Source: Achromobacter insuavis
Lineage (GTDB): Bacteria; Pseudomonadota; Gammaproteobacteria; Burkholderiales; Burkholderiaceae_B
Reading direction: 5' to 3'
Assembly: GCF_902859645.1 (NCBI RefSeq)
Contig: NZ_CADIJR010000001.1
Span: 186,001-250,000 of the forward strand
DNA length: 64,000 nucleotides
Position 1 is the first letter of the stretch. Every line of letters begins with the position of its first letter. Under the pieces are notes generated by a model, which worked only from the letters and a program-made list of their open reading frames with translations, ran no database searches and was not told where the DNA came from. A program made the translations under genes and the position numbers. This document shows, piece after piece, positions 1-64,000 of this stretch.

Positions 1-1419
<1,419 letters not shown>

Positions 1420-1530
1420 GGCGGACTATTCCTTTGGCATGGCAGAATCCGTTGGAGTGTATACGGTGTGAATGGTTCAGGGGCGCGGCCCCTGGCGCGC
1501 CGGTCCGTCGTTCTGTCTGGAAAACCGCGC

Positions 1531-2130
1531 ATGTCGCTATCCCTTGAAATCGAGACTCCCCGCCTGGTGCTGCGGCAGTGGCTGGCGGCCGACCGCAAGC
1601 CGTTCGCCGACATGAACACCGATGCGCGCGTGACCCGCTATCTGCTGCCGATGACCGCCCAGGAAAGCGATGCGCTGGCCGATCGCCTGGCCGCGGGCAT
1701 CGATGAATACGGGTGGGGTTTCTGGGCGGTGGAAGCGCCCGGCGTGGCGCCGTTCATCGGATTCGTCGGCATCAAGGCGCTGGCGCCGACGCTGCCCTTC
1801 GCGCCGGGCGTGGAAATCGGCTGGCGCCTGGCGGCGCCCTATTGGGGCAGGGGCTATGCCAGCGAGGCGGCGCAGGCCGCGCTGCGGGTGGGGTTCGAAC
1901 AGGTCGGCGCGCCCGAGATCGTGGCGTTCACGGTGCCGGAAAACGCGCCGTCGCGCGCGGTGATGCGGCGCCTGGGCATGCGTGAGGATACGCAGCGCTT
2001 CGAGCATCCGGCGGTGCCGGACGGCCATCCCTTGAAGACGCACGTGCTGTACCGGCTGGCGCGCGAGGCCTGGCATGCGCAGAAAAATGGTGACGCAGGC
2101 GCAGGCATGGGGCCGTTCGCGGCGGCATAA
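1531..2130 (+). CDS. GNAT family N-acetyltransferase (RimJ/RimL type)
   Basis: A 199-residue acetyl-CoA-dependent acetyltransferase. The opening IETPRLVLRQW is the typical start of RimJ/RimL-like GNATs. The acetyl-CoA loop shows as GWRLAAPYWGRGYASEA near residue 110, followed by PENAPSRAVMRRLGM, the usual motif B. The substrate cannot be read from sequence: N-terminal amines of ribosomal proteins, antibiotics and small amines are all handled by this group. ATG 1531 is chosen because the family homology begins there; a longer in-frame start upstream adds only residues of unrelated composition. The gene is divergent from the M16 peptidase, so the 110-bp gap must hold both promoters. Confidence 0.85.
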   Translation: MSLSLEIETPRLVLRQWLAADRKPFADMNTDARVTRYLLPMTAQESDALADRLAAGIDEYGWGFWAVEAPGVAPFIGFVGIKALAPTLPFAPGVEIGWRLAAPYWGRGYASEAAQAALRVGFEQVGAPEIVAFTVPENAPSRAVMRRLGMREDTQRFEHPAVPDGHPLKTHVLYRLAREAWHAQKNGDAGAGMGPFAAA

Positions 2131-2139
2131 GCGTCGGCA

Positions 2140-2190
2140 GGCCGCGCCATGCCGGAATGTTGCGTTGCAACACCCTGGCGTGGCGCGGCC
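2140..2190. repeat. Nested hairpin after the GNAT gene
   Basis: A 51-nt inverted repeat with perfect 10-bp arms GGCCGCGCCA and TGGCGCGGCC enclosing a second 6-bp stem (TGTTGC-GTT-GCAACA). It begins 9 nt after the stop codon at 2130. No T-run follows, so it is not a classical intrinsic terminator. It could stabilise the mRNA 3' end or be a copy of an intergenic repeat. The rest of the gap to 2424 shows nothing recognisable. Confidence 0.6.
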
Positions 2191-2424
2191 GATTTGAGAT
2201 CGGGGCGGGCGCGGGTGTAAGCTTTGCGGAACGTAGTTGCTGTTGTCGACGGGATGCGCGACAGCCGTCTACAGGTTTCCCGTCCAACGCCAGCCGCCGC
2301 CCTGCCGGGTCGCAGACCGGCCGCATGCCGGATTGCGCCTCGCGCCCCACGGGCGACGACGGTGCTTGTTGTTCGCGCCTTCGCCGCCGGCATCCTGCCG
2401 GCGCATCTTTCGGAGGAACGACCC

Positions 2425-2805
2425 ATGCTGACCGAGATCGTCACGCGTGCCTTGTCCCAATTGACCGGCAGCCCCATGAGCGGCGACCGCATCAAAGGGC
2501 AGTTTCAGTACGCTTATGCCAGTGATGACGGCCAATTCGTGGCCATACTGACCCATGACATGACCACCTATGTGGTGGACCTGCGCGCCCAGCGCTATTT
2601 CGCCGAGTGCGGAGGATCGCCGCGAGGCTTTGCCGGGCATGTGCTCGAGATGGAGGGCGCCGAGGCGCGCCAGCATCCGTGGCCCGCGGCCAATGACCTG
2701 TTCGACCTGGACATGGATGCGGACGAACTGTCCTGGCGCCAGTGCCCGGGGATGCGCAGCATGGCCGGCAGCGCCAACCGATCTGTGGAGAGCCGCGCCG
2801 CCTGA
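2425..2805 (+). CDS. Conserved small protein of unknown function
   Basis: A 126-residue acidic, soluble protein with no signal peptide, membrane segment or motif I recognise. The N-terminal half (GQFQYAYASDDGQFVAILTHD) looks like a beta-rich domain; the C-terminal third has an acidic patch (NDLFDLDMDADEL) and a lone Cys. ATG 2425 has a good GGAGG box 8 nt upstream, favouring it over more upstream in-frame starts. A terminator hairpin follows 30 nt after the stop, so this is probably a single-gene unit. Function unknown. Confidence 0.7.
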   Translation: MLTEIVTRALSQLTGSPMSGDRIKGQFQYAYASDDGQFVAILTHDMTTYVVDLRAQRYFAECGGSPRGFAGHVLEMEGAEARQHPWPAANDLFDLDMDADELSWRQCPGMRSMAGSANRSVESRAA

Positions 2806-2836
2806 GAGTGGCCAGAAGCGGCAGTCCCCTCACTGA

Positions 2837-2861
2837 ACCGGCGACATCGCCGGTTTTTTTT
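2837..2861 (+). terminator. Intrinsic terminator
   Basis: ACCGGCGA and TCGCCGGT form an 8-bp GC-rich stem followed by eight T residues. It ends the small unknown gene at 2425-2805. Confidence 0.8.
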
Positions 2862-2897
2862 ATCTGGCGGTCAGGGCGGCTCGCTACAATCCGCGCC

Positions 2898-3455
2898 ATG
2901 ACTACGCACGCTGACAACGGCGCCCCGCGCGGCGCTATCCTGGTCGATTGCACGCATGAACGCCATGCGGACCAGATCCTGGCCATCTTCAACGAGGCCA
3001 TCGTCACCTCGACCGCGCTGTACGACTACAAGCCGCGCCCGCGCGAGGCGATGCTGGGCTGGTTCCAGGCCAAGGCGGGCGGCGGTTTCCCGGTGGTGGG
3101 GTTCGAGAACGCGGCGGGCGAGCTGATGGCGTTCGCCAGCTACGGCACGTTCCGCGCCTGGCCGGCCTACAAGTATTCGGTCGAGCATTCCGTGTATGTC
3201 GACGGCCGTTTCCGCGGGCAGGGGCTGGGCGAGGCACTGATGCGCGTGCTGATCGAGCGCGCCCGCGCCAACCAGGTGCACGTGATGATCGGCGGCATCG
3301 ACGCGGCCAACCAGGGCAGCATCAAGCTGCATGAGAAGCTGGGATTCGCGCACGCCGGCACCATCCGCGAGGCTGGCTTCAAGTTCGGCCGCTGGCTCGA
3401 CCTGGCGTTCTACCAGCTGACGCTGGACACGCCGGCGCGGCCGGTCGATGGCTGA
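2898..3455 (+). CDS. GNAT N-acetyltransferase, phosphinothricin acetyltransferase (Pat/MnaT) type
   Basis: A 185-residue acetyltransferase of the phosphinothricin/methionine-sulfone acetyltransferase group. Hallmarks are the early IFNEAIVTSTALYDYKPR segment, the central EHSVYVDGRFRGQGLGEAL acetyl-CoA site and GGIDAANQGSIKLHEKLGF. Family members N-acetylate phosphinothricin, methionine sulfoximine/sulfone or L-methionine; the physiological substrate here is not determined. The length matches the family (170-185). ATG 2898 follows the terminator at 2837-2861 closely, so the promoter must lie within or just after that hairpin. Confidence 0.88.
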   Translation: MTTHADNGAPRGAILVDCTHERHADQILAIFNEAIVTSTALYDYKPRPREAMLGWFQAKAGGGFPVVGFENAAGELMAFASYGTFRAWPAYKYSVEHSVYVDGRFRGQGLGEALMRVLIERARANQVHVMIGGIDAANQGSIKLHEKLGFAHAGTIREAGFKFGRWLDLAFYQLTLDTPARPVDG

Positions 3456-3496
3456 CGCGCGTCGCCGCAACGGCGCCGCGGCGCGCGGCTGGCGCC

Positions 3497-4669
3497 TTAC
3501 TTCGACAGCACCCGCATCGCCTGTTCCAGCCCCGCGACCGTCACGGGGTACATGCGGTCCTGCATGATGTCGCGCATCAGCGCGATCGACTGGCGGTACT
3601 GCCATGACGCGGTGGGCTCGGGATTGAGCCACACCGACTTGGGCCAGGCGTCCAGCAGCCGGCGCATCCACTGCGCGCCGGTTTCCTTGTTGTAGTGCTC
3701 GACCGAGCCGCCCGGCTGCAGGATCTCGTAGGGACTCATGGTGGCGTCGCCGACGATGATCAGGCGCCAGTCGGGGTTGTACTTGCGCAGCACGTCCCAG
3801 GTGTCGAAGCGTTCGTTCTGGCGCCGACGGTTGCTCTGCCACAGGCTCTCGTAGGGGCAGTTGTGGAAGTAGTAGACCTCGAGATTGCGGAACTCGCTGC
3901 GGGCCGCGGAGAACAGTTCCTCGACGCGGCCGATGTGGTCGTCCATGCTGCCGCCGACGTCCAGCAGCATCAGCACCTTGACCGTGTTGTGGCGCTCCGG
4001 GACCATGCGCAGGTCCAGGTGGCCGGCGTTGCGCGCGGTGCTGGCGATGGTGTCGTCCAGGTCCAGTTCGAGTTCGGCGCCTTCGCGCGCGAAACGCCGC
4101 AGGCGGCGCAGCGCGACCTTGAAATTGCGCGTGCCCAGCTCGACCTGGTCGTCGTAGTCCTTGAACTGGCGCATGTCCCAGACCTTGACCGCGCTGCGGT
4201 TGCCGGCCGACTGGCCGCCGACGCGGATGCCCTCGGGATGGTAGCCGCCGTTGCCGAAGGGCGAGGTGCCGCCGGTGCCGATCCACTTGCTGCCGCCGGC
4301 GTGGCGTTCCTTCTGCTCTTCCATGCGCTCCTTGAAGAGCTCCATCAGCTTGTCCCAGCCGTGCTTCTCGATGGCGGCCTTTTCCTCCGGCGACAGGCTT
4401 TTCTCGAACTGCTTGATGAGCCAGTCCAGCGGGATGTCCTTGCCGGCCGGCAGCGCGGCCTCGATGCCCTTGTAGTAGGCGCCGAAGGCCTTGTCGTAGC
4501 GGTCGTAGAGCGATTCGTCCTTGACCAGCGCGGTGCGCGCCAGGAAGTAGAAGTCGTCCAGCGTGGGCGTCATCACGTCCTGGCGCAGCGCGTCCACCAG
4601 CGTCAGGTATTCCTGCACCGAGACCGGCAGCTTGTGCGCCCGCAGGTGGTAGAAGAAGTCGATCAGCAT
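3497..4669 (-). CDS. VWA domain-containing CoxE-like protein
   Basis: A 390-residue protein with a helical N-terminal half and a von Willebrand A domain from about residue 230. The metal-ion-dependent adhesion site reads DVGGS at residues 237-241 instead of the canonical DxSxS, so the first serine is glycine. It lies 22 nt downstream of a MoxR AAA+ ATPase on the same strand. MoxR/VWA pairs are known to act as chaperones that insert metals or activate client enzymes; CoxE/CoxD is the model. No client enzyme is adjacent, so the target is unknown. The protein is soluble, with no signal peptide. Confidence 0.88.
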   Translation of the reverse strand: MLIDFFYHLRAHKLPVSVQEYLTLVDALRQDVMTPTLDDFYFLARTALVKDESLYDRYDKAFGAYYKGIEAALPAGKDIPLDWLIKQFEKSLSPEEKAAIEKHGWDKLMELFKERMEEQKERHAGGSKWIGTGGTSPFGNGGYHPEGIRVGGQSAGNRSAVKVWDMRQFKDYDDQVELGTRNFKVALRRLRRFAREGAELELDLDDTIASTARNAGHLDLRMVPERHNTVKVLMLLDVGGSMDDHIGRVEELFSAARSEFRNLEVYYFHNCPYESLWQSNRRRQNERFDTWDVLRKYNPDWRLIIVGDATMSPYEILQPGGSVEHYNKETGAQWMRRLLDAWPKSVWLNPEPTASWQYRQSIALMRDIMQDRMYPVTVAGLEQAMRVLSK

Positions 4670-4691
4670 GGCAGGCGCCGTGAAGGATGCG

Positions 4692-5573
4692 TCAGCGGCG
4701 CGGCGCGCCGCGGGTCATGGCGGCGAGCCGCTCCAGCAGATGCACGTCCTGTTCGTTCTTGAGCAGCGCGCCGGCCATCAGCGGCACCGCGGTCGCGGTG
4801 TGCGCGTCGATCTGCGCCGCGCTGACGTCCTCGGCCAGCAGCAGGCGCAGCCAGTCCAGCAGTTCGGACGTCGACGGTTTTTTCTTCAGGCCGGGCGCGT
4901 CGCGCAGGCTGAAGAAGGTGTCGAGCGCGGCGCGCAGCACGTCCTGCTTGAGTTCGGGGAAGTGCACCGCGACGATGTCGCGCATGGTGTCGCGGTCGGG
5001 GAAGCGGATGTAGTGGAAGAAGCAGCGGCGCAGGAAGGCGTCGGGCAGGTCCTTCTCGTTGTTGGAGGTGATGATGACCAGCGGCCGATGGCGCGCGGCG
5101 ATGGTCTGGCGCGTTTCGTACACATGGAATTCCATGCGGTCGAGTTCGCGCAGCAGGTCGTTGGGGAATTCGATGTCGGCCTTGTCGATCTCGTCGATCA
5201 GCACCACCACCGGCTGCTCGGCGTCGAAGGCCTGCCACAGCGTGCCCTGCACGATGTAGTTGCGGATGTCGCGGACTTTCTCGTCGCCGAGCTGCGAGTC
5301 GCGCAGGCGCGACACCGCGTCGTATTCGTAAAGACCCTGATGCGCCTTGGTGGTGGACTTGATGTGCCACTGCAGCAAAGGGCGGCCCAGCGCGCGCGCC
5401 ACTTCCTCGGCCAGCATGGTCTTGCCGGTGCCGGGTTCGCCCTTGATCAGCAGCGGGCGCTGCAGCGTCAGCGCGGCGTTGACGGCGAGCTTGAGGTCAT
5501 CGGTGGCGACGTATCGGTCGGTGCCATCGAAGCGTGCGTGCGGTGCGGAAGGAGCGGTCTGGGCAGCGGACAT
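4692..5573 (-). CDS. MoxR family AAA+ ATPase
   Basis: A 293-residue AAA+ ATPase. Walker A is GEPGTGKT (residues 45-52), Walker B VVVLIDEID (122-130), and sensor 1 is the ITSNNEKDLPDAFLRRCFF segment. This arrangement is typical of the MoxR/CoxD group, which works with VWA proteins to remodel or activate metalloenzymes. The VWA partner follows directly, so the two form one transcription unit. The start at 5573 gives the normal family length. It is divergent from the cytochrome c genes across a 178-bp, relatively AT-rich gap. Confidence 0.92.
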   Translation of the reverse strand: MSAAQTAPSAPHARFDGTDRYVATDDLKLAVNAALTLQRPLLIKGEPGTGKTMLAEEVARALGRPLLQWHIKSTTKAHQGLYEYDAVSRLRDSQLGDEKVRDIRNYIVQGTLWQAFDAEQPVVVLIDEIDKADIEFPNDLLRELDRMEFHVYETRQTIAARHRPLVIITSNNEKDLPDAFLRRCFFHYIRFPDRDTMRDIVAVHFPELKQDVLRAALDTFFSLRDAPGLKKKPSTSELLDWLRLLLAEDVSAAQIDAHTATAVPLMAGALLKNEQDVHLLERLAAMTRGAPRR

Positions 5574-5751
5574 GGATCAGCGGACTTCTCAGGGTTGATG
5601 GGGATCAAGGCCATTTTTGGGTATTAATCCTAGACAATTATCGTACAATCAGGCGGTTTTGCAGTTGGGTTCGACCCGCAACGTGTTTGCCGGGGGCCTT
5701 TCCGTGTGAGCAGGCCCTAGTCCTCAAGCCATACCAAGAAGAGCCATCCCA

Positions 5752-6105
5752 ATGAAGTTGCGATTCTCTCTGAAGTACTCGGTTTCCCTGCTGGCCGCAT
5801 TGGCATCCTGTGCGATCGCCGGCCAGGCAGTAGCTGCGGATGCAGCGCCGGTCGGTAATGTCCAGAATGCCCGTGACAAGGTTTCCATGTGCATCGGTTG
5901 CCATGGCATCGAAGGCTACAAGGCGACCTTCCCCGAGCTTTATCACGTACCGATGATTGCTGGCCAGAACGCCAAGTACATCGAGACCGCCCTCAACGAG
6001 TACAAAAAAGGCGCGCGCAGCCATCCCACGATGGATGCCATTGCCGGCAGCCTGTCCGACCAGGACATCGCCGACCTGGCCGCTTACTACTCGAACCTGA
6101 AATAA
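5752..6105 (+). CDS. Periplasmic monohaem cytochrome c (class I, c553/c4-like)
   Basis: A 117-residue exported cytochrome. Residues 1-29 are a signal peptide ending in QAVAA-DA. One haem site CIGCH is at about residues 46-50, and the distal Met is probably in the SHPTMDAIAGSLSDQD stretch. SLSDQDIADLAAYYSNL is the standard C-terminal helix of these cytochromes. It probably carries electrons between respiratory complexes. A second small cytochrome follows 14 nt after the stop. A TACAAT hexamer at 5644-5649 in the AT-rich upstream gap is a plausible -10 element. Confidence 0.93.
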   Translation: MKLRFSLKYSVSLLAALASCAIAGQAVAADAAPVGNVQNARDKVSMCIGCHGIEGYKATFPELYHVPMIAGQNAKYIETALNEYKKGARSHPTMDAIAGSLSDQDIADLAAYYSNLK

Positions 6106-6119
6106 CCGGGGGCAATCAC

Positions 6120-6482
6120 ATGAACCGCATCATGCTTGCCCTCGCGGGCGCGACGCTGGCCATTTCGGGCGCGACTGCCCAGGCCCAGGATCTGGCGGCC
6201 GGCAAGGCCGTCTTCGACAAATTCAATTGCGCCTCATGCCACGGCGCCGACGCCAAGACGGCGGTGGACCCGGCCTATCCGACGCTGGCCGGCCAGCACG
6301 CCGACTACCTGGTGCATGCGCTCAAGGCCTATCGCCGCGGCGCCTCGGGCAGCGCGGCCACGGCCAACGTGCGCAAGAACCCCATCATGGGCGCCTTCGC
6401 CACCCAGCTGTCCGACCAGGACATCAGCAACGTGGCGGCGTGGCTGTCGGCCCAGCCCAGCGACCTGGGCGTGCGCAAATAG
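6120..6482 (+). CDS. Periplasmic monohaem cytochrome c (class I)
   Basis: A 120-residue cytochrome with a signal peptide (cleavage after ATAQAQ, about residue 23) and one CASCH haem site at about residues 37-41. The methionine in KNPIMGAFATQLSDQDISN is the likely sixth ligand. It resembles the preceding gene (shared LSDQDI and AGQ-x-YL/YI segments), so the pair looks like a tandem duplication or the two halves of a cytochrome c4-type module split into separate proteins. It ends at a strong bidirectional terminator shared with the convergent DUF1841 gene. Confidence 0.93.
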   Translation: MNRIMLALAGATLAISGATAQAQDLAAGKAVFDKFNCASCHGADAKTAVDPAYPTLAGQHADYLVHALKAYRRGASGSAATANVRKNPIMGAFATQLSDQDISNVAAWLSAQPSDLGVRK

Positions 6483-6504
6483 CGCGACGGTCCGGCCGCA
6501 TGCA

Positions 6505-6533
6505 AAAAACCCTCGGGAGACCGAGGGTTTTTT
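6505..6533. terminator. Bidirectional intrinsic terminator
   Basis: The hairpin AAAAACCCTCGG-GAGA-CCGAGGGTTTTTT has a T-run on both strands. It serves the cytochrome pair on plus and the DUF1841 gene on minus. Confidence 0.9.
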
Positions 6534-6559
6534 CTTGGGCGCTCGTGTCGCGCCAGGGG

Positions 6560-6985
6560 CTAGCGCTCGGCGCGCTGGCGGATCAGGTCGATGTAGGTAT
6601 CGCTGTCCAGCGGGGTGCCCAGGCGCTGCGCTTCCCAGACGACCCGGCCCAGGCACTCCATGATCTCGTGCGCGGCCTGGTGCGCGTCGCTGCGCGCCAC
6701 CAGGCGCTGGTAGGCGCTGCGGATGCCGGGCGGATGGTCGATCGACAGCTGCTCGGCGATGGCCAGGTGCATCGACAGGTGCAGGAACGGGTTGGTGCGG
6801 CCCTTTTCCACCGCGTATTCGGCGGTCATGGCCTCGGGGCTTTCGAGATCGGCGTGGTATTCCGGATGCTCGATGATCCAGTCCAGGGCCATGGCCTCCA
6901 GCGGGGTCAGGACCTCGTTGGCGCGGTGCTTGCGCCAGGTTTCGATGAAGAATTCGCGGACTTGGTCGCGGGAAGGGTTGAACAT
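6560..6985 (-). CDS. DUF1841 family protein
   Basis: A 141-residue soluble protein matching DUF1841, found mainly in beta- and gamma-proteobacteria. The start MFNPSRDQVREFF and the HLSMHLAIAEQL...DHPPGIR segment are typical, and several conserved histidines (HLSMHLA, HQAAHEIME) suggest a metal site. No biochemical role is established to my knowledge. It is convergent with the cytochromes and divergent from icd. Confidence 0.88.
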   Translation of the reverse strand: MFNPSRDQVREFFIETWRKHRANEVLTPLEAMALDWIIEHPEYHADLESPEAMTAEYAVEKGRTNPFLHLSMHLAIAEQLSIDHPPGIRSAYQRLVARSDAHQAAHEIMECLGRVVWEAQRLGTPLDSDTYIDLIRQRAER

Positions 6986-7190
6986 TGTCAGACGGATGCC
7001 ATGCTGGCCAGAGAGGGCTTTATTTTACCGCCCGCCGGGGCGCCGCCCGCCCGCGGGCCGCAATGCGATATAGAATTGGTTGCTATCCGCTATCCAGTGT
7101 GCGTTTCGCCAGGGCCGCGCGGCCCGCGGACCACACGCCAGCCGATGCGGCGCGCGTGCAGAAAAACCACTCGGAGCAAATGGAGCATTC

Positions 7191-8447
<1,257 letters not shown>

Positions 8448-8471
8448 CCGGGCCTTATCGGTGAGTCTTTG

Positions 8472-8508
8472 AAAAGCCCGTAAGCCGCAAGGCTCGCGGG
8501 CTTTTTTT
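8472..8508 (+). terminator. Intrinsic terminator after icd
   Basis: AAAAGCCCG pairs with CGGGCTTTT across a loop that contains a smaller AGCC/GGCT stem, and a T7 run follows. It lies 25 nt after the icd stop. Confidence 0.85.
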
Positions 8509-8510
8509 AC

Positions 8511-8706
8511 GGCGGTCCATGTGAAGATCTATATCGGAAATAAGGGAATTCCTTAGCGCCTCGTATACCAACACAAGACAAAACGAATCAAATTGTTATT
8601 GTTACGGCGGTATAATTTATATGTTCAGCAATGCTGCATTTTTCCCTCCACCGCTGATACTCTTGGCTCAGTTTTGCTGACCCGGTTCCGCTGATATTTC
8701 CTAGAC
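8511..8706. other. AT-rich upstream region of the polysaccharide genes
   Basis: About 200 bp, clearly richer in A and T than its surroundings. It contains a perfect TATAAT at 8611-8616, preceded by two overlapping TTGTTA hexamers (8593 and 8599), neither at the ideal 17-bp spacing. This is the probable promoter of the GT9/ligase genes. The composition break is a mild sign of transfer. Confidence 0.4.
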
Positions 8707-9684
8707 ATGGCCCAACCCGCTCCCAATATGCCGCCCTATGATGCTTCGGCGTGCGTCCGCAGCCTGCGCGATGCCGGGCGGGTAGCGCTATTGATGGCCC
8801 CGAGGCTGGGCGACACGCTGTTGATGATGACCATGGCGTTCAACCTGGTCGCGCACGGGCGCCAGGTCACGGTCTTTGGCGATTTCGCCTACGGCCTGCG
8901 CAGCTGGTTTCCCGGCATGGATATCCGGCCGTCACTGCCGCAGGAGCAGGCGTCGGCGGTGCTGGCCGACTACGATTGCGCGGCGCAGATGCACGTCGGC
9001 TGGCCATACGCCCTGCATGATTGTGCCGCGTCCTATTTCTATTACGACGCCCACGTGGTGATCACCGGCAAGGGGTTCATCAAGCTCAACCAGATCCGGG
9101 ACTATTGCCGCGATGCGCTGGGGTTGTCGCTGGCGGGCACCGATATCGGCCTGCGTCCACCGATGGCGGGGCGGCATCGCGCGTTCGACAAAAGGGTTGC
9201 GGTGCATCCGTCGTCCACCGGGGCGCAGCGTTGCTGGGCGCCGCGGCATTTCGTCGAACTGGGGTTGCGCCTGCAGCGCCAGGGCTATGAGCCCGTCTTC
9301 ATCCTGGCGCCTCATGAGCGCGCCGGATGGACCTGCCTGACCGAGGCCGGCCTGGCGATCCAGCAGTCCCCCTCCCTGGCCGACGTGGCCGCATTCATCC
9401 ACGAATGTGGCTGGTTCATCGGTAACGAGTCCGGCATTGGCCATCTGGCCTCCAGCGTCGGCGTGCCAACCTTGACGTTGACCGGCCGGCCCACCCGGAC
9501 CAAGGCCTGGCGTCCGGGCTGGTCGATGTCGCGCATCGCGTATCCCGTCTATATTCCCGGAGGCCGCTGGCGTGACCGCCTGTGGCGCGAGTGGCTGCGG
9601 CCGGGCAGCGTCATGTCGGCGTTTGAAAGCCTGACGCGGGACTACAAAAAATCCATGGCGGCTGCAAAGGTCGTCCGTTCTTGA
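8707..9684 (+). CDS. Glycosyltransferase family 9 (heptosyltransferase-like)
   Basis: A 325-residue cytoplasmic glycosyltransferase of family GT9, the group of lipopolysaccharide heptosyltransferases WaaC/WaaF/WaaQ. The N-terminal domain carries a PRLGDTLLMM nucleotide-fold start in place of the usual IGD-x-L motif. The C-terminal domain has the sugar-nucleotide site NESGIGHLASSVGVPTLTL. The acceptor and donor cannot be told; a lipid-A core or O-unit heptose or hexose is likely. The gene precedes a ligase-like membrane protein, so the pair probably modifies surface polysaccharide. No clear Shine-Dalgarno box precedes ATG 8707. Confidence 0.85.
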   Translation: MAQPAPNMPPYDASACVRSLRDAGRVALLMAPRLGDTLLMMTMAFNLVAHGRQVTVFGDFAYGLRSWFPGMDIRPSLPQEQASAVLADYDCAAQMHVGWPYALHDCAASYFYYDAHVVITGKGFIKLNQIRDYCRDALGLSLAGTDIGLRPPMAGRHRAFDKRVAVHPSSTGAQRCWAPRHFVELGLRLQRQGYEPVFILAPHERAGWTCLTEAGLAIQQSPSLADVAAFIHECGWFIGNESGIGHLASSVGVPTLTLTGRPTRTKAWRPGWSMSRIAYPVYIPGGRWRDRLWREWLRPGSVMSAFESLTRDYKKSMAAAKVVRS

Positions 9685-9811
9685 CTCCGACCCTGCGCGA
9701 CGGTTTCGCGGGATGGCCTGCCGGATCCGCATAACGTGTCATAGCCTGCCGCGTCCGCCAATTCTCTCCCCTAAAGTATCACTGGTCCTGCCAAAGGCCG
9801 AACTGAATCCC

Positions 9812-11086
9812 ATGATGTCCATTCCATGCCTGCGCGGTGTCGCGTTCCTGACACTGCTGATCCCCGCCTTGGCACTGACCAGTGCCGTGGGGGGGCCCGC
9901 CATCCTCTACCTGACTGCATTGATCGCGCTGGTGGCAATGGCGGCCAATCTTGTCCAGCACCGGGAACCTTTCGCGCTGAAGGAGATGTCGGCGATGGCC
10001 GTGGCGCTGATGGCGCCGCTCATCGCGATGCTGATCAGCAGCAGCTACCTGGGCGTCTGGAGCTCTTCCGAAATTGAAAAGCTGCTGCGTTTCGCCCTCG
10101 CGGTGCCCGTCTGTTGGATGCTGTTGCGCGTGCCCCGCAACTGGTTGCAGCAAGTGCAGTGGAGCCTGTTGTTCGGCGCTTTTGCCGGGTCGCTCATGCT
10201 GGTGTACATCATCTACGAACCCAGCCTGGGCCGTGGCGCGGTGTCCGAGTATGGCGGCCGCTACAACGCGGTGGCATTCGCCGACTTGACGATCTTGTTT
10301 GGCTTCGCCTCCTTGCTGACGCTGCCCTGGCGCTTGTCGCCCTGGCCCAGGCTGGAAGCCGCCCTCAAGATCGCCGCGGTGCCGGTCAGCCTGTATGGCG
10401 TCTGGGTTTCACAGACGCGCAGCAGCTGGGCGCTTCTGCTGGTGTTCGGCCTGGTCTACCTGTTGACCAAACGGCAGTGGCAACGCCGTACCAAGCTCAT
10501 CTTCGTGGCGGCCTTGGTCGTGGTGATGGCGGTGGGGGCAGTGCTGTCCTGGAACAGCAAGGAAAGCCGCTGGAAGAACATGGTGTCGGACGTGAGCCGC
10601 TATGAGCAGCATGACCGTGACACCTCGGTGGGCATTCGCATCCAGCTCTGGAAGGCCTCCTGGCTGATGTTCAGGGAAAGCCCGCTGGTGGGGGTGGGCG
10701 TGCCCAACTTCCGGCCGGAACTGGTCAAGCTGCAGAAGCAGGGCATCGTGACCGAGCTGGTCTCGACCGATTACGGCGAACCCCACAATGACATGCTCGG
10801 GGCGCTGGCGGGTTATGGCCTCCTGGGGCTGCTCAGCATCCTGGCGCTGTACCTGATCCCCGCCGCGGTCTTCTGGCGCCGTTCCGCCAGCGACGACCCC
10901 GTGGTGCACGTGGGCTCGCAGATCGGCATGCTGTTCTGCCTGGGCTACTTCGTCTTCAGCCTGTCGGAAATGATGTTCCGCAACATGCGCAGCGTGCCGA
11001 TCTATGCGTTGACGGTGGTGGTGCTGTATGCCTTGACCTCGGCCCGCACCGGGCTGGCGCAGCAGCGCCTCGCGGCGAAACGATAG
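9812..11086 (+). CDS. O-antigen ligase/polymerase-like membrane protein (Wzy_C domain)
   Basis: A 424-residue inner-membrane protein with about 11-12 hydrophobic segments. The large periplasmic loop carries the O-antigen ligase signature: an Arg/Ser-rich VSQTRSSWALL segment, then IRIQLWKASWLMFRESPLVGVG and PHNDMLGALAGYGLLGL. Such proteins (WaaL, Wzy) join or polymerise undecaprenyl-linked glycans. Family homology begins near ATG 9812; an upstream start at 9713 adds 33 residues unlike a membrane-protein N-terminus. It follows the GT9 gene on the same strand by 127 nt. A terminator follows. Confidence 0.83.
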   Translation: MMSIPCLRGVAFLTLLIPALALTSAVGGPAILYLTALIALVAMAANLVQHREPFALKEMSAMAVALMAPLIAMLISSSYLGVWSSSEIEKLLRFALAVPVCWMLLRVPRNWLQQVQWSLLFGAFAGSLMLVYIIYEPSLGRGAVSEYGGRYNAVAFADLTILFGFASLLTLPWRLSPWPRLEAALKIAAVPVSLYGVWVSQTRSSWALLLVFGLVYLLTKRQWQRRTKLIFVAALVVVMAVGAVLSWNSKESRWKNMVSDVSRYEQHDRDTSVGIRIQLWKASWLMFRESPLVGVGVPNFRPELVKLQKQGIVTELVSTDYGEPHNDMLGALAGYGLLGLLSILALYLIPAAVFWRRSASDDPVVHVGSQIGMLFCLGYFVFSLSEMMFRNMRSVPIYALTVVVLYALTSARTGLAQQRLAAKR

Positions 11087-11126
11087 CGGATCCGGACGGC
11101 CCGTCGCGGCCGCGCCGTCATCCTGA

Positions 11127-11158
11127 AAAGCAAGGCCCCGGCGGCCTTGCTTTTTTTT
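11127..11158 (+). terminator. Intrinsic terminator
   Basis: The stem AAGCAAGGCC/GGCCTTGCTT has a 5-nt loop and eight T residues. It ends the two-gene polysaccharide unit. Confidence 0.88.
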
Positions 11159-11332
11159 CGCGCGCGCGTGGCGCATCCAAATGCTTGCCGGGCTTGACGT
11201 AGATCAAGCCCGGCCCCTCTCGTCGGTGAAAACCCTGTCGCTCCCCCTTATTCTGATCAGACGCAATAGATAAATCGTCACATTTCGCCGTCTTTGGTTT
11301 CGGATGCGGGTGGGCATGGAGAAAGAGGGTCT

Positions 11333-12877
11333 ATGAAGAATTCAAGCTTGCGCAGGGAGCTGCTGTGGTTCGTGCTCGCGATCGGGGTCGCGGTGCTGGC
11401 CTTGGGGGGATGGGATGCCTGGGAACGGCGCGCCGAGATGCTGGCAGAGCGCAAGACGGAACTGCGCAATGTGCTGGACCTGGCCGCCGGCATCGTGCGC
11501 AATGGCAAGCAGCGCGCCCTCGACGAGCACCTGTCGCCCGAGCAGGCCAAGCGTAACGTGGCGCAGCGCCTGGCGCAGCTGCGCTATGGCGCGGACGGCT
11601 ATGTCGGCGTGTTCGACGACAGCTATACGCTGCTGGTGCATCCCGACGCCAAGATGACCGGCACCAATGTGCGCGCGGTCACGGACAGTGACGGTCTGCC
11701 GATCTTCGAGAATCTCTACGCGCAGGGCAAGGCGGGCGGCGGCTTCGTCCAGTATCACTTTCCGCGGCCGGGGGCCGAAGAGGCGCTGCCCAAGGCCAGC
11801 TACGCCGTCTACGACCCGGAATGGGGGTGGCTGATGTTCACCGGCCTGTACGTGGACGACGTCGATGCGGCTTTTCGCGCGACGCTGTGGCGCCAGGGCG
11901 GCGTGACGCTGGCGCTGCTGGTGGCGCTGCTGGCGGCGGCGCTGCGGTTCTTCCGTTCCCACATCATCCGTCCGCTGGACGAGGCGGTGGCGGTCTGTGA
12001 GCGGGTGGCGCAAGGCGATCTGTCCAGCATCATCTCGCGCCACCATCGCGGCGAGATCGGCCGGCTGTTCGACGCCATGGCCTTGATGCAGGAACGGCTG
12101 GACGTGGCGGTGCGCACCATCGTGCACTCCACCGGTTCGATCGCGGCGGCTTCGCGCCAGATCGCCGCGGGCAGCATGGACCTGCACGACCGCACCGAGA
12201 AACAGGCGGCCGCGCTGGAGCAGACCGCGGCCAGCGTCGAGCAGATCACGGCCACCGCCAAGCAGAGCGCCGACCACGTGCGCGAGGTCAGTTCGCTGGC
12301 CGGCCAGTCGGCGCAACTGGCGCGGCAGGGCAGCGAAGAAACGCAGCACGCGATCGACGCGATGCGCGAGATCTCGCAGAGCTCGCAGCGGATCGACGAG
12401 ATCATCCGACTGATCGACGAAATCGCGTTCCAGACCAACATCCTGGCGCTCAATGCCGCGGTGGAGGCCGCGCGCGCCGGCGAGCAGGGGCGCGGGTTCG
12501 CGGTGGTGGCGGGCGAGGTGCGGGCGCTGGCGCAGCGCTCGGCCACCGCCGCCAAGGAAATCAAGACGCTGATCGAGGCGTCGTCGGATTCGGTCGAACG
12601 CGGCAGCCAGCGGGTCGAGCAGGCCAGCGCCACCATGAGCAGCGTGCTGCAGTCGGCGGCGAGTAGCGCGCCGCTGATGGGCGAGATCGCCACCGCCTCG
12701 TCCGAGCAGAGCGTCGGCATCGAACAGATCAACCAGGCGGTGACGCACCTGGACAGCGTGACGCAGCAGAATGCGGCGCTGGTCGAGGAGTTCGCGGCGT
12801 CGGCCGCCACCTTGCACGATCAGGCCGACGACCTGGCGCGCGCGGTGGCGGTGTTCAAGCTGTCTGCAGCCTACTAG
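11333..12877 (+). CDS. Methyl-accepting chemotaxis protein with periplasmic single Cache domain
   Basis: A 514-residue chemoreceptor. One membrane segment lies near residues 10-30, a periplasmic sCache_2-type sensor spans roughly 35-190 ([35 protein letters not shown]), a second membrane segment follows around 190-210, then HAMP and the signalling hairpin. The tip [24 protein letters not shown] is the CheA/CheW contact region. sCache_2 receptors often sense small carboxylates or amino acids; the ligand here is unknown. ATG 11333 has a GAAAGAGGG box. No pentapeptide CheR tether is seen at the C-terminus. The 3' end overlaps the convergent DapA-like gene by 23 nt. Confidence 0.93.
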
Positions 12878-13754
12878 GCGAGCCCTGCACCACGCTCATG
12901 GCCCGCTGCAGGCGCGGGGTCAGCTCGCGGCTGGCGCTGGTCATGGGCAGGCGCAGTTCGTCGGCGATCAGGCCTTGCAGGGCCAGCGCGCGCTTGATCG
13001 GCGCCGGGTTGGGTTCGGCGAACAGCACGCGGATCAGGCCGCGCAGCGGCTCGAACAATTCGCGCGCCGCTTCGGCGTGGCCGTCGCGCGCCAGCTGCAT
13101 CACTTCGACGAAGCGTTCGGGGAACAGGTGGGCGGCCGCCGGAATGGCGCCGCGCCCGCCCGCCAGGAAATGGTCGAGCAGCGCCATGTCCTCGCCGCAG
13201 AGGGCCGCCAGGTGTCCGCGCGCATTCAGCGCCATCAGCACCGGTGGATTGCATTCCTTGACGGCGTGGAAATTGGGCAGCAGCGCCAGCGATTCCATGG
13301 TTTCGACCGTCATGGTGACGCCGGCCCGCTTGGGAATGTTGTAGAGAATGATGGGACGCTCGGTGGCCCAGGCGATCTGCCGGTAATGCCACAGGATGCC
13401 CTGCTGCGACGGGCCCAGGTAGTAGGGCGGGGGCACCAGGTAGCCGGCGGGCGCGTACTTGTCCAGGCGGCGGATGGCGGCGGCCACGCCGCGCGTGTCG
13501 ACGCCGCCCGCGCCGAACACCAGCGGCAGGGCGTGCGGATCGCGGCGGATGGCCTCGATCATCTCGATCTTCTCGGGAATGGAGAGCAGGTTGCCTTCGC
13601 CGGTGGAGCCGAACAGCACCAGGCCGGCCACGCCGGCGTTGCGGTAGTAGCGCGCCAGCGCCTGGGCGGCCTCGCAATCGACATAGCCGCCGCGCATCGG
13701 CGTGACCATCGGCAGCCAGAGGCCGTCGAAAGCGGGGGGGAGCGGGGTATCCAT
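12855..13754 (-). CDS. DapA-family class I lyase (dihydrodipicolinate synthase-like)
   Basis: A 299-residue (beta/alpha)8 aldolase of the DHDPS/N-acetylneuraminate lyase family. The Schiff-base lysine is K166 (HAVKE), the catalytic tyrosine Y138 (YNIP), and R143 (YNIPKR) matches the arginine that binds the aspartate-semialdehyde carboxylate in true DapA. The pyruvate-binding loop is GSTGEG at 49-54, close to canonical GTTGES. A synthase role is therefore possible, but the gene is not beside lysine genes and may be a catabolic paralogue. The start at 13754 lies 2 nt after the stop of a small upstream gene, implying translational coupling. Confidence 0.82.
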
Positions 13755-13756
13755 GG

Positions 13757-14080
13757 TCACTGCACCGTGATGGCGGCGGCGGGGCGCAGCGGGCCGAACT
13801 CGGCCTGGGGCAGTCCGCACATCACCGCGTGCATCAGGGCGTCGACCTGGCCGCGGTCGCAATGCAGCTGCAGGATGCTCTGGCCATGCGCGTGATCCAC
13901 CGACAGCACGTAGACGCCGATGCGTTCGCCCAGTTCGCGGTGCAGGGCCAACCGCACCTTCAGGGCGTCCAGCGTGTCGATCCTGACGGTCAGGGAAACC
14001 ATTTCCGCGGGCTGCGGCGCGGGGGCCGGCGCGGAGCGGTCAAACGAGGCGTACGTGCTGCGTTCTTGGCGGGGAATCAT
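13757..14080 (-). CDS. Small protein of unknown function coupled to the DapA-like gene
   Basis: A 107-residue protein. After a low-complexity Pro/Ala stretch (residues 12-25), residues 27-100 have the alternating strand/helix pattern of a small ferredoxin-like, ACT-like domain (MVSLTVRIDTLDALKVRLALH..., GVYVLSVDHAHGQSILQLHCD). The predicted beta-alpha-beta-beta-alpha-beta order is inference from sequence, not a family match. Its TGA stop is 2 nt before the DapA-like start, so the two are almost certainly co-translated. A small-molecule-binding regulatory role for the lyase is possible but not shown. Confidence 0.65.
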   Translation of the reverse strand: MIPRQERSTYASFDRSAPAPAPQPAEMVSLTVRIDTLDALKVRLALHRELGERIGVYVLSVDHAHGQSILQLHCDRGQVDALMHAVMCGLPQAEFGPLRPAAAITVQ

Positions 14081-14223
14081 GGCGGTCGGGGGGGGCGCAG
14101 CCGGGGGGTGGGCTTGCGCGTATCCGGTTGGTTGATGACGATTCCACTATAGAAAGCGGGCCGTAAAACCTGCCGATAAATGCGGGCGCGGCGCGTAAAA
14201 AGCGCGTCAACGCCCGGACGCGC

Positions 14224-14985
14224 TCAGAACGTCTTGGTCAGCGACAGCAGGCCGGTGGCGCGGCCCATGTAGCGGCCGCGGCTGTTGGTGTAGACGGCGC
14301 GGTCGGCATTGGTGTCGATATAGGCGATCGAGACCGCCAGGCCCTGGCCGAAGTCCTTGGTCAATCCCAGTTTCCAGTCGGTGTAGGCGCCGTCGGTGAC
14401 GTTGCGGACCGTCTGGCGGCCGACGTGGGCGTTGACCGTCAGGCCCCAGAACCCAGTGTCGAAGTTGCCGCTCAGATCGAAATACTGGCTGTACTTGCTG
14501 TCGGCGAAGCCGAACAGGTTGGTCATGGCGATCGAGTACTTGAATAGCACCGGGCCGTAGCCCAGGCCGGCATACAGCTCGGTGGTGTCGGGGCTGGTGT
14601 AGCCCGACGGGTAGTCGCCGGGATAGTAGTACTGCAGCACGCCCAGGTCGAACGGCACGTTCGGCGCCAGGTTGCCCTTGTAGCCGCCGTAGAAGTCCAT
14701 CTCCACCGGCGCCGAGACCTTGCTGTTGCCGTCGTTGAGCCAGCTGATGCTGGAGTTCCAGTTGCCCAGGTACAGGCCGCTGGCGTGCGTGAAATCGAAG
14801 CCGCCCTGGATCGCGGGCTGGTTGTTGGTCTGCATCAGGCCGCGGTAGCGGTACTGGCTGGCCAGCGTGACGTTGGCGGTCAGCGAGTACTCGGGAGCCG
14901 GCTCACCGGCGGCGGGCGCATCGGCGGCGTGCACGGGGGTGGCAAGGGCGAACAGCGCGAGCGCGGCCAGGGTGTTGCGGGACAT
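14224..14985 (-). CDS. TorF-family putative porin
   Basis: A 253-residue outer-membrane protein. The start MSRNTLAALALFALATPVHAA is a signal peptide, cut near residue 21. The mature part has alternating aromatic beta strands, begins with YSLTANVTLASQYRYRGLMQTNNQPAIQGGFDF and ends with terminal Phe (LSLTKTF), as expected for a BAM substrate. The ASQYRYRG opening is diagnostic for the TorF/TIGR02001 group. The start at 14985 has a GGAGAA box; an upstream in-frame ATG adds residues that do not look like a leader. Substrate unknown. Confidence 0.87.
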   Translation of the reverse strand: MSRNTLAALALFALATPVHAADAPAAGEPAPEYSLTANVTLASQYRYRGLMQTNNQPAIQGGFDFTHASGLYLGNWNSSISWLNDGNSKVSAPVEMDFYGGYKGNLAPNVPFDLGVLQYYYPGDYPSGYTSPDTTELYAGLGYGPVLFKYSIAMTNLFGFADSKYSQYFDLSGNFDTGFWGLTVNAHVGRQTVRNVTDGAYTDWKLGLTKDFGQGLAVSIAYIDTNADRAVYTNSRGRYMGRATGLLSLTKTF

Positions 14986-15080
14986 GGAATTCTCCTGTGT
15001 TGGACGGGATCGCCACAATAGGAGAAGCGGCATAAACGGCGAGACAAGACTCGCGCGGCCCGCGTAAAAGGCGCATCAAT

Positions 15081-15098
15081 GGCGCGGCATGCCGCGCC
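15081..15098 (-). terminator. Palindrome after kdpE, possible terminator
   Basis: GGCGCGGCATGCCGCGCC is a perfect 18-bp palindrome starting 6 nt after the kdpE stop. A T-run appears only about 10 nt further on (CCTTTTACG on minus), so termination strength is uncertain. Confidence 0.35.
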
Positions 15099-15103
15099 TG
15101 CCT

Positions 15104-15796
15104 TCAGCCCGCGAAGCGGTAGCCCACGCCGATCTCGGTCAGCAGGTAGACCGGTTGCGCCGGATCGGCCTCGAGCTTCTGCCGCAGGTGGCCCATGTAG
15201 ATGCGCAGGTAGTGGTTGCTTTCCACGTGCGACGGGCCCCAGACCTCGCGCAGCAGTTCGCGGTGGGTCATGACCTTGCCGCGATGGGCCAGCAGCGCGG
15301 CCAGCAGGCGGTATTCCATGGCGGTCAGGTGCACGTGCTGGCCGCCGCGTTCGACCACGCGCTTGGCGAAGTCCACGCGCACGTCGCCGAAGCTGATCTC
15401 GGCGGCGCTGCCGGCGCCGCCGCGGGCATGGCGCCGCAGCAGCACGCGCAGCCGCGCCAGCAGTTCGCTGACGCCGAACGGCTTGGTCAGGTAGTCGTCG
15501 GCGCCGGCGTCCAGCGCCGCCACCTTGTCGGCCTCGGCCGTGCGCGCCGACAGCACCAGCACCGGCACTTCGGTCCAGCCGCGCAGTTCGCGGATCAGGG
15601 TCATGCCGTCCTCGTCCGGCAGGCCCAGGTCCAGCACCACGGCGTCGGGCTGACGGGTGCCGGCCTCGATCAGGCCGCGCTTGACGGTGTCGGCTTCGAA
15701 CACGGCGCAGCCTTCGCTCTCCAGGGCCTGGCGCACGAAGCGGCGGATATTGGCGTCGTCCTCGATGATGAGGACGGTGGGCTGAAAGTCGAACAT
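15104..15796 (-). CDS. kdpE: Response regulator KdpE
   Basis: A 230-residue OmpR-family regulator of the Kdp potassium pump. Receiver residues are visible: acidic pocket E12/D13/D14, phospho-acceptor D56 (VVLDLGLPDEDG), and the KPF motif after DYLTKPF. The C-terminal winged helix runs from about 130 to 228 (MTHRELLREVWGPSHVESNHYLRIYMGHLRQKLE). It follows kdpD by 9 nt and closes the kdp operon. A KdpE-like operator lies upstream of the operon at 23590-23608. Confidence 0.96.
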   Translation of the reverse strand: MFDFQPTVLIIEDDANIRRFVRQALESEGCAVFEADTVKRGLIEAGTRQPDAVVLDLGLPDEDGMTLIRELRGWTEVPVLVLSARTAEADKVAALDAGADDYLTKPFGVSELLARLRVLLRRHARGGAGSAAEISFGDVRVDFAKRVVERGGQHVHLTAMEYRLLAALLAHRGKVMTHRELLREVWGPSHVESNHYLRIYMGHLRQKLEADPAQPVYLLTEIGVGYRFAG

Positions 15797-15805
15797 GCGA
15801 TGGAC

Positions 15806-18592
15806 TCAGGCGATTTCGGGGTGGATCGGGGGCGGCGTACCCAGGGGCAGCGTGAAGACGAATTGCGCGCCGCTGGGCTGGCCCGGCGCGTGCTCGACCC
15901 AGATGCGGCCGTGGTGCGCGCTGACGATGGCCTCGCACACGGCCAGGCCGAGGCCGACGCCGGGGGTGGCGGATTCGCGTTCGCCGCGGGTGAATTTCTC
16001 GAAGATGCGGCGCTCGGCGCCGGGCGCGACGCCGGGGCCGTTGTCGCACACCGCGACGCGCAGCTCGCCGTCCTGCGCCGCGGCGTGCAGGCGGATGACG
16101 CTGCCGGCCGGGGTGTACTTGGCGGCATTTTCCAGCAGGTTGCACAGCACCCGCTCGATCAGCACGCCATCGCATTCGACCAGCGGCAGCCCGGACAGGC
16201 TGTCGACCGCGACCTGGTGCGCCGCCAGCGGTTCGCGCATGGCGGCCAGCGAGGCGCCGACCAGTTCCTCGATCGACTGCCATTCCAGCCGCAGCGGCGT
16301 GTCGCGGCTCTGCAGGCGCGCCATGTCGAGCAGGTTGGCGACCAGCGCGTGCATGCGCTGCGCCTGGTCGCGCATGGCGCGGATGGTGTCCTGGATGTCG
16401 GCCGGCAGCGCGTCCTGGCGCCGCATCAGCGTGTCGGTCATGCCGACCAGGCTGGTGAGCGGCGTGCGCAGGTCGTGCGAGACCGCGGCCAGCAGCGAGT
16501 TGCGCAGCTTTTCGGATTCCATGCTGACCAGCGCCTGCTGCGCCACTTCGACGTAATGCAGGCGCTCCAGGGCGATGGCGATGAGCGTGGCGTAGGCCTC
16601 GATCTGGCGGCGCGAGTCGGGTTGCGAGAACAGGCTGCGGCGCGGCGCCGCCAGCGCCAGCACGCCGCGGGTGCGCATCGGCGCCTTCAGCGGCAGGTAC
16701 AGCAGGTCGCTGTTGGACAGCGTGGCGGTGCCGGCGCCGGCCGGCTGGCCGTGGTCGTAGACCCATTGGGCCAGCGCCGACTCCAGCGGCGGCATGTCGT
16801 CGGCGGCGGGCGAGGCCAGCTTGAGGCGGTCGTCCAGGCCGAGGATGTAGAGCGCGCAGCGCGAGCCGAAGGTGGCGTGCACGAAGGCGCCGGCGGACGC
16901 GACGATCTGCTCGGGCAGGAGCGCCGACGACAGCTCGCGCGCGAATTCATACAGGCTGCGCGCATCGGCCTCGCGCTTGACCGAGGCCTGGGCCTGCAGC
17001 CGCAGGCCGGCGGTGAGCTGGCCGATCAGCAGGCCCACGGCCAGCAGCACGCCGAAGGTCAGCAGGTATTGCACGTCCGACACGGCGAACGAGGCCAGCG
17101 GCTGCACGAAGAAAAAATCGAACAGCCCCACGCTGACGATCGAGGCCAGCGCGGCCGGGCCGCGGCCATGGCGCAGCGCCACGGCCACCACCGCCAGCAG
17201 GAACAGCATGACGATGTTGGTCTGGTGCAGCGCCGGGAACGCCAGCGCCGACAGCGCGGTGGCCAGCGCGCAATAGCACAGCGCCCAGGCGTAGCCGCCC
17301 AGCGCCAGCGGGCTGCGCTCGTCGCCGTTCAGGCGGCCGCGGCGGCCCAGCGTGAGCGGATCGCGGCCCGGCACGCTGGCGGCGGGCAGCGGCGGCGCGC
17401 CCAGGCGGATGATGTCGATTTCGGGGCAGCCGGCGGCCAGCATGTCGGCGAAGCTGTGGCGGCGCCACAGCCAGCCGGGGCTGATGGCCGCGGTCAGCAG
17501 CGCCGACAGCGACAGGCGCAGACGCTGCAGGCCGCTGGCGCGGGTACGGCCGACGATGGCCTTGGTGATGTTGTGGCGGCGCACGTAGCGCACCACCGCG
17601 TCGACCATGTCGCCGCCGGCCAGGGTCTCGCAGCGCGCGCCGAGCGAGTCGGCCAGCGCCAGGCTGCGCTGCAGCCGTTCCTGTTCGGCCTGCGGCGGCG
17701 GCGCGGCGCGCGGCACGTCGATGGTGACCACGTGCAGGTCGCATTCCAGCTGCTGGCTGAGGCGGTGGGCGCTGCGGATGACGTATTCGGCGTCGGCGTC
17801 CGGGCCGATGCAGGCCACCACCGCTTCGCGCGTGCGCCAGACCGGCTCGATGGCGCGGTCGCGGCGATAGGCCTGCACGTCGTCGTCGACGTGGTCGGCG
17901 GTGCGGCGCAGCGCCAGTTCGCGCAGCGCGATCAGGTTGCCCTTGCGGAAGAAGTTGCGGGTGGCGTGGCGCGCCTGCTCGGGCAGGTAGACCTTGCCCT
18001 CGCGCAGGCGGCGCAGCAGTTCGTCGGCCGACAGGTCCACCAGGATGACTTCGTCGGCCGCGTCGAAGACTTCGTCAGGCACGGTTTCCCAGACCCGCAC
18101 GCCGGTGATGCTGCCGACGGCCTCGTTGAGGCTGTCCAGGTGCTGCACGTTGAGCGTGGTCCAGACGTCGATGCCGGCCGCCAGCAGTTCCTGGATGTCC
18201 TGCCAGCGCTTGGCGTGGCGCGAGCCGGGCGCGTTGGAATGCGCCAGTTCGTCGACCAGCACCAGGTCGGGGTGGGCGGCCAGCGCGCCGTCCAGGTCGA
18301 ATTCCTTGAGCGCGTGGCCGCGGTAGGCGACGTCCTTGAGCGGCAGGACCGCCAGGCCTTCGAGCAGGGCGGCGGTCTCGCGCCGGCCGTGCGTTTCTAC
18401 GATGCCGGCCAGCACGCGGGCGCCTTGCGCGGCGTGGGCGCGGGCGGCCACCAGCATGGCGTAGGTCTTGCCGACGCCGGCGGACGAGCCGAAGTAGACC
18501 CGCAACTTGCCGCGCACCGCCTGGCGCGCGGCATCGTCGAGGTCTTTCAAGAGCGCGTCCGGATCGGGACGCTCGTCAGCATTGTCAGCCAT
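15806..18592 (-). CDS. kdpD: Sensor histidine kinase KdpD
   Basis: A 928-residue inner-membrane kinase that senses potassium limitation. In order: KdpD N-terminal domain with Walker A-like GSSAGVGKT (residues 35-43), universal-stress-protein-like domain (about 250-375), four closely spaced membrane helices (about 400-510), a GAF domain (about 530-660), then HisKA with phospho-acceptor H706 (AVSHDLRTPLTS) and an HATPase_c domain (VCDNGPGVAPG). Length is close to E. coli KdpD (894). It starts 51 nt after kdpC, so it is probably co-transcribed with the pump genes. Confidence 0.96.
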   Translation of the reverse strand: MADNADERPDPDALLKDLDDAARQAVRGKLRVYFGSSAGVGKTYAMLVAARAHAAQGARVLAGIVETHGRRETAALLEGLAVLPLKDVAYRGHALKEFDLDGALAAHPDLVLVDELAHSNAPGSRHAKRWQDIQELLAAGIDVWTTLNVQHLDSLNEAVGSITGVRVWETVPDEVFDAADEVILVDLSADELLRRLREGKVYLPEQARHATRNFFRKGNLIALRELALRRTADHVDDDVQAYRRDRAIEPVWRTREAVVACIGPDADAEYVIRSAHRLSQQLECDLHVVTIDVPRAAPPPQAEQERLQRSLALADSLGARCETLAGGDMVDAVVRYVRRHNITKAIVGRTRASGLQRLRLSLSALLTAAISPGWLWRRHSFADMLAAGCPEIDIIRLGAPPLPAASVPGRDPLTLGRRGRLNGDERSPLALGGYAWALCYCALATALSALAFPALHQTNIVMLFLLAVVAVALRHGRGPAALASIVSVGLFDFFFVQPLASFAVSDVQYLLTFGVLLAVGLLIGQLTAGLRLQAQASVKREADARSLYEFARELSSALLPEQIVASAGAFVHATFGSRCALYILGLDDRLKLASPAADDMPPLESALAQWVYDHGQPAGAGTATLSNSDLLYLPLKAPMRTRGVLALAAPRRSLFSQPDSRRQIEAYATLIAIALERLHYVEVAQQALVSMESEKLRNSLLAAVSHDLRTPLTSLVGMTDTLMRRQDALPADIQDTIRAMRDQAQRMHALVANLLDMARLQSRDTPLRLEWQSIEELVGASLAAMREPLAAHQVAVDSLSGLPLVECDGVLIERVLCNLLENAAKYTPAGSVIRLHAAAQDGELRVAVCDNGPGVAPGAERRIFEKFTRGERESATPGVGLGLAVCEAIVSAHHGRIWVEHAPGQPSGAQFVFTLPLGTPPPIHPEIA

Positions 18593-18643
18593 GAACGCGC
18601 AAGTGAAGTGGGGGAACGGCTGGCAATACTATACGCCGGCGTG

Positions 18644-19252
18644 TCATTTCAGCGGCGCCAGCTGGTCCAGCGCCAGATTGAGCTTGAGCACGTTGACGAC
18701 CGGGTCGCCCAGCACGCCCAGCCAGGGCTTGGAGGTGTTGGCTTCGATCAGGGCGTCGACCTTGTCGCGCGGCAGATGGCGGGCGCGGGCCACGCGCGCG
18801 GCCTGATAGGCCGCGGCGGCGGGGCTGATGTGCGGATCCAGGCCGCTGCCCGAGGCGGTGACCAGGTCCACCGGCACCGGCGTGGGATTGTCCGGATCGG
18901 CGGCCTTGAGGGTGGCGATGCGCGCCTGGACGGCCTCGGCCAGCGCCGGATTGCGCGGACCCAGGTTGGAGCCGCCGGAGTTGGCGCCGTTGTACGGCAT
19001 CGGCGAGGTGGCCGACGGCCGGCCCCAGAAGTACTGCGGGGCGCTGAACGACTGGCCGATCCATTCCGAGCCGACCACCTTGTCGCCCTGGCGGATCAGC
19101 GAACCCGACGCTTCGTGCGGGAACACGGCGGCGGCGATGCCGGTGGTCAGGAAGGGGTAGGCCAGGCCGGTCACCAGCGACAGGGCGGCGAACACGACCA
19201 GGGCGGGGCGCAGGATGCCGCCTTGGCGCGGCAGGGGAAGAGCTTGTTTCAT
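18644..19252 (-). CDS. kdpC: Potassium-transporting ATPase KdpC subunit
   Basis: The 202-residue single-span subunit that stabilises nucleotide binding in the KdpFABC complex. One N-terminal membrane helix (residues 15-35), then the typical GSLI and [22 protein letters not shown] segments, the [12 protein letters not shown] motif, and [17 protein letters not shown] near the C-terminus. It lies 30 nt after kdpB. Length and motifs are normal. Confidence 0.96.
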
Positions 19253-19282
19253 GATGAGTTCCTTTCCAGTGACGGGCGCGGG

Positions 19283-21442
19283 TCAGACCCAGCCCAGGGC
19301 GGCCAGCACCATGTCGACCAGCTTGATGCCGGCGAACGGCACCAGCAGGCCGCCCAGTCCATAGATCAGCAGATTGCGGCGCAGCAGGATCGAGGCGCCC
19401 AGCGGGCGGTAGCGCACGCCCTTGAGCGCCAGCGGGATCAGCACGATGATGATGAGCGCGTTGAAGATCACGGCCGACAGGATGGCCGAGGCCGGCGTGG
19501 ACAGGCCCATGATGTTCAGCACGTTCAGCTGCGGATACACCGTGGCGAACGCCGCCGGGATGATGGCGAAGTACTTGGCCACGTCGTTGGCGATGCTGAA
19601 GGTGGTGAGCGCGCCGCGCGTCATCAGCATCTGCTTGCCGATCTCGACGATCTCGATGAGCTTGGTGGGGTTGGAATCCAGGTCCACCATGTTGCCCGCC
19701 TCCTTGGCGGCCTGGGTGCCCGAATTCATCGCCACCGCGACGTCGGCCTGCGCCAGCGCCGGCGCGTCGTTGGTGCCGTCGCCGGTCATCGCCACCAGGC
19801 GGCCTTCGCTCTGGTAGGCGCGGATCAGCTTGAGCTTGGCTTCCGGCGTGGCTTCCGCGAGGAAGTCGTCGACGCCCGCTTCGGCGGCGATGGAGGCGGC
19901 GGTGAGCTTGTTGTCGCCGGTGATCATCACCGTCTTGATGCCCATGCGGCGCAGCTCGGCGAAGCGCGACTGGATGTCGGGCTTGACGATGTCCTTGAGC
20001 TCGACCACGCCCAGCGCGCGGTTGCCGTCGCTGACCATCAGCGGCGTGCTGCCGCGACGCGCCACGTCCTCGGCCAGGCGCAGCACCTGTTCGGGCACGG
20101 TGGCGTCCTGCTCGGCCAGCCAGGCGCGCACCGCGTCGACCGCGCCCTTGCGGATCATGCGGTCTTTCAGGTTGACGCCGCTCATGCGGGTCTGCGCGGT
20201 GAAGGGCACGTACTCGGCATCGGCGGCGCGCACGGCCGGCGCGTGGATGGCCTTGTCGGCCAGCGCCACGATGCTGCGGCCTTCGGGCGTTTCGTCGGCC
20301 AGCGAGGCCAGGCGCGCCGCGTCCGCCAGTTCGCGCGGCGCTACGCCGGGCGCGGGCAGGAAGGTCGAGGCCTGGCGGTTGCCGAAGGTGATGGTGCCGG
20401 TCTTGTCCAGCAGCAGCACGTCGACGTCGCCGGCGGCTTCCACCGCGCGGCCCGAGGTGGCGATGACGTTGGCGCCCATCATGCGGCTCATGCCCGCCAC
20501 GCCGATGGCCGACAGCAGGCCGCCAATGGTGGTGGGGATCAGGCAGACCAGCAGCGCCACCAGCACCGTGACGGTGACGGCGGTGCCGCCGCCGGCGGCC
20601 GTGACCGAATAGATCGAGAACGGCATCAGCGTCGCGACCACCAGCAGGAACACCACCGTCAGGCCGACCAGCAGGATCGTCAGCGCCAGCTCGTTGGGCG
20701 TCTTCTGGCGCTTGGCGCCTTCGACCATGGCGATCATGCGGTCCAGGAAGCTCTCGCCCGGATCGGCGGCGATGCGCACGAAGATCCAGTCGGACAGCAC
20801 CCGGGTGCCGCCGGTGACGGACGAGAAGTCGCCGCCCGATTCGCGGATGACCGGCGCCGATTCACCGGTGATGGCGCTTTCGTCCACCGAGGCGACGCCG
20901 GCGATGACCTGGCCGTCGCCCGGGATGGTTTCGCCGGCTTCCACCAGCACCACGTCATTGCGGCGCAGCAGCCCGGAGGCCTGCTTGACGGCCTGGTTGC
21001 GCCACAGCGCCGGTTCGGCGCGGGCGGCATCCTCATCGCGGAAACCCTTGAGCAGGCGCGCATCGATGGTGGTGCGCAGGCCGCGCAGGGTCGCGGCCTG
21101 CTGCTTGCCGCGGCCCTCGGCCAGCGCTTCGGCGAAGTTGGCGAACAGCACCGTGAACCAGAGCCACACGGAGATCGCGAGGATGAAGCCCGCGGGCGCC
21201 TCGGCCTGGCCGCGCAACGCCATGATCCACAGGATCGTGGTCAGGATGCTGCCCACGTAGACCACGAACATCACGGGGTTCTTGAGTTGCGCGGCGGGCG
21301 AGAGCTTGCGCAGGCTGTCCAGCAGCGCGGGGCCGACCAGCGCGCCCGACCACATGCCGAACTTGCGTTCGAGCGGCGCGGCCGACGGCGCGCGGGCGGC
21401 GCCGCCGCCGGCGCCTTGGGTTGGCATATCAATCTTGGCCAT
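19283..21442 (-). CDS. kdpB: Potassium-transporting P-type ATPase KdpB subunit
   Basis: The 719-residue catalytic P-type ATPase of the high-affinity K+ pump. The phosphorylated aspartate is D346 in DKTGTIT; the TGES motif (AITGESAPV) and the hinge [22 protein letters not shown] are intact. It is about 37 residues longer at the N-terminus than E. coli KdpB (682), mostly a Gly/Ala/Pro-rich extension. I start at 21442 (MAKIDMPTQ) because it lies 22 nt after kdpA with an AGGAAA box; a farther in-frame ATG would overlap kdpA. Confidence 0.96.
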
Positions 21443-21464
21443 TTTCTTTCCTAGCCTGTTGCAT

Positions 21465-23261
21465 TCAGGGTTGCAGGTGTTCCGCGACCGGGCCCAGGGC
21501 CAGCGCGGGCACATAAGTCAGGGCGCCTACCAGCAGGACCGCGCCGATCAGCAGCACCACGAAGAGGGGACCGGTGGTCGGCATGCTGCCGGGCCCGGCG
21601 GGCAGGCGGCGCTTGGCCGCCAGCGATCCGGCCATCGCCAGCACCGCGATGATGACGGCGAAGCGGCCGAACCACATGGCGATGCCCAGCAACACGTTGT
21701 AGAAGGGCGTGTTGGCGGACAGGCCGGCGAAGGCGCTGCCGTTGTTGTTGGCGGCCGAGGACAGGGCGTACAGGATCTCGGAGAAGCCGTGGATGCCGGG
21801 GTTCAGCACGCCGGCCTGGCCGGCCGTCACCGACACCGCCAGCGCGGTGCCGCCCAGCACCAGCAGCGGCGTCGCCAGGATCACGATCGAGACCATCTTC
21901 ATGTCGTAGGCCTCGATCTTCTTGCCCAGGTACTCGGGCGTGCGGCCGATCATCAGCCCGGCGATGAAGACGCCCAGGATGGCGAACGCCAGCATGCCGT
22001 AGAGGCCGGAGCCGACCCCGCCGTAGACCACTTCGCCCAGCTGCATCAGCAGCATCGGCGACAGTCCGCCCATGGCGCTCAGCGAATCGTGCATGCCGTT
22101 GACCGCGCCGCACGAGGCCGCCGTGGTGATGGTGGCGAACAGCGAAGTGGCGGCGATGCCGAAGCGGGTCTCCTTGCCCTCCATGTTGCCGCCCGGCGAG
22201 AGCGCGCTCATGGCGCTGTCGACGCCGGTCTGGGCGGTCATCGGATTGGGCTGCTGCTCGAAATAGGCGGTGCTCAAGGCGAACACGGCGAACAGCAGCG
22301 TCATGGCCGCCAGGATGGCGATGCCCTGGCGCCGGTTGCCGACCATCTCGCCGAAGGTGAAGCACAGCGCCGCCGGGATCACCAGGATCGCCAGCATCTC
22401 CAGGAAGTTCGACAGGGCCGTCGGGTTTTCATAGGGATGCGCGGAGTTGGCGTTGAAGAAGCCGCCGCCGTTGGTGCCCAGCATCTTGATCGCTTCCTGC
22501 GAGGCGACCGGGCCCATGGCCAGCGTCTGCGTCTGGGTGACCGCGGGGTCGGTCACGGGCTGGCCCTTGGCGTCCAGCACCGGCTGCCCCTGGGCATCCA
22601 CGCGCGGCTGGTCGTAATGCAGGGCTTCGACCGTCTGCACGTCCTGGTAGGGGCTGACGTTCTGGATCACGCCCTGGCTGACCAGCGCCAGCGCCAGCAC
22701 CAGCGACAGCGGCAGCAGCACGTACAGCGTGCTGCGCACCATGTCGGCCCAGAAGTTGCCCACCGTGGCCGAGCAATGGCGCGCCAGCCCGCGGATCAGC
22801 GCGAACAGCACCGCGATGCCGGTGGCGGCCGAGACGAAGTTCTGCACCGTCAGCGCCAGCATCTGCGTCAGGTAGCTCATCGTCGATTCGCCGCCGTAGC
22901 CCTGCCAGTTGGTGTTGGCCACGAAGCTGATGGCGGTGTTGAGCGAGGAATCGGGCGAGACGGCGCCCATGCCGGCCGGGTTCAGCGGCAGCAGGCCCTG
23001 CAGGCGTTGCAGCGCGTAGACCGCCACGATGCCCAGGATGTTGAAGGCGAGCACGGCCAGCGCATAGCGCTTCCAGCCCATTTCAGCCTGCGGGTCGATG
23101 CCCGCCAGCCGGTAGATGCCACGTTCCAGCGGGCGGCCCCAGGCGGTCAGCCGGGATTGCCCGTTTTCCATGGCGATGCGGATATAGCGCCCCAGAAAGG
23201 GCGCGATCGCGAGCAGGACCACCAGGTACACGACCAGCAGTCCGACGAATTCGGCAGTCAT
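21465..23261 (-). CDS. kdpA: Potassium-transporting ATPase KdpA subunit
   Basis: The 598-residue, roughly 10-helix K+-binding subunit of KdpFABC, related to the Trk/Ktr superfamily. The four selectivity-filter regions are visible, for example [36 protein letters not shown] and [11 protein letters not shown] Gln-rich loop ([19 protein letters not shown]) lies near residue 220. It overlaps the kdpF stop by one base (TGATG), a clear sign of coupled translation. Confidence 0.96.
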
Positions 23262-23350
23262 CAGAACTTCTCCGGTTTGAACAGGGCGACCAGCAGGTAC
23301 ACGAACAGCAGCGCGGACGTGATGCCGCTCAGCCAGTAGAGCCAGCTCAT
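23261..23350 (-). CDS. kdpF: K+-transporting ATPase small subunit KdpF
   Basis: A 29-residue single-helix peptide beginning MSWLYWLSG and ending in the characteristic ALFKPEKF. It stabilises the KdpFABC complex in the membrane. The start overlaps the stop of a still smaller upstream gene (ATGA), and the stop overlaps the kdpA start by one base. Length matches E. coli KdpF (29). Confidence 0.93.
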
Positions 23351-23445
23351 GGTTGCTCTCCCGAGGACAAGGCTTCGCAGAACGAGACCAGGGCGTAGGT
23401 CAGCCCGGCCATGACGGCGAAGATCGCGATATAGATGGCATCCAC
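23347..23445 (-). CDS. Small membrane peptide preceding kdpF
   Basis: A 32-residue peptide read from GTG 23445, beginning [17 protein letters not shown] and ending SSGEQP. A single hydrophobic helix spans residues 3-24. A strong GGGAGGA box lies about 8 nt before the GTG, and the stop overlaps kdpF by 4 nt (ATGA), so it belongs to the operon. Short uncharacterised peptides ahead of kdpF occur in several proteobacteria, but I know no established role. It may be a second KdpF-like accessory helix or may serve translational coupling. Confidence 0.7.
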
Positions 23446-23589
23446 GTTTTTCCTCCCGGGAGCGGGCTCCCTTCGAACGACGGGCCCGGGCGGCAAAAGG
23501 GGATGCGGACCGCGCGGGCGAAGTGACCAATCAGGACACCGGCAGGTTACGGAGCAGGGGGTAAAAACGGGGTATAGCTTTGGCGGGGG

Positions 23590-23608
23590 GGTGTAAACGG
23601 AACGTAAA
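23590..23608 (-). promoter_or_regulatory. Predicted KdpE operator
   Basis: On minus the site reads TTTACGTTCCGTTTACACC. Two TTTAC half-sites begin 11 nt apart, the periodicity expected for an OmpR-family dimer, and TTTACACCCC matches the right half of the E. coli kdp operator as I recall it. It is 145 bp before the first gene of the operon. A TATACC hexamer 15 nt downstream could be the -10 element of an activator-dependent promoter. Confidence 0.65.
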
Positions 23609-23877
23609 GACGCGCTGGCATCATCCGGTCTGCGGATGCGCCGCGATGGCGCGGCGCGAGTGCCCGGAAGCGGGCGGCGGGGCCGGGGGGAGTTGAGGCT
23701 GGCTCAAAATCGGGCCCGCCGGCAGCCTCCGGAAAGCGGGTTTGGGTCGAAAAAATCCCAATATTTAGAACAGAGACGCCAAGATGCACTACTGTGGTGC
23801 ATGGAATATGTAAATGAATGCGCCGAATTAGGGCATTCCCCTAGTGTGGCATTCCCGCATCTGGTGCAGAATCTCTT

Positions 23878-24041
23878 CCCATGCAGGTGAGGAGACAAAG
23901 CCCTGCATGGGCAATTACCGGCGGCACCGGTACATAAAAAAGTAGCAGTACTCAAGAAAAGCAAAACGCACAACGGCTGGCACCAGGCAGTGCCGGCCGT
24001 TGTCGCATAAAAAGCCCGTATTCCGCACGCCAGGGTTTTTT
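23878..24041 (+). ncRNA. Candidate structured RNA or leader upstream of the symporter
   Basis: Successive stems: CCCATGCAGG/CCTGCATGGG (perfect 10 bp, loop containing AGGAGA), ACCGG/CCGGT, then ACAACGGCTGGCAC pairing with GTGCCGGCCGTTGT (14 bp, one G-U, 6-nt loop), ending in AAAAAGCCC/GGGTTTTTT with a T6 run. The order of stems closed by a terminator-like hairpin suggests a small RNA or an attenuated 5' leader. It matches no RNA family I recognise. Strand is inferred from the final T-run. Confidence 0.35.
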
Positions 24042-24088
24042 CCAGCGCCGCGTTTCGCGATATTCCCCAGGTTTCGCTCACGCTAGCT

Positions 24089-24364
24089 ATGCCGGAATCC
24101 CGCGTTTCCTCCAAACCCGTCCCCACGCGCTACTGGCGCCGCAATGTGCGGCTGATCGTGTTGCTGCTGGTCGTCTGGGCGACGTTGACCTTCGTTCCAT
24201 CCTATTTCGCCCGCAGCCTGTCGTTCGACTTCATCGGCTGGCCGTTCTCGTTCTGGATGGCGGCCTACGGCGCGCCGCTGGCCTATCTCATCATCATCGG
24301 CATCTATGCGCGGATCATGAACCGCGCCGACCAGCGCTCGGAAGAGGCCAAGGGGGACGCCTGA
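24089..24364 (+). CDS. DUF4212 small subunit of a sodium:solute symporter
   Basis: A 91-residue protein with two membrane helices (about 24-44 and 55-78), matching the small accessory subunit (DUF4212) that accompanies VC_2705-type symporters. RYWRRNVRLI, the first helix with FVPSYFARSLSFDFIGWPFSFWMAAYGAPL and IYARIMNRADQ are typical. Its stop overlaps the large-subunit start by one base (TGATG). No strong Shine-Dalgarno precedes ATG 24089. Confidence 0.9.
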   Translation: MPESRVSSKPVPTRYWRRNVRLIVLLLVVWATLTFVPSYFARSLSFDFIGWPFSFWMAAYGAPLAYLIIIGIYARIMNRADQRSEEAKGDA

Positions 24365-26457
24365 TGCCGTTCGGCGGAGATACCCCGCAGCAATTCAGCA
24401 TCCGGCTGCGCCGCATCTACGTGCTGTACACGGCCGGCTTCGCGCTGATGATCCTGTTGATGGCGCTGGCCGAGATCCTGGGCCTGCCGCGCAACTGGAT
24501 CGGCTACGTGTTCCTGTTGGTCACGGTCAGCCTGTACGCGGGCATCGGCATCGTCTGCCGCACCTCGGACCAGGTCGAATACTACGTGGCCGGCCGGCGG
24601 GTGCCGGCCTTCTACAACGGCATGGCCACCGCCGCGGACTGGATGTCGGTGGCTTCCTTCATCGGCGTCGCCGGCACGCTGTACCTGACGGGCTACGGCG
24701 GACTGGCCTACATCATGGGCTGGACCGGCGGCTACGTGCTGGTGGCGATGCTGCTGGCGCCGTACCTGCGCCGCTTCGGCCAATACACCATTCCCGATTT
24801 CATGGGGGCGCGCTACGGCGGCAACCTGCCGCGGCTGGCGGGCGTGGCCTGCGCCATCCTCTGTTCGTTCACCTACCTGGTGGCGCAGATCTACGGCGTG
24901 GGCATCATCACCACGCGCATGACCGGCATTTCGTTCGAGCTGGGCATCTTCGTGGCCCTGGGCGGCATGCTGGTCTGTTCGTTCCTGGGCGGCATGCGCG
25001 CCGTCACCTGGACCCAGGTGGGGCAGTACATCATCCTGGTCATCGCCTACCTGGTGCCGGTGGTGTGGCTGTCGATCAAGCACACCGACATGCCGGTGCC
25101 GCAGCTGTCGGCCGGCGCGGTGCTGCAGCAGGTGACCGAAAAAGAGGTCTACCTGCAGAACGATCCGGCCGAGATCGAGGTGCGCCGCCTGTGGCAGGAG
25201 CGCGCCGACGAGATGGCGCAGCGGGTGCGCGACCTGCCCGAGTCCTGGGCGCTGGAAAAGGACAAGCTGCGCAGCCGCCTGGCCCAGCTCAACGCCGGCG
25301 ACGCGCCGATGGTCGAGATCCGTTCGGTCGAACGCGAACTGGCGGCCTTTCCGCCCAATGTGGAGGAGGCCAGGATCGCCTGGTCTCAGGCCAAGGCCAC
25401 CTTCGAGGCGCGCGCCGCGCCGCTGACCCCGCATGCCGAGCCCTTTCCATCTGAAGATCCGGAGGAACGGCGCAACATGCGCATCAATTTCCTGGCGCTG
25501 GTGCTGTGCCTGATGCTGGGCACCGCGGGCATGCCGCACATCCTGATGCGTTCATACACCACCTCGTCGGTGATCGAGGCGCGCCGCTCGGTGTGCTGGT
25601 CGCTGCTGTTCATCCTGCTGCTGTATTTCATGGCGCCGGCGCTGGCGCTGCTGGTGAAGTACGAGGTCTACACGCAGGTGGTGGGGTCGAATTTCCTCAG
25701 CCTGCCGAACTGGGTGCATGCCTGGAGCGCGGTCGACAGCAATCTGCTGGACGTCACCGACATCAACCGCGATGGCGTGGTGCAGCTCAGCGAGATCAGC
25801 ATCGGCGCGGACGTGGTGGTGCTGGCCATGCCCGAGATCGGCGGCTTGCCCTATGTGATCTCCGGGCTGGTGGCGGCGGGCGGCCTGGCGGCGGCGCTGT
25901 CCACCGCCGATGGCCTGCTGTTGACCCTGTCCAATTCGCTGTCGCACGACATGTGGTACCGGATGGTGTCGCCGCGCATGTCGGCGGCGCGGCGGGTGAT
26001 GGTGTCCAAGATCCTGCTGCTGGTGGTGGCGTTCGGCGCGGCCTGGGTGGCGGCGCGCAAGCCGGCCGACATCCTTTTCATGGTGTCGGCGGCGTTCTCG
26101 TTCGCGGCCTCGTCGTTCTTCCCGGCGCTGGTGATGGGCGTGTTCTGGCGCCGCGCCAACAAGTGGGGCGCCACGCTCGGCATGGCGGCGGGCCTGCTGG
26201 TGACGTTTGCCTACATGACACACACGCATCCGTGGCTGCGGGAATGGGTGCTGGGGATCTCGCGGACCCAGCCGGTGGACCTGTGGTGGGGCATCCAGCC
26301 GATCGCGGCCGGGGTGTTCGGCGCGCCGGTGGCGTTCCTGACGATCATCGTGGTGTCGCTGCTGACGCCGCCGCCCGACCGCGCCACGTTGGCGCTGGTG
26401 GACTACCTGCGCCATCCGGGCGCGCCGAAGCCGCCCGCGGAAAACGGCACGGCCTGA
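24364..26457 (+). CDS. Sodium:solute symporter large subunit (VC_2705 subfamily, ActP-like)
   Basis: A 697-residue inner-membrane transporter of the SSS family with about 13 helices. Recognisable parts are the N-terminal QVEYYVAGRRVPAFYNGMATAADWMSVASFIG and the GLAAALSTADGLLLTLSNSLSHD core. A roughly 130-residue hydrophilic, charged insert lies at about residues 245-370, with coiled-coil-like character (RRLWQERADEMAQRVRDL). Relatives move acetate, propionate or other short monocarboxylates with Na+; the substrate here is unproven. It is translationally coupled to DUF4212. Confidence 0.9.
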   Translation: MPFGGDTPQQFSIRLRRIYVLYTAGFALMILLMALAEILGLPRNWIGYVFLLVTVSLYAGIGIVCRTSDQVEYYVAGRRVPAFYNGMATAADWMSVASFIGVAGTLYLTGYGGLAYIMGWTGGYVLVAMLLAPYLRRFGQYTIPDFMGARYGGNLPRLAGVACAILCSFTYLVAQIYGVGIITTRMTGISFELGIFVALGGMLVCSFLGGMRAVTWTQVGQYIILVIAYLVPVVWLSIKHTDMPVPQLSAGAVLQQVTEKEVYLQNDPAEIEVRRLWQERADEMAQRVRDLPESWALEKDKLRSRLAQLNAGDAPMVEIRSVERELAAFPPNVEEARIAWSQAKATFEARAAPLTPHAEPFPSEDPEERRNMRINFLALVLCLMLGTAGMPHILMRSYTTSSVIEARRSVCWSLLFILLLYFMAPALALLVKYEVYTQVVGSNFLSLPNWVHAWSAVDSNLLDVTDINRDGVVQLSEISIGADVVVLAMPEIGGLPYVISGLVAAGGLAAALSTADGLLLTLSNSLSHDMWYRMVSPRMSAARRVMVSKILLLVVAFGAAWVAARKPADILFMVSAAFSFAASSFFPALVMGVFWRRANKWGATLGMAAGLLVTFAYMTHTHPWLREWVLGISRTQPVDLWWGIQPIAAGVFGAPVAFLTIIVVSLLTPPPDRATLALVDYLRHPGAPKPPAENGTA

Positions 26458-26529
26458 GCGTGGCGGGGGCGCCGGGCGGCCCGGACACGCGCCGGCGGCG
26501 GCCGGACCCGGGCTTGCGCCCGGGACGGC

Positions 26530-26855
26530 TCAGTGCGACACGGACTTCGAGAAGACGTTCATGACCACCACGCCGGCGATGATCAGGCCGATGCCGATCA
26601 GCGCGGGGGTGTCCAGGTGCTGCTTGAAGAACAACGCGCCGACGATGGAGATCAGCACGATGCCCACGCCCGACCAGATGGCGTAGGCGATGCCGACCGG
26701 CACCTCGCGCAGCGTCAGCGACAGGAAGTAGAACGAGATCATGTAGCCGAACACCGTCACGACCGACGGCAGCAGGCGCGAAAAGCCGTCGGAGCTTTTC
26801 AGGGCGCTGGTGGCGAAGATCTCGGCGATGATGGCGATGCCCAGGTAGAGCCACT

Positions 26856-26859
<4 letters not shown>
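26530..26859 (-). CDS. Small multidrug resistance (SMR/EmrE-type) transporter
   Basis: A 109-residue, four-helix proton antiporter. The essential glutamate is E13 ([11 protein letters not shown]), and the [16 protein letters not shown] segment carries the conserved Trp. EmrE/QacE members export quaternary ammonium compounds and other lipophilic cations. The start overlaps the stop of the Smr-domain gene by 4 nt (ATGA), so it is third in a trxB-smr-SMR operon. An unrelated GC-rich 70-bp gap separates it from the symporter. Confidence 0.9.
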
Positions 26860-28500
<1,641 letters not shown>

Positions 28501-28521
28501 TTAGGTTAACGCCCAATTATA

Positions 28522-30909
28522 ATGAGCCGCATGCCGCGTATCTCGACTGCTTCTCCGCGCGCTTCGCGCAACACCCGCAACGGGCCTTCGCCGCTGCAGA
28601 CGCGTATCTCCGCGTTGCTGCGCGAAGCCCGCTGGATCCTCTTCGCCGCCCTGGCCGCCTGGCTCACGCTGGTGCTGGCCACCTGGAGCGCCGCCGACCC
28701 GGGCTGGTCCCATTCCGTCCCCGCCGGGACCATCCATAACAGGGGCGGAACCCTCGGCGCCTACCTGGCGGACATCCTGCTGTACCTGTTCGGTTTCTCC
28801 GCCTGGTGGTGGGTCATCCTGCTGCTGCACCGGGTGCGGGCGGGTTACCGCCGCCTCGCCAGCCATCTTCGCGTTACCAATGGTAAGCAGCCGGAAGTGT
28901 TGCCGCGCGTCCACTGGGAAGAGGGCATCGGCTTCTTCCTGCTGCTGATCGGCTCGCTGGGCATGGAAGCCCTGCGTCTGGCCAGCCGCGGCACCCACCT
29001 GCCGGGCGCCTCGGAAAGCGCCAGCGGCGCCGGCGGCGTCATCGGCCACACCCTGGCCGACCTGATGGGCCGCAGCATCGGTTTCACCGGCAGCACGCTG
29101 GCCTTCCTGGTGATGCTGGCGATCGGCCTGAGCCTGTTCTTCTCGTTCTCGTGGCTGACCGTGGCCGAGCGCGTCGGCTCCTGGCTCGAAGGCCTGGTGC
29201 GCCGGGTGCGCAATTCCTACGCCGCGCGCGAAGACCGCAAGGTCGGCGAGGTGGCCAAGGCCGTGCGCACCGAGCAGGTGGTGGCCAAGCAGGAAAAGCT
29301 GGTGCATGAACAACCGGTGCGCATCGAGCCGGCGATCACCGTGGTGCCCAAGTCCGAACGCGTCGAAAAGGAAAAGCAGCAATCGCTGTTCTTCGCCCCG
29401 CCGCCGGGCGGCGAGGGCGACCTGCCGGCCATCAGCCTGCTGGATCCGCCCCTGGCCAACCAGGAAACCGTGTCGGCCGAGACCATCGAATTCACCTCGC
29501 GCCTGATCGAAAAGAAACTGGCCGACTTCGGCGTGTCCGTCACCGTGGTGGCGGCGCAGGCCGGCCCGGTCATCACGCGTTACGAAATCGAGCCGGCCAC
29601 CGGCGTCAAGGGCAGCCAGATCGTCAACCTGGCCAAGGACCTGGCGCGCGCGCTCAGCCTGGTCAGCATCCGGGTGGTGGAAACCATTCCGGGCAAGAAC
29701 CTGATGGGCCTGGAACTGCCCAACCCGCGCCGCCAGGTGGTGAAGCTGTCCGAGATCCTGGGGTCGCAGACCTATCACGCCAGCCATTCGGTGGTGACCA
29801 TGGCGCTGGGCAAGGACATCGCCGGCAACCCGGTGGTGGCCGACCTGGCCAAGATGCCGCACCTGCTGGTGGCGGGCACCACCGGATCGGGCAAGTCGGT
29901 CGGGATCAACGCCATGATCCTGTCGCTGCTGTACAAGGCCGACGCCTCGCACACCCGCCTGATCCTGATCGACCCGAAGATGCTCGAAATGAGCGTCTAC
30001 GAAGGCATTCCGCACCTGCTGGCGCCGGTGGTCACGGACATGCGCCATGCCGCCAATGCGCTGAACTGGTGCGTGGGCGAAATGGAGAAGCGCTACCGCC
30101 TGATGAGCAAGATGGGCGTGCGCAACCTGGCCGGCTACAACACCAAGATCCGCGACGCCATCAAGCGCGAGGAACCGATCCCGAATCCGTTCTCGCTGAC
30201 GCACGACCAGCCCGAGCCGCTGTCGCCGCTGCCCACCATCGTGGTGGTCATCGACGAGCTGGCCGACCTGATGATGGTGGTGGGCAAGAAGATCGAAGAA
30301 CTGATCGCCCGCCTGGCGCAGAAGGCGCGCGCGGCCGGCATTCACCTGATCCTGGCGACGCAGCGTCCCAGCGTCGACGTCATCACCGGCCTGATCAAGG
30401 CCAACATCCCGACCCGCATCGCCTTCCAGGTGTCGTCCAAGATCGACTCGCGCACCATTCTCGACCAGATGGGCGCGGAGACCCTGCTGGGCCAGGGCGA
30501 CATGCTCTACATGCCGCCGGGCACCGGCCTGCCGGTGCGCGTGCACGGCGCCTTCGTCAGCGATGACGAAGTGCACCGCGTGGTCGAAAGCCTGAAGGCG
30601 CAGGGCGAGCCGAACTATGTCGAGGGCCTGCTGGAAGGCGGGCTGGACGGCGACGGCGGCGAAGGCGCCAGCAGCGTCACCGGCATCGGCGGCGACGCCG
30701 AGTCGGACCCGATGTACGACCAGGCCTGCGAGGTGGTGCTCAAGCATCGCCGCGCCTCGATCTCGCTGGTGCAGCGCCACCTGCGCATTGGTTACAACCG
30801 TGCGGCGCGGTTACTGGAACAGATGGAGCAATCGGGTATCGTGTCGGCGATGCAGTCCAATGGCAACCGGGAGATCCTGGTGCCCGCCGCCGCTCGAGAG
30901 GAAGCATGA
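28522..30909 (+). CDS. ftsK: DNA translocase FtsK
   Basis: A 795-residue septal DNA pump for chromosome dimer resolution. It has four N-terminal membrane helices (about 37-220), a short charged linker, the alpha/beta motor with Walker A GTTGSGKS and Walker [13 protein letters not shown], and the C-terminal gamma winged helix ([19 protein letters not shown]). The linker is much shorter than in E. coli FtsK. A TATAAT at 28518-28523 overlaps this first ATG; if it is the -10 element, the start would be the ATG at 28531. The stop overlaps lolA by 4 nt. Confidence 0.95.
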
Positions 30910-31544
30910 TGAAGACGTTTCGTGGCCTGGCCGCCGGCCTGGCCTTCTGCCTGGTCCCGGCGTTGACGCCGGCCGCGGCGATGGCCGCCAGCGCGCAGGA
31001 ACAGTTGCGCGCGTTCGTGGGGTCGGTGACGGCGGCGACGGGCGCGTTTTCCCAATACACCGTCAATACGCAGGGGCGCACGCAGCCGGCGCAGACGGGC
31101 GTGTTCTCGTTCCAGCGGCCGGGCAAGTTCAAGTGGGCGGTGCAGAAGCCCTACGAGCAGCTGGTGATCTCGGACGGCAAGCAGGTGTTCCAGTTCGATC
31201 CGGACCTGGCGCAGGTGACCGAGCGCAAGGTGGATGCCGCCATCGGGACGTCGCCGGCGGCGATCCTGTTCGGGTCGGGGTCGCTGGAGCAATCGTTCGA
31301 TGTGTCGGCGTTGCCGTCCAAGGATGGCATCGATTGGCTGCGGGCGAAGCCGCGCACGGCGGATGCGGGGTTCTCCCGGGTGGATATCGGCATGAAGGAC
31401 AATCTGCCGGTGCGGGTGGAGCTGCTGGATTCGTTCGGGCAGACGACGCGGGTGGATCTTTCCGGGATCGTTCCCAATCCCAAGCTTGGGGAGGGGGAGT
31501 TTCGGTTTGTGGCGCCTAAGGGCGTGGATGTTGTCAAGATGTAG
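30906..31544 (+). CDS. lolA: Outer-membrane lipoprotein carrier protein LolA
   Basis: A 212-residue periplasmic chaperone that carries lipoproteins from LolCDE to LolB. Signal peptide residues 1-29 (cut near AAMAA-SA). The mature part matches Lol[36 protein letters not shown]-type core, [14 protein letters not shown] and a C-terminal [12 protein letters not shown]. It overlaps the ftsK stop by 4 nt (ATGA), so ftsK-lolA is one unit. In E. coli and many relatives rarA-serS come next; here they are 11.4 kb away. Confidence 0.95.
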
Positions 31545-31564
31545 TTGGGCGGTGGTGTTTGCTT

Positions 31565-31741
31565 CGTAGGCCGCCCGGCACGGGGCGCGCAGGCGGTGAG
31601 CGCGCCAACGATTGCGGTCCGGAGCGTTCGCTCCGGACTTTCCCTTTGTCATCTTCGTTGTCGCCTGCGGCGACTGCCTTCAGATTCCCTCGGGCGCATC
31701 GACGGCGCGCTCACCGCCTGCGCGCCCCGCGCCGGGCTACG
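31565..31741. repeat. 177-bp composite palindromic element downstream of lolA
   Basis: Outer arms at 31574-31604 and 31706-31736 are 31 nt long and inverted with one mismatch; CGTAG/CTACG extends them outward past a 4-nt bulge. Inside lie two further perfect hairpins, TCCGGAGC-GTTC-GCTCCGGA and GTCGCC-TGC-GGCGAC. It has no coding content. It resembles a REP-type or MITE-like intergenic repeat and sits at the left edge of the D-amino-acid block, 20 nt after the lolA stop. Confidence 0.8.
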
Positions 31742-31802
31742 GGTTTCGAGAAATGCGGCGCTGCTGGATCGCAGGGGGATGAGAGAGGTTTGCGTTGCCC
31801 GC

Positions 31803-31832
31803 AAAAAAAGGCCGCCCGGGCGGCCTTTTTTT
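31803..31832. terminator. Bidirectional intrinsic terminator
   Basis: AAAAAAAGGCCGCC and its exact complement make a near-perfect 30-bp palindrome with A/T runs on both sides. It sits between convergent lolA and ridA-like genes. The rest of the 440-bp gap (31545-31984) is the composite palindrome on the left and a REP-like element on the right. Confidence 0.88.
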
Positions 31833-31937
31833 GCATACGTGGCGTCTTGCGTCGTGATGCTGGTCGCTGCGCGCTTGCGGCGAGGTGTGGGCGGTGTTAC
31901 CTGAAGCGCGCAGCGGATGGCTGGTGCCAGGAGGGAC

Positions 31938-31997
31938 GCCCGGCCGTCCGAAGGCCGGGCAGCCCCCTTGGGGGGCCAGCTAGCTCACGCAGTGAGC
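31938..31997. repeat. REP-like triple hairpin at the ridA-like 3' end
   Basis: Three adjacent stems: GCCCGGCC/GGCCGGGC, GCCCCC-TT-GGGGGGC and GCTCAC-GCA-GTGAGC. The last one contains the stop codon of the RidA-family gene. The CCCCCTTGGGGG core resembles CCTCCTTGAGGGGGAGG in the element at 37731-37795, so both may belong to one repeat family. Confidence 0.6.
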
Positions 31998-32419
31998 GCG
32001 GCGTGGGGGCGTTTATAGGCCACGCAGTCGATTTCTACTTTCGCATCCACCATCAGCGGCGACTGCACGCAGGCGCGGGCGGGGGGATTTGCGCCGAAGT
32101 ATTCCTTGAAGACCTTGTTGAACGAGGGGAAGTCGCGGGCGTCGTCGAGCCAGACGCCGCAGCGGACGACGTGTTCGGGGCCGTAGCCGGCTTCCTTGAG
32201 GATCGCGAGGACCTGCTGGATGGCCTTGTGGGACTGGGCGACGGTGCCGCCTTCGATGACTTCGCCGTTTTCCATCGGGACCTGGCCCGAGACGTAGAGC
32301 CAGCCGTCGGCGGCGACGGCGCGGGCGAAGGGCATGTGGGAGCCGCCTTGGCCGGTGCCGCCGGCGACGCCGTAGCGGGTGATGCCGTTGTTGTCGGCGG
32401 TGGGGGTGGTGCTGCTCAT
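31985..32419 (-). CDS. RidA family reactive-intermediate deaminase
   Basis: A 144-residue YjgF/YER057c/UK114 protein. The family's active-site arginine region is PPARACVQSPLMVDAKVEIDCVAYKR, with Arg and Glu in the expected places. RidA proteins hydrolyse enamine/imine products such as 2-aminoacrylate released by PLP enzymes. It follows the N-acyl-D-amino-acid deacylase by one base and shares the strand with a PLP deaminase, which fits a role in clearing the enamine product. It is a little longer than RidA itself (128) because of N-terminal residues 1-15. Confidence 0.92.
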   Translation of the reverse strand: MSSTTPTADNNGITRYGVAGGTGQGGSHMPFARAVAADGWLYVSGQVPMENGEVIEGGTVAQSHKAIQQVLAILKEAGYGPEHVVRCGVWLDDARDFPSFNKVFKEYFGANPPARACVQSPLMVDAKVEIDCVAYKRPHAALTA

Positions 32420-32420
32420 G

Positions 32421-33902
32421 TCAGGGCTCCTGGAGGGCGGGGGTGGAGGCGGCGAAGCTGGCGCGCAGGTCGCCGTTGCGGGGCAGCCAGCGGCCGGCGC
32501 GGTCGCCGGTGGGTTGGCCGTGGCGGTAGGACAGGACGCCGTTGACCCAGACGGCCTCGATGCCGGCGGCGGTCTGGACGGGGGCGGCGAAGGTGGCGCG
32601 GTCGATGACGGTGGCGGGGTCGAACAGCACCAGGTCGGCGTGGAAGCCCGTGCGCACCAGGCCGCGTTCGGCCAGGCCGAAGCGGGCGGCGGACAGGCCG
32701 GTCATCTTGTGGACGGCCTCGGGCAGCGGGAACAGGCCGACGTCGCGGCTGTAGTGGCCGAGCACGCGCGGGAAGGCGCCCCACAGGCGCGGGTGCGGCA
32801 TGGGATCGTTGGGCAGGCCGTCGGAGCCGACCATGGTGAGCCGGTTCGACAGCACGCGGCGCACGTCGTCCTCGTGCATGTTGTGGTACACGGCGCCGGC
32901 CGGTTGCAGGCGCTTCGCCGCTTCCAGTAGCGTCACGCCCCAGTCGGCGGCGATGGCGGACAGTTTGCGGCGGGCCTGTTCGGGGTGCGGCACCGACCAG
33001 GTGATGTCGATGTCGAATTCGTCGGTGACCTGCTTGAGGTCGAGCGTGGACGAGCTGGCCGAGTACGGATAGCAGTCGCAGCCCACGTGCTGCATGCGGC
33101 CGGCGTTCTCCAGCTTGAACAGCACTTCCTTGGTGCGGCCCCAGTTGCCGGCGCCGGCGCACTTCAGGTGCGACACCACCACCGGCACGCGGGCGTGCAG
33201 GGCGATGTCGAAGGCTTCCTGCATGGCTTCCAGGATGGCGGCGAATTCCGAGCGCAGGTGGGTGGTGTAGAGCGCGCCGAATTCGTCCAGGACTTCGGCC
33301 AGCAGCTTGACCTCGGCGGTGTCGGCCTCGATCGCCGAGCCGTAGGCCAGGCCGGTGCTCAGGCCGATGGCGCCATGGGCCAGGGCTTCGCGCAGCTGCT
33401 CGCGCATGGCCAGCACCTCGTCGCGCGTGGCACTGCGGTCGAGGCGGTCCATGTGGTTGTTGCGCAGGGCGGTGTGGCCGACCAGCGCGGCCACGTTCAC
33501 GGCGGGATGCGCGGCCTCGATGGCGCGGGTGTAGTCGGCGAAGGTCGGGTAGGCGAAGTCGTCGCGCTGGCCCAGCAGGTTCATCGGGTCGGGCGGCTCG
33601 CCGCGCAGCGAGACCGGCGAGGCGCTGATGCCGCAGTTGCCCACCACCACCGTGGTCACGCCCTGCGACAGCTTGGGCAGCATGCCGGGGGTGCGGATGA
33701 CGTTGGTGTCGTCGTGGGTGTGGACGTCGATGAAGCCGGGCGCGAGCGCCAGGCCGGCGCCGTTGATGATCTGCCCCGCCGGCTGGCCGGACAGGTCGCC
33801 GATCGCCGCGATGCGGCCGCCGGAGAGCGCGACGTCGGCGGTGTATTCGGCGCCGCCCGAGCCGTCGAGCACGCGGACATTGCCGATGAGGGTGTCGTAC
33901 AT
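32421..33902 (-). CDS. N-acyl-D-amino-acid deacylase (D-aminoacylase)
   Basis: A 493-residue zinc amidohydrolase that releases D-amino acids from N-acyl-D-amino acids. The metal site HTHDD is at 61-65, and the D-aminoacylase-specific cysteine is C90 in VGNCGIS. YTTHLRSE and VVSHLKCAGAGNWGR carry further histidine ligands; DGLPNDPMPHPRLWG has the catalytic Asp. Length fits characterised Alcaligenes enzymes (about 480-500). It sits between the RpiR regulator and the RidA-family gene. Whether it prefers acyl-D-Glu, -Asp or neutral substrates cannot be read from the sequence. Confidence 0.92.
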   Translation of the reverse strand: MYDTLIGNVRVLDGSGGAEYTADVALSGGRIAAIGDLSGQPAGQIINGAGLALAPGFIDVHTHDDTNVIRTPGMLPKLSQGVTTVVVGNCGISASPVSLRGEPPDPMNLLGQRDDFAYPTFADYTRAIEAAHPAVNVAALVGHTALRNNHMDRLDRSATRDEVLAMREQLREALAHGAIGLSTGLAYGSAIEADTAEVKLLAEVLDEFGALYTTHLRSEFAAILEAMQEAFDIALHARVPVVVSHLKCAGAGNWGRTKEVLFKLENAGRMQHVGCDCYPYSASSSTLDLKQVTDEFDIDITWSVPHPEQARRKLSAIAADWGVTLLEAAKRLQPAGAVYHNMHEDDVRRVLSNRLTMVGSDGLPNDPMPHPRLWGAFPRVLGHYSRDVGLFPLPEAVHKMTGLSAARFGLAERGLVRTGFHADLVLFDPATVIDRATFAAPVQTAAGIEAVWVNGVLSYRHGQPTGDRAGRWLPRNGDLRASFAASTPALQEP

Positions 33903-33916
33903 CTTGATTTCCAGGT

Positions 33917-34789
33917 TCAGTCGCCCAGCGGCAGCCGGTTGGGGCCGCCGCGGTGTTCGTCCAGCGCCAGCTTGATGCGGCGCAGGCGTTCGCGGTTCTC
34001 TTCTTGGTTCAGCATCGCCAGCTCGGTCGACAGCAGGTCGATCGCCAGCATCATGGCGTAGCGCGAGGCCGAGGGCTTGTAGATGAAGTCGGTTTCGTCG
34101 GTGCGGATCGGCAGCACCACGTCGGCCAGCTTGGCCAGTTCCGAGGTGGCGTCGGTGACGGCGACGATGCGGGCGCGGTACTGCTTGACGATGCGCGCCG
34201 CGCCGACGATTTCGGGCGTCAGGCCCGAGGCCGACAGGATCACCACGGCATCGCGCTCGTCGAGCGTGGCGGCCACCATGCGCAGCAGCACGGCGTCGCT
34301 GTAGACCGCGATCGGATAGCCCAGGCGCACCAGGCGCGATTGCACTTCCTGCGCCAGCACGGCCGAGGCGCCGCCCATGCCGAACACGTAGACCATGCGG
34401 GCGCCGTCGACGATGGCGGCGGCGGCCTCGAACAGCGGCTCGGTGAAGGTCGGCAGGTGGGCGCGCAGCGTGCTTTCGATGTCGGCGTAGATGCGCGCGT
34501 AGAACGTGCTTTCCTCGGCCGGCGTGCCCTGGTCCAGGAAGCGGCTGCCCACGGTGCTGGCCTGCGCCAGCTTCATCTTCAGGTCGCGGGTGTCGTCGCA
34601 GCCCACGGTGCGGGCAAAGCGCGAGATGGTGGCGATGCTGACGCCGGCCTTGGCCGCCAGCTGGTCCACGGTGGCGCTGGCGCTCCAGATGATGTTGTCC
34701 AGGATGGCGTCGGCGACCTTGCGCTCGGTCACGCTCAGGTCGTCCCGGCGGCTGCGTATCTGGAAGACGATGTCGCGGATGATGTTCAT
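33917..34789 (-). CDS. RpiR/MurR-family transcriptional regulator with SIS domain
   Basis: A 290-residue regulator. An N-terminal helix-turn-helix of the RpiR type (residues 1-77; AKAGVSIATISRFARTVGC) is followed by a SIS sugar-isomerase-like sensor (about 125-260; VYVFGMGGASAVLAQEVQSRL, VVILSASGLTPE). RpiR proteins usually sense phosphosugars, amino sugars or muropeptide parts. I start at 34789 (MNIIRD), where homology begins. Its place between transporter and deacylase genes makes it the likely local regulator; dyad sites at 41836-41890 are candidate targets. Confidence 0.9.
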   Translation of the reverse strand: MNIIRDIVFQIRSRRDDLSVTERKVADAILDNIIWSASATVDQLAAKAGVSIATISRFARTVGCDDTRDLKMKLAQASTVGSRFLDQGTPAEESTFYARIYADIESTLRAHLPTFTEPLFEAAAAIVDGARMVYVFGMGGASAVLAQEVQSRLVRLGYPIAVYSDAVLLRMVAATLDERDAVVILSASGLTPEIVGAARIVKQYRARIVAVTDATSELAKLADVVLPIRTDETDFIYKPSASRYAMMLAIDLLSTELAMLNQEENRERLRRIKLALDEHRGGPNRLPLGD

Positions 34790-34820
34790 GTGGTGTTCCT
34801 GGATCGATGCGGGCGGGGCG

Positions 34821-35818
<998 letters not shown>

Positions 35819-35822
<4 letters not shown>

Positions 35823-36826
35823 AGCGGGGTCACCTTGATGCAGCGGGCGCGGTGCTGGTCCTGCACCGCCACCAGTTCGGGCACGTCGCGGCGGCAGCTG
35901 TCGTCGGCCTGCGCGCAGCGCGGCGCGAAGGTGCAGCCGGCCGGCAGCGACAGCACGCTCGGCACGTTGCCCGGGATGGCGCGCAGGCGCTCGCCCGAGG
36001 CCAGCAGCGCCGCGGTCGGCAGACAGGACAGCAGGCCGCGGGTGTAAGGATGGGTGGGCTTTTCGAACAGGTCGTAGACGCCGGCGTCCTCGACCACGCG
36101 GCCGGCGTACATCACCGCCACGCGATGCGCGATCTCGGCCACCACGCCCAGGTTGTGGGTGATGAACAGGATGCTCATGTTCATCTCGGCCTGCAGCCGG
36201 CGCAGCAGGTCCAGGATCTGGGCCTGCACCGTCACGTCCAGCGCGGTGGTGGGTTCGTCGGCGATCAGCACGGCCGGATTGCAGGCCAGCGCCAGGGCGA
36301 TCATGACGCGCTGGCGCATGCCGCCGGACATCTGGTGCGGATACTCGTTGACGCGCCGGTCGGCCGCAGGGATCTCGACGCGGTCGAGCATGTCGCGGGC
36401 GCGTTTCATGGCCGCCGCGTGCGAGCCGCCCTCGTGCTGCAGCACGGCCTCGGCGATCTGGTCGCCCACCGTGTACAGCGGGTTCAGGCTGGTCATCGGC
36501 TCCTGGAAGATCATGGCGATCTCGGCGCCGCGGATGCGGCGCAGCGTGGCCGGCGAGGCGTGGGCCAGGTCGTGTTCCTGGCCGCGGCGGTCGCGGAAAC
36601 GGATCTTGCCCGCTTCGATGCGGCCGGCCGGCTTGGGCAGCAGGCCCATGATGGACAGGCTGGTGACGGACTTGCCGGAGCCGGATTCGCCGACGATGGC
36701 CAGCGTTTCGCCGCGGGCCAGGTCGAAGGTGACGCCGTCGACCGATTTGGCGACGCCGTCGCGGCTGTGGAACCAGGTCTTCAGGCCTTCCACCGACAGC
36801 ACGATGTCTCGGGTGCTTGCGGTCAT
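35819..36826 (-). CDS. Oligopeptide/dipeptide ABC transporter ATP-binding protein (DppD-like)
   Basis: A 335-residue ABC ATPase. Walker A GESGSGKS, signature [15 protein letters not shown], Walker [14 protein letters not shown], and a C-terminal Cys cluster ([15 protein letters not shown]). It pairs with the DppF-like ATPase, whose start overlaps its stop by 4 nt (ATGA). It follows the DppC-like permease by 2 nt. Confidence 0.94.
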
Positions 36827-36828
36827 GA

Positions 36829-37698
36829 TTACAGCTCCTTGCGCAGGCGCGGATCGAGCACGTCGCGCAGGCCGTCGCCGACCAGTTGCAGCGACAGCAC
36901 CGACAGGACGATGGCGATGCCAGGGAAGATCATGATCCAGTCGGCCGAGCCCATGTATTGCTGGCCGGCGTTGATCATGGTGCCCCAGGTGGGGATGTCG
37001 GGCGAGACGCCCACGCCGAGGAACGACAGGCCGGCTTCGGCCAGGATCGCGTAGGCGAAGATGAAGGTGCCCTGCACCAGGATCGGCGACAGCAGGTTGC
37101 GCAGCACGTGCACGGTGACGATGCGCCAGGTCGACACGCCCAGCGCGCGGGCGGCCTCGACGAACGGCAGCTCGCGGATCACCAGGGTCGAGGCGCGCAC
37201 GATGCGGGCCAGGCGCGGCGTGTAGACGATGCCCAGCGCGATCACCACGTTCACCAGCGACGGCCCCAGCGCGGCCACCAGCGAGATCGCCAGCAGGATG
37301 TCGGGGAAGGCCATCATGGCGTCGATCAGGCGCGACACGAACTTGTCGGCCGAGCGGAAGAAGCCGGCGATCAGCCCCAGCGCGATGCCCAGCACGCTGG
37401 ACACGATCACCACCGAGAAGCCGACCAGCAGCGACAGCCGGCCGCCATAGATGACGCGGCTGAACACGTCGCGGCCGAAGTCGTCGGTGCCGAACCAGTG
37501 CACGGCGCCGGGCGCCTTGAGGCGGTTCATGATGGACAGCTTGAACGGGTCGTAGGGGCTGACCCAGGGCGCCAGCAGCGCCGCGGCCACCAGCACGATC
37601 AGCACGATCAGGCTGATCAGCACGGTCTTGCGGGACACCAGCAGGCGCAACACCTGCCAGCGGTCCGCGCCGGCGTTAACGGTAGTTGGATTAGTCAT
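36829..37698 (-). CDS. Dipeptide-type ABC transporter permease (DppC-like)
   Basis: A 289-residue inner-membrane permease with six predicted helices and a BPD_transp_1 domain. Typical parts are [21 protein letters not shown] and the EAA loop [21 protein letters not shown]. The start at 37698 (MTNPTTV) is preferred; an upstream in-frame ATG would run into the REP-like element at 37731-37795. Confidence 0.93.
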
Positions 37699-37730
37699 TT
37701 CGGTCGTTTCGTTCGCAACACTTCCAAGCG

Positions 37731-37795
37731 GGGCCACCGCGGAGCCGGCTTTGCCGGGCCGCCCGCGGCGCCTCCTTGAGGGGGAGGCGCCGAAG
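37731..37795. repeat. REP-like palindromic element between the two permease genes
   Basis: It contains CCGGC-TTT-GCCGG and a 9-bp stem GGCGCCTCC/GGAGGCGCC with a TTGAGG-type loop. It fills most of the 120-nt gap between two genes of one operon. The CTCCTTGAGGGGGAG core resembles the element at 31938-31997. Such repeats can modulate mRNA stability within operons. Confidence 0.6.
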
Positions 37796-37818
37796 GCGCG
37801 TCGAGGGTGGGTTCATCA

Positions 37819-38760
37819 TCAGTAACGGACGCGCGGATCGACCAGCAGGTACAGCAGATCGATGAACAGGTTGATGAGCACGTAGATGGCCGCGATGATC
37901 AGCAGGGCGCCCTGGATGACGGGATAGTCGCGGCGCAGCACGGCCGACACCACCAGGCTGCCCACGCCCGGCAGGCCGAACACGGTCTCGGTGACGACGG
38001 CGCCGCTGATCAGCAGGGCGGTGGTCAGGCCCAGCACCGTCAGGATCGGGATCAGCGCGTTGCGCACGGCGTGCTTCAGGATCACGCGGGTCTCGGTCAG
38101 GCCCTTGGCGCGCGCGGTGCGCACATAGTCGTCGCGCAGCACGTCCAGCATGCTGGCGCGGATGAAGCGGGTGATCAGCGCCGAGTTCACCAGCCCCAGC
38201 ACCACCGCCGGCAGGATCAGGTGCGACACGCGCGTGGCGAACGAGGCGTCCGGGCCGCCATAGCCCGACACCGGCAGCCAGCCCAGCTTGACGGAGAACA
38301 GCTGCATCAGCAGCAGGCCCAGCCAGAAGCTCGGCACGCTGGAGGTGAACATCGAGAACGACAGCACCGACTGGTCCAGCGTGGTGCCGCGCTTGACCGC
38401 CGACAGGATGCCCACCGGCAACGCGATCAGCGTGGCGATGAACAGCGACATCAGCGTCAGCAGCAGGGTCGGCTCGGCGCGGTCGGCCAGCGCCGCCAGC
38501 ACCGGCTTGTTCATGAAGATGGATTGGCCCAGGTCGCCCTGCGCCAGCTTGCCCAGCCATGACACGTATTGCACGGGCAGGGGGCGATCCAGCCCTAGCT
38601 GGTGTTCCAGCGCGGCGATGTCGGCCTGGCTGGCCTGGGGGCCGAGCATCACGGCGGCGGGGTTGCCGGGCGTGACGCGGATGATGACGAACACGATGGT
38701 CGCGACGATGAACATCACGGCCACCAGCCCGACCAGCCGGTTCAAGAGATAACGCAACAC
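37819..38760 (-). CDS. Dipeptide-type ABC transporter permease (DppB-like)
   Basis: A 313-residue permease with six helices. The start MLRYLLNRLVGLVAVMFIVATIVFVIIRVTPGNP is the classic DppB/OppB N-terminus, and the EAA loop reads YVRTARAKGLTETRVILKHAVRNAL. It lies between the substrate-binding protein and the DppC-like permease. Confidence 0.94.
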   Translation of the reverse strand: MLRYLLNRLVGLVAVMFIVATIVFVIIRVTPGNPAAVMLGPQASQADIAALEHQLGLDRPLPVQYVSWLGKLAQGDLGQSIFMNKPVLAALADRAEPTLLLTLMSLFIATLIALPVGILSAVKRGTTLDQSVLSFSMFTSSVPSFWLGLLLMQLFSVKLGWLPVSGYGGPDASFATRVSHLILPAVVLGLVNSALITRFIRASMLDVLRDDYVRTARAKGLTETRVILKHAVRNALIPILTVLGLTTALLISGAVVTETVFGLPGVGSLVVSAVLRRDYPVIQGALLIIAAIYVLINLFIDLLYLLVDPRVRY

Positions 38761-38807
38761 AGTGGCATCCTAAAGATCGGCGCGCCGACGCGGGCGCTGG
38801 GATGGCG

Positions 38808-38836
38808 GCGGGGCAGGCCGGCTCGGCCCGCCCCGC
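38808..38836. repeat. Stable hairpin after the binding-protein gene
   Basis: GCGGGGC/GCCCCGC encloses GGCCG-GCT-CGGCC with one mismatched pair between them. It starts 9 nt after the binding-protein stop and has no T-run. Hairpins in this position are known to protect the 3' end of binding-protein mRNA, raising its level relative to the permease genes. Confidence 0.6.
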
Positions 38837-38844
38837 GGCGCGGC

Positions 38845-40404
38845 TTACTTCGGCGCCTTCCAGGCGTTCCAGAAGAACGGCCACGGTGCCGGCTTGACGC
38901 CTTGCAGCGACGGCGAACGGGCGGCCTGCGCATTGAAGTCGCCGACCTTCACGAACGGCACTTCGTCATACACGGCCTGCTGCACGTCGGCCCAGCGCTT
39001 GACGCGCTCTTCCTGGGTGCGGGCCTGGTTGAAGGCATCCATCACCTGCGCGCGGCGCGGCGTGTCCCACCAGCCCGGCGCGTCCTTGGACGGGAAGTCG
39101 ATCAGCGCGGGCTCGGGCAGGAACACGCTGTGGGTGATGAAGATGTCCCACACGGCCGGATCCTGGCGGCGCTGCGTCAGCGTGGCCCAGTCCACCACCT
39201 GCATGTCCACCGTGAAGCCGGCGGCCTTCAGGTATTCCGCGGCCACCAGCGCCATCTTGTAGTGGAACTCGTACTGCTGGCTGGTCAGGATGCGGATCTT
39301 CTTGTCGGCCACGTTGGCGCTGTCCAGCAGCTTCTTGGCCGCGGCGGCGTCGCCCTTGTTGTAGACCTTGCCGCCCAGCGACGTGGCCCACGGGTAGCCT
39401 TCCGGATAGAGGTCGCCGTTGAGCTTGTAGAAGTCCTTGTTGCCGAAGGCGGCGTACAGCATGTCCTCTTCGTTCAGCGCCAGCTGCACGGCCTGGCGCA
39501 CCGCCAGGTTGGACATGATGCCCTGCTTGGTGTTGAGCACCAGGCGCGGCCAGCCGAAGGGCTTGAGCATCACCGGGTCGGAGCGGCCGCCCTTGAGCTT
39601 GTCGAGCGCTTCCACCGGCAGCGAGTCGACGTAATCGAACTGGCCCGCGGCGGCGGCTTCGGAGCGGGTGTTGGCGTTGCCGACCGGCACGAAGCGGATC
39701 TCGTCCAGGTATTGCTTGCGCGCGCCGCCGTAGCCGTCGGGCTCGCCTTCGCGCTGCTTGTAGCCCTCGAAACGGGTCAGCTGGATGTACTGGTCCGGCA
39801 CGCGCGCCTTGAGCTGGTAGGGGCCGGTGCCGACGATCTCGGTCAGCACCGGGGCAATCTTGCCCTTGGGCATGATCACGGCGGCGGCGTTGTTCATGGC
39901 CAGCAGCGCGGTCAGCGGCGCGTAGGGCTGCTTGAGCGTGATGCGGATGGTGTTGGCGTCGGGGGCCTCGATGTTGGCGATGACCTTGGCGGCCATCTTG
40001 CCGCGCGTGGCGGTCTCGGTCCAGCGCTTGAGCGAGGCCAGCACGTCCGACGAATCCATCTTGGAGCCGTCATGGAAGGTGATGCCCTGGCGCAGCGCGA
40101 TGGTGTAGACCAGGCCGTCCGGCGTCACATCCGGCATCTTGTCGGCCAGCAGCGGCGTCAGGTTCCACTTGGCGTCGAAGGTGTACAGCGTTTCGAAGAA
40201 GTGCTGGGTCAGGATGCCCACCAGGTCGGCGGTGCTGCTCATCGGGTCGAGCGTCGGCGGCTCGCCGATGGTGGCGACGGAAATCGTGCCTCCCTTGACC
40301 GGCGTGGCACAGAGGGCGGGGGTCGACAATGCGGTCAAGCCAATTGCGCCGGCCGCGAGCAGGCTCTTCAGCCCACCGCCTCGCCGGGAGGTACGGAAGT
40401 TCAT
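38845..40404 (-). CDS. Periplasmic peptide-type ABC transporter substrate-binding protein (DppA-like)
   Basis: A 519-residue SBP_bac_5 family protein. The signal peptide spans residues 1-33 (cut near TPALC-ATP or just before). Mature signatures include GGTISVATIGEPPTLDPM, LADKMPDVTPDGLVYTIALRQGITFHDG and the EIVGTGPYQLK segment. The ligand is set by the whole pocket and cannot be read from motifs; dipeptides, acylated amino acids and muropeptides are all possible. It is the first gene of the transporter set, 143 nt downstream of the PLP deaminase gene. Confidence 0.93.
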   Translation of the reverse strand: MNFRTSRRGGGLKSLLAAGAIGLTALSTPALCATPVKGGTISVATIGEPPTLDPMSSTADLVGILTQHFFETLYTFDAKWNLTPLLADKMPDVTPDGLVYTIALRQGITFHDGSKMDSSDVLASLKRWTETATRGKMAAKVIANIEAPDANTIRITLKQPYAPLTALLAMNNAAAVIMPKGKIAPVLTEIVGTGPYQLKARVPDQYIQLTRFEGYKQREGEPDGYGGARKQYLDEIRFVPVGNANTRSEAAAAGQFDYVDSLPVEALDKLKGGRSDPVMLKPFGWPRLVLNTKQGIMSNLAVRQAVQLALNEEDMLYAAFGNKDFYKLNGDLYPEGYPWATSLGGKVYNKGDAAAAKKLLDSANVADKKIRILTSQQYEFHYKMALVAAEYLKAAGFTVDMQVVDWATLTQRRQDPAVWDIFITHSVFLPEPALIDFPSKDAPGWWDTPRRAQVMDAFNQARTQEERVKRWADVQQAVYDEVPFVKVGDFNAQAARSPSLQGVKPAPWPFFWNAWKAPK

Positions 40405-40547
40405 GATTCTCTCTCCAGAGGGTCAAAAACAGGTTGTCGCGTAATTCGGAAAAGGCGCCGGGTGCCCGAGTGCTGTCTTGCCCCCCCGGGACGTGGGGCT
40501 TGTTCGTATCGCAAGGGAGCCGCGCGCGGGGCGCGCGGGTGCGGCGG

Positions 40548-41819
40548 TCAGAAGAAGGTGTCGGCCACGTCGATGACGCGGTACTGCTCGTCCACCAGCA
40601 GCACCTGGCGCCACTTGTCGAACGTCAGGCAGGGGTGGGAGATGTCGAAAGCGATCATGTCGCCGACCTGGATGTCGTCCGCGTCGCCGATCTGCATGAA
40701 GGCGTGCTGGTCCATCATGGCGGTGAGTTTCCAGTGCGCCGGCGCGGCGCCGGGAGCGCCGTCCTGGCCGGGGCGATGGCGCAGCGACGGCGTCGGCAGG
40801 CCCGCATCGAAGGCGGCGTCGCGCTTGCCCAGGGCCACGATGGCGCGGCCCGGCTCCGGCAGCGACTGCACGTAGGCCCAGACCTGCAGCGCGGGCTGCA
40901 GGCCCGGCTCCATCTTGTGGGCCACCGGGTTGTGGGCGTTGATGCGCTCGGCGGCCGAGCGGTAGACGCCGACGTCGTGCGACAGGTAACAGCCCGGACG
41001 CAGCACGATTTCCAGCGGCGCGCCGATGTCCAGTTGCGAGAATTCCTCGGCCACCACGTCGAACCAGGCCGAACCGGCGCCGGAGATCAGGGCGGGGCCG
41101 TGCTTGCGCAGGCGGCCGGCGGTCGCCAGGCCGCGCAGCGCGTCGGTGGCGCGGCGCAGGAAGGCGCGGATCGCGCTTTCCTCCTGCAGCACGCCTTCGT
41201 AGACTTCGATGCCGGCCAGCGCCAGGCCGGGCCAGCGGCCGATTTCCTCGACCACGGCCTGCAATTGCGCGTCGTCGCGCACGCCGGTGCGGCCGCCGTT
41301 CGGGCCCAGTTCGATCAGCACCGGCAGCACCAGGCCCTGCTCGCCGAAATAGCGGCCCAGCTGGGCGGCGTTGGCGGCCGAGTCGACGATGCAGAAATAG
41401 GTGAATGCCGGATCGCGCAGCAGGTTGGCGATCAGCGCCATGTTGGCGCGGCCGACCAGCTGGTTGGCCATCAGCACCCGGCGGATGCCGTGGTTGTAGG
41501 CCGCCACCACCTGCGGCGCCGTGGCCAGGGTGATGCCCCAGGCGCCGTTGTCGATCTGGCGCTGGAACAGCGCCGGGCTCATGGTGGTCTTGCCGTGCGG
41601 CGCCAGCTTGACGCGGTACGCCTCCATGAAGCGCTGCATCCATTGCAGGTTGTGGCGCACGCGGGCCTCGTACAGCACCGCCACCGGCAGGCTGACGTCC
41701 TCGGCCAGCAGGTTCCAGTTCAGCGCCGCCACGTCGGCGTTGGTACAGGAGGCGGGAAACGCGCCCAGGCCCTTGCCGTTGACGTCCAGGGGGGCTGCGG
41801 TGATCGAGGATTGGGGCAT
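40548..41819 (-). CDS. PLP-dependent D-amino-acid deaminase / D-serine dehydratase-like (DSD1 type)
   Basis: A 423-residue fold-type III PLP enzyme. The N-terminal alanine-racemase-like barrel has the Schiff-base lysine K77 in LAPHGKTTMSP. The C-terminal D-serine dehydratase-like domain has the zinc pair H395/C397 (FDISHPC). Relatives dehydrate or deaminate D-serine/D-threonine or cleave D-3-hydroxy amino acids. An in-frame ATG at 41870 exists, but it falls between two operator-like repeats, so 41819 (MPQSS) is preferred. It is the most upstream minus-strand gene of the D-amino-acid block. Confidence 0.87.
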   Translation of the reverse strand: MPQSSITAAPLDVNGKGLGAFPASCTNADVAALNWNLLAEDVSLPVAVLYEARVRHNLQWMQRFMEAYRVKLAPHGKTTMSPALFQRQIDNGAWGITLATAPQVVAAYNHGIRRVLMANQLVGRANMALIANLLRDPAFTYFCIVDSAANAAQLGRYFGEQGLVLPVLIELGPNGGRTGVRDDAQLQAVVEEIGRWPGLALAGIEVYEGVLQEESAIRAFLRRATDALRGLATAGRLRKHGPALISGAGSAWFDVVAEEFSQLDIGAPLEIVLRPGCYLSHDVGVYRSAAERINAHNPVAHKMEPGLQPALQVWAYVQSLPEPGRAIVALGKRDAAFDAGLPTPSLRHRPGQDGAPGAAPAHWKLTAMMDQHAFMQIGDADDIQVGDMIAFDISHPCLTFDKWRQVLLVDEQYRVIDVADTFF

Positions 41820-41835
41820 GGCGGGCGCTCGTGGC

Positions 41836-41890
41836 TGGAAAATATTTACGTCAAATCCGTTTTTTTTCATTATCGTGAAAGAAATTTACA
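41836..41890. promoter_or_regulatory. Operator-like repeats in the deaminase/amidase divergent promoter
   Basis: Two 15-bp sites, TGGAAAATATTTACG (41836) and TGAAAGAAATTTACA (41876), match at 11 of 15 positions and start exactly 40 bp apart, about four helical turns. Each has an imperfect TGxAA/TTTxC dyad. A third dyad, TTTCA-N6-TGAAA (41865-41880), overlaps the second site. The surroundings are AT-rich. This layout suits a dimeric regulator; the RpiR protein at 33917-34789 is the obvious candidate. Confidence 0.45.
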
Positions 41891-42049
41891 AGCGGGAGTT
41901 GGGAGTTACCCGTAGTCGGCGCTTGCCGTGGCGGTCGGCGGCCGTCGCCCGCCAGGCGATCCGGCAGGCCGCTGCCCTCTCGCGGCCATTGGCGCGACAA
42001 TAGGAAATCCGCGGCGCTGCCTGTTTGCCGCCCCACACAAGGAAGAGTC

Positions 42050-42841
42050 ATGCTGAAAGTCGCTTTGGGCCAGTTCGCCGTCAGCCGCGTCTGGGAAGAA
42101 AACGCCCAGGTCTGCGTCGATCTCATGGCGCGCGCCCGCGAGGGCGGCGCCGGCCTGCTGGTGCTGCCCGAGGGCATCCTGGCGCGCGACATCACCGACC
42201 CGCAGATCGTGCTGAAGGCCGCCCAGCCGCTGGACGGCCCCTTCATGACGCGCCTGCTCGAAGCCAGCCGCGGCTCGTCGCTGGCCACCATGATGTGCGT
42301 GCACGTGCCGACCGGCGACGGCCGGGTCTGGAACACCCTGGTCACGCTGCAGGACGGCCGCATCGTGTCGCAGTACCGTAAGCTGCACCTGTACGACGCC
42401 TTCACCATGAAGGAATCCACCAACGTCACGCCCGGCAACGACATTCCGCCGCTGCTGGAGATCGGCGGCCTGAAGGTCGGCCTGATGACCTGCTACGACG
42501 TGCGTTTCCCCGAGCTGGCCCGGCGCCTGGCGCTGGACGGCGCCGACCTGCTGGCGCTGCCGGCGGCCTGGGTGCGCGGTCCGTTGAAGGAAAAACACTG
42601 GGAAGTGCTGGTGACGGCGCGCGCGCTGGAAAACACCTGCTATGTCGCCGCCACCGGCGAGTGCGGCGAACGCAATATCGGCTGCAGCATGGTGGTGGAT
42701 CCGCTGGGCGTGGTCACCGCCCAGGCCGGCGAGGCCCCGGCGCTGGTGTTCGCCGACATCGATCCCGAGCGCCTGGCGCATGCCCGCAAGGTGCTGCCGG
42801 TGCTGGCCAACCGCCGTTTTTCCACGCCGGAACTGGCCTGA
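42050..42841 (+). CDS. Carbon-nitrogen hydrolase (nitrilase family, deaminated-glutathione-amidase-like)
   Basis: A 263-residue nitrilase-superfamily amidase. The catalytic triad is complete: E41 (VLPEGIL), K111 (QYRKLHLYD) and C148 (MTCYDVRFPE). Length and SMVVDPLGVV fit the Nit/YbeM/YafV group that hydrolyses omega-amides of 2-oxo acids or deaminated glutathione. It is divergent from the D-amino-acid deaminase across 230 bp and may share its operators. A keto-acid omega-amidase role downstream of a D-amino-acid deaminase would be consistent, but is inference. Confidence 0.88.
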   Translation: MLKVALGQFAVSRVWEENAQVCVDLMARAREGGAGLLVLPEGILARDITDPQIVLKAAQPLDGPFMTRLLEASRGSSLATMMCVHVPTGDGRVWNTLVTLQDGRIVSQYRKLHLYDAFTMKESTNVTPGNDIPPLLEIGGLKVGLMTCYDVRFPELARRLALDGADLLALPAAWVRGPLKEKHWEVLVTARALENTCYVAATGECGERNIGCSMVVDPLGVVTAQAGEAPALVFADIDPERLAHARKVLPVLANRRFSTPELA

Positions 42842-42976
42842 GGCGCGGGTTTTCCGAGCGGGCGGCGGGCGGGGCCGCCCGCGTCGGCTTCCGGTCCGGT
42901 CGACGGGGGCGCGGGGCGGCCGGACATGTTGTAATACTGGCTTGATTTTCTTGCCGTCTTCCCTCATCTGCTGCCA

Positions 42977-44317
42977 ATGAGCAACGATCTCTTCGCGGCC
43001 GATCCCGCCCATCGGCCCTACGTGCCCCTGGCCGAGCGCCTGCGTCCGCGCACGCTGGCCGACGTCGTCGGCCAGTCGCACCTGCTGGGGCCGGACAAGC
43101 CGCTGCGCGTGGCGTTCGAGTCGGGCCGTCCGCACTCCATGATCTTCTGGGGCCCGCCGGGCGTGGGCAAGACCACGCTGGCGCGCCTCATGGCCGACGG
43201 CTTCGACGCCCAGTTCATCGCCATTTCCGCCGTGCTGGGCGGCGTCAAGGACATCCGCGACGCGGTCACGGTGGCGCAGGTGGCGCAGGGCCAGGGCCGC
43301 CGCACCATCCTGTTCGTCGACGAGGTGCACCGCTTCAACAAGGCGCAGCAGGACGCGTTCCTGCCCTACGTCGAAAGCGGGCTGTTCACCTTCATCGGCG
43401 CGACCACCGAGAACCCTTCGTTCGAGGTCAATTCGGCGCTGCTGTCGCGCGCCCGCGTCTACGTGCTGCAGTCGCTCACGCCTGAAGAGCTGCAGCAACT
43501 GGTCGACCGCGCCATCACCGCGTTCAACGAAGGCCACGACGAAGGCGCCCGCATCCTCATCGACGCCGACGCGCGCGAGCAGCTGGCGGCCTGGGCCGAC
43601 GGCGACGCGCGCCGCCTGATCAGCGCGGTCGAGGTGGTGGCCGAATCGGCCCAGGCCGCCGGCCGCGACACGGTGGACGCGGCCTGGCTGGAGATCTCGC
43701 TGTCGCAGAACCTGCGACGCTTCGACAAGGGCGGCGACGCCTTCTACGACCAGATCAGCGCGCTGCACAAGTCGGTGCGCGGCTCCAATCCCGACGCCGC
43801 GCTGTACTGGTTCTGCCGCATGATCGACGGCGGCGCCGATCCCAAGTACCTGTCGCGCCGGCTGGTGCGCATGGCGGTCGAGGATATCGGCCTGGCCGAC
43901 CCGCGCGCCACCGACCTGGCGGTCAATGGCGCCGACATCTACGAACGACTGGGGTCGCCCGAGGGCGAGCTGGCGCTGGCGCAGGCGGTGGTCTACATGG
44001 CCTGCGCGGCCAAGTCCAACGCCGTCTACAACGCCTACAACCAGGCGCGCAAATTCGCCGCCGAACACGGCAGCGCGCCGGTGCCGATCCACCTGCGCAA
44101 CGCGCCCACCAAGTTGATGAAACAATTGGGCCATGGCAAGGCCTATCGCTATGCCCACGACGAGCCGCATGGCTACGCCGCGGGCGAGCAATATTTCCCC
44201 GATGGGCTCAAGCCTTCCTTCTACCGGCCGACCGATCGCGGCCTGGAGGCTAAAATCCAGCAGAAGTTGGCATTTCTGCGCGAGCTGGACGCGGAAGAAC
44301 GTGCCAAGAAACGGTAA
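42977..44317 (+). CDS. rarA: Replication-associated recombination protein RarA (MgsA)
   Basis: A 446-residue AAA+ ATPase of the clamp-loader-like WRNIP1/RarA family, acting at stalled replication forks. Walker A is GPPGVGKTT, Walker [13 protein letters not shown], and sensor 1 is [21 protein letters not shown]-terminal motifs SDPNAALYW-like ([13 protein letters not shown]) and the tetramerisation region are present. serS follows 42 nt later, as in E. coli. ATG 42977 gives the family length. Confidence 0.95.
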
Positions 44318-45706
<1,389 letters not shown>

Positions 45707-45726
45707 CGCCGATACCGCGCGCAATG

Positions 45727-45756
45727 AAAAACGGAGCCCTCGGGCTCCGTTTTTTA
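45727..45756 (+). terminator. Intrinsic terminator after serS
   Basis: AAAAACGGAGCCC-TCG-GGGCTCCGTTTTTT: a 13-bp stem with a T6 run, 20 nt after the stop. Confidence 0.92.
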
Positions 45757-46000
45757 TTGCCGCCGCGAGGGCGGCACGCTGCTTGCTGATAACGCAAGTC
45801 GGCCACACGGCGGATGGCGGGATAATCCGCCTTATTTATGATCGAGACATAATTCTGTCGTCTCGAGAGATTATCTTCACGACCTGAGTGCTTGATTTTG
45901 ATGTGAGCAATTGTGTATTTTCAATAAAAGGGCCGGATAGTTCGGCACAATACACCTGCGTTCGACACGCATCATTCACTTATATAACAAGGAGTTGTCC

Positions 46001-46249
46001 ATGACTTCAAGAATGATTGGAGATTTTCGTGTGAGATGCTCTGTGGCTCAGGATGACGAGCAGGGCTTTCGGGTGCAGATATGGACCCGCCGCGTAGGCG
46101 GAACCGCACCGGAAAAATGCTGGACCGTGCCGGGACAGGCGCCGTTCGCCAGCTTGCACGAAGCCGAGCAGGAGAGTCGGCAGTTGTTTGAAGAAATCAA
46201 TGGTGTTCGTTTCAACGGTGAACCGGAGTTTGCTCATGCGTCCGCATAA
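46001..46249 (+). CDS. Small soluble protein of unknown function
   Basis: An 82-residue protein with no signal or membrane segment. It contains WTRRVGG and WTVPGQAPFASLHEAEQESRQLFEEI, suggesting a beta sheet followed by a long helix. ATG 46001 has an excellent AAGGAG box 6 nt upstream. The 290-bp AT-rich leader from serS contains a possible promoter (TTGATT 45892, 17-nt spacer, GTATTT 45915) and a GAGAC-N11-GTCTC hairpin near 45844. I recognise no family. Confidence 0.65.
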   Translation: MTSRMIGDFRVRCSVAQDDEQGFRVQIWTRRVGGTAPEKCWTVPGQAPFASLHEAEQESRQLFEEINGVRFNGEPEFAHASA

Positions 46250-46397
46250 TGGCTGGTGGCGGGCCTCCAGCGCCCCGCGCCGCTGGATTGACCTCGTTCA
46301 GGAATCGTCGCGTTGGGCCGCGGGCAAGCCCGCCCCGGCGCCGCAACAACCGCCGGCCGTCGTGGCTGGCAAATCCGTTCAGGTCCCCGCGGCCTGA
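46236..46397 (+). CDS. Possible 53-residue basic peptide overlapping the previous gene
   Basis: An ORF starting at ATG 46236, 14 nt before the stop of the 82-aa gene and in another frame, with a CGGAG box 7 nt upstream. It begins MRPHNGWWRASSAPRRW and is Pro/Ala-rich at the end. The overlap and ribosome-binding site suggest coupling, but no homology supports it, so it may not be real. Confidence 0.35.
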   Translation: MRPHNGWWRASSAPRRWIDLVQESSRWAAGKPAPAPQQPPAVVAGKSVQVPAA

Positions 46398-46432
46398 CCC
46401 GCTTTCCGCGGCGTACCGGAAATTACGCCGCA

Positions 46433-46463
46433 GAAAAAAAAGGCCACTCGAAGGAGTGGCCTT
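46433..46463 (-). terminator. Intrinsic terminator for the PXPV gene
   Basis: On minus, AAAGGCCACTC and its complement form an 11-bp stem with a 4-nt loop followed by eight T residues. It lies about 45 nt past the stop of the minus-strand PXPV gene; the plus strand has a weaker T-run. Confidence 0.85.
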
Positions 46464-46505
46464 TGTCTTTCAGGGCGCCGGCATGACTGGCCCGGCGCGG
46501 AGCGA

Positions 46506-46844
46506 TCAGCGGTGCCAGCCGCCGCGGCCGTGGTAGTAGCCCGGGCCGGGGCCGCGCCAGTAGCCGCCATGGTGGCCCCAGTAGCCGCCGCCGCGGATGT
46601 AGACCGGCGCCGGGTACACCACCGGGGGCGCGACGTACACGGGCGCCGGGCGGTAGTAGACCGGGGGCGGGGGCGCATAGACGGGCGCCGGCGCCACGTA
46701 GACGGGCGCGGGCGCCGCATAGACCGGCGCCGGGTACACGACCCCGGGGACGCCGATCGAGATGCCGACGTCGACGCGGGCCAACGCGACGCTGGAGATC
46801 AGCAGGCCGGCGACACCGGCCCCAGCGATTAGCCATTTTTTCAT
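46506..46844 (-). CDS. Exported PXPV-repeat protein
   Basis: A 112-residue secreted protein. A signal peptide (MKKWLIAGAGVAGLLISSVALA) is followed by about ten APVY/PPVVY-type repeats between residues 36 and 82, then a Gly/Tyr/His/Trp-rich tail ending GRGGWHR. It fits the PXPV repeat family known from Bordetella and Burkholderia. Function is not established; the extended Pro-Val repeats suggest a periplasmic or surface structural role. Start at 46844 by the signal peptide. Confidence 0.85.
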   Translation of the reverse strand: MKKWLIAGAGVAGLLISSVALARVDVGISIGVPGVVYPAPVYAAPAPVYVAPAPVYAPPPPVYYRPAPVYVAPPVVYPAPVYIRGGGYWGHHGGYWRGPGPGYYHGRGGWHR

Positions 46845-47193
46845 GTTGCACCTGCCTACTGCGTTATGCAGCAAAGTTGAGTATTCCGTTGAGGCTATTT
46901 TCGGTCTTTTCGGATCGGCGTGGGTAAATGACCGTCCCTCAATAGCGACAATCCGCAACGGTTGCGGATGCGTTGCGGGCCCCCATGCTGCGGCGCGGCA
47001 GGCGGATTCCACTCTGGTAAACCCTCGGCTGAAATCGACTGAAATAAGGTGGAATGCGGTGAAGTACGGCGGCCAGGTTACAGCTGCTCACCATCGCCGC
47101 CGCCAAGTTCCCTGCAGGCAACACCGGTACGCCTGCGCCAGGCGGCCAATGCGCCAGCCACGCCGCCTGCGGGCTGTCCAGCGTCGACGCTAC
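46845..47193. other. Intergenic region without a recognised gene
   Basis: 349 bp. The only clear structure is the dyad ATCCGCAAC-G-GTTGCGGAT at 46951-46969, with perfect 9-bp arms, 107 bp before the PXPV start. Reading frames through the region have no ribosome-binding site or family resemblance. Confidence 0.5.
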
Positions 47194-47697
47194 CTAGTTT
47201 TCGTCCGGTTGCTGACAGCGGAATTCGACCACCCAGACCCACGGATTGGCGGCCCAGGCGTGCGCGCCGTAGCGCTCGCACCAGGTCAAGGCAAACGCTG
47301 TTTGCAAGGGCACGCCTGGCAACAGCGCCGAGGCGTGATAAAGCGCTTGTGTGCCTTCGGCGCGCGCGTCGGCGTCCGACAGCTTTTGCAGGCGCTGGAT
47401 GCGCACGCCGACGATGACCGCGTTGGCAAAAGGCTTGCCGGACTCGTCTTCGAGGGTGATGCTGTCTCCGGATTTACCATAGGGGCAACTGACCCAGGGA
47501 GAGGTCTTGCGCATTTCGCTCGATCCTTCCCGGACCGGACCCATGGCGACCCACTTGCCCGAGTCCGCAGCGTCGGCGTACCAGGCGGTCGTCGGTTTGG
47601 AGGGCTGCGGCTTGACGATGCGGCGGGTCTGCACCTTGGCGCCATCCAGGATGGCTTGCTTGAGCGGCTCGCTGAATTGGAGTGCCTGCCTTTTCAT
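47194..47697 (-). CDS. ASCH-type domain protein of phage character
   Basis: A 167-residue protein resembling the phage-borne ASCH-like proteins that begin with a short Phe-Ser/Pro segment followed by LLDGRKTQTRRIVKPQP; here the segment is ILDGAKVQTRRIVKPQP at residues 18-34. The C-terminal NPWVWVVEF is equally typical. ASCH domains resemble RNA-binding PUA folds; their phage role is unknown. It stands alone, without other phage genes, so it is probably a prophage remnant or a domesticated gene. Start 47697 is chosen by homology to the family N-terminus. Confidence 0.8.
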   Translation of the reverse strand: MKRQALQFSEPLKQAILDGAKVQTRRIVKPQPSKPTTAWYADAADSGKWVAMGPVREGSSEMRKTSPWVSCPYGKSGDSITLEDESGKPFANAVIVGVRIQRLQKLSDADARAEGTQALYHASALLPGVPLQTAFALTWCERYGAHAWAANPWVWVVEFRCQQPDEN

Positions 47698-47851
47698 ACC
47701 TGTGTTGTTCCCCTCGCGATCGACGCTTGCATACCCAAGGTTCTGCGGCCGAGTCGACGCGTGCCAACATGGCGGGCTCCGGAAGCCTCGCATGGAACAG
47801 TATGACGCGTCGCTGGCGCCATGTCAGGCAAAGGGTTACTTGTGTGTCTTT

Positions 47852-47881
47852 TTGAATACGTCGCAAGGATGTTTGTATACT
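47852..47881 (+). promoter_or_regulatory. Sigma-70 promoter giving a possibly leaderless mRNA
   Basis: TTGAAT (47852-47857), an 18-bp spacer and TATACT (47876-47881). The expected transcription start, about 7 nt after the -10 box, falls on or next to the ATG at 47888, and no Shine-Dalgarno sequence precedes that ATG. Confidence 0.55.
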
Positions 47882-47887
47882 CGACGC

Positions 47888-48088
47888 ATGAATACTGACC
47901 TGCACGATCTCAAGCCCGGTTACTACTGGTACACCATGGCCAATGACCCGCTGGCCGTCATCCATATCCACGACGACGGTGGCGCCACGTTGATGGGCAC
48001 CGACTATCGCCTGGGCGCCGAAGGCGTGGCGGACATGATCCGCCAGGGCCAGCGCTTCTTCTGGATCGAACCGCCCCAGCAAGGCTGA
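47888..48088 (+). CDS. 66-residue protein of unknown function
   Basis: A small soluble protein beginning MNTDLHDLKPGYYWYTM. Aromatic residues cluster at both ends (GYYWYTM, RFFWIEP), with a predicted beta-rich core (LAVIHIHDDGGATLMGTDY). I recognise no family. Similar short Trp/Tyr-rich proteins occur in prophage regions, and its neighbour is a phage-type ASCH gene. No ribosome-binding site is visible; the promoter at 47852-47881 predicts a leaderless transcript. Confidence 0.6.
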   Translation: MNTDLHDLKPGYYWYTMANDPLAVIHIHDDGGATLMGTDYRLGAEGVADMIRQGQRFFWIEPPQQG

Positions 48089-48126
48089 ACGGACGCCGCC
48101 GCGTGCCGGCGGCGCCGGATACCTCC

Positions 48127-49326
48127 ATGACCGACATGCTGTTAAACAACGTTCGCCTGCCCGATGGCGCGGCGGTCGACGTGCTGATTTCTGGCGACCG
48201 TATCGCCGGCATCGGCCCCAACCTGCAGGCGCCGCCCGATGCGACGCGCGAGCAGGGCGGCGGCGCGCTGCTGCTGCCCGGCCTGGTGGAAGGCCACACC
48301 CATCTGGACAAGACCACCTGGGATTCGCCGTGGTATGTGAACCAGGTGGGACCGGCGCTGACCGACCGCATCGACAACGAACGGGCCTGGCGCGCCGCCA
48401 GCGGCCATGACGCGGCCAGCCATGCGCGCGCGCTGGCGCTGGCCTTCCTGCGCGAGGGCGCCACCCGCATCCGCAGCCACGTCGATGTCGACACCGACGC
48501 CGGCCTGCGCCATCTGGACGGCGTGCACGCCACCCGCGAGGCCCTGGCCGGCCTGGTCGAGATCCAGACCGTGGCGTTTCCGCAGTCGGGCCTGCTGGTT
48601 CGGCCCGGCACCGCCGCCTTGCTGGATGCGGGCCTGGCCGCGGGCGCCGACGTGCTGGGCGGACTGGACCCCTGTGCCATCGACCGCGACCCGGCGCAAT
48701 CGCTGGACGTGCTGTTCGGGCTGGCGGAAAAGCATGGCAAACCCCTCGATATCCACCTGCACGAGCCGGGCGACCTGGGCGCCTTCTCGCTCGACCTGAT
48801 CCTGGACCGCGTGCAGGCGCTGGACATGCGCGGCCGCGTGGTCGTCAGCCACGCCTTCTGCCTGGGCGGCGTTGACGCCAAGCGGCTGGACGGCCTGCTC
48901 AAGCGCCTGGCCGCGCTGGATGTGGCGCTGCTGACCACGGCGCCGCCGTCGCGTCCTGTGCCGGCGCTGCGCGCCTGTCGCGAGGCCGGCGTGACGCTGT
49001 TCGGCGGCAACGACGGCATTCGCGATACCTGGACGCCTTACGGCAGCCCCGACATGCTGGCGCGCGCCATGATGATCGGCCTGCGCAACGACCTGCGCCG
49101 CGATGACGAGATCGGCTGGGCCTTCGACTGCGTCAGCGCCGCCGCGGCGCGCGCCTGTGGCTTCGCGGACTACGGGCTGGCGCCTGGCGCCCGCGCCGAC
49201 CTGGTGCTGGTGGCGGCCAGCGGCGTGGCCGAAGCCGTGGCGCAGCGCGCGCCGCGTCGCCTGGTGATCTCTGGCGGCAAGGTGGTGGCGCGCAACGGCC
49301 AACTGAGGGCCGACCTGGCGGCATAA
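48127..49326 (+). CDS. Cytosine-deaminase-like amidohydrolase
   Basis: A 399-residue metal-dependent hydrolase of the cytosine deaminase/N-isopropylammelide group. Metal ligands are H57/H59 (VEGHTHLDKT), a His in DIHLHEPGD with the catalytic Glu, VVSHAFCLG, and the Asp of GGNDGIRDTW. CodA-like enzymes deaminate cytosine, creatinine or other cyclic amidines and amides; the substrate here is unproven. It is upstream of a LysR/enolase/DapA-like/Bug cluster and may feed it. ATG 48127 begins the conserved N-terminus. Confidence 0.85.
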   Translation: MTDMLLNNVRLPDGAAVDVLISGDRIAGIGPNLQAPPDATREQGGGALLLPGLVEGHTHLDKTTWDSPWYVNQVGPALTDRIDNERAWRAASGHDAASHARALALAFLREGATRIRSHVDVDTDAGLRHLDGVHATREALAGLVEIQTVAFPQSGLLVRPGTAALLDAGLAAGADVLGGLDPCAIDRDPAQSLDVLFGLAEKHGKPLDIHLHEPGDLGAFSLDLILDRVQALDMRGRVVVSHAFCLGGVDAKRLDGLLKRLAALDVALLTTAPPSRPVPALRACREAGVTLFGGNDGIRDTWTPYGSPDMLARAMMIGLRNDLRRDDEIGWAFDCVSAAAARACGFADYGLAPGARADLVLVAASGVAEAVAQRAPRRLVISGGKVVARNGQLRADLAA

Positions 49327-49367
49327 GGCGCGGCGGCCCCTGGCCGCATGCATGCCGCGCGGGCCGG

Positions 49368-50243
49368 TCAGCGCTCCGCCGCCTGGCGTTCCGCCATCTC
49401 CACGAACACCCGCATCAATTCCGAGCGCACGCCCGAGCGCGGCCAGATCGCGCCGACGCTGCGCGCCGGACAGGGGCCCGGCAGCGGCCAGCGCCTGACC
49501 GGGGCGGAAGCGCCCGTGGTGGCCCAGTCCGGCAGCAGCGCCACGCCCAATCCCTCCGACACCAGCTTGGCGATCGAGTCGATGCCGTCCAGCTCGAAGC
49601 GCACGTGCGGCCGCAGGTCGCGGGCGCGCAGGTAGTCGTCGGCCATGCGGCCGCCCACTACGCTGCGGTCGTAGCGGATATAGGGCTCGCGCGCGATCAC
49701 CGCCAGCGGGTCGGGCACCACCATGTCGGCCGGCGTCACCAGCACCAGCGGCTCGCGCCGCAGGTCGCGCCAGACGCAGGACTTGGGCAGCGCGAACAGC
49801 GGGTGCACCAGCAGCGCGCCGTCCAGTTCGCCGGCCAGCACCTTGCTGTAGAGCAGGGTGGTGGGCGCCGGCTCGATATAGATCTCGATGTGGGGATGGC
49901 GCGCCGCCCAGGTGCGCAGCACCGGCGGCATGATGCCGGTCAGCGCCGTGGGCGTGGCGCCCAGGCGCAAGGGGCCGGCCGGCAGGTCGGACTCGGTGGC
50001 CGCCGAGCGCAGGTCGCGCAGATCGCGCAGCACGTTGCGGGCGCGTTCCAGGATGCGGGTGCCGGCCGCGGTCGGCTTGACCGTGCGGCCCGAGCGCGCG
50101 ATCAGCGCGCTGCCCATGTCCGCTTCCAGCGCGCGCAGGCGCTGCTGCACGGTGGCCGGCGTCAGCCCCTGGTGGCGCGCGGCCTGCGCGATCGAGCCCA
50201 GCTCCACCACGTGCACATAGGTCTGCAGGAATCTCGAATCCAT
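49368..50243 (-). CDS. LysR-family transcriptional regulator
   Basis: A 291-residue LTTR. The winged helix-turn-helix spans residues 1-60 (YVHVVELGSIAQAARHQGLTPATVQQRLRALE), and the two-lobe periplasmic-binding-like effector domain starts near 90 (GPLRLGATPTALTGIMP). It is divergent from the enolase gene with a 158-bp gap that holds a 19-bp dyad at 50271-50289, the probable operator. Confidence 0.93.
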   Translation of the reverse strand: MDSRFLQTYVHVVELGSIAQAARHQGLTPATVQQRLRALEADMGSALIARSGRTVKPTAAGTRILERARNVLRDLRDLRSAATESDLPAGPLRLGATPTALTGIMPPVLRTWAARHPHIEIYIEPAPTTLLYSKVLAGELDGALLVHPLFALPKSCVWRDLRREPLVLVTPADMVVPDPLAVIAREPYIRYDRSVVGGRMADDYLRARDLRPHVRFELDGIDSIAKLVSEGLGVALLPDWATTGASAPVRRWPLPGPCPARSVGAIWPRSGVRSELMRVFVEMAERQAAER

Positions 50244-50270
50244 CGTCTGGCGCCCTGGGAAGATTTTTTT

Positions 50271-50289
50271 TCCATATTCTAAATATGGA
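50271..50289. promoter_or_regulatory. LysR-type dyad operator
   Basis: TCCATATT-CTA-AATATGGA has perfect 8-bp arms and a 3-bp centre and fits the T-N11-A rule for LysR sites. It is 27 bp from the lysR start and 112 bp before the enolase GTG. It probably mediates autoregulation and activation of the divergent genes. Confidence 0.7.
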
Positions 50290-50401
50290 TCAAGATAATT
50301 GTTTGTTTCTTTGGCGGCGGCAAGAATGCGCTTGAGCGTTGCGCCGGCGCAAGGCGCGCCGGCAGCGCAACCCGCACTATTCCCGTTATCAGGAGCCAGC
50401 C

Positions 50402-51529
50402 GTGCCCATCATTGAATCCATCGACGTTTGCGCCGCCGCGGTGCCCTTGGACAAGGTCACCTCGTTTTCGAACCGCACCGTCTCCACCCGCCATTACGGA
50501 CTGGTCAAGGTCCGCAGCGCCGATGGCGTCGAAGGCATCGGCTTCTGCTATGTCGGCAGCGCCGGCGGCGCGATCTTCGAGGCCGCCGTGCAGAGCCTGC
50601 TGGCGCCGGTGCTGCTGGGCAAGGACTCGCACGCGGTCGAAGGGCTGTGGCAGGCCATGTACCAGGAAGCCCTGCTGCAGGGGCGCCAGGGCACGGTGAT
50701 GCGCGCGCTCAGCGCGCTCGACATCGCGCTGTGGGACCTGAACGCCAAGACCGCGGGGCTGCCGCTGCACAAGTTCCTCGGCGCGGTCGAGCTGGAGTCG
50801 GTGCCGGCCTACGCCAGCGGCGGCTACTACCTGGACGGCAAGACGCCGCAGCACCTGGGCGAGGAAATGGCCAGCTATGTCGCCAAGGGCTTTGGCGCCG
50901 TCAAGATGAAGACCGGGCGCCTGTCGCCGCGCGAGGAAGAGGCGCGGCTGAAGGCGGCGCGCGAGGCCGTCGGGCCGGACGTCGAGCTGATGATGGACTG
51001 CAACAACGCCTGGCAGGACGTGACCCAGGCCATGCAGTACATCCGCCGCTTCGAGCAGTACGAGCCGTACTTCATCGAAGAGCCGTTCGGCCCCGACGAC
51101 ATCGACAGCCACGCCAAGCTGGCGCGCCTGACGCACCTGCCTATCGCCACCGCCGAGATCGGCTACGGCCGCTGGTATCACAAGGAGCTGCTGGACAAGG
51201 GCGCGGCCGGCATCCTGCAGACCGACGCGGCGGTGTGCGGCGGCATCACCGAATGGAAGCGCATCGCGGCGACCGCGGCGAGCTACGGCGTGGTGGTGTG
51301 CCCGCACTGGTTCCACGACGTGCACGCGCCGCTGGTGGCCGCCACGCCCAATGCGCGTTATGTTGAATTTTTCTGGGACGACCAGGTCCTGAATTTCCGC
51401 AAGCTGGTGGACCGCCAACTGACCCACAAGCAGGGTCGCGTGGTGCTGCACCAGGAGCCGGGGTTGGGATTCGGTTTCGATGAACGCATGGTCGAACGCT
51501 ACGGCAAGTGGACCCGTATCGGCCGCTGA
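50402..51529 (+). CDS. Enolase-superfamily sugar-acid dehydratase or racemase (mandelate racemase subgroup)
   Basis: A 375-residue MR/MLE protein. The catalytic pattern of the MR subgroup is present: KxK at K168/K170 (AVKMKTG), metal ligands at D199 (MMDCNNAW), E226/E227 (FIEEPF) and E252 (TAEIGYG), and the Asp-His dyad D275 (QTDAAVCGG) with a His in CPHWFHDVH (302-308). MR-subgroup members usually dehydrate acid sugars or racemise 2-hydroxy acids. The start is GTG 50402, with an AGGAG box 7-11 nt before; no good ATG is near. A DapA-like lyase follows after 13 nt. Confidence 0.9.
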   Translation: MPIIESIDVCAAAVPLDKVTSFSNRTVSTRHYGLVKVRSADGVEGIGFCYVGSAGGAIFEAAVQSLLAPVLLGKDSHAVEGLWQAMYQEALLQGRQGTVMRALSALDIALWDLNAKTAGLPLHKFLGAVELESVPAYASGGYYLDGKTPQHLGEEMASYVAKGFGAVKMKTGRLSPREEEARLKAAREAVGPDVELMMDCNNAWQDVTQAMQYIRRFEQYEPYFIEEPFGPDDIDSHAKLARLTHLPIATAEIGYGRWYHKELLDKGAAGILQTDAAVCGGITEWKRIAATAASYGVVVCPHWFHDVHAPLVAATPNARYVEFFWDDQVLNFRKLVDRQLTHKQGRVVLHQEPGLGFGFDERMVERYGKWTRIGR

Positions 51530-51542
51530 CAGGAGAGTCTTC

Positions 51543-52451
51543 ATGAGCACACGAGCCGCGGGCCGGCCGCAAGGCGTCTATTCCCCGGTCCTCACGCCCT
51601 TCAACGCGGATCTGTCGCCCAGCGCGCCGCGCTTCGTCGGGCATTGCCGCGCGCTGCTGGAACAGGGCGCGGGGCTGGCGATCTTCGGCACCAACTCCGA
51701 GGCCAATTCGCTCAGCGTGGCGGAAAAGCGCCATCTGCTGGATGCCTTGCTGGATGCCGGCCTGCCGGCCGCGCGCATGATGCCCGGCACCGGCGCCTGC
51801 GCGCTGCCCGACGCGGTGGAGCTGACCCGCCACGCGGTCGGCGCCGGCTGCGGCGGGGTGCTCATGCTGCCGCCGTTCTACTACAAGGGCGTCAGCGACG
51901 AGGGCCTGTTCCGCGCCTTCGCCCACGTGATCGAGCGGGTCGCCGACGAGCGCCTGCGCATCTACCTGTATCACATCCCGCCGGTGTCGGGCGTGCCGAT
52001 CAGCCTGGGCCTGATCGACCGGCTGCTGGGCGAATTTCCCGGCATCGTCGCCGGCATCAAGGACAGTTCCGGCGACTGGGCCAACACCCAGGCCATGCTG
52101 CGCGACTTCCAGCCGCGCGGCTTCGACGTGTTCGCCGGCACCGAAACGGTGTTGCTGGAAACCATGCGGGCGGGAGGCGCGGGCTGCATCACCGCCACCG
52201 GCAACGTCAATGCCGGCCCGATCGTCGCGCTGTACCGGTCGTGGCGCGAGGCCGGCGCCGAGGACCGGCAGCGCGCCCTGAACGAGACCCGCGCCATCTT
52301 CCAGTCGTACCCGATGATCCCGGCCATGAAAGCCGCGATCGCGCAGCGGCGCAACGATCCGGTCTGGGCCACGGTCCGGCCGCCGCTGGTGGAGCTGGAC
52401 GCCGCGCAGTCGGCGCAACTGGCCCAGCGGCTGGCGGCGCCCGCGGCCTGA
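51543..52451 (+). CDS. DapA-family lyase/dehydratase, catabolic type
   Basis: A 302-residue class I aldolase-fold protein. K173 (GIKDSSGD) is the Schiff-base lysine and Y143 (YHIPP) the catalytic tyrosine. The pyruvate-binding loop is GTNSE (49-53) instead of GTTGE, and the DapA arginine after YHIP is absent (YHIPPVSG), so lysine synthesis is unlikely. Next to an MR-subgroup enolase, it more likely cleaves or dehydrates a 2-keto-3-deoxy sugar acid. Start ATG 51543, with a GGAG box in the preceding 13-nt gap. Confidence 0.85.
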   Translation: MSTRAAGRPQGVYSPVLTPFNADLSPSAPRFVGHCRALLEQGAGLAIFGTNSEANSLSVAEKRHLLDALLDAGLPAARMMPGTGACALPDAVELTRHAVGAGCGGVLMLPPFYYKGVSDEGLFRAFAHVIERVADERLRIYLYHIPPVSGVPISLGLIDRLLGEFPGIVAGIKDSSGDWANTQAMLRDFQPRGFDVFAGTETVLLETMRAGGAGCITATGNVNAGPIVALYRSWREAGAEDRQRALNETRAIFQSYPMIPAMKAAIAQRRNDPVWATVRPPLVELDAAQSAQLAQRLAAPAA

Positions 52452-52553
52452 CCGCGTCAGCAGGACCCGCAGGACGCCGCGGCCCAGCCGGCCGCGGCGG
52501 GCAAGGCTTACCAACAGTCGCCGGGCATGGACCCGGCGCGCGAGGAGACAACC

Positions 52554-53534
52554 ATGCAACGTAGGGAATTCATTACCGGCGCCGCGGCGCTGGGGGCGGC
52601 GCTCGTCCTGCCATCGGCCAGGGCGCAGCAACCGCTGCCGCCGGGGCCGGTCAAGATCGTGGTGGGATTTCCGGCGGGCGGCGGCACCGATGTGCTGGCG
52701 CGCCTGCTGGGCCAGAAGCTGGGCGTGATGTGGGGCATCCCGGTGATCGTCGAGAACCGCGCCGGCGCGGCCGGCATCATCGCCGCCGAGCAGGTGGCGC
52801 GCCAGCCGCCCGATGGCAACACGCTGCTGATGGCGCATGTCAACAGCCACGGCATCGCGCCGGGCCTGCAGCCCAAACTGGCCTATTCGGCCGAGCGCGA
52901 TTTCTCGCCGATCGCGCTGGTGGGCAAGACGCCGACGCTGCTGATCGGCGGCGCGGCGCAGCCGGCCAAGACGCTGCCCGAGCTGGTGGCGCTGTGCCGC
53001 GCGCAACCCGGCAAGATCATCTTCGGTTCGGCCGGCAGCGGGTCGGCGCAGCACTTGGCGCTGGAGATTTTCAAGGCCCGCGCCGGCATCGACGTGCTGC
53101 ACGTGCCCTACAAGGGCTCGGCGCCGCTGATGAACGATCTGCTGGGCGGCCACGTGCAGTATTGCTTCGAGGGCATGACCACGGCCACGCCTTTGATCCA
53201 GTCCGGCAAGGTGCTGGCGCTGGCGCAGACGCTGCAGCAGCGTTCCAAGAGCCAGCCCGACGTGCCGACGGTGGCCGAGCAGGGCTACCCCGGGTTCGAG
53301 GCCAGCATCTGGTTCGGCATGGTGGGTCCGGCCAAAATGCCCGCCGACATGATCGCGCGCATGAACCAGGACATCGACCGCGTCCTGGCCATGGCCGACG
53401 TGCAGGAAAAGCTGGCGCAGGTTGGCGCGGAAGACGGCGGCGGCAGCGTGCAGCGCTTCGCCGACTTCATGCGCGACGAGCAGCGCAAGTACGCCAAGAC
53501 CATCCAGGACGCGAAGATCGTGGCCGAGGGGTAG
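52554..53534 (+). CDS. Bug/TctC-family periplasmic solute receptor
   Basis: A 326-residue tripartite tricarboxylate-type receptor. The leader MQRREFITGAAALGAALVLPSARAQ has a twin-arginine look and is cut near residue 25. Family signatures are VKIVVGFPAGGGTDVLAR and VPYKGSAPLMNDLLGGHVQ. Bug receptors are greatly expanded in Bordetella and Achromobacter and bind carboxylates; most, like this one, lack adjacent TctAB membrane genes. It probably delivers the substrate for the enolase/lyase pair. ATG 52554 has a GAGGAG box. Confidence 0.92.
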   Translation: MQRREFITGAAALGAALVLPSARAQQPLPPGPVKIVVGFPAGGGTDVLARLLGQKLGVMWGIPVIVENRAGAAGIIAAEQVARQPPDGNTLLMAHVNSHGIAPGLQPKLAYSAERDFSPIALVGKTPTLLIGGAAQPAKTLPELVALCRAQPGKIIFGSAGSGSAQHLALEIFKARAGIDVLHVPYKGSAPLMNDLLGGHVQYCFEGMTTATPLIQSGKVLALAQTLQQRSKSQPDVPTVAEQGYPGFEASIWFGMVGPAKMPADMIARMNQDIDRVLAMADVQEKLAQVGAEDGGGSVQRFADFMRDEQRKYAKTIQDAKIVAEG

Positions 53535-53573
53535 GGCGGGATTAGGGGAAAATACCGCGGCAAGCGTGCAAAG

Positions 53574-53606
53574 AAAAAGGCCAATCCCGAGGGATTGGCC
53601 TTTTTT
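53574..53606. terminator. Bidirectional intrinsic terminator
   Basis: AAAAAGGCCAATCCC-GA-GGGATTGGCCTTTTTT: a 15-bp stem with A/T runs on both sides. It ends the catabolic cluster on plus and the tRNA-Ser transcript on minus. Confidence 0.92.
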
Positions 53607-53611
53607 GAATA

Positions 53612-53703
<92 letters not shown>

Positions 53704-53960
53704 GTGGCTGGGTTCCGCAACGGTGAAATTCCAGTGGCCGGTATCAGGGGCGAGCCCATCAGCGGTTCCTGGTTTCCCACGATCAGATTCCTGGTCGGAA
53801 GAATCTGCGTTGTCGGAGCAGCGAAGCCCGCAATTCTACAGCAAAAAAAACTTTTGTGTAAAGCCTTTCGATGTCGGGCGCTTCAGACGGTTTCCCCGGC
53901 TTTCCCGTTGGGCAATCTTTGCGCAGAATCGGACTGTCTCGATCCGCACGCCTCGCGCCG

Positions 53961-55205
53961 ATGAATCTGATCCTCATCCTGTTGCTTGCCGCCGTCCTGT
54001 GCGTGCCGCTGACCCAGCGGCTGGGGCTGGGCGCGATCCCGGGCTACCTGCTGGCCGGCGTGCTGGTGGGGCCGTCGTGCCTGAAGCTGGTGACCGACGT
54101 GGGCGACATGGTCAATGTGTCGCAGTGGGGCGTGGTGATGATGCTGTTCATCATCGGCCTGGAGCTGGCGCCGCGGCGCCTGTGGGCCATGCGCCACGAG
54201 GTGTTCACGCTGGGGGCGTCGCAGATGCTGGCCTGCGGGCTGCTGCTGGGGCTGGTGTTCGGCGCCGCGCTGCGCCATCTGGCCGGCATGGGCTGGCAGG
54301 TGGCGGTGCTGTGCGGGCTGTCGCTGGCCCTGTCGTCCACCGCGGTGGCCATGCGGCTGCTGGAAGAGCGCGGCCTGACGCGCACGCCGATGGGGCGCTC
54401 GGCGCTGGGGGTGCTGCTGTTCCAGGACATGGCGGCGATCCCGATGCTGGTGGCGGCCGGACTGCTGGGCAGCGGCCAGGCGTCGGAGCCGTCGTTCAAG
54501 GAAGCGCTGGTGGCGGTGGCGGTGGTGGCGGTGGCCTACCGGCTGCGGCTGCTGGGCTGGGCGGCCAAGGCGCAGTTGAAGGAATTGTTCACCGCGGCGG
54601 CGCTGCTGATGGTGATCGGCGCCGCCCAGCTGTTCAACTACGCCGGCCTGTCGGCGGGCCTGGGCGGCTTCCTGGTGGGGGTGCTGATGGCCGAGTCGCG
54701 CTATCGCGACGAACTGGAAAACGCCATCGAGCCGTTCAAGGGGCTGCTGCTGGGCCTGTTCTTCGTCGCGATCGGCATGTCCGTGAACCTGCACGTGGTG
54801 GCGGATCACTGGGCCTTCATCCTGGCGGGCGTGACGGCGCTGCTGCTGGTCAAGGCGCTGGTGCTGTACGGCTTCGCGCGGTTCCTGGGCCTGCCGCGCT
54901 ATCACCGCCTGCTGTTCGCCATGGTGCTGGCGCAGGGCGGTGAATTCAGCTTCGCCATCTTCAACGAGGCCTGGAGCAACCGCCTGATGGACCTGGACCA
55001 GCGCGACGTGCTGGCGGTGGTGGTGGCGGTGTCGATGGGCGTGGTGCCGATCCTGATCAAGCTGCTCGAGCGCGTGCCGGAGCGCCTGGGGGGCATGGCG
55101 GACCTGCCGGCGCCGCCGCCCGCCGAGACGGCGCAGGACCGGTCGGATTCCGCGCCGCCGCCGCGCCAGGCGGAGCCGCCGGATTCCCCGTCGCCGCATC
55201 CTTGA
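53961..55205 (+). CDS. Kef-type cation:proton antiporter membrane domain (CPA2) without RCK domain
   Basis: A 414-residue membrane protein with about 12 helices, matching the Na+/H+ exchanger domain of KefB/KefC. Key segments are IPGYLLAGVLVGPS, LFQDMAAIPML and GGFLVGVLMAESRYRDELE, then FFVAIGMSVNL. Kef proteins (about 600 residues) carry a C-terminal TrkA-N/RCK NAD-binding domain; here the chain stops after a Pro-rich tail (residues 375-414). The start at 53961 opens the first helix. A KefG-type ancillary subunit is not seen. Confidence 0.88.
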   Translation: MNLILILLLAAVLCVPLTQRLGLGAIPGYLLAGVLVGPSCLKLVTDVGDMVNVSQWGVVMMLFIIGLELAPRRLWAMRHEVFTLGASQMLACGLLLGLVFGAALRHLAGMGWQVAVLCGLSLALSSTAVAMRLLEERGLTRTPMGRSALGVLLFQDMAAIPMLVAAGLLGSGQASEPSFKEALVAVAVVAVAYRLRLLGWAAKAQLKELFTAAALLMVIGAAQLFNYAGLSAGLGGFLVGVLMAESRYRDELENAIEPFKGLLLGLFFVAIGMSVNLHVVADHWAFILAGVTALLLVKALVLYGFARFLGLPRYHRLLFAMVLAQGGEFSFAIFNEAWSNRLMDLDQRDVLAVVVAVSMGVVPILIKLLERVPERLGGMADLPAPPPAETAQDRSDSAPPPRQAEPPDSPSPHP

Positions 55206-55353
55206 CCCCGCGCCGCGTGGGGGCATGGCATGATGGGCGCCTTGCCGGGCAGCTACACTTGACGCTGTTTTTCAGCCCGTGTTTCGCCCACGGCGGCGGC
55301 CGGCGCGTTCCGGCCGCCGCCCGCCTTCCGCGCCCCGCCACAGGAGAACATCT

Positions 55354-56136
55354 ATGCTCAAAGGAAAAGTCGCAGTCGTCACCGGTTCCACCAGCGGGAT
55401 CGGCCTGGGTATCGCCACCGCGCTGGCCGCGCAGGGCGCCGATATCGTCCTGAACGGCTTCGGCGACGCCGCCGAGATCGAAAAGGTGCGCGCCGGCCTG
55501 GCCGCCCAGCATGGCGTCAAGGTGCTGTACGACGGCGCCGACCTGTCCAAGGGCGAGGCCGTGCGCGGCCTGGTCGACAACGCGGTGCGCCAGATGGGCC
55601 GCATCGACATCCTGGTCAACAACGCCGGCATCCAGCACACCGCGCTGATCGAGGACTTTCCCACCGAAAAATGGGACGCCATCCTGGCGCTGAACCTGTC
55701 GGCCGTGTTCCATGGCACCGCCGCCGCGCTGCCGCACATGAAGAAGCAGGGCTTCGGCCGCATCATCAACATCGCCTCGGCGCACGGCCTGGTGGCCTCG
55801 GCCAACAAGTCGGCCTACGTCGCCGCCAAGCACGGCGTGGTGGGCTTCACCAAGGTGACCGCGCTGGAAACCGCCGGCCAGGGCATCACCGCCAACGCCA
55901 TCTGCCCGGGCTGGGTGCGCACTCCGCTGGTCGAAAAGCAGATCTCGGCGCTGGCCGAAAAGAACGGCGTCGACCAGGAAACCGCCGCGCGCGAACTGCT
56001 CAGCGAAAAGCAGCCGTCGCTGCAATTCGTCACGCCCGAACAACTGGGCGGCACGGCCGTCTTCCTGGCCTCCGATGCCGCCGCGCAAATCACCGGCACG
56101 ACCGTCTCCGTCGATGGCGGCTGGACGGCGCGCTGA
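55354..56136 (+). CDS. bdhA: D-3-hydroxybutyrate dehydrogenase
   Basis: A 260-residue short-chain dehydrogenase that interconverts 3-hydroxybutyrate and acetoacetate with NAD, in polyhydroxybutyrate and ketone-body metabolism. The nucleotide motif is TGSTSGIGLGIA, the active site NNAGIQH and SAYVAAKHGVVGFTK, with the catalytic Ser in NIASAHG. The substrate-specific AICPGWVRTPLVEKQI segment is that of BdhA. ATG 55354 has a CAGGAGAA box. yaaA follows after 16 nt. Confidence 0.93.
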   Translation: MLKGKVAVVTGSTSGIGLGIATALAAQGADIVLNGFGDAAEIEKVRAGLAAQHGVKVLYDGADLSKGEAVRGLVDNAVRQMGRIDILVNNAGIQHTALIEDFPTEKWDAILALNLSAVFHGTAAALPHMKKQGFGRIINIASAHGLVASANKSAYVAAKHGVVGFTKVTALETAGQGITANAICPGWVRTPLVEKQISALAEKNGVDQETAARELLSEKQPSLQFVTPEQLGGTAVFLASDAAAQITGTTVSVDGGWTAR

Positions 56137-56152
56137 TCAAAGGAATCTCCGA

Positions 56153-56923
56153 ATGCTGTTTCTGCTTTCCCCCGCCAAGAAGCTGGACTACGACTCGCCG
56201 GTGCACGTCGAGACGCACACCCAGCCGCTGTTCGTGGACCAGGCCGCCGGCCTGATCAAGGTCCTGAAGACCAAGACCGCGGACGACATCGCCGAACTGA
56301 TGAGCCTGAGCCCGGCCCTGTCCGAGCTCAACGTGCAGCGCTACGGCCACTGGAATCGCACCTTCACGCAGGCCAATTCGCGCCAGGCCGTGCTGGCCTT
56401 CAATGGCGACGTGTATGAAGGCCTGGAGGCCTCGACGCTGTCGGCCAGGCAGCTGGACTGGGCCCAGGAACACGTGGCCATCCTCAGCGGCCTGTATGGC
56501 GTGCTGCGGCCGCTCGACCTGATGCAGCCGTACCGCCTGGAAATGGGCACGCGCCTGGAAACGCCCAAGGGCAAGAACCTGTACGAATACTGGGGCAGCG
56601 GCATCGCCGACTACCTCAACGAGCGCCAGGCCGGCCAGAAGGCGCCGGTCATCGTCAACCTGGCGTCCGAAGAGTATTTCAAGTCGGTCGACCTGAAGGC
56701 GCTCAAGGCGCGCGTGGTGCAGTGCGTGTTCCAGGACTGGAAGAACGGCGCCTGGAAGATCATCAGCTTCCACGCCAAGCGCGCGCGCGGCCTGATGGCG
56801 CGCTACGCCATCCTGCACAAGGTGTCCAAGCCCGAGGGCCTGCACGGCTTCGACCTGGAAGGCTATCAGTACGACGCCTCGGCCTCCACCGAAAACAAGC
56901 TGGTGTTCCGCCGCAAGCTCTGA
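56153..56923 (+). CDS. yaaA: Peroxide stress protein YaaA
   Basis: A 256-residue DUF328 protein that limits free iron and protects DNA during peroxide stress in E. coli. The start MLFLLSPAKKLDYD, the FNGDVYEGLEA segment and FHAKRARGLMARY are all typical. Start ATG 56153 is fixed by this conserved N-terminus. It lies 16 nt after bdhA, so the two may be co-transcribed. A strong terminator follows. Confidence 0.95.
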   Translation: MLFLLSPAKKLDYDSPVHVETHTQPLFVDQAAGLIKVLKTKTADDIAELMSLSPALSELNVQRYGHWNRTFTQANSRQAVLAFNGDVYEGLEASTLSARQLDWAQEHVAILSGLYGVLRPLDLMQPYRLEMGTRLETPKGKNLYEYWGSGIADYLNERQAGQKAPVIVNLASEEYFKSVDLKALKARVVQCVFQDWKNGAWKIISFHAKRARGLMARYAILHKVSKPEGLHGFDLEGYQYDASASTENKLVFRRKL

Positions 56924-56943
56924 GCGATCCGGACGCGCCAGGT

Positions 56944-56978
56944 AAAAAGCCGGCCCCTGATCGGGGCCGGCTTTTTTT
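56944..56978. terminator. Intrinsic terminator
   Basis: AAAAAGCCGGCCCC-TGAT-era stem pairing with GGGGCCGGCTTTTTTT: a 14-bp stem and a 4-nt loop, with A/T runs on both sides. It serves bdhA-yaaA on plus and probably the convergent FUSC gene on minus. Confidence 0.88.
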
Positions 56979-57002
56979 GTGCTGGAAGCGTGCGTGGATG
57001 CG

Positions 57003-59225
57003 TCAGGCCGGCGCCGCCACCGGCGGCGCGTGCTGCGGATCGGCCAGCGCGTGCAGCTCCTGGCGGATCATGTGGGTGGCCTTGAGCATCTGTTTGACCG
57101 GATAGACCAGCGCCGCCTGTTCGCCTTCGGTGTCGAACTGGGTGGGCAGGTCGGCGGGCGCCTGCGCGCGGTTCTCGTCCAGCAGGTCGACCATGCCGGC
57201 CAGCGCCCGCTGCACCGCCTCGGGCGTGGCCGGCAAAGCGGCCAGGATGGGAATGGCGGCGGTGATCTGCGAGGCCAGCACGTGGTTCTGGATCAGCAGG
57301 TTGTTCAGTTCTGGCACGCTGACCTGGTGCGACTTGGGCTCGCTCATCATGCGGTAGAAGGCCTCGGCGAAATTGCTGAAGGCGATGTGCACGTTCTTGC
57401 GCGCCAGGCGCCAGGCCAGGTCGGCGTCGGTGACCGCGGGCGTCGCGTCGGCGGCCGCGCCCACCGGCGCGCCATGCGTCTGCATCGCTTCCACGTAGCG
57501 CATGCCGGCCATCAGGTATTCCCGGTTGGCGCGGGTGGCGGCCGCCGCCAGCGGCTTGAGGTAGCGCGCCTCCCACCACGGCAGGATGTAGCTGCACACC
57601 AGCGCCAGCGCGCAGCCGATCAGCGTGTCGATGGCGCGTTCGCCGATCACCGACATCGACACCGTGCCGGGCGAGACGAAGTGGAACACCAGCACCACGA
57701 ACAGCGTGTTGAAGATGGCGCTGGCCATGTAGTTCAGCTGCACCATGCTGTTGCCCATGATGCAGGCGCCCATCAGCACCGCGAACAGGATGGCGGGCTT
57801 GTCGGTGACGTTGAACAGCAGCAGCGCGCAGATGCAGCCGATCAGCGTGCCCATCAGGCGCCAGCCGTTGCGCTGGCGGGTCAGCGCGAAGCCCGGCTTC
57901 ATGATGATGACGATGGTCAGCATGATCCAGTAGTTGTGCGCCGAGAACGCCGGCGACAGCCAGCGGCTGGCCAGCGTCATGGCGATGGCGGCGGCGGCCG
58001 TCACGCGCAGCGCATAGCGGAAATGCGGGGAATCCAGCCGCAGGTTGCTGGTCAGCAGGCCGACCCGGAATTCCTGGCGCGAGATGAAGCGCGTCAGCGA
58101 CTTGTTGATGCGCAGCACGTCGGTGGGCTGGGCGTGGGGCGAGGCGGCGGTGTGGTCGGCCAGCCGGTCGACGATGCGGGCTGAGTTGCGCAGCCGCCGC
58201 AGCACCTGCACGATCAGCGCCAGCATTTCCGGCTCGCGCTCGCCCAGGCCCTGCTGCTTGAGCTGTTCGATCTCGTATTCGATGGCGCGCAGCTCGGCCT
58301 TGGCGCTGCTGCGGTACTGCACCTTGCGGCCGCGCGACACGTCCAGCGCGATGCGGTTCAGCTCCAGCGACATCTTCACCAGCGCGTCGCGCATGAACAT
58401 CAGGCAGTCGTTGCCGGCCAGCGCGCGCCGCAGCGCGGCGTAGTCGGTGTGGGTGGCCACCAGCGTGTCGAGCAGTTGCAGCATGTCGACGAACATGTTC
58501 CAGATCATCACGCGGCGGCGGTCGCCCAGGCCCTTGCCGCGGGGCAGGGCGCGCAGCACCATGTCGCGCGCGGCCTGGTGCTTCTCGGTCATGATCGACT
58601 GGCGCTGGATCAGGTTGCGGTAGGCCTCGTCCAGGTCGGCGGTCTCGTCGTAGAACGCGGCGCGCGCGGCGACATAATCGGCGGTGGCGAACAACGCCAC
58701 CGACATCGCCTGCTGCTCCTCGCGCAGCCAGAACAGGCGCGAGAACCCCAGGCTGAAGGCCACGTAGAACAGCGCCCCGCCCAGGGTCGCGGCGGCGTGC
58801 GCCAGCACCTCGTGGGCCTCGAGCGGCGAATGCATGGTCAGCGTCATCAGCAGCAGGCCGGCAAAGCCGATCAGGCCGCCGCGCTTGCCGAACACCGTGA
58901 ACATGGAATAGACGAAGCACTGCGCGATGACCACCAGCCAGATCAGCACGGGATGGGTCGAGGCCAGGCCGGTGATGATGACGGTCAGCGTGCCCAGCGC
59001 CGCGCCGCCCAGCATCTCGTTGGTGCGATGCCGCTGCGGGCCGCCGGGCTGGTCGATGATGGCCAGGCACTGGGCGCCGAAGGTGGCGACCAGGCCGGTG
59101 GTGTAGTGGCCGAACAGTCCGCCCAGCACCAGCACCGGCAACAGCATGCCGACCCCCTGGCGCACCCCTCCGAAGAAGTAGTGGCTGTAGAGGAAGCGGC
59201 GAATGCTGGCAATGCGCAGATCCAT
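57003..59225 (-). CDS. FUSC family membrane protein (YccS/YhfK type)
   Basis: A 740-residue inner-membrane protein with two blocks of about five or six helices (roughly 25-175 and 395-545) and two soluble domains, the arrangement of the YccS/YhfK and aromatic-acid exporter family. LMTLTMHSPLEAHEVLAHAAATLGGALFYV lies in the first block and NYWIMLTIVIIMKPGFALTRQRNGWRLMGTLIG in the second; the latter is the FUSC signature. Related AaeB works in efflux of aromatic carboxylates; no AaeA-type partner is seen here. Start 59225 (MDLRIASIRRF) matches the YccS-type N-terminus. Confidence 0.9.
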   Translation of the reverse strand: MDLRIASIRRFLYSHYFFGGVRQGVGMLLPVLVLGGLFGHYTTGLVATFGAQCLAIIDQPGGPQRHRTNEMLGGAALGTLTVIITGLASTHPVLIWLVVIAQCFVYSMFTVFGKRGGLIGFAGLLLMTLTMHSPLEAHEVLAHAAATLGGALFYVAFSLGFSRLFWLREEQQAMSVALFATADYVAARAAFYDETADLDEAYRNLIQRQSIMTEKHQAARDMVLRALPRGKGLGDRRRVMIWNMFVDMLQLLDTLVATHTDYAALRRALAGNDCLMFMRDALVKMSLELNRIALDVSRGRKVQYRSSAKAELRAIEYEIEQLKQQGLGEREPEMLALIVQVLRRLRNSARIVDRLADHTAASPHAQPTDVLRINKSLTRFISRQEFRVGLLTSNLRLDSPHFRYALRVTAAAAIAMTLASRWLSPAFSAHNYWIMLTIVIIMKPGFALTRQRNGWRLMGTLIGCICALLLFNVTDKPAILFAVLMGACIMGNSMVQLNYMASAIFNTLFVVLVFHFVSPGTVSMSVIGERAIDTLIGCALALVCSYILPWWEARYLKPLAAAATRANREYLMAGMRYVEAMQTHGAPVGAAADATPAVTDADLAWRLARKNVHIAFSNFAEAFYRMMSEPKSHQVSVPELNNLLIQNHVLASQITAAIPILAALPATPEAVQRALAGMVDLLDENRAQAPADLPTQFDTEGEQAALVYPVKQMLKATHMIRQELHALADPQHAPPVAAPA

Positions 59226-59719
59226 GGGCGGCGGGGCTCGGTTCCGGGTGACGCGTCAAGTATAGAGAGGCTGGCTGCGTTTTAGGGGTCGGATGGTTAC
59301 CAGACTTTCCCGCAGTGGCCGGCGCGACTTCCGTGCAACGTCCGCGAAACCTCGATTTGCTAGCTTTGACGCAACGCGGTAAATTGCTCCACTTGCGCCG
59401 GTCTGCCTATCCGAAACCGGTGCGATGAGGCGGATGGCCAGGGTCACCTCCCAGCCATCCTGCAGCAGATACATTTGCCGTTGGCCGCGCCACAAGCGTG
59501 TGTTGCCAAGGCTTCCATTTCGACCTCCAGCGTCCCCCAGGGGCGTTAGCACTGCGTTCTGTCGAGCGTGTGCCGGGTCGGCAGGGTGTCCGGGTGGCGT
59601 GGCTCCGTGAGCCGCTAAGCGCCGGATCATGTTGCCGTAGCCGGTATGGGTTCAGTTGCCGCCGTATCCGGGCGCGCAGCAGTCAGGGTTGCAGGGCCGG
59701 TTTTGAAAGGAAAGACAAC
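59226..59719. other. Long leader region of the ilv operon
   Basis: 494 bp between FUSC (minus) and ilvB (plus). A promoter candidate lies at 59357-59385 and a short valine-rich reading frame at 59646-59729. No clear attenuator hairpin with a T-run is visible. A 124-codon minus-strand reading frame (59256-59630) has no family resemblance or ribosome-binding site and is not called. Confidence 0.45.
59357..59385 (+). promoter_or_regulatory. Candidate sigma-70 promoter of ilvBNC
   Basis: TTGCTA (59357-59362), a 17-bp spacer and TAAATT (59380-59385). It would give a leader of about 330 nt before ilvB. Confidence 0.35.
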
Positions 59720-61435
59720 ATGGAAATGAATGGCGCCGATATCGTCGTGCGCTGCCTGGCCGATGAAGGCGTGGAACACGTTTTCGGCTACCCTGGCGGC
59801 GCGGTGCTCTACATCTACGACGCGATTTTCAAGCAGGACAAATTCCAGCATATCCTGGTTCGTCACGAGCAAGCCGCCGTGCACGCGGCCGATGCCTACT
59901 CGCGCTCGTCGCAGAAGGTCGGCGTCTGCATCGTGACCAGCGGTCCGGGCGTGACCAATGCCGTCACCGGCATCGCCACCGCCTACATGGACTCCATCCC
60001 CATGGTCATCATCAGCGGGCAGGTGCCCACTGCGGCCATTGGCGAGGACGCCTTCCAGGAATGCGACACCGTCGGCATCACCCGTCCCTGCGTCAAGCAC
60101 AACTTCCTGGTGCGTGACGTCAAGGACCTGGCCGAAACCATGCGCCGCGCGTTCTACATCGCGCGCACCGGCCGTCCCGGCCCGGTGCTGGTGGACATCC
60201 CCAAGGACATCACCGTCGCGCAGTGCAAGTACACCCCGCCCAAGGGCGAGATCTCGATGCGTTCCTACGCGCCCGTCAACAAGGGCCACCAGGGGCAGAT
60301 CAAGAAAGCCGTGCAGATGCTGCTGGCCGCCGAGCGGCCGATGATCTACACCGGCGGCGGGGTCATCCTGTCGAACGCCGCGCCCGAGCTGAACAAGCTC
60401 GTGTCGCAACTGGGCGCTCCCTGCACCAGCACCCTGATGGGCCTGGGCGGCTTCCCCGCCAGCAGCGGCCAGTTCGTCGGCATGCCCGGCATGCACGGCA
60501 CCTACGAGGCCAACATGGCGATGCAGCACTGCGACGTGCTGCTGGCCATCGGCGCCCGTTTCGACGACCGCGTGATCGGCAATCCCAAGCACTTCGCCCA
60601 GAACGCCCGCAAGATCATCCATATCGATATCGACCCGTCGTCGATCTCCAAGCGCGTGCGCGTGGACGTCCCGATCGTCGGCAACGTCAAGGATGTGCTG
60701 GCCGACCTGAGCGCGCAGTACGAGGCCGCCGCCGCCGAGCACAAGCCGGCTTCCATCGCCAAGTGGTGGGAGCAGGTCGAGACCTGGCGCGGCAAGGAAT
60801 GCCTCAAGTTCGCCAATTCGGACGAGGTCATCAAGCCGCAGTACGTGGTGGAAAAGCTCTGGGAAGTGACCGGCGGCGACGCCTTCGTCACCTCCGACGT
60901 GGGCCAGCACCAGATGTGGGCGGCGCAGTACTACAAGTTCGACAAGCCGCGCCGCTGGATCAACTCCGGCGGCCTGGGCACCATGGGGGTGGGCCTGCCC
61001 TACGCCATGGGCGTGCAGATGGCCAATCCGGGTCATGACATCGCCGTGATCACCGGCGAGGCCTCGATCCAGATGAACATCCAGGAACTGTCGACCTGCG
61101 CCCAGTACCGCCTGACGCCCAAGATCGTCTGCCTGAACAACCGCTTCCTGGGCATGGTCCGGCAGTGGCAGCAGATCGACTACGGCTCGCGCTACTCCGA
61201 GTCGTACATGGATTCGCTGCCCGACTTCGTCAAGGTGGCCGAGGCCTACGGCCACGTGGGCCTGCGCATCGAGCGCCCGGCCGACGTCGAGCCGGCGCTG
61301 CGCGAAGCGTTCAAGAAGCACAAGGAGCGCCTGGTCTTCCTGGACTTCATCACCGACCGCACCGAAAACGTGTGGCCGATGGTCAAGGCCGGCCGCGGGC
61401 TGACCGAAATGCTGCTCGGCTCTGAAGACCTGTAA
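59720..61435 (+). CDS. ilvB: Acetolactate synthase large (catalytic) subunit
   Basis: A 571-residue ThDP/FAD enzyme that condenses pyruvate to acetolactate, or pyruvate plus 2-oxobutyrate, in valine, leucine and isoleucine synthesis. The catalytic Glu is in VRHEQAAVHAADAY; IGARFDDRVIGN marks the FAD domain. The ThDP/Mg motif reads TGEASIQMN where most enzymes have TGDGSIQMN, so Asp is replaced by Glu and Gly by Ala. ATG 59720 follows an AAAGGAAAG box. ilvN follows after 10 nt. Confidence 0.96.
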   Translation: MEMNGADIVVRCLADEGVEHVFGYPGGAVLYIYDAIFKQDKFQHILVRHEQAAVHAADAYSRSSQKVGVCIVTSGPGVTNAVTGIATAYMDSIPMVIISGQVPTAAIGEDAFQECDTVGITRPCVKHNFLVRDVKDLAETMRRAFYIARTGRPGPVLVDIPKDITVAQCKYTPPKGEISMRSYAPVNKGHQGQIKKAVQMLLAAERPMIYTGGGVILSNAAPELNKLVSQLGAPCTSTLMGLGGFPASSGQFVGMPGMHGTYEANMAMQHCDVLLAIGARFDDRVIGNPKHFAQNARKIIHIDIDPSSISKRVRVDVPIVGNVKDVLADLSAQYEAAAAEHKPASIAKWWEQVETWRGKECLKFANSDEVIKPQYVVEKLWEVTGGDAFVTSDVGQHQMWAAQYYKFDKPRRWINSGGLGTMGVGLPYAMGVQMANPGHDIAVITGEASIQMNIQELSTCAQYRLTPKIVCLNNRFLGMVRQWQQIDYGSRYSESYMDSLPDFVKVAEAYGHVGLRIERPADVEPALREAFKKHKERLVFLDFITDRTENVWPMVKAGRGLTEMLLGSEDL

Positions 61436-61445
61436 GGAGGCCACC

Positions 61446-63022
<1,577 letters not shown>

Positions 63023-63069
63023 TTCCGGTTTCCGCGCGGGGTTTGCGCCCCGCGCGCACCGGCCGAAAG

Positions 63070-63099
63070 CGGCATGCCTCGCGAGGGCATGCCGTTTTT
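63070..63099 (+). terminator. Intrinsic terminator after ilvC
   Basis: CGGCATGCC and GGCATGCCG form a 9-bp stem with a short loop, then TTTTTA. It lies 48 nt after the ilvC stop. Confidence 0.82.
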
Positions 63100-63257
63100 A
63101 TTTGCGCAGAAAGTGCGCGAAGGCGGGCGCGCCGCCGGGGCGCGGGCGGGCTTTTCGCGCCGGCGGGGCCGGATCGCGGCGGGCATGCCCCTTGCTGCGG
63201 CCCGTTGTGGGGCCAGATGAGTTAACCTTTCAATGTCTGTCGTAAGTAATTGAGACC

Positions 63258-64000
63258 ATGCCCAATTTTTCCATGCGCGATTCCGAGAACCGCCACCGAA
63301 GCATCTACCTGCTGCCCAACGCATTCACCACCGCGGCGTTGTTCGCGGGGTTCTATGCCGTGGTGCAGGCCATGAACAACCGCTTCGAGGTCGCCGCCAT
63401 CGCCATTTTCGTGGCCATGGTGCTGGACGGCATGGACGGCCGGGTGGCCCGCCTGACCAACACCCAATCGGCCTTCGGCGAGCAATACGACTCGCTGTCC
63501 GACATGACCTCGTTCGGCGTGGCGCCGGCGCTGGTGATGTACGAATGGATCCTGAACGACCTGGGCCGCTGGGGCTGGCTCGCGGCGTTCGTCTACGTGG
63601 CCGGGGCCGCGCTGCGCCTGGCGCGCTTCAATACCAATATCGCGGTGGTCGACAAGCGCTACTTCCAGGGCCTGCCGAGCCCGGCCGCGGCGGCGCTGGT
63701 GGCCGGCTTCGTGTGGCTGGCGGTCGACAACAAGCTGCCGATCCACGACAGTGTGATGGCCTGGGTCGCGTTCACGCTGACCATGTACGCCGGCATCACC
63801 ATGGTGTCCAACGCCCCGTTCTTCAGCGGCAAGAGCTTCGCCCTGGGCCGCAGCGTGCCGTTCTGGGGCATCCTGCTGGTGGTGGCGGTGTTCGTGTTCG
63901 TCTCCAGCGATCCCCCGGTGGTGCTGTTCGGCCTGTTCGTGCTGTACGGCTTTTCGGGCTGGGTCATCTGGGCCTGGCGCTGGAACCGCGCCCGCCGGCT
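63258..64000 (+). CDS. pssA: CDP-diacylglycerol--serine O-phosphatidyltransferase, 3' end cut by window
   Basis: An inner-membrane enzyme that makes phosphatidylserine, the precursor of phosphatidylethanolamine. The 247 codons present hold the CDP-alcohol phosphatidyltransferase signature D-G-x2-A-R-x8-G-x3-D-x3-D as DGRVARLTNTQSAFGEQYDSLSD split over residues 58-82, in a chain of about eight helices. PssA follows ilvC in several beta-proteobacteria. Only the C-terminal few residues are beyond the window. Confidence 0.93.
   Translation, partial: MPNFSMRDSENRHRSIYLLPNAFTTAALFAGFYAVVQAMNNRFEVAAIAIFVAMVLDGMDGRVARLTNTQSAFGEQYDSLSDMTSFGVAPALVMYEWILNDLGRWGWLAAFVYVAGAALRLARFNTNIAVVDKRYFQGLPSPAAAALVAGFVWLAVDNKLPIHDSVMAWVAFTLTMYAGITMVSNAPFFSGKSFALGRSVPFWGILLVVAVFVFVSSDPPVVLFGLFVLYGFSGWVIWAWRWNRARR

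Follow-up and report, generated by a model that had tools for sequence, protein, structure and literature searches.

Here we describe a nine-gene operon in Achromobacter insuavis that probably takes up and degrades N-acetyl-D-glucosaminate (GlcNAc1A), either as the monomer or as part of a short oxidised chito-oligomer. It lies in a 64,000-nucleotide stretch of DNA (GCF_902859645.1, NZ_CADIJR010000001.1, positions 186,001-250,000), hereafter the window, within which all coordinates are given. The genes appear in public records under the names 'D-aminoacylase', 'amino acid deaminase' or 'D-serine deaminase', and an earlier sequence-only reading of the locus took it for a unit that imports N-acyl-D-amino acids, deacylates and deaminates them, and uses a dedicated RidA protein on the resulting enamine. 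The order of this chemistry, the dedicated RidA and a suspected connection to amino sugars are retained here, the four core genes being ongCRBD and their deacetylase carrying the signature, and falling in the clade, of GlcNAc1A deacetylases. The proposed substrate class and the inclusion of a neighbouring nitrilase are not retained.

The ong cluster was described in Pseudoalteromonas prydzensis ACAM 620 as a system for oxidative chitin utilisation that includes an ongCRBD operon (PMC9537276). The core of the window locus keeps the published order of deaminase, repressor, deacetylase and RidA, with identities to the annotated Pseudoalteromonas sp. CF6-2 proteins of 46% for OngC, 44% for OngR, 55% for OngB and 60% for OngD. 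All four genes lie on the minus strand. The proposed D-glucosaminate ammonia-lyase gene ongC (40548..41870) encodes a DSD1-type fold-III PLP deaminase with D-ser_dehydrat and Ala_racemase_N domains, an assignment also based on an OngC tree of 42 rows that took in 38 of 40 requested loci. The proposed operon repressor gene ongR (33917..34789) encodes an RpiR/SIS protein with HTH_6 and SIS domains, whose matches among solved structures are two RpiR-family regulators (112.0 and 111.3 bits). The deacetylase gene ongB (32421..33902) has an Amidohydro_3 domain, and ongD (31985..32419), with a Ribonuc_L-PSP domain, encodes the RidA-family protein proposed to hydrolyse the enamine or imine product of OngC. 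Reading of the open reading frames places the starts probably at 34789 for the RpiR gene, 41819 for the PLP-enzyme gene and 37698 for the second permease gene of the importer described below.

As the earlier gene list had it, the nine minus-strand genes and a divergent plus-strand nitrilase gene are intact open reading frames, and each of the ten carries its expected Pfam domain above the gathering cut-off. The nine genes are closely packed, with 1 bp between ongB and ongD, a 4 bp overlap of two ATPase genes and a longest internal gap of 143 bp. Among the NCBIfam matches listed for them, no equivalog model scored above its cut-off, examples being the RidA model TIGR00004 (89.3 bits against 106.25) and HexR (150.2 against 296). 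A scan for promoters and terminators was uninformative: promoter-like sites numbered 1 against an expectation of 0.8, and terminator-like sites 6 against 4.6 (sd 2.2). The divergent nitrilase matches the deaminated-glutathione amidase family NF033621, which acts in glutathione repair, at 456.5 bits (cut-off 355). Because of this family assignment, and because it adjoins the operon in just 9 of 15 loci, we place it outside the unit to which the sequence-only reading had assigned it.

The identity of the substrate turns on OngB. Among solved structures, OngB scores highest against 9g5m (668.6 bits) and then PpOngB (9kb1, 569.2 bits), ahead of the D-aminoacylase 1m7j (469.5 bits) and the N-acyl-D-Glu deacylase 3gip (384 bits). 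PpOngB is a deacetylase specific for GlcNAc1A, the oxidised chitin monomer, with structures 9KB1 and 9KB3, and the assayed family members acted on GlcNAc1A and on none of the N-acetyl-D-amino acids tested (PMC12017989). Of 20 active-site and cavity positions of PpOngB that were compared, 19 are identical in the window protein, including the subtype V metal site Cys97/His222/His252, the catalytic Asp368, His68 and His70 (PpOngB numbering) and all compared contacts to the C3-C6 hydroxyls. The exception lies among the small cavity residues Ala193, Ala256 and Gly348, which are Ala, Ala and Asn in the window OngB, Asn348 being found likewise in 9g5m.

Much of this architecture is shared more widely. 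The D-aminoacylases AfDam and AxDam and the N-acyl-D-glutamate deacylase BbDam have the same fold, metal site, catalytic Asp, and carboxylate and acetamide contacts, and since OngB also has Glu226, Ser291 and, in part, Ser290 in common with D-aminoacylases, only positions 292 and 298 separate the two groups sharply. The Dam enzymes carry Thr at 292 and differ from OngB at 298 as well (PMC12017989), whereas an ungapped alignment places PpOngB Ser292 and Gln298, which stand in place of Thr and Leu/Arg, at S285 and Q291 of the window protein. Both residues occur in 107 of 125 aligned rows (those with at least 66% identity, plus 9g5m and PpOngB), and Thr292 in the remaining 18 (at most 54% identity), among them AfDam and two D-aminoacylase-like paralogues from the same genome; the alignment includes several genomes fetched twice, and the residue table for the D-aminoacylase comparison comprises AfDam and the two paralogues, leaving out 3gip. 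In a tree of 68 of the 125 rows, the window OngB groups with PpOngB in a 55-row clade with 100/100 support, apart from the D-aminoacylases. By residues and clade, the window 'D-aminoacylase' thus most likely belongs with the PpOngB-type GlcNAc1A deacetylases, and GlcNAc1A deacetylation is its predicted activity.

Between ongC and ongR lies a complete Opp/Dpp-type importer of five minus-strand genes. It comprises a family-5 solute-binding protein (38845..40404; SBP_bac_5, 233.4 bits), a DppB/OppB-type permease (37819..38760; BPD_transp_1 and its N-terminal domain), a DppC/OppC-type permease (36829..37737; BPD_transp_1 and OppC_N), and DppD-type (35819..36826) and DppF-type (34821..35822) ATPases, each with ABC_tran and oligo_HPY domains. 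Members of this family usually bear peptide or nickel annotations, and the family carries larger solutes. The nearest solved structures of the binding protein are mixed, including 8vdx, AgaA, YliB and binders of nickel, opines, peptides and heme. In the literature searched, we found no peptide-type ABC importer described as taking up an oxidised amino-sugar acid.

The sequence-only reading depended in part on the gene set staying together in relatives, and it does so: the nine-gene order is kept in all 15 named Achromobacter and Bordetella loci that span the unit, a 16th (L010) being left out of this count because its 4.1-kb contig is too short to judge. An OngB as close as that of the window is present in 42 of 43 genomes of the genus. 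Further afield, a KDG-kinase-like gene and a gntP permease accompany the core in both Chitinibacteraceae loci and in all eight Herbaspirillum/Collimonas loci, with KDG-kinase models scoring below their own cut-offs on these kinase-like genes; gene calls in relatives were made by a codon-usage script that missed or lengthened some genes. Within the fetched flanks of Pseudomonas loci, no match to the window OngC or OngD was found. One scan covered the best 80 of at least 487 matches, and the genera in it are not a census.

A palindrome, TGTAAATTTCTTTCA (41876..41890), lies some 57 bp upstream of the probable start of ongC and is likely the operator of OngR, a candidacy based on its conservation and uniqueness. 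Palindromes of this class precede ongC in 15/15 of the named Achromobacter/Bordetella loci and in 23 of 96 loci overall. The pattern has one match in the whole genome and its reversed control none, and in three additional genomes, outside the set used to build the matrix, the palindrome ranks first among the sites of the locus.

The source of the substrate appears to lie elsewhere. Searches of the window's own genome found neither an AA10 LPMO nor a GH18 chitinase, so that the substrate must come from outside, which suggests that the host scavenges GlcNAc1A made by others. AA10 LPMOs were likewise found in none of the 15 named genomes with the ABC-type locus and none of the eight from Herbaspirillum/Collimonas. 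Across the order, in two samples joined by genome handle and searched for the AA10 family, an LPMO is present in 8 of 19 genomes with ong-type loci and 14 of 281 others, an association that partly reflects kinship, since five of the eight genomes with both belong to one family. Peptidoglycan fragments, an earlier suggestion for the source, were rejected, having no support beyond the RpiR family name. Tentatively, and at somewhat less than an even chance, we propose that Achromobacter almost universally, and some Bordetella, possess an ABC-importer pathway for oxidised chitin, mostly without the oxidising enzyme, that scavenges the sugar acid set free by the LPMOs of fungi and other bacteria, the peptide-type importer having replaced a simple permease in a conserved operon.

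In the proposed route, the importer, judged by its position only, would carry the acid into the cytoplasm, where OngB would remove acetate, as its family does elsewhere and as its residues and clade predict here. OngC would then convert D-glucosaminate to 2-keto-3-deoxygluconate (KDG) by eliminating water and ammonia, a reaction shown for an OngC elsewhere, and OngD may hydrolyse the enamine or imine that this releases. Genes for a PfkB kinase and a KDPG-type aldolase lie side by side about 150 kb from the locus in the same genome, and going by their families, the two enzymes could complete the path to pyruvate and glyceraldehyde-3-phosphate. OngR, shown to repress in Pseudoalteromonas, would keep the operon silent from the putative operator, and repression would lift once a product had formed, possibly a sugar phosphate.

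Three other explanations deserve consideration. The deacylase fold and family name, together with the Opp/Dpp importer family, are what would be expected of an N-acyl-D-amino-acid locus, in which D-Ser or D-Thr freed by the deacylase would be deaminated by the PLP enzyme, with RidA clearing 2-aminoacrylate, and N-acyl-D-amino acids or peptides would enter through the importer. Marine OngC has deaminase activity on D-Ser and D-Thr as well (PMC9537276), and the AfDam-like paralogue of this genome is adjoined by a similar importer, including a 49% identical permease. Nevertheless, we consider this reading improbable, given Ser292/Gln298 and the clade of OngB, the inactivity on N-acetyl-D-amino acids noted above, the KDG-kinase-like genes that join the core in relatives, and the presence of separate D-aminoacylase-like genes in the genome.

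The natural substrate of the same enzymes might instead be a different N-acetylated 2-amino-2-deoxy sugar acid, or it might be an oxidised disaccharide rather than GlcNAc1A that the importer takes up. The larger solutes handled by this importer family, the opine binders among the relatives of the binding protein and the lack of an AA10 LPMO in the host fit such a scheme, which is nonetheless unlikely: another sugar acid sits poorly with the full retention of the compared hydroxyl contacts, and a disaccharide would need a cytoplasmic hexosaminidase, of which there is none at the locus. It is also quite doubtful that the operon is a composite, its ong core using GlcNAc1A from another transporter while the importer inserted in it serves for unrelated peptides or metals. 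The ligand of the importer is not readable from sequence and the permease family is large, with 24 other long matches in the genome; against this, the importer occupies the slot of the gluconate-type permease of Chitinibacteraceae, the order is invariant in the named loci, and the unit has no other transporter gene. Uptake and degradation of GlcNAc1A or its short oligomers remains our preferred account.

If it is correct, part of what public records annotate under the names given above in Achromobacter, Bordetella, Paraburkholderia, Herbaspirillum and Pseudomonas should be relabelled as oxidised-chitin catabolism, and a pathway of marine Gammaproteobacteria extends to soil and host-associated Betaproteobacteria, including bacteria that have no AA10 LPMO or GH18 chitinase themselves. 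It would also show plainly how one transporter can replace another within a conserved operon, supply an OngR operator open to testing, and suggest a definite function to test for the RidA protein, which is essential in the marine pathway but was left unexplained (PMC9537276).

Compared with the marine ong cluster, the window shares the four core genes in the same order and strand, a repressor-type RpiR protein and RidA as a fixed member. The two differ in transport, the window having its five-gene ABC importer between ongC and ongR where the marine cluster relies on a sodium symporter, OngIT, and the window unit lacks genes for that symporter, KdgK, the GH20 enzyme OngA and the TonB receptor, its genome also being without an AA10 LPMO. 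The ongC-gntP-ongR-ongB-ongD-kdgK loci of Andreprevotia and Jeongeupia (Chitinibacteraceae) have the core order of the window and a transporter in the equivalent slot, although this is a single gluconate-type permease rather than an ABC importer, a kinase gene closes the unit, and both genomes, unlike that of the window, carry an AA10 LPMO. While the ong pathway itself was already known (PMC9537276), the ABC-importer version proposed here would be a new form of it.

The window covers 64 kb of contig C1 in a 6.8 Mb genome; among the best 80 of 487 matches to its deacetylase gene, the nearest named relative is Achromobacter dolens LMG 26840 (98% identity). From 41870 to 31985, nine minus-strand genes with almost no gaps between them encode, in order, a DSD1-type PLP enzyme, a family-5 solute-binding protein, two permeases, two ATPases, an RpiR/SIS regulator, an Amidohydro_3 deacylase and a RidA protein. 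All nine carry Pfam domains above cut-off, confirming the gene set named by the sequence-only reading, and among the matches listed none meets an NCBIfam equivalog model. Divergent from the PLP enzyme gene (ongC) on the plus strand lies a nitrilase-family deaminated-glutathione amidase (42050-42841; NF033621, 456.5 bits against a cut-off of 355), which adjoins ongC in only 9 of the 15 named Achromobacter/Bordetella loci. A second Amidohydro_3 match occurs at 48262-49290 (E 7e-26).

Setting the importer genes aside, the four core genes correspond by sequence to ongCRBD of Pseudoalteromonas prydzensis, described in the available text of PMC9537276 as encoding a PLP deaminase that converts D-glucosaminate to 2-keto-3-deoxygluconate (KDG), an RpiR repressor, an N-acetyl-D-glucosaminate (GlcNAc1A) deacetylase and RidA. 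That text also reports that mutants of the eight-gene cluster do not grow on GlcNAc1A, with the exceptions of ongOT-1 and ongR, and its data list gives the accession of Pseudoalteromonas sp. CF6-2, whose record holds a TonB receptor, deaminase, RpiR, D-aminoacylase, RidA, sodium symporter, sugar kinase and GH20. The window proteins C, R, B and D are 46%, 44%, 55% and 60% identical to those of CF6-2, and 45%, 44%, 65% and 62% identical to those of an ong-type Klebsiella locus. A K. pneumoniae plasmid record (pKLP00155_3, 40028-59455) carries an ong-type locus whose genes include those for a sodium symporter, a kinase and an aldolase. In a 42-row OngC tree, where the marine and Klebsiella proteins form long branches, the window protein groups with its Alcaligenaceae relatives. 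PDB 3gwq, a match of 40548-41870 solved as 'D-serine deaminase', shares up to 95% identity with ongC of Paraburkholderia ong-type loci, and its structure may therefore be that of a D-glucosaminate deaminase given a different name.

The sequence-only reading had made the deacylase an N-acyl-D-amino-acid enzyme, an assignment that its closest structures, residues and clade speak against. The top structure matches are 9g5m (668.6 bits), which carries only the name 'amidohydrolase family protein', and PpOngB (9kb1, 569.2 bits); D-aminoacylase 1m7j (469.5) and N-acyl-D-glutamate deacylase 3gip (384) score lower. According to the available text of PMC12017989, PpOngB is active on GlcNAc1A and on none of the N-acetyl-D-amino acids tested, it contacts the sugar hydroxyls through Ser290, Ser292, Glu226 and Gln298, and in D-aminoacylases residue 292 is Thr and residue 298 is Leu or Arg. 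All four contacts align with identical residues in the window enzyme (S283, S285, E219, Q291), as do 19 of the 20 positions compared at the metal site, catalytic centre and cavity; PpOngB G348 is Asn here and in 9g5m. D-aminoacylases share Glu226 and Ser291, and some of them Ser290, which leaves positions 292 and 298 to discriminate. AfDam (a D-aminoacylase) has Arg at 298 in our sequence alignment but Leu in the published structural comparison, so the main weight is placed on 292. Among 125 aligned rows, in which some genomes appear twice, 107 have Ser292, every one with Gln298; these comprise 9g5m (65% identical to the window enzyme), PpOngB (55%) and every row of at least 66% identity. Thr292 is found in the remaining 18, all at most 54% identical, which include AfDam and two paralogues from the window's genome (contigs C38 and C35). 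A tree of 68 of these rows places the window enzyme with PpOngB and 9g5m, both long branches, in one 55-row clade (support 100/100) and pairs AfDam with the C38 paralogue (100/100). By its residues, the window deacylase resembles a sugar-acid (GlcNAc1A) deacetylase. The AfDam-like C38 paralogue adjoins its own five-gene Opp/Dpp importer (locus L119, C38:27000-39000), and together they are likely the true N-acyl-D-amino-acid cluster of this organism. Two further loci (L125 and L126, genomes G061 and G013) hold distant ongC-, ongR- and ongB-like genes (43-44%, 29% and 49-52% identical) with a Thr292 deacylase, and may encode a related route that acts on a different N-acyl compound.

The neighbours of the core also bear on the choice between substrates, as a KDG-type kinase beside it is predicted by a sugar-acid route and not by a D-Ser or D-Thr route. 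Andreprevotia and Jeongeupia (Chitinibacteraceae) have the order ongC-gntP-ongR-ongB-ongD-kinase, with a permease (passing TIGR00791) where the window has the ABC importer; the closest model to their kinases is KDG kinase NF052444, below cut-off (384.9 and 349.6 against 400). A PfkB kinase adjoins ongC in all eight Herbaspirillum and Collimonas loci, its top model also a KDG kinase though far below cut-off (185.7 against 400), and a gntP-type permease follows ongD; Cupriavidus metallidurans has the same set, and the single Duganella locus has the permease with no PfkB kinase call beside ongC. Pseudomonas loci (L034-L088) contain gntP-ongR-ongB groups with no match to the window OngC or OngD within the fetched flanks, where ongR was additionally not found in L065, L079 and L087. 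Adjacent genes at C1:65845-67405 in the window's genome, some 150 kb away from the locus, encode a KDPG/KHG-type aldolase (PF01081) and a PfkB kinase that shares 53% identity with the Herbaspirillum kinase; both lie behind an ORF read as an IclR-type regulator. Such a pair would take KDG to pyruvate and glyceraldehyde-3-phosphate, and because both genes are present this conversion is probably feasible here. By analogy with other RidA proteins, OngD would hydrolyse the enamine or imine released by OngC.

The five importer genes occupy the permease slot in all 15 named Achromobacter/Bordetella loci spanning the region, between rarA and lolA-ftsK: the transporter is swapped in place within a conserved core. 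Elsewhere in the genome, the importer's DppB-type permease finds 24 further long matches, the two nearest both 49% identical and the second of these in the C38 cluster; we infer the importer's ligand from gene position only.

A palindrome before ongC, TGTAAATTTCTTTCA (41876-41890), is likely an operator, as predicted from pattern conservation. Of 96 loci that have a match to ongC, 23 carry TG(A/T)AA-N4-6-TT(A/T)CA between -220 and +80 of that gene (two of them are the window's own site and one locus is counted twice), against a mean over all loci of 0.005 per 300 bases. It is found near ongC in all 15 named Achromobacter/Bordetella loci, close relatives whose agreement is not independent, and is absent from that interval in 73 loci, including Paraburkholderia, most gammaproteobacterial loci, Andreprevotia and Jeongeupia. 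A matrix built from seven of the sites, none of them from Andreprevotia, Jeongeupia or genome G238, finds its top match of the entire locus before ongC in all three (TGAAAATAATTTTCT and similar); Pseudomonas and several others give weak matches only, and the top Pseudoalteromonas palindromes have other sequences. Genome-wide, the TGWAAWTWHYTTTCA pattern occurs once, at 41876-41890 (reversed control, zero), which fits a local single-site repressor.

Neither an AA10 LPMO nor a GH18 was found in the window's own genome, and no AA10 LPMO in the 15 named ABC-type or eight Herbaspirillum/Collimonas genomes; both Chitinibacteraceae genomes have one. Across 300 genomes sampled from the order, LPMOs occur in 8 of 19 ong-type genomes (OngB match of at least 66% identity) and 14 of 281 others (Fisher p = 1e-5), or by genus in 6 of 13 and 8 of 121 (p = 5e-4); kinship explains part of this association, since five of the eight genomes belong to one family. 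The lack in ABC-type genomes has exceptions, as G098, from the window's family, has an LPMO and Achromobacter piechaudii is named as having a complete pathway in the available text of PMC9537276. We infer scavenging of GlcNAc1A made by others. Counting the OngB gene alone and not the importer (E <= 1e-200), the genus has matches in 42 of its 43 genomes, the exception being 57% complete, and the family in 62 of 268 genomes and 5 of 43 genera.

No description of an ABC-importer version of the ong pathway was found in the GlcNAc1A and oxidised-chitin literature searched. The term 'ABC transporter' is absent from the available text of PMC9537276 and PMC12017989, the latter mentioning Achromobacter once, regarding D-aminoacylases; that of PMC11653859 mentions an ABC-type transporter for (GlcNAc)2 and does not name Achromobacter. 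Compared with the known pathway, what is new is the importer together with its position, the candidate operator, and the host range. The Pseudoalteromonas ong cluster shares the C-R-B-D order of the window, where an ABC importer stands between C and R.
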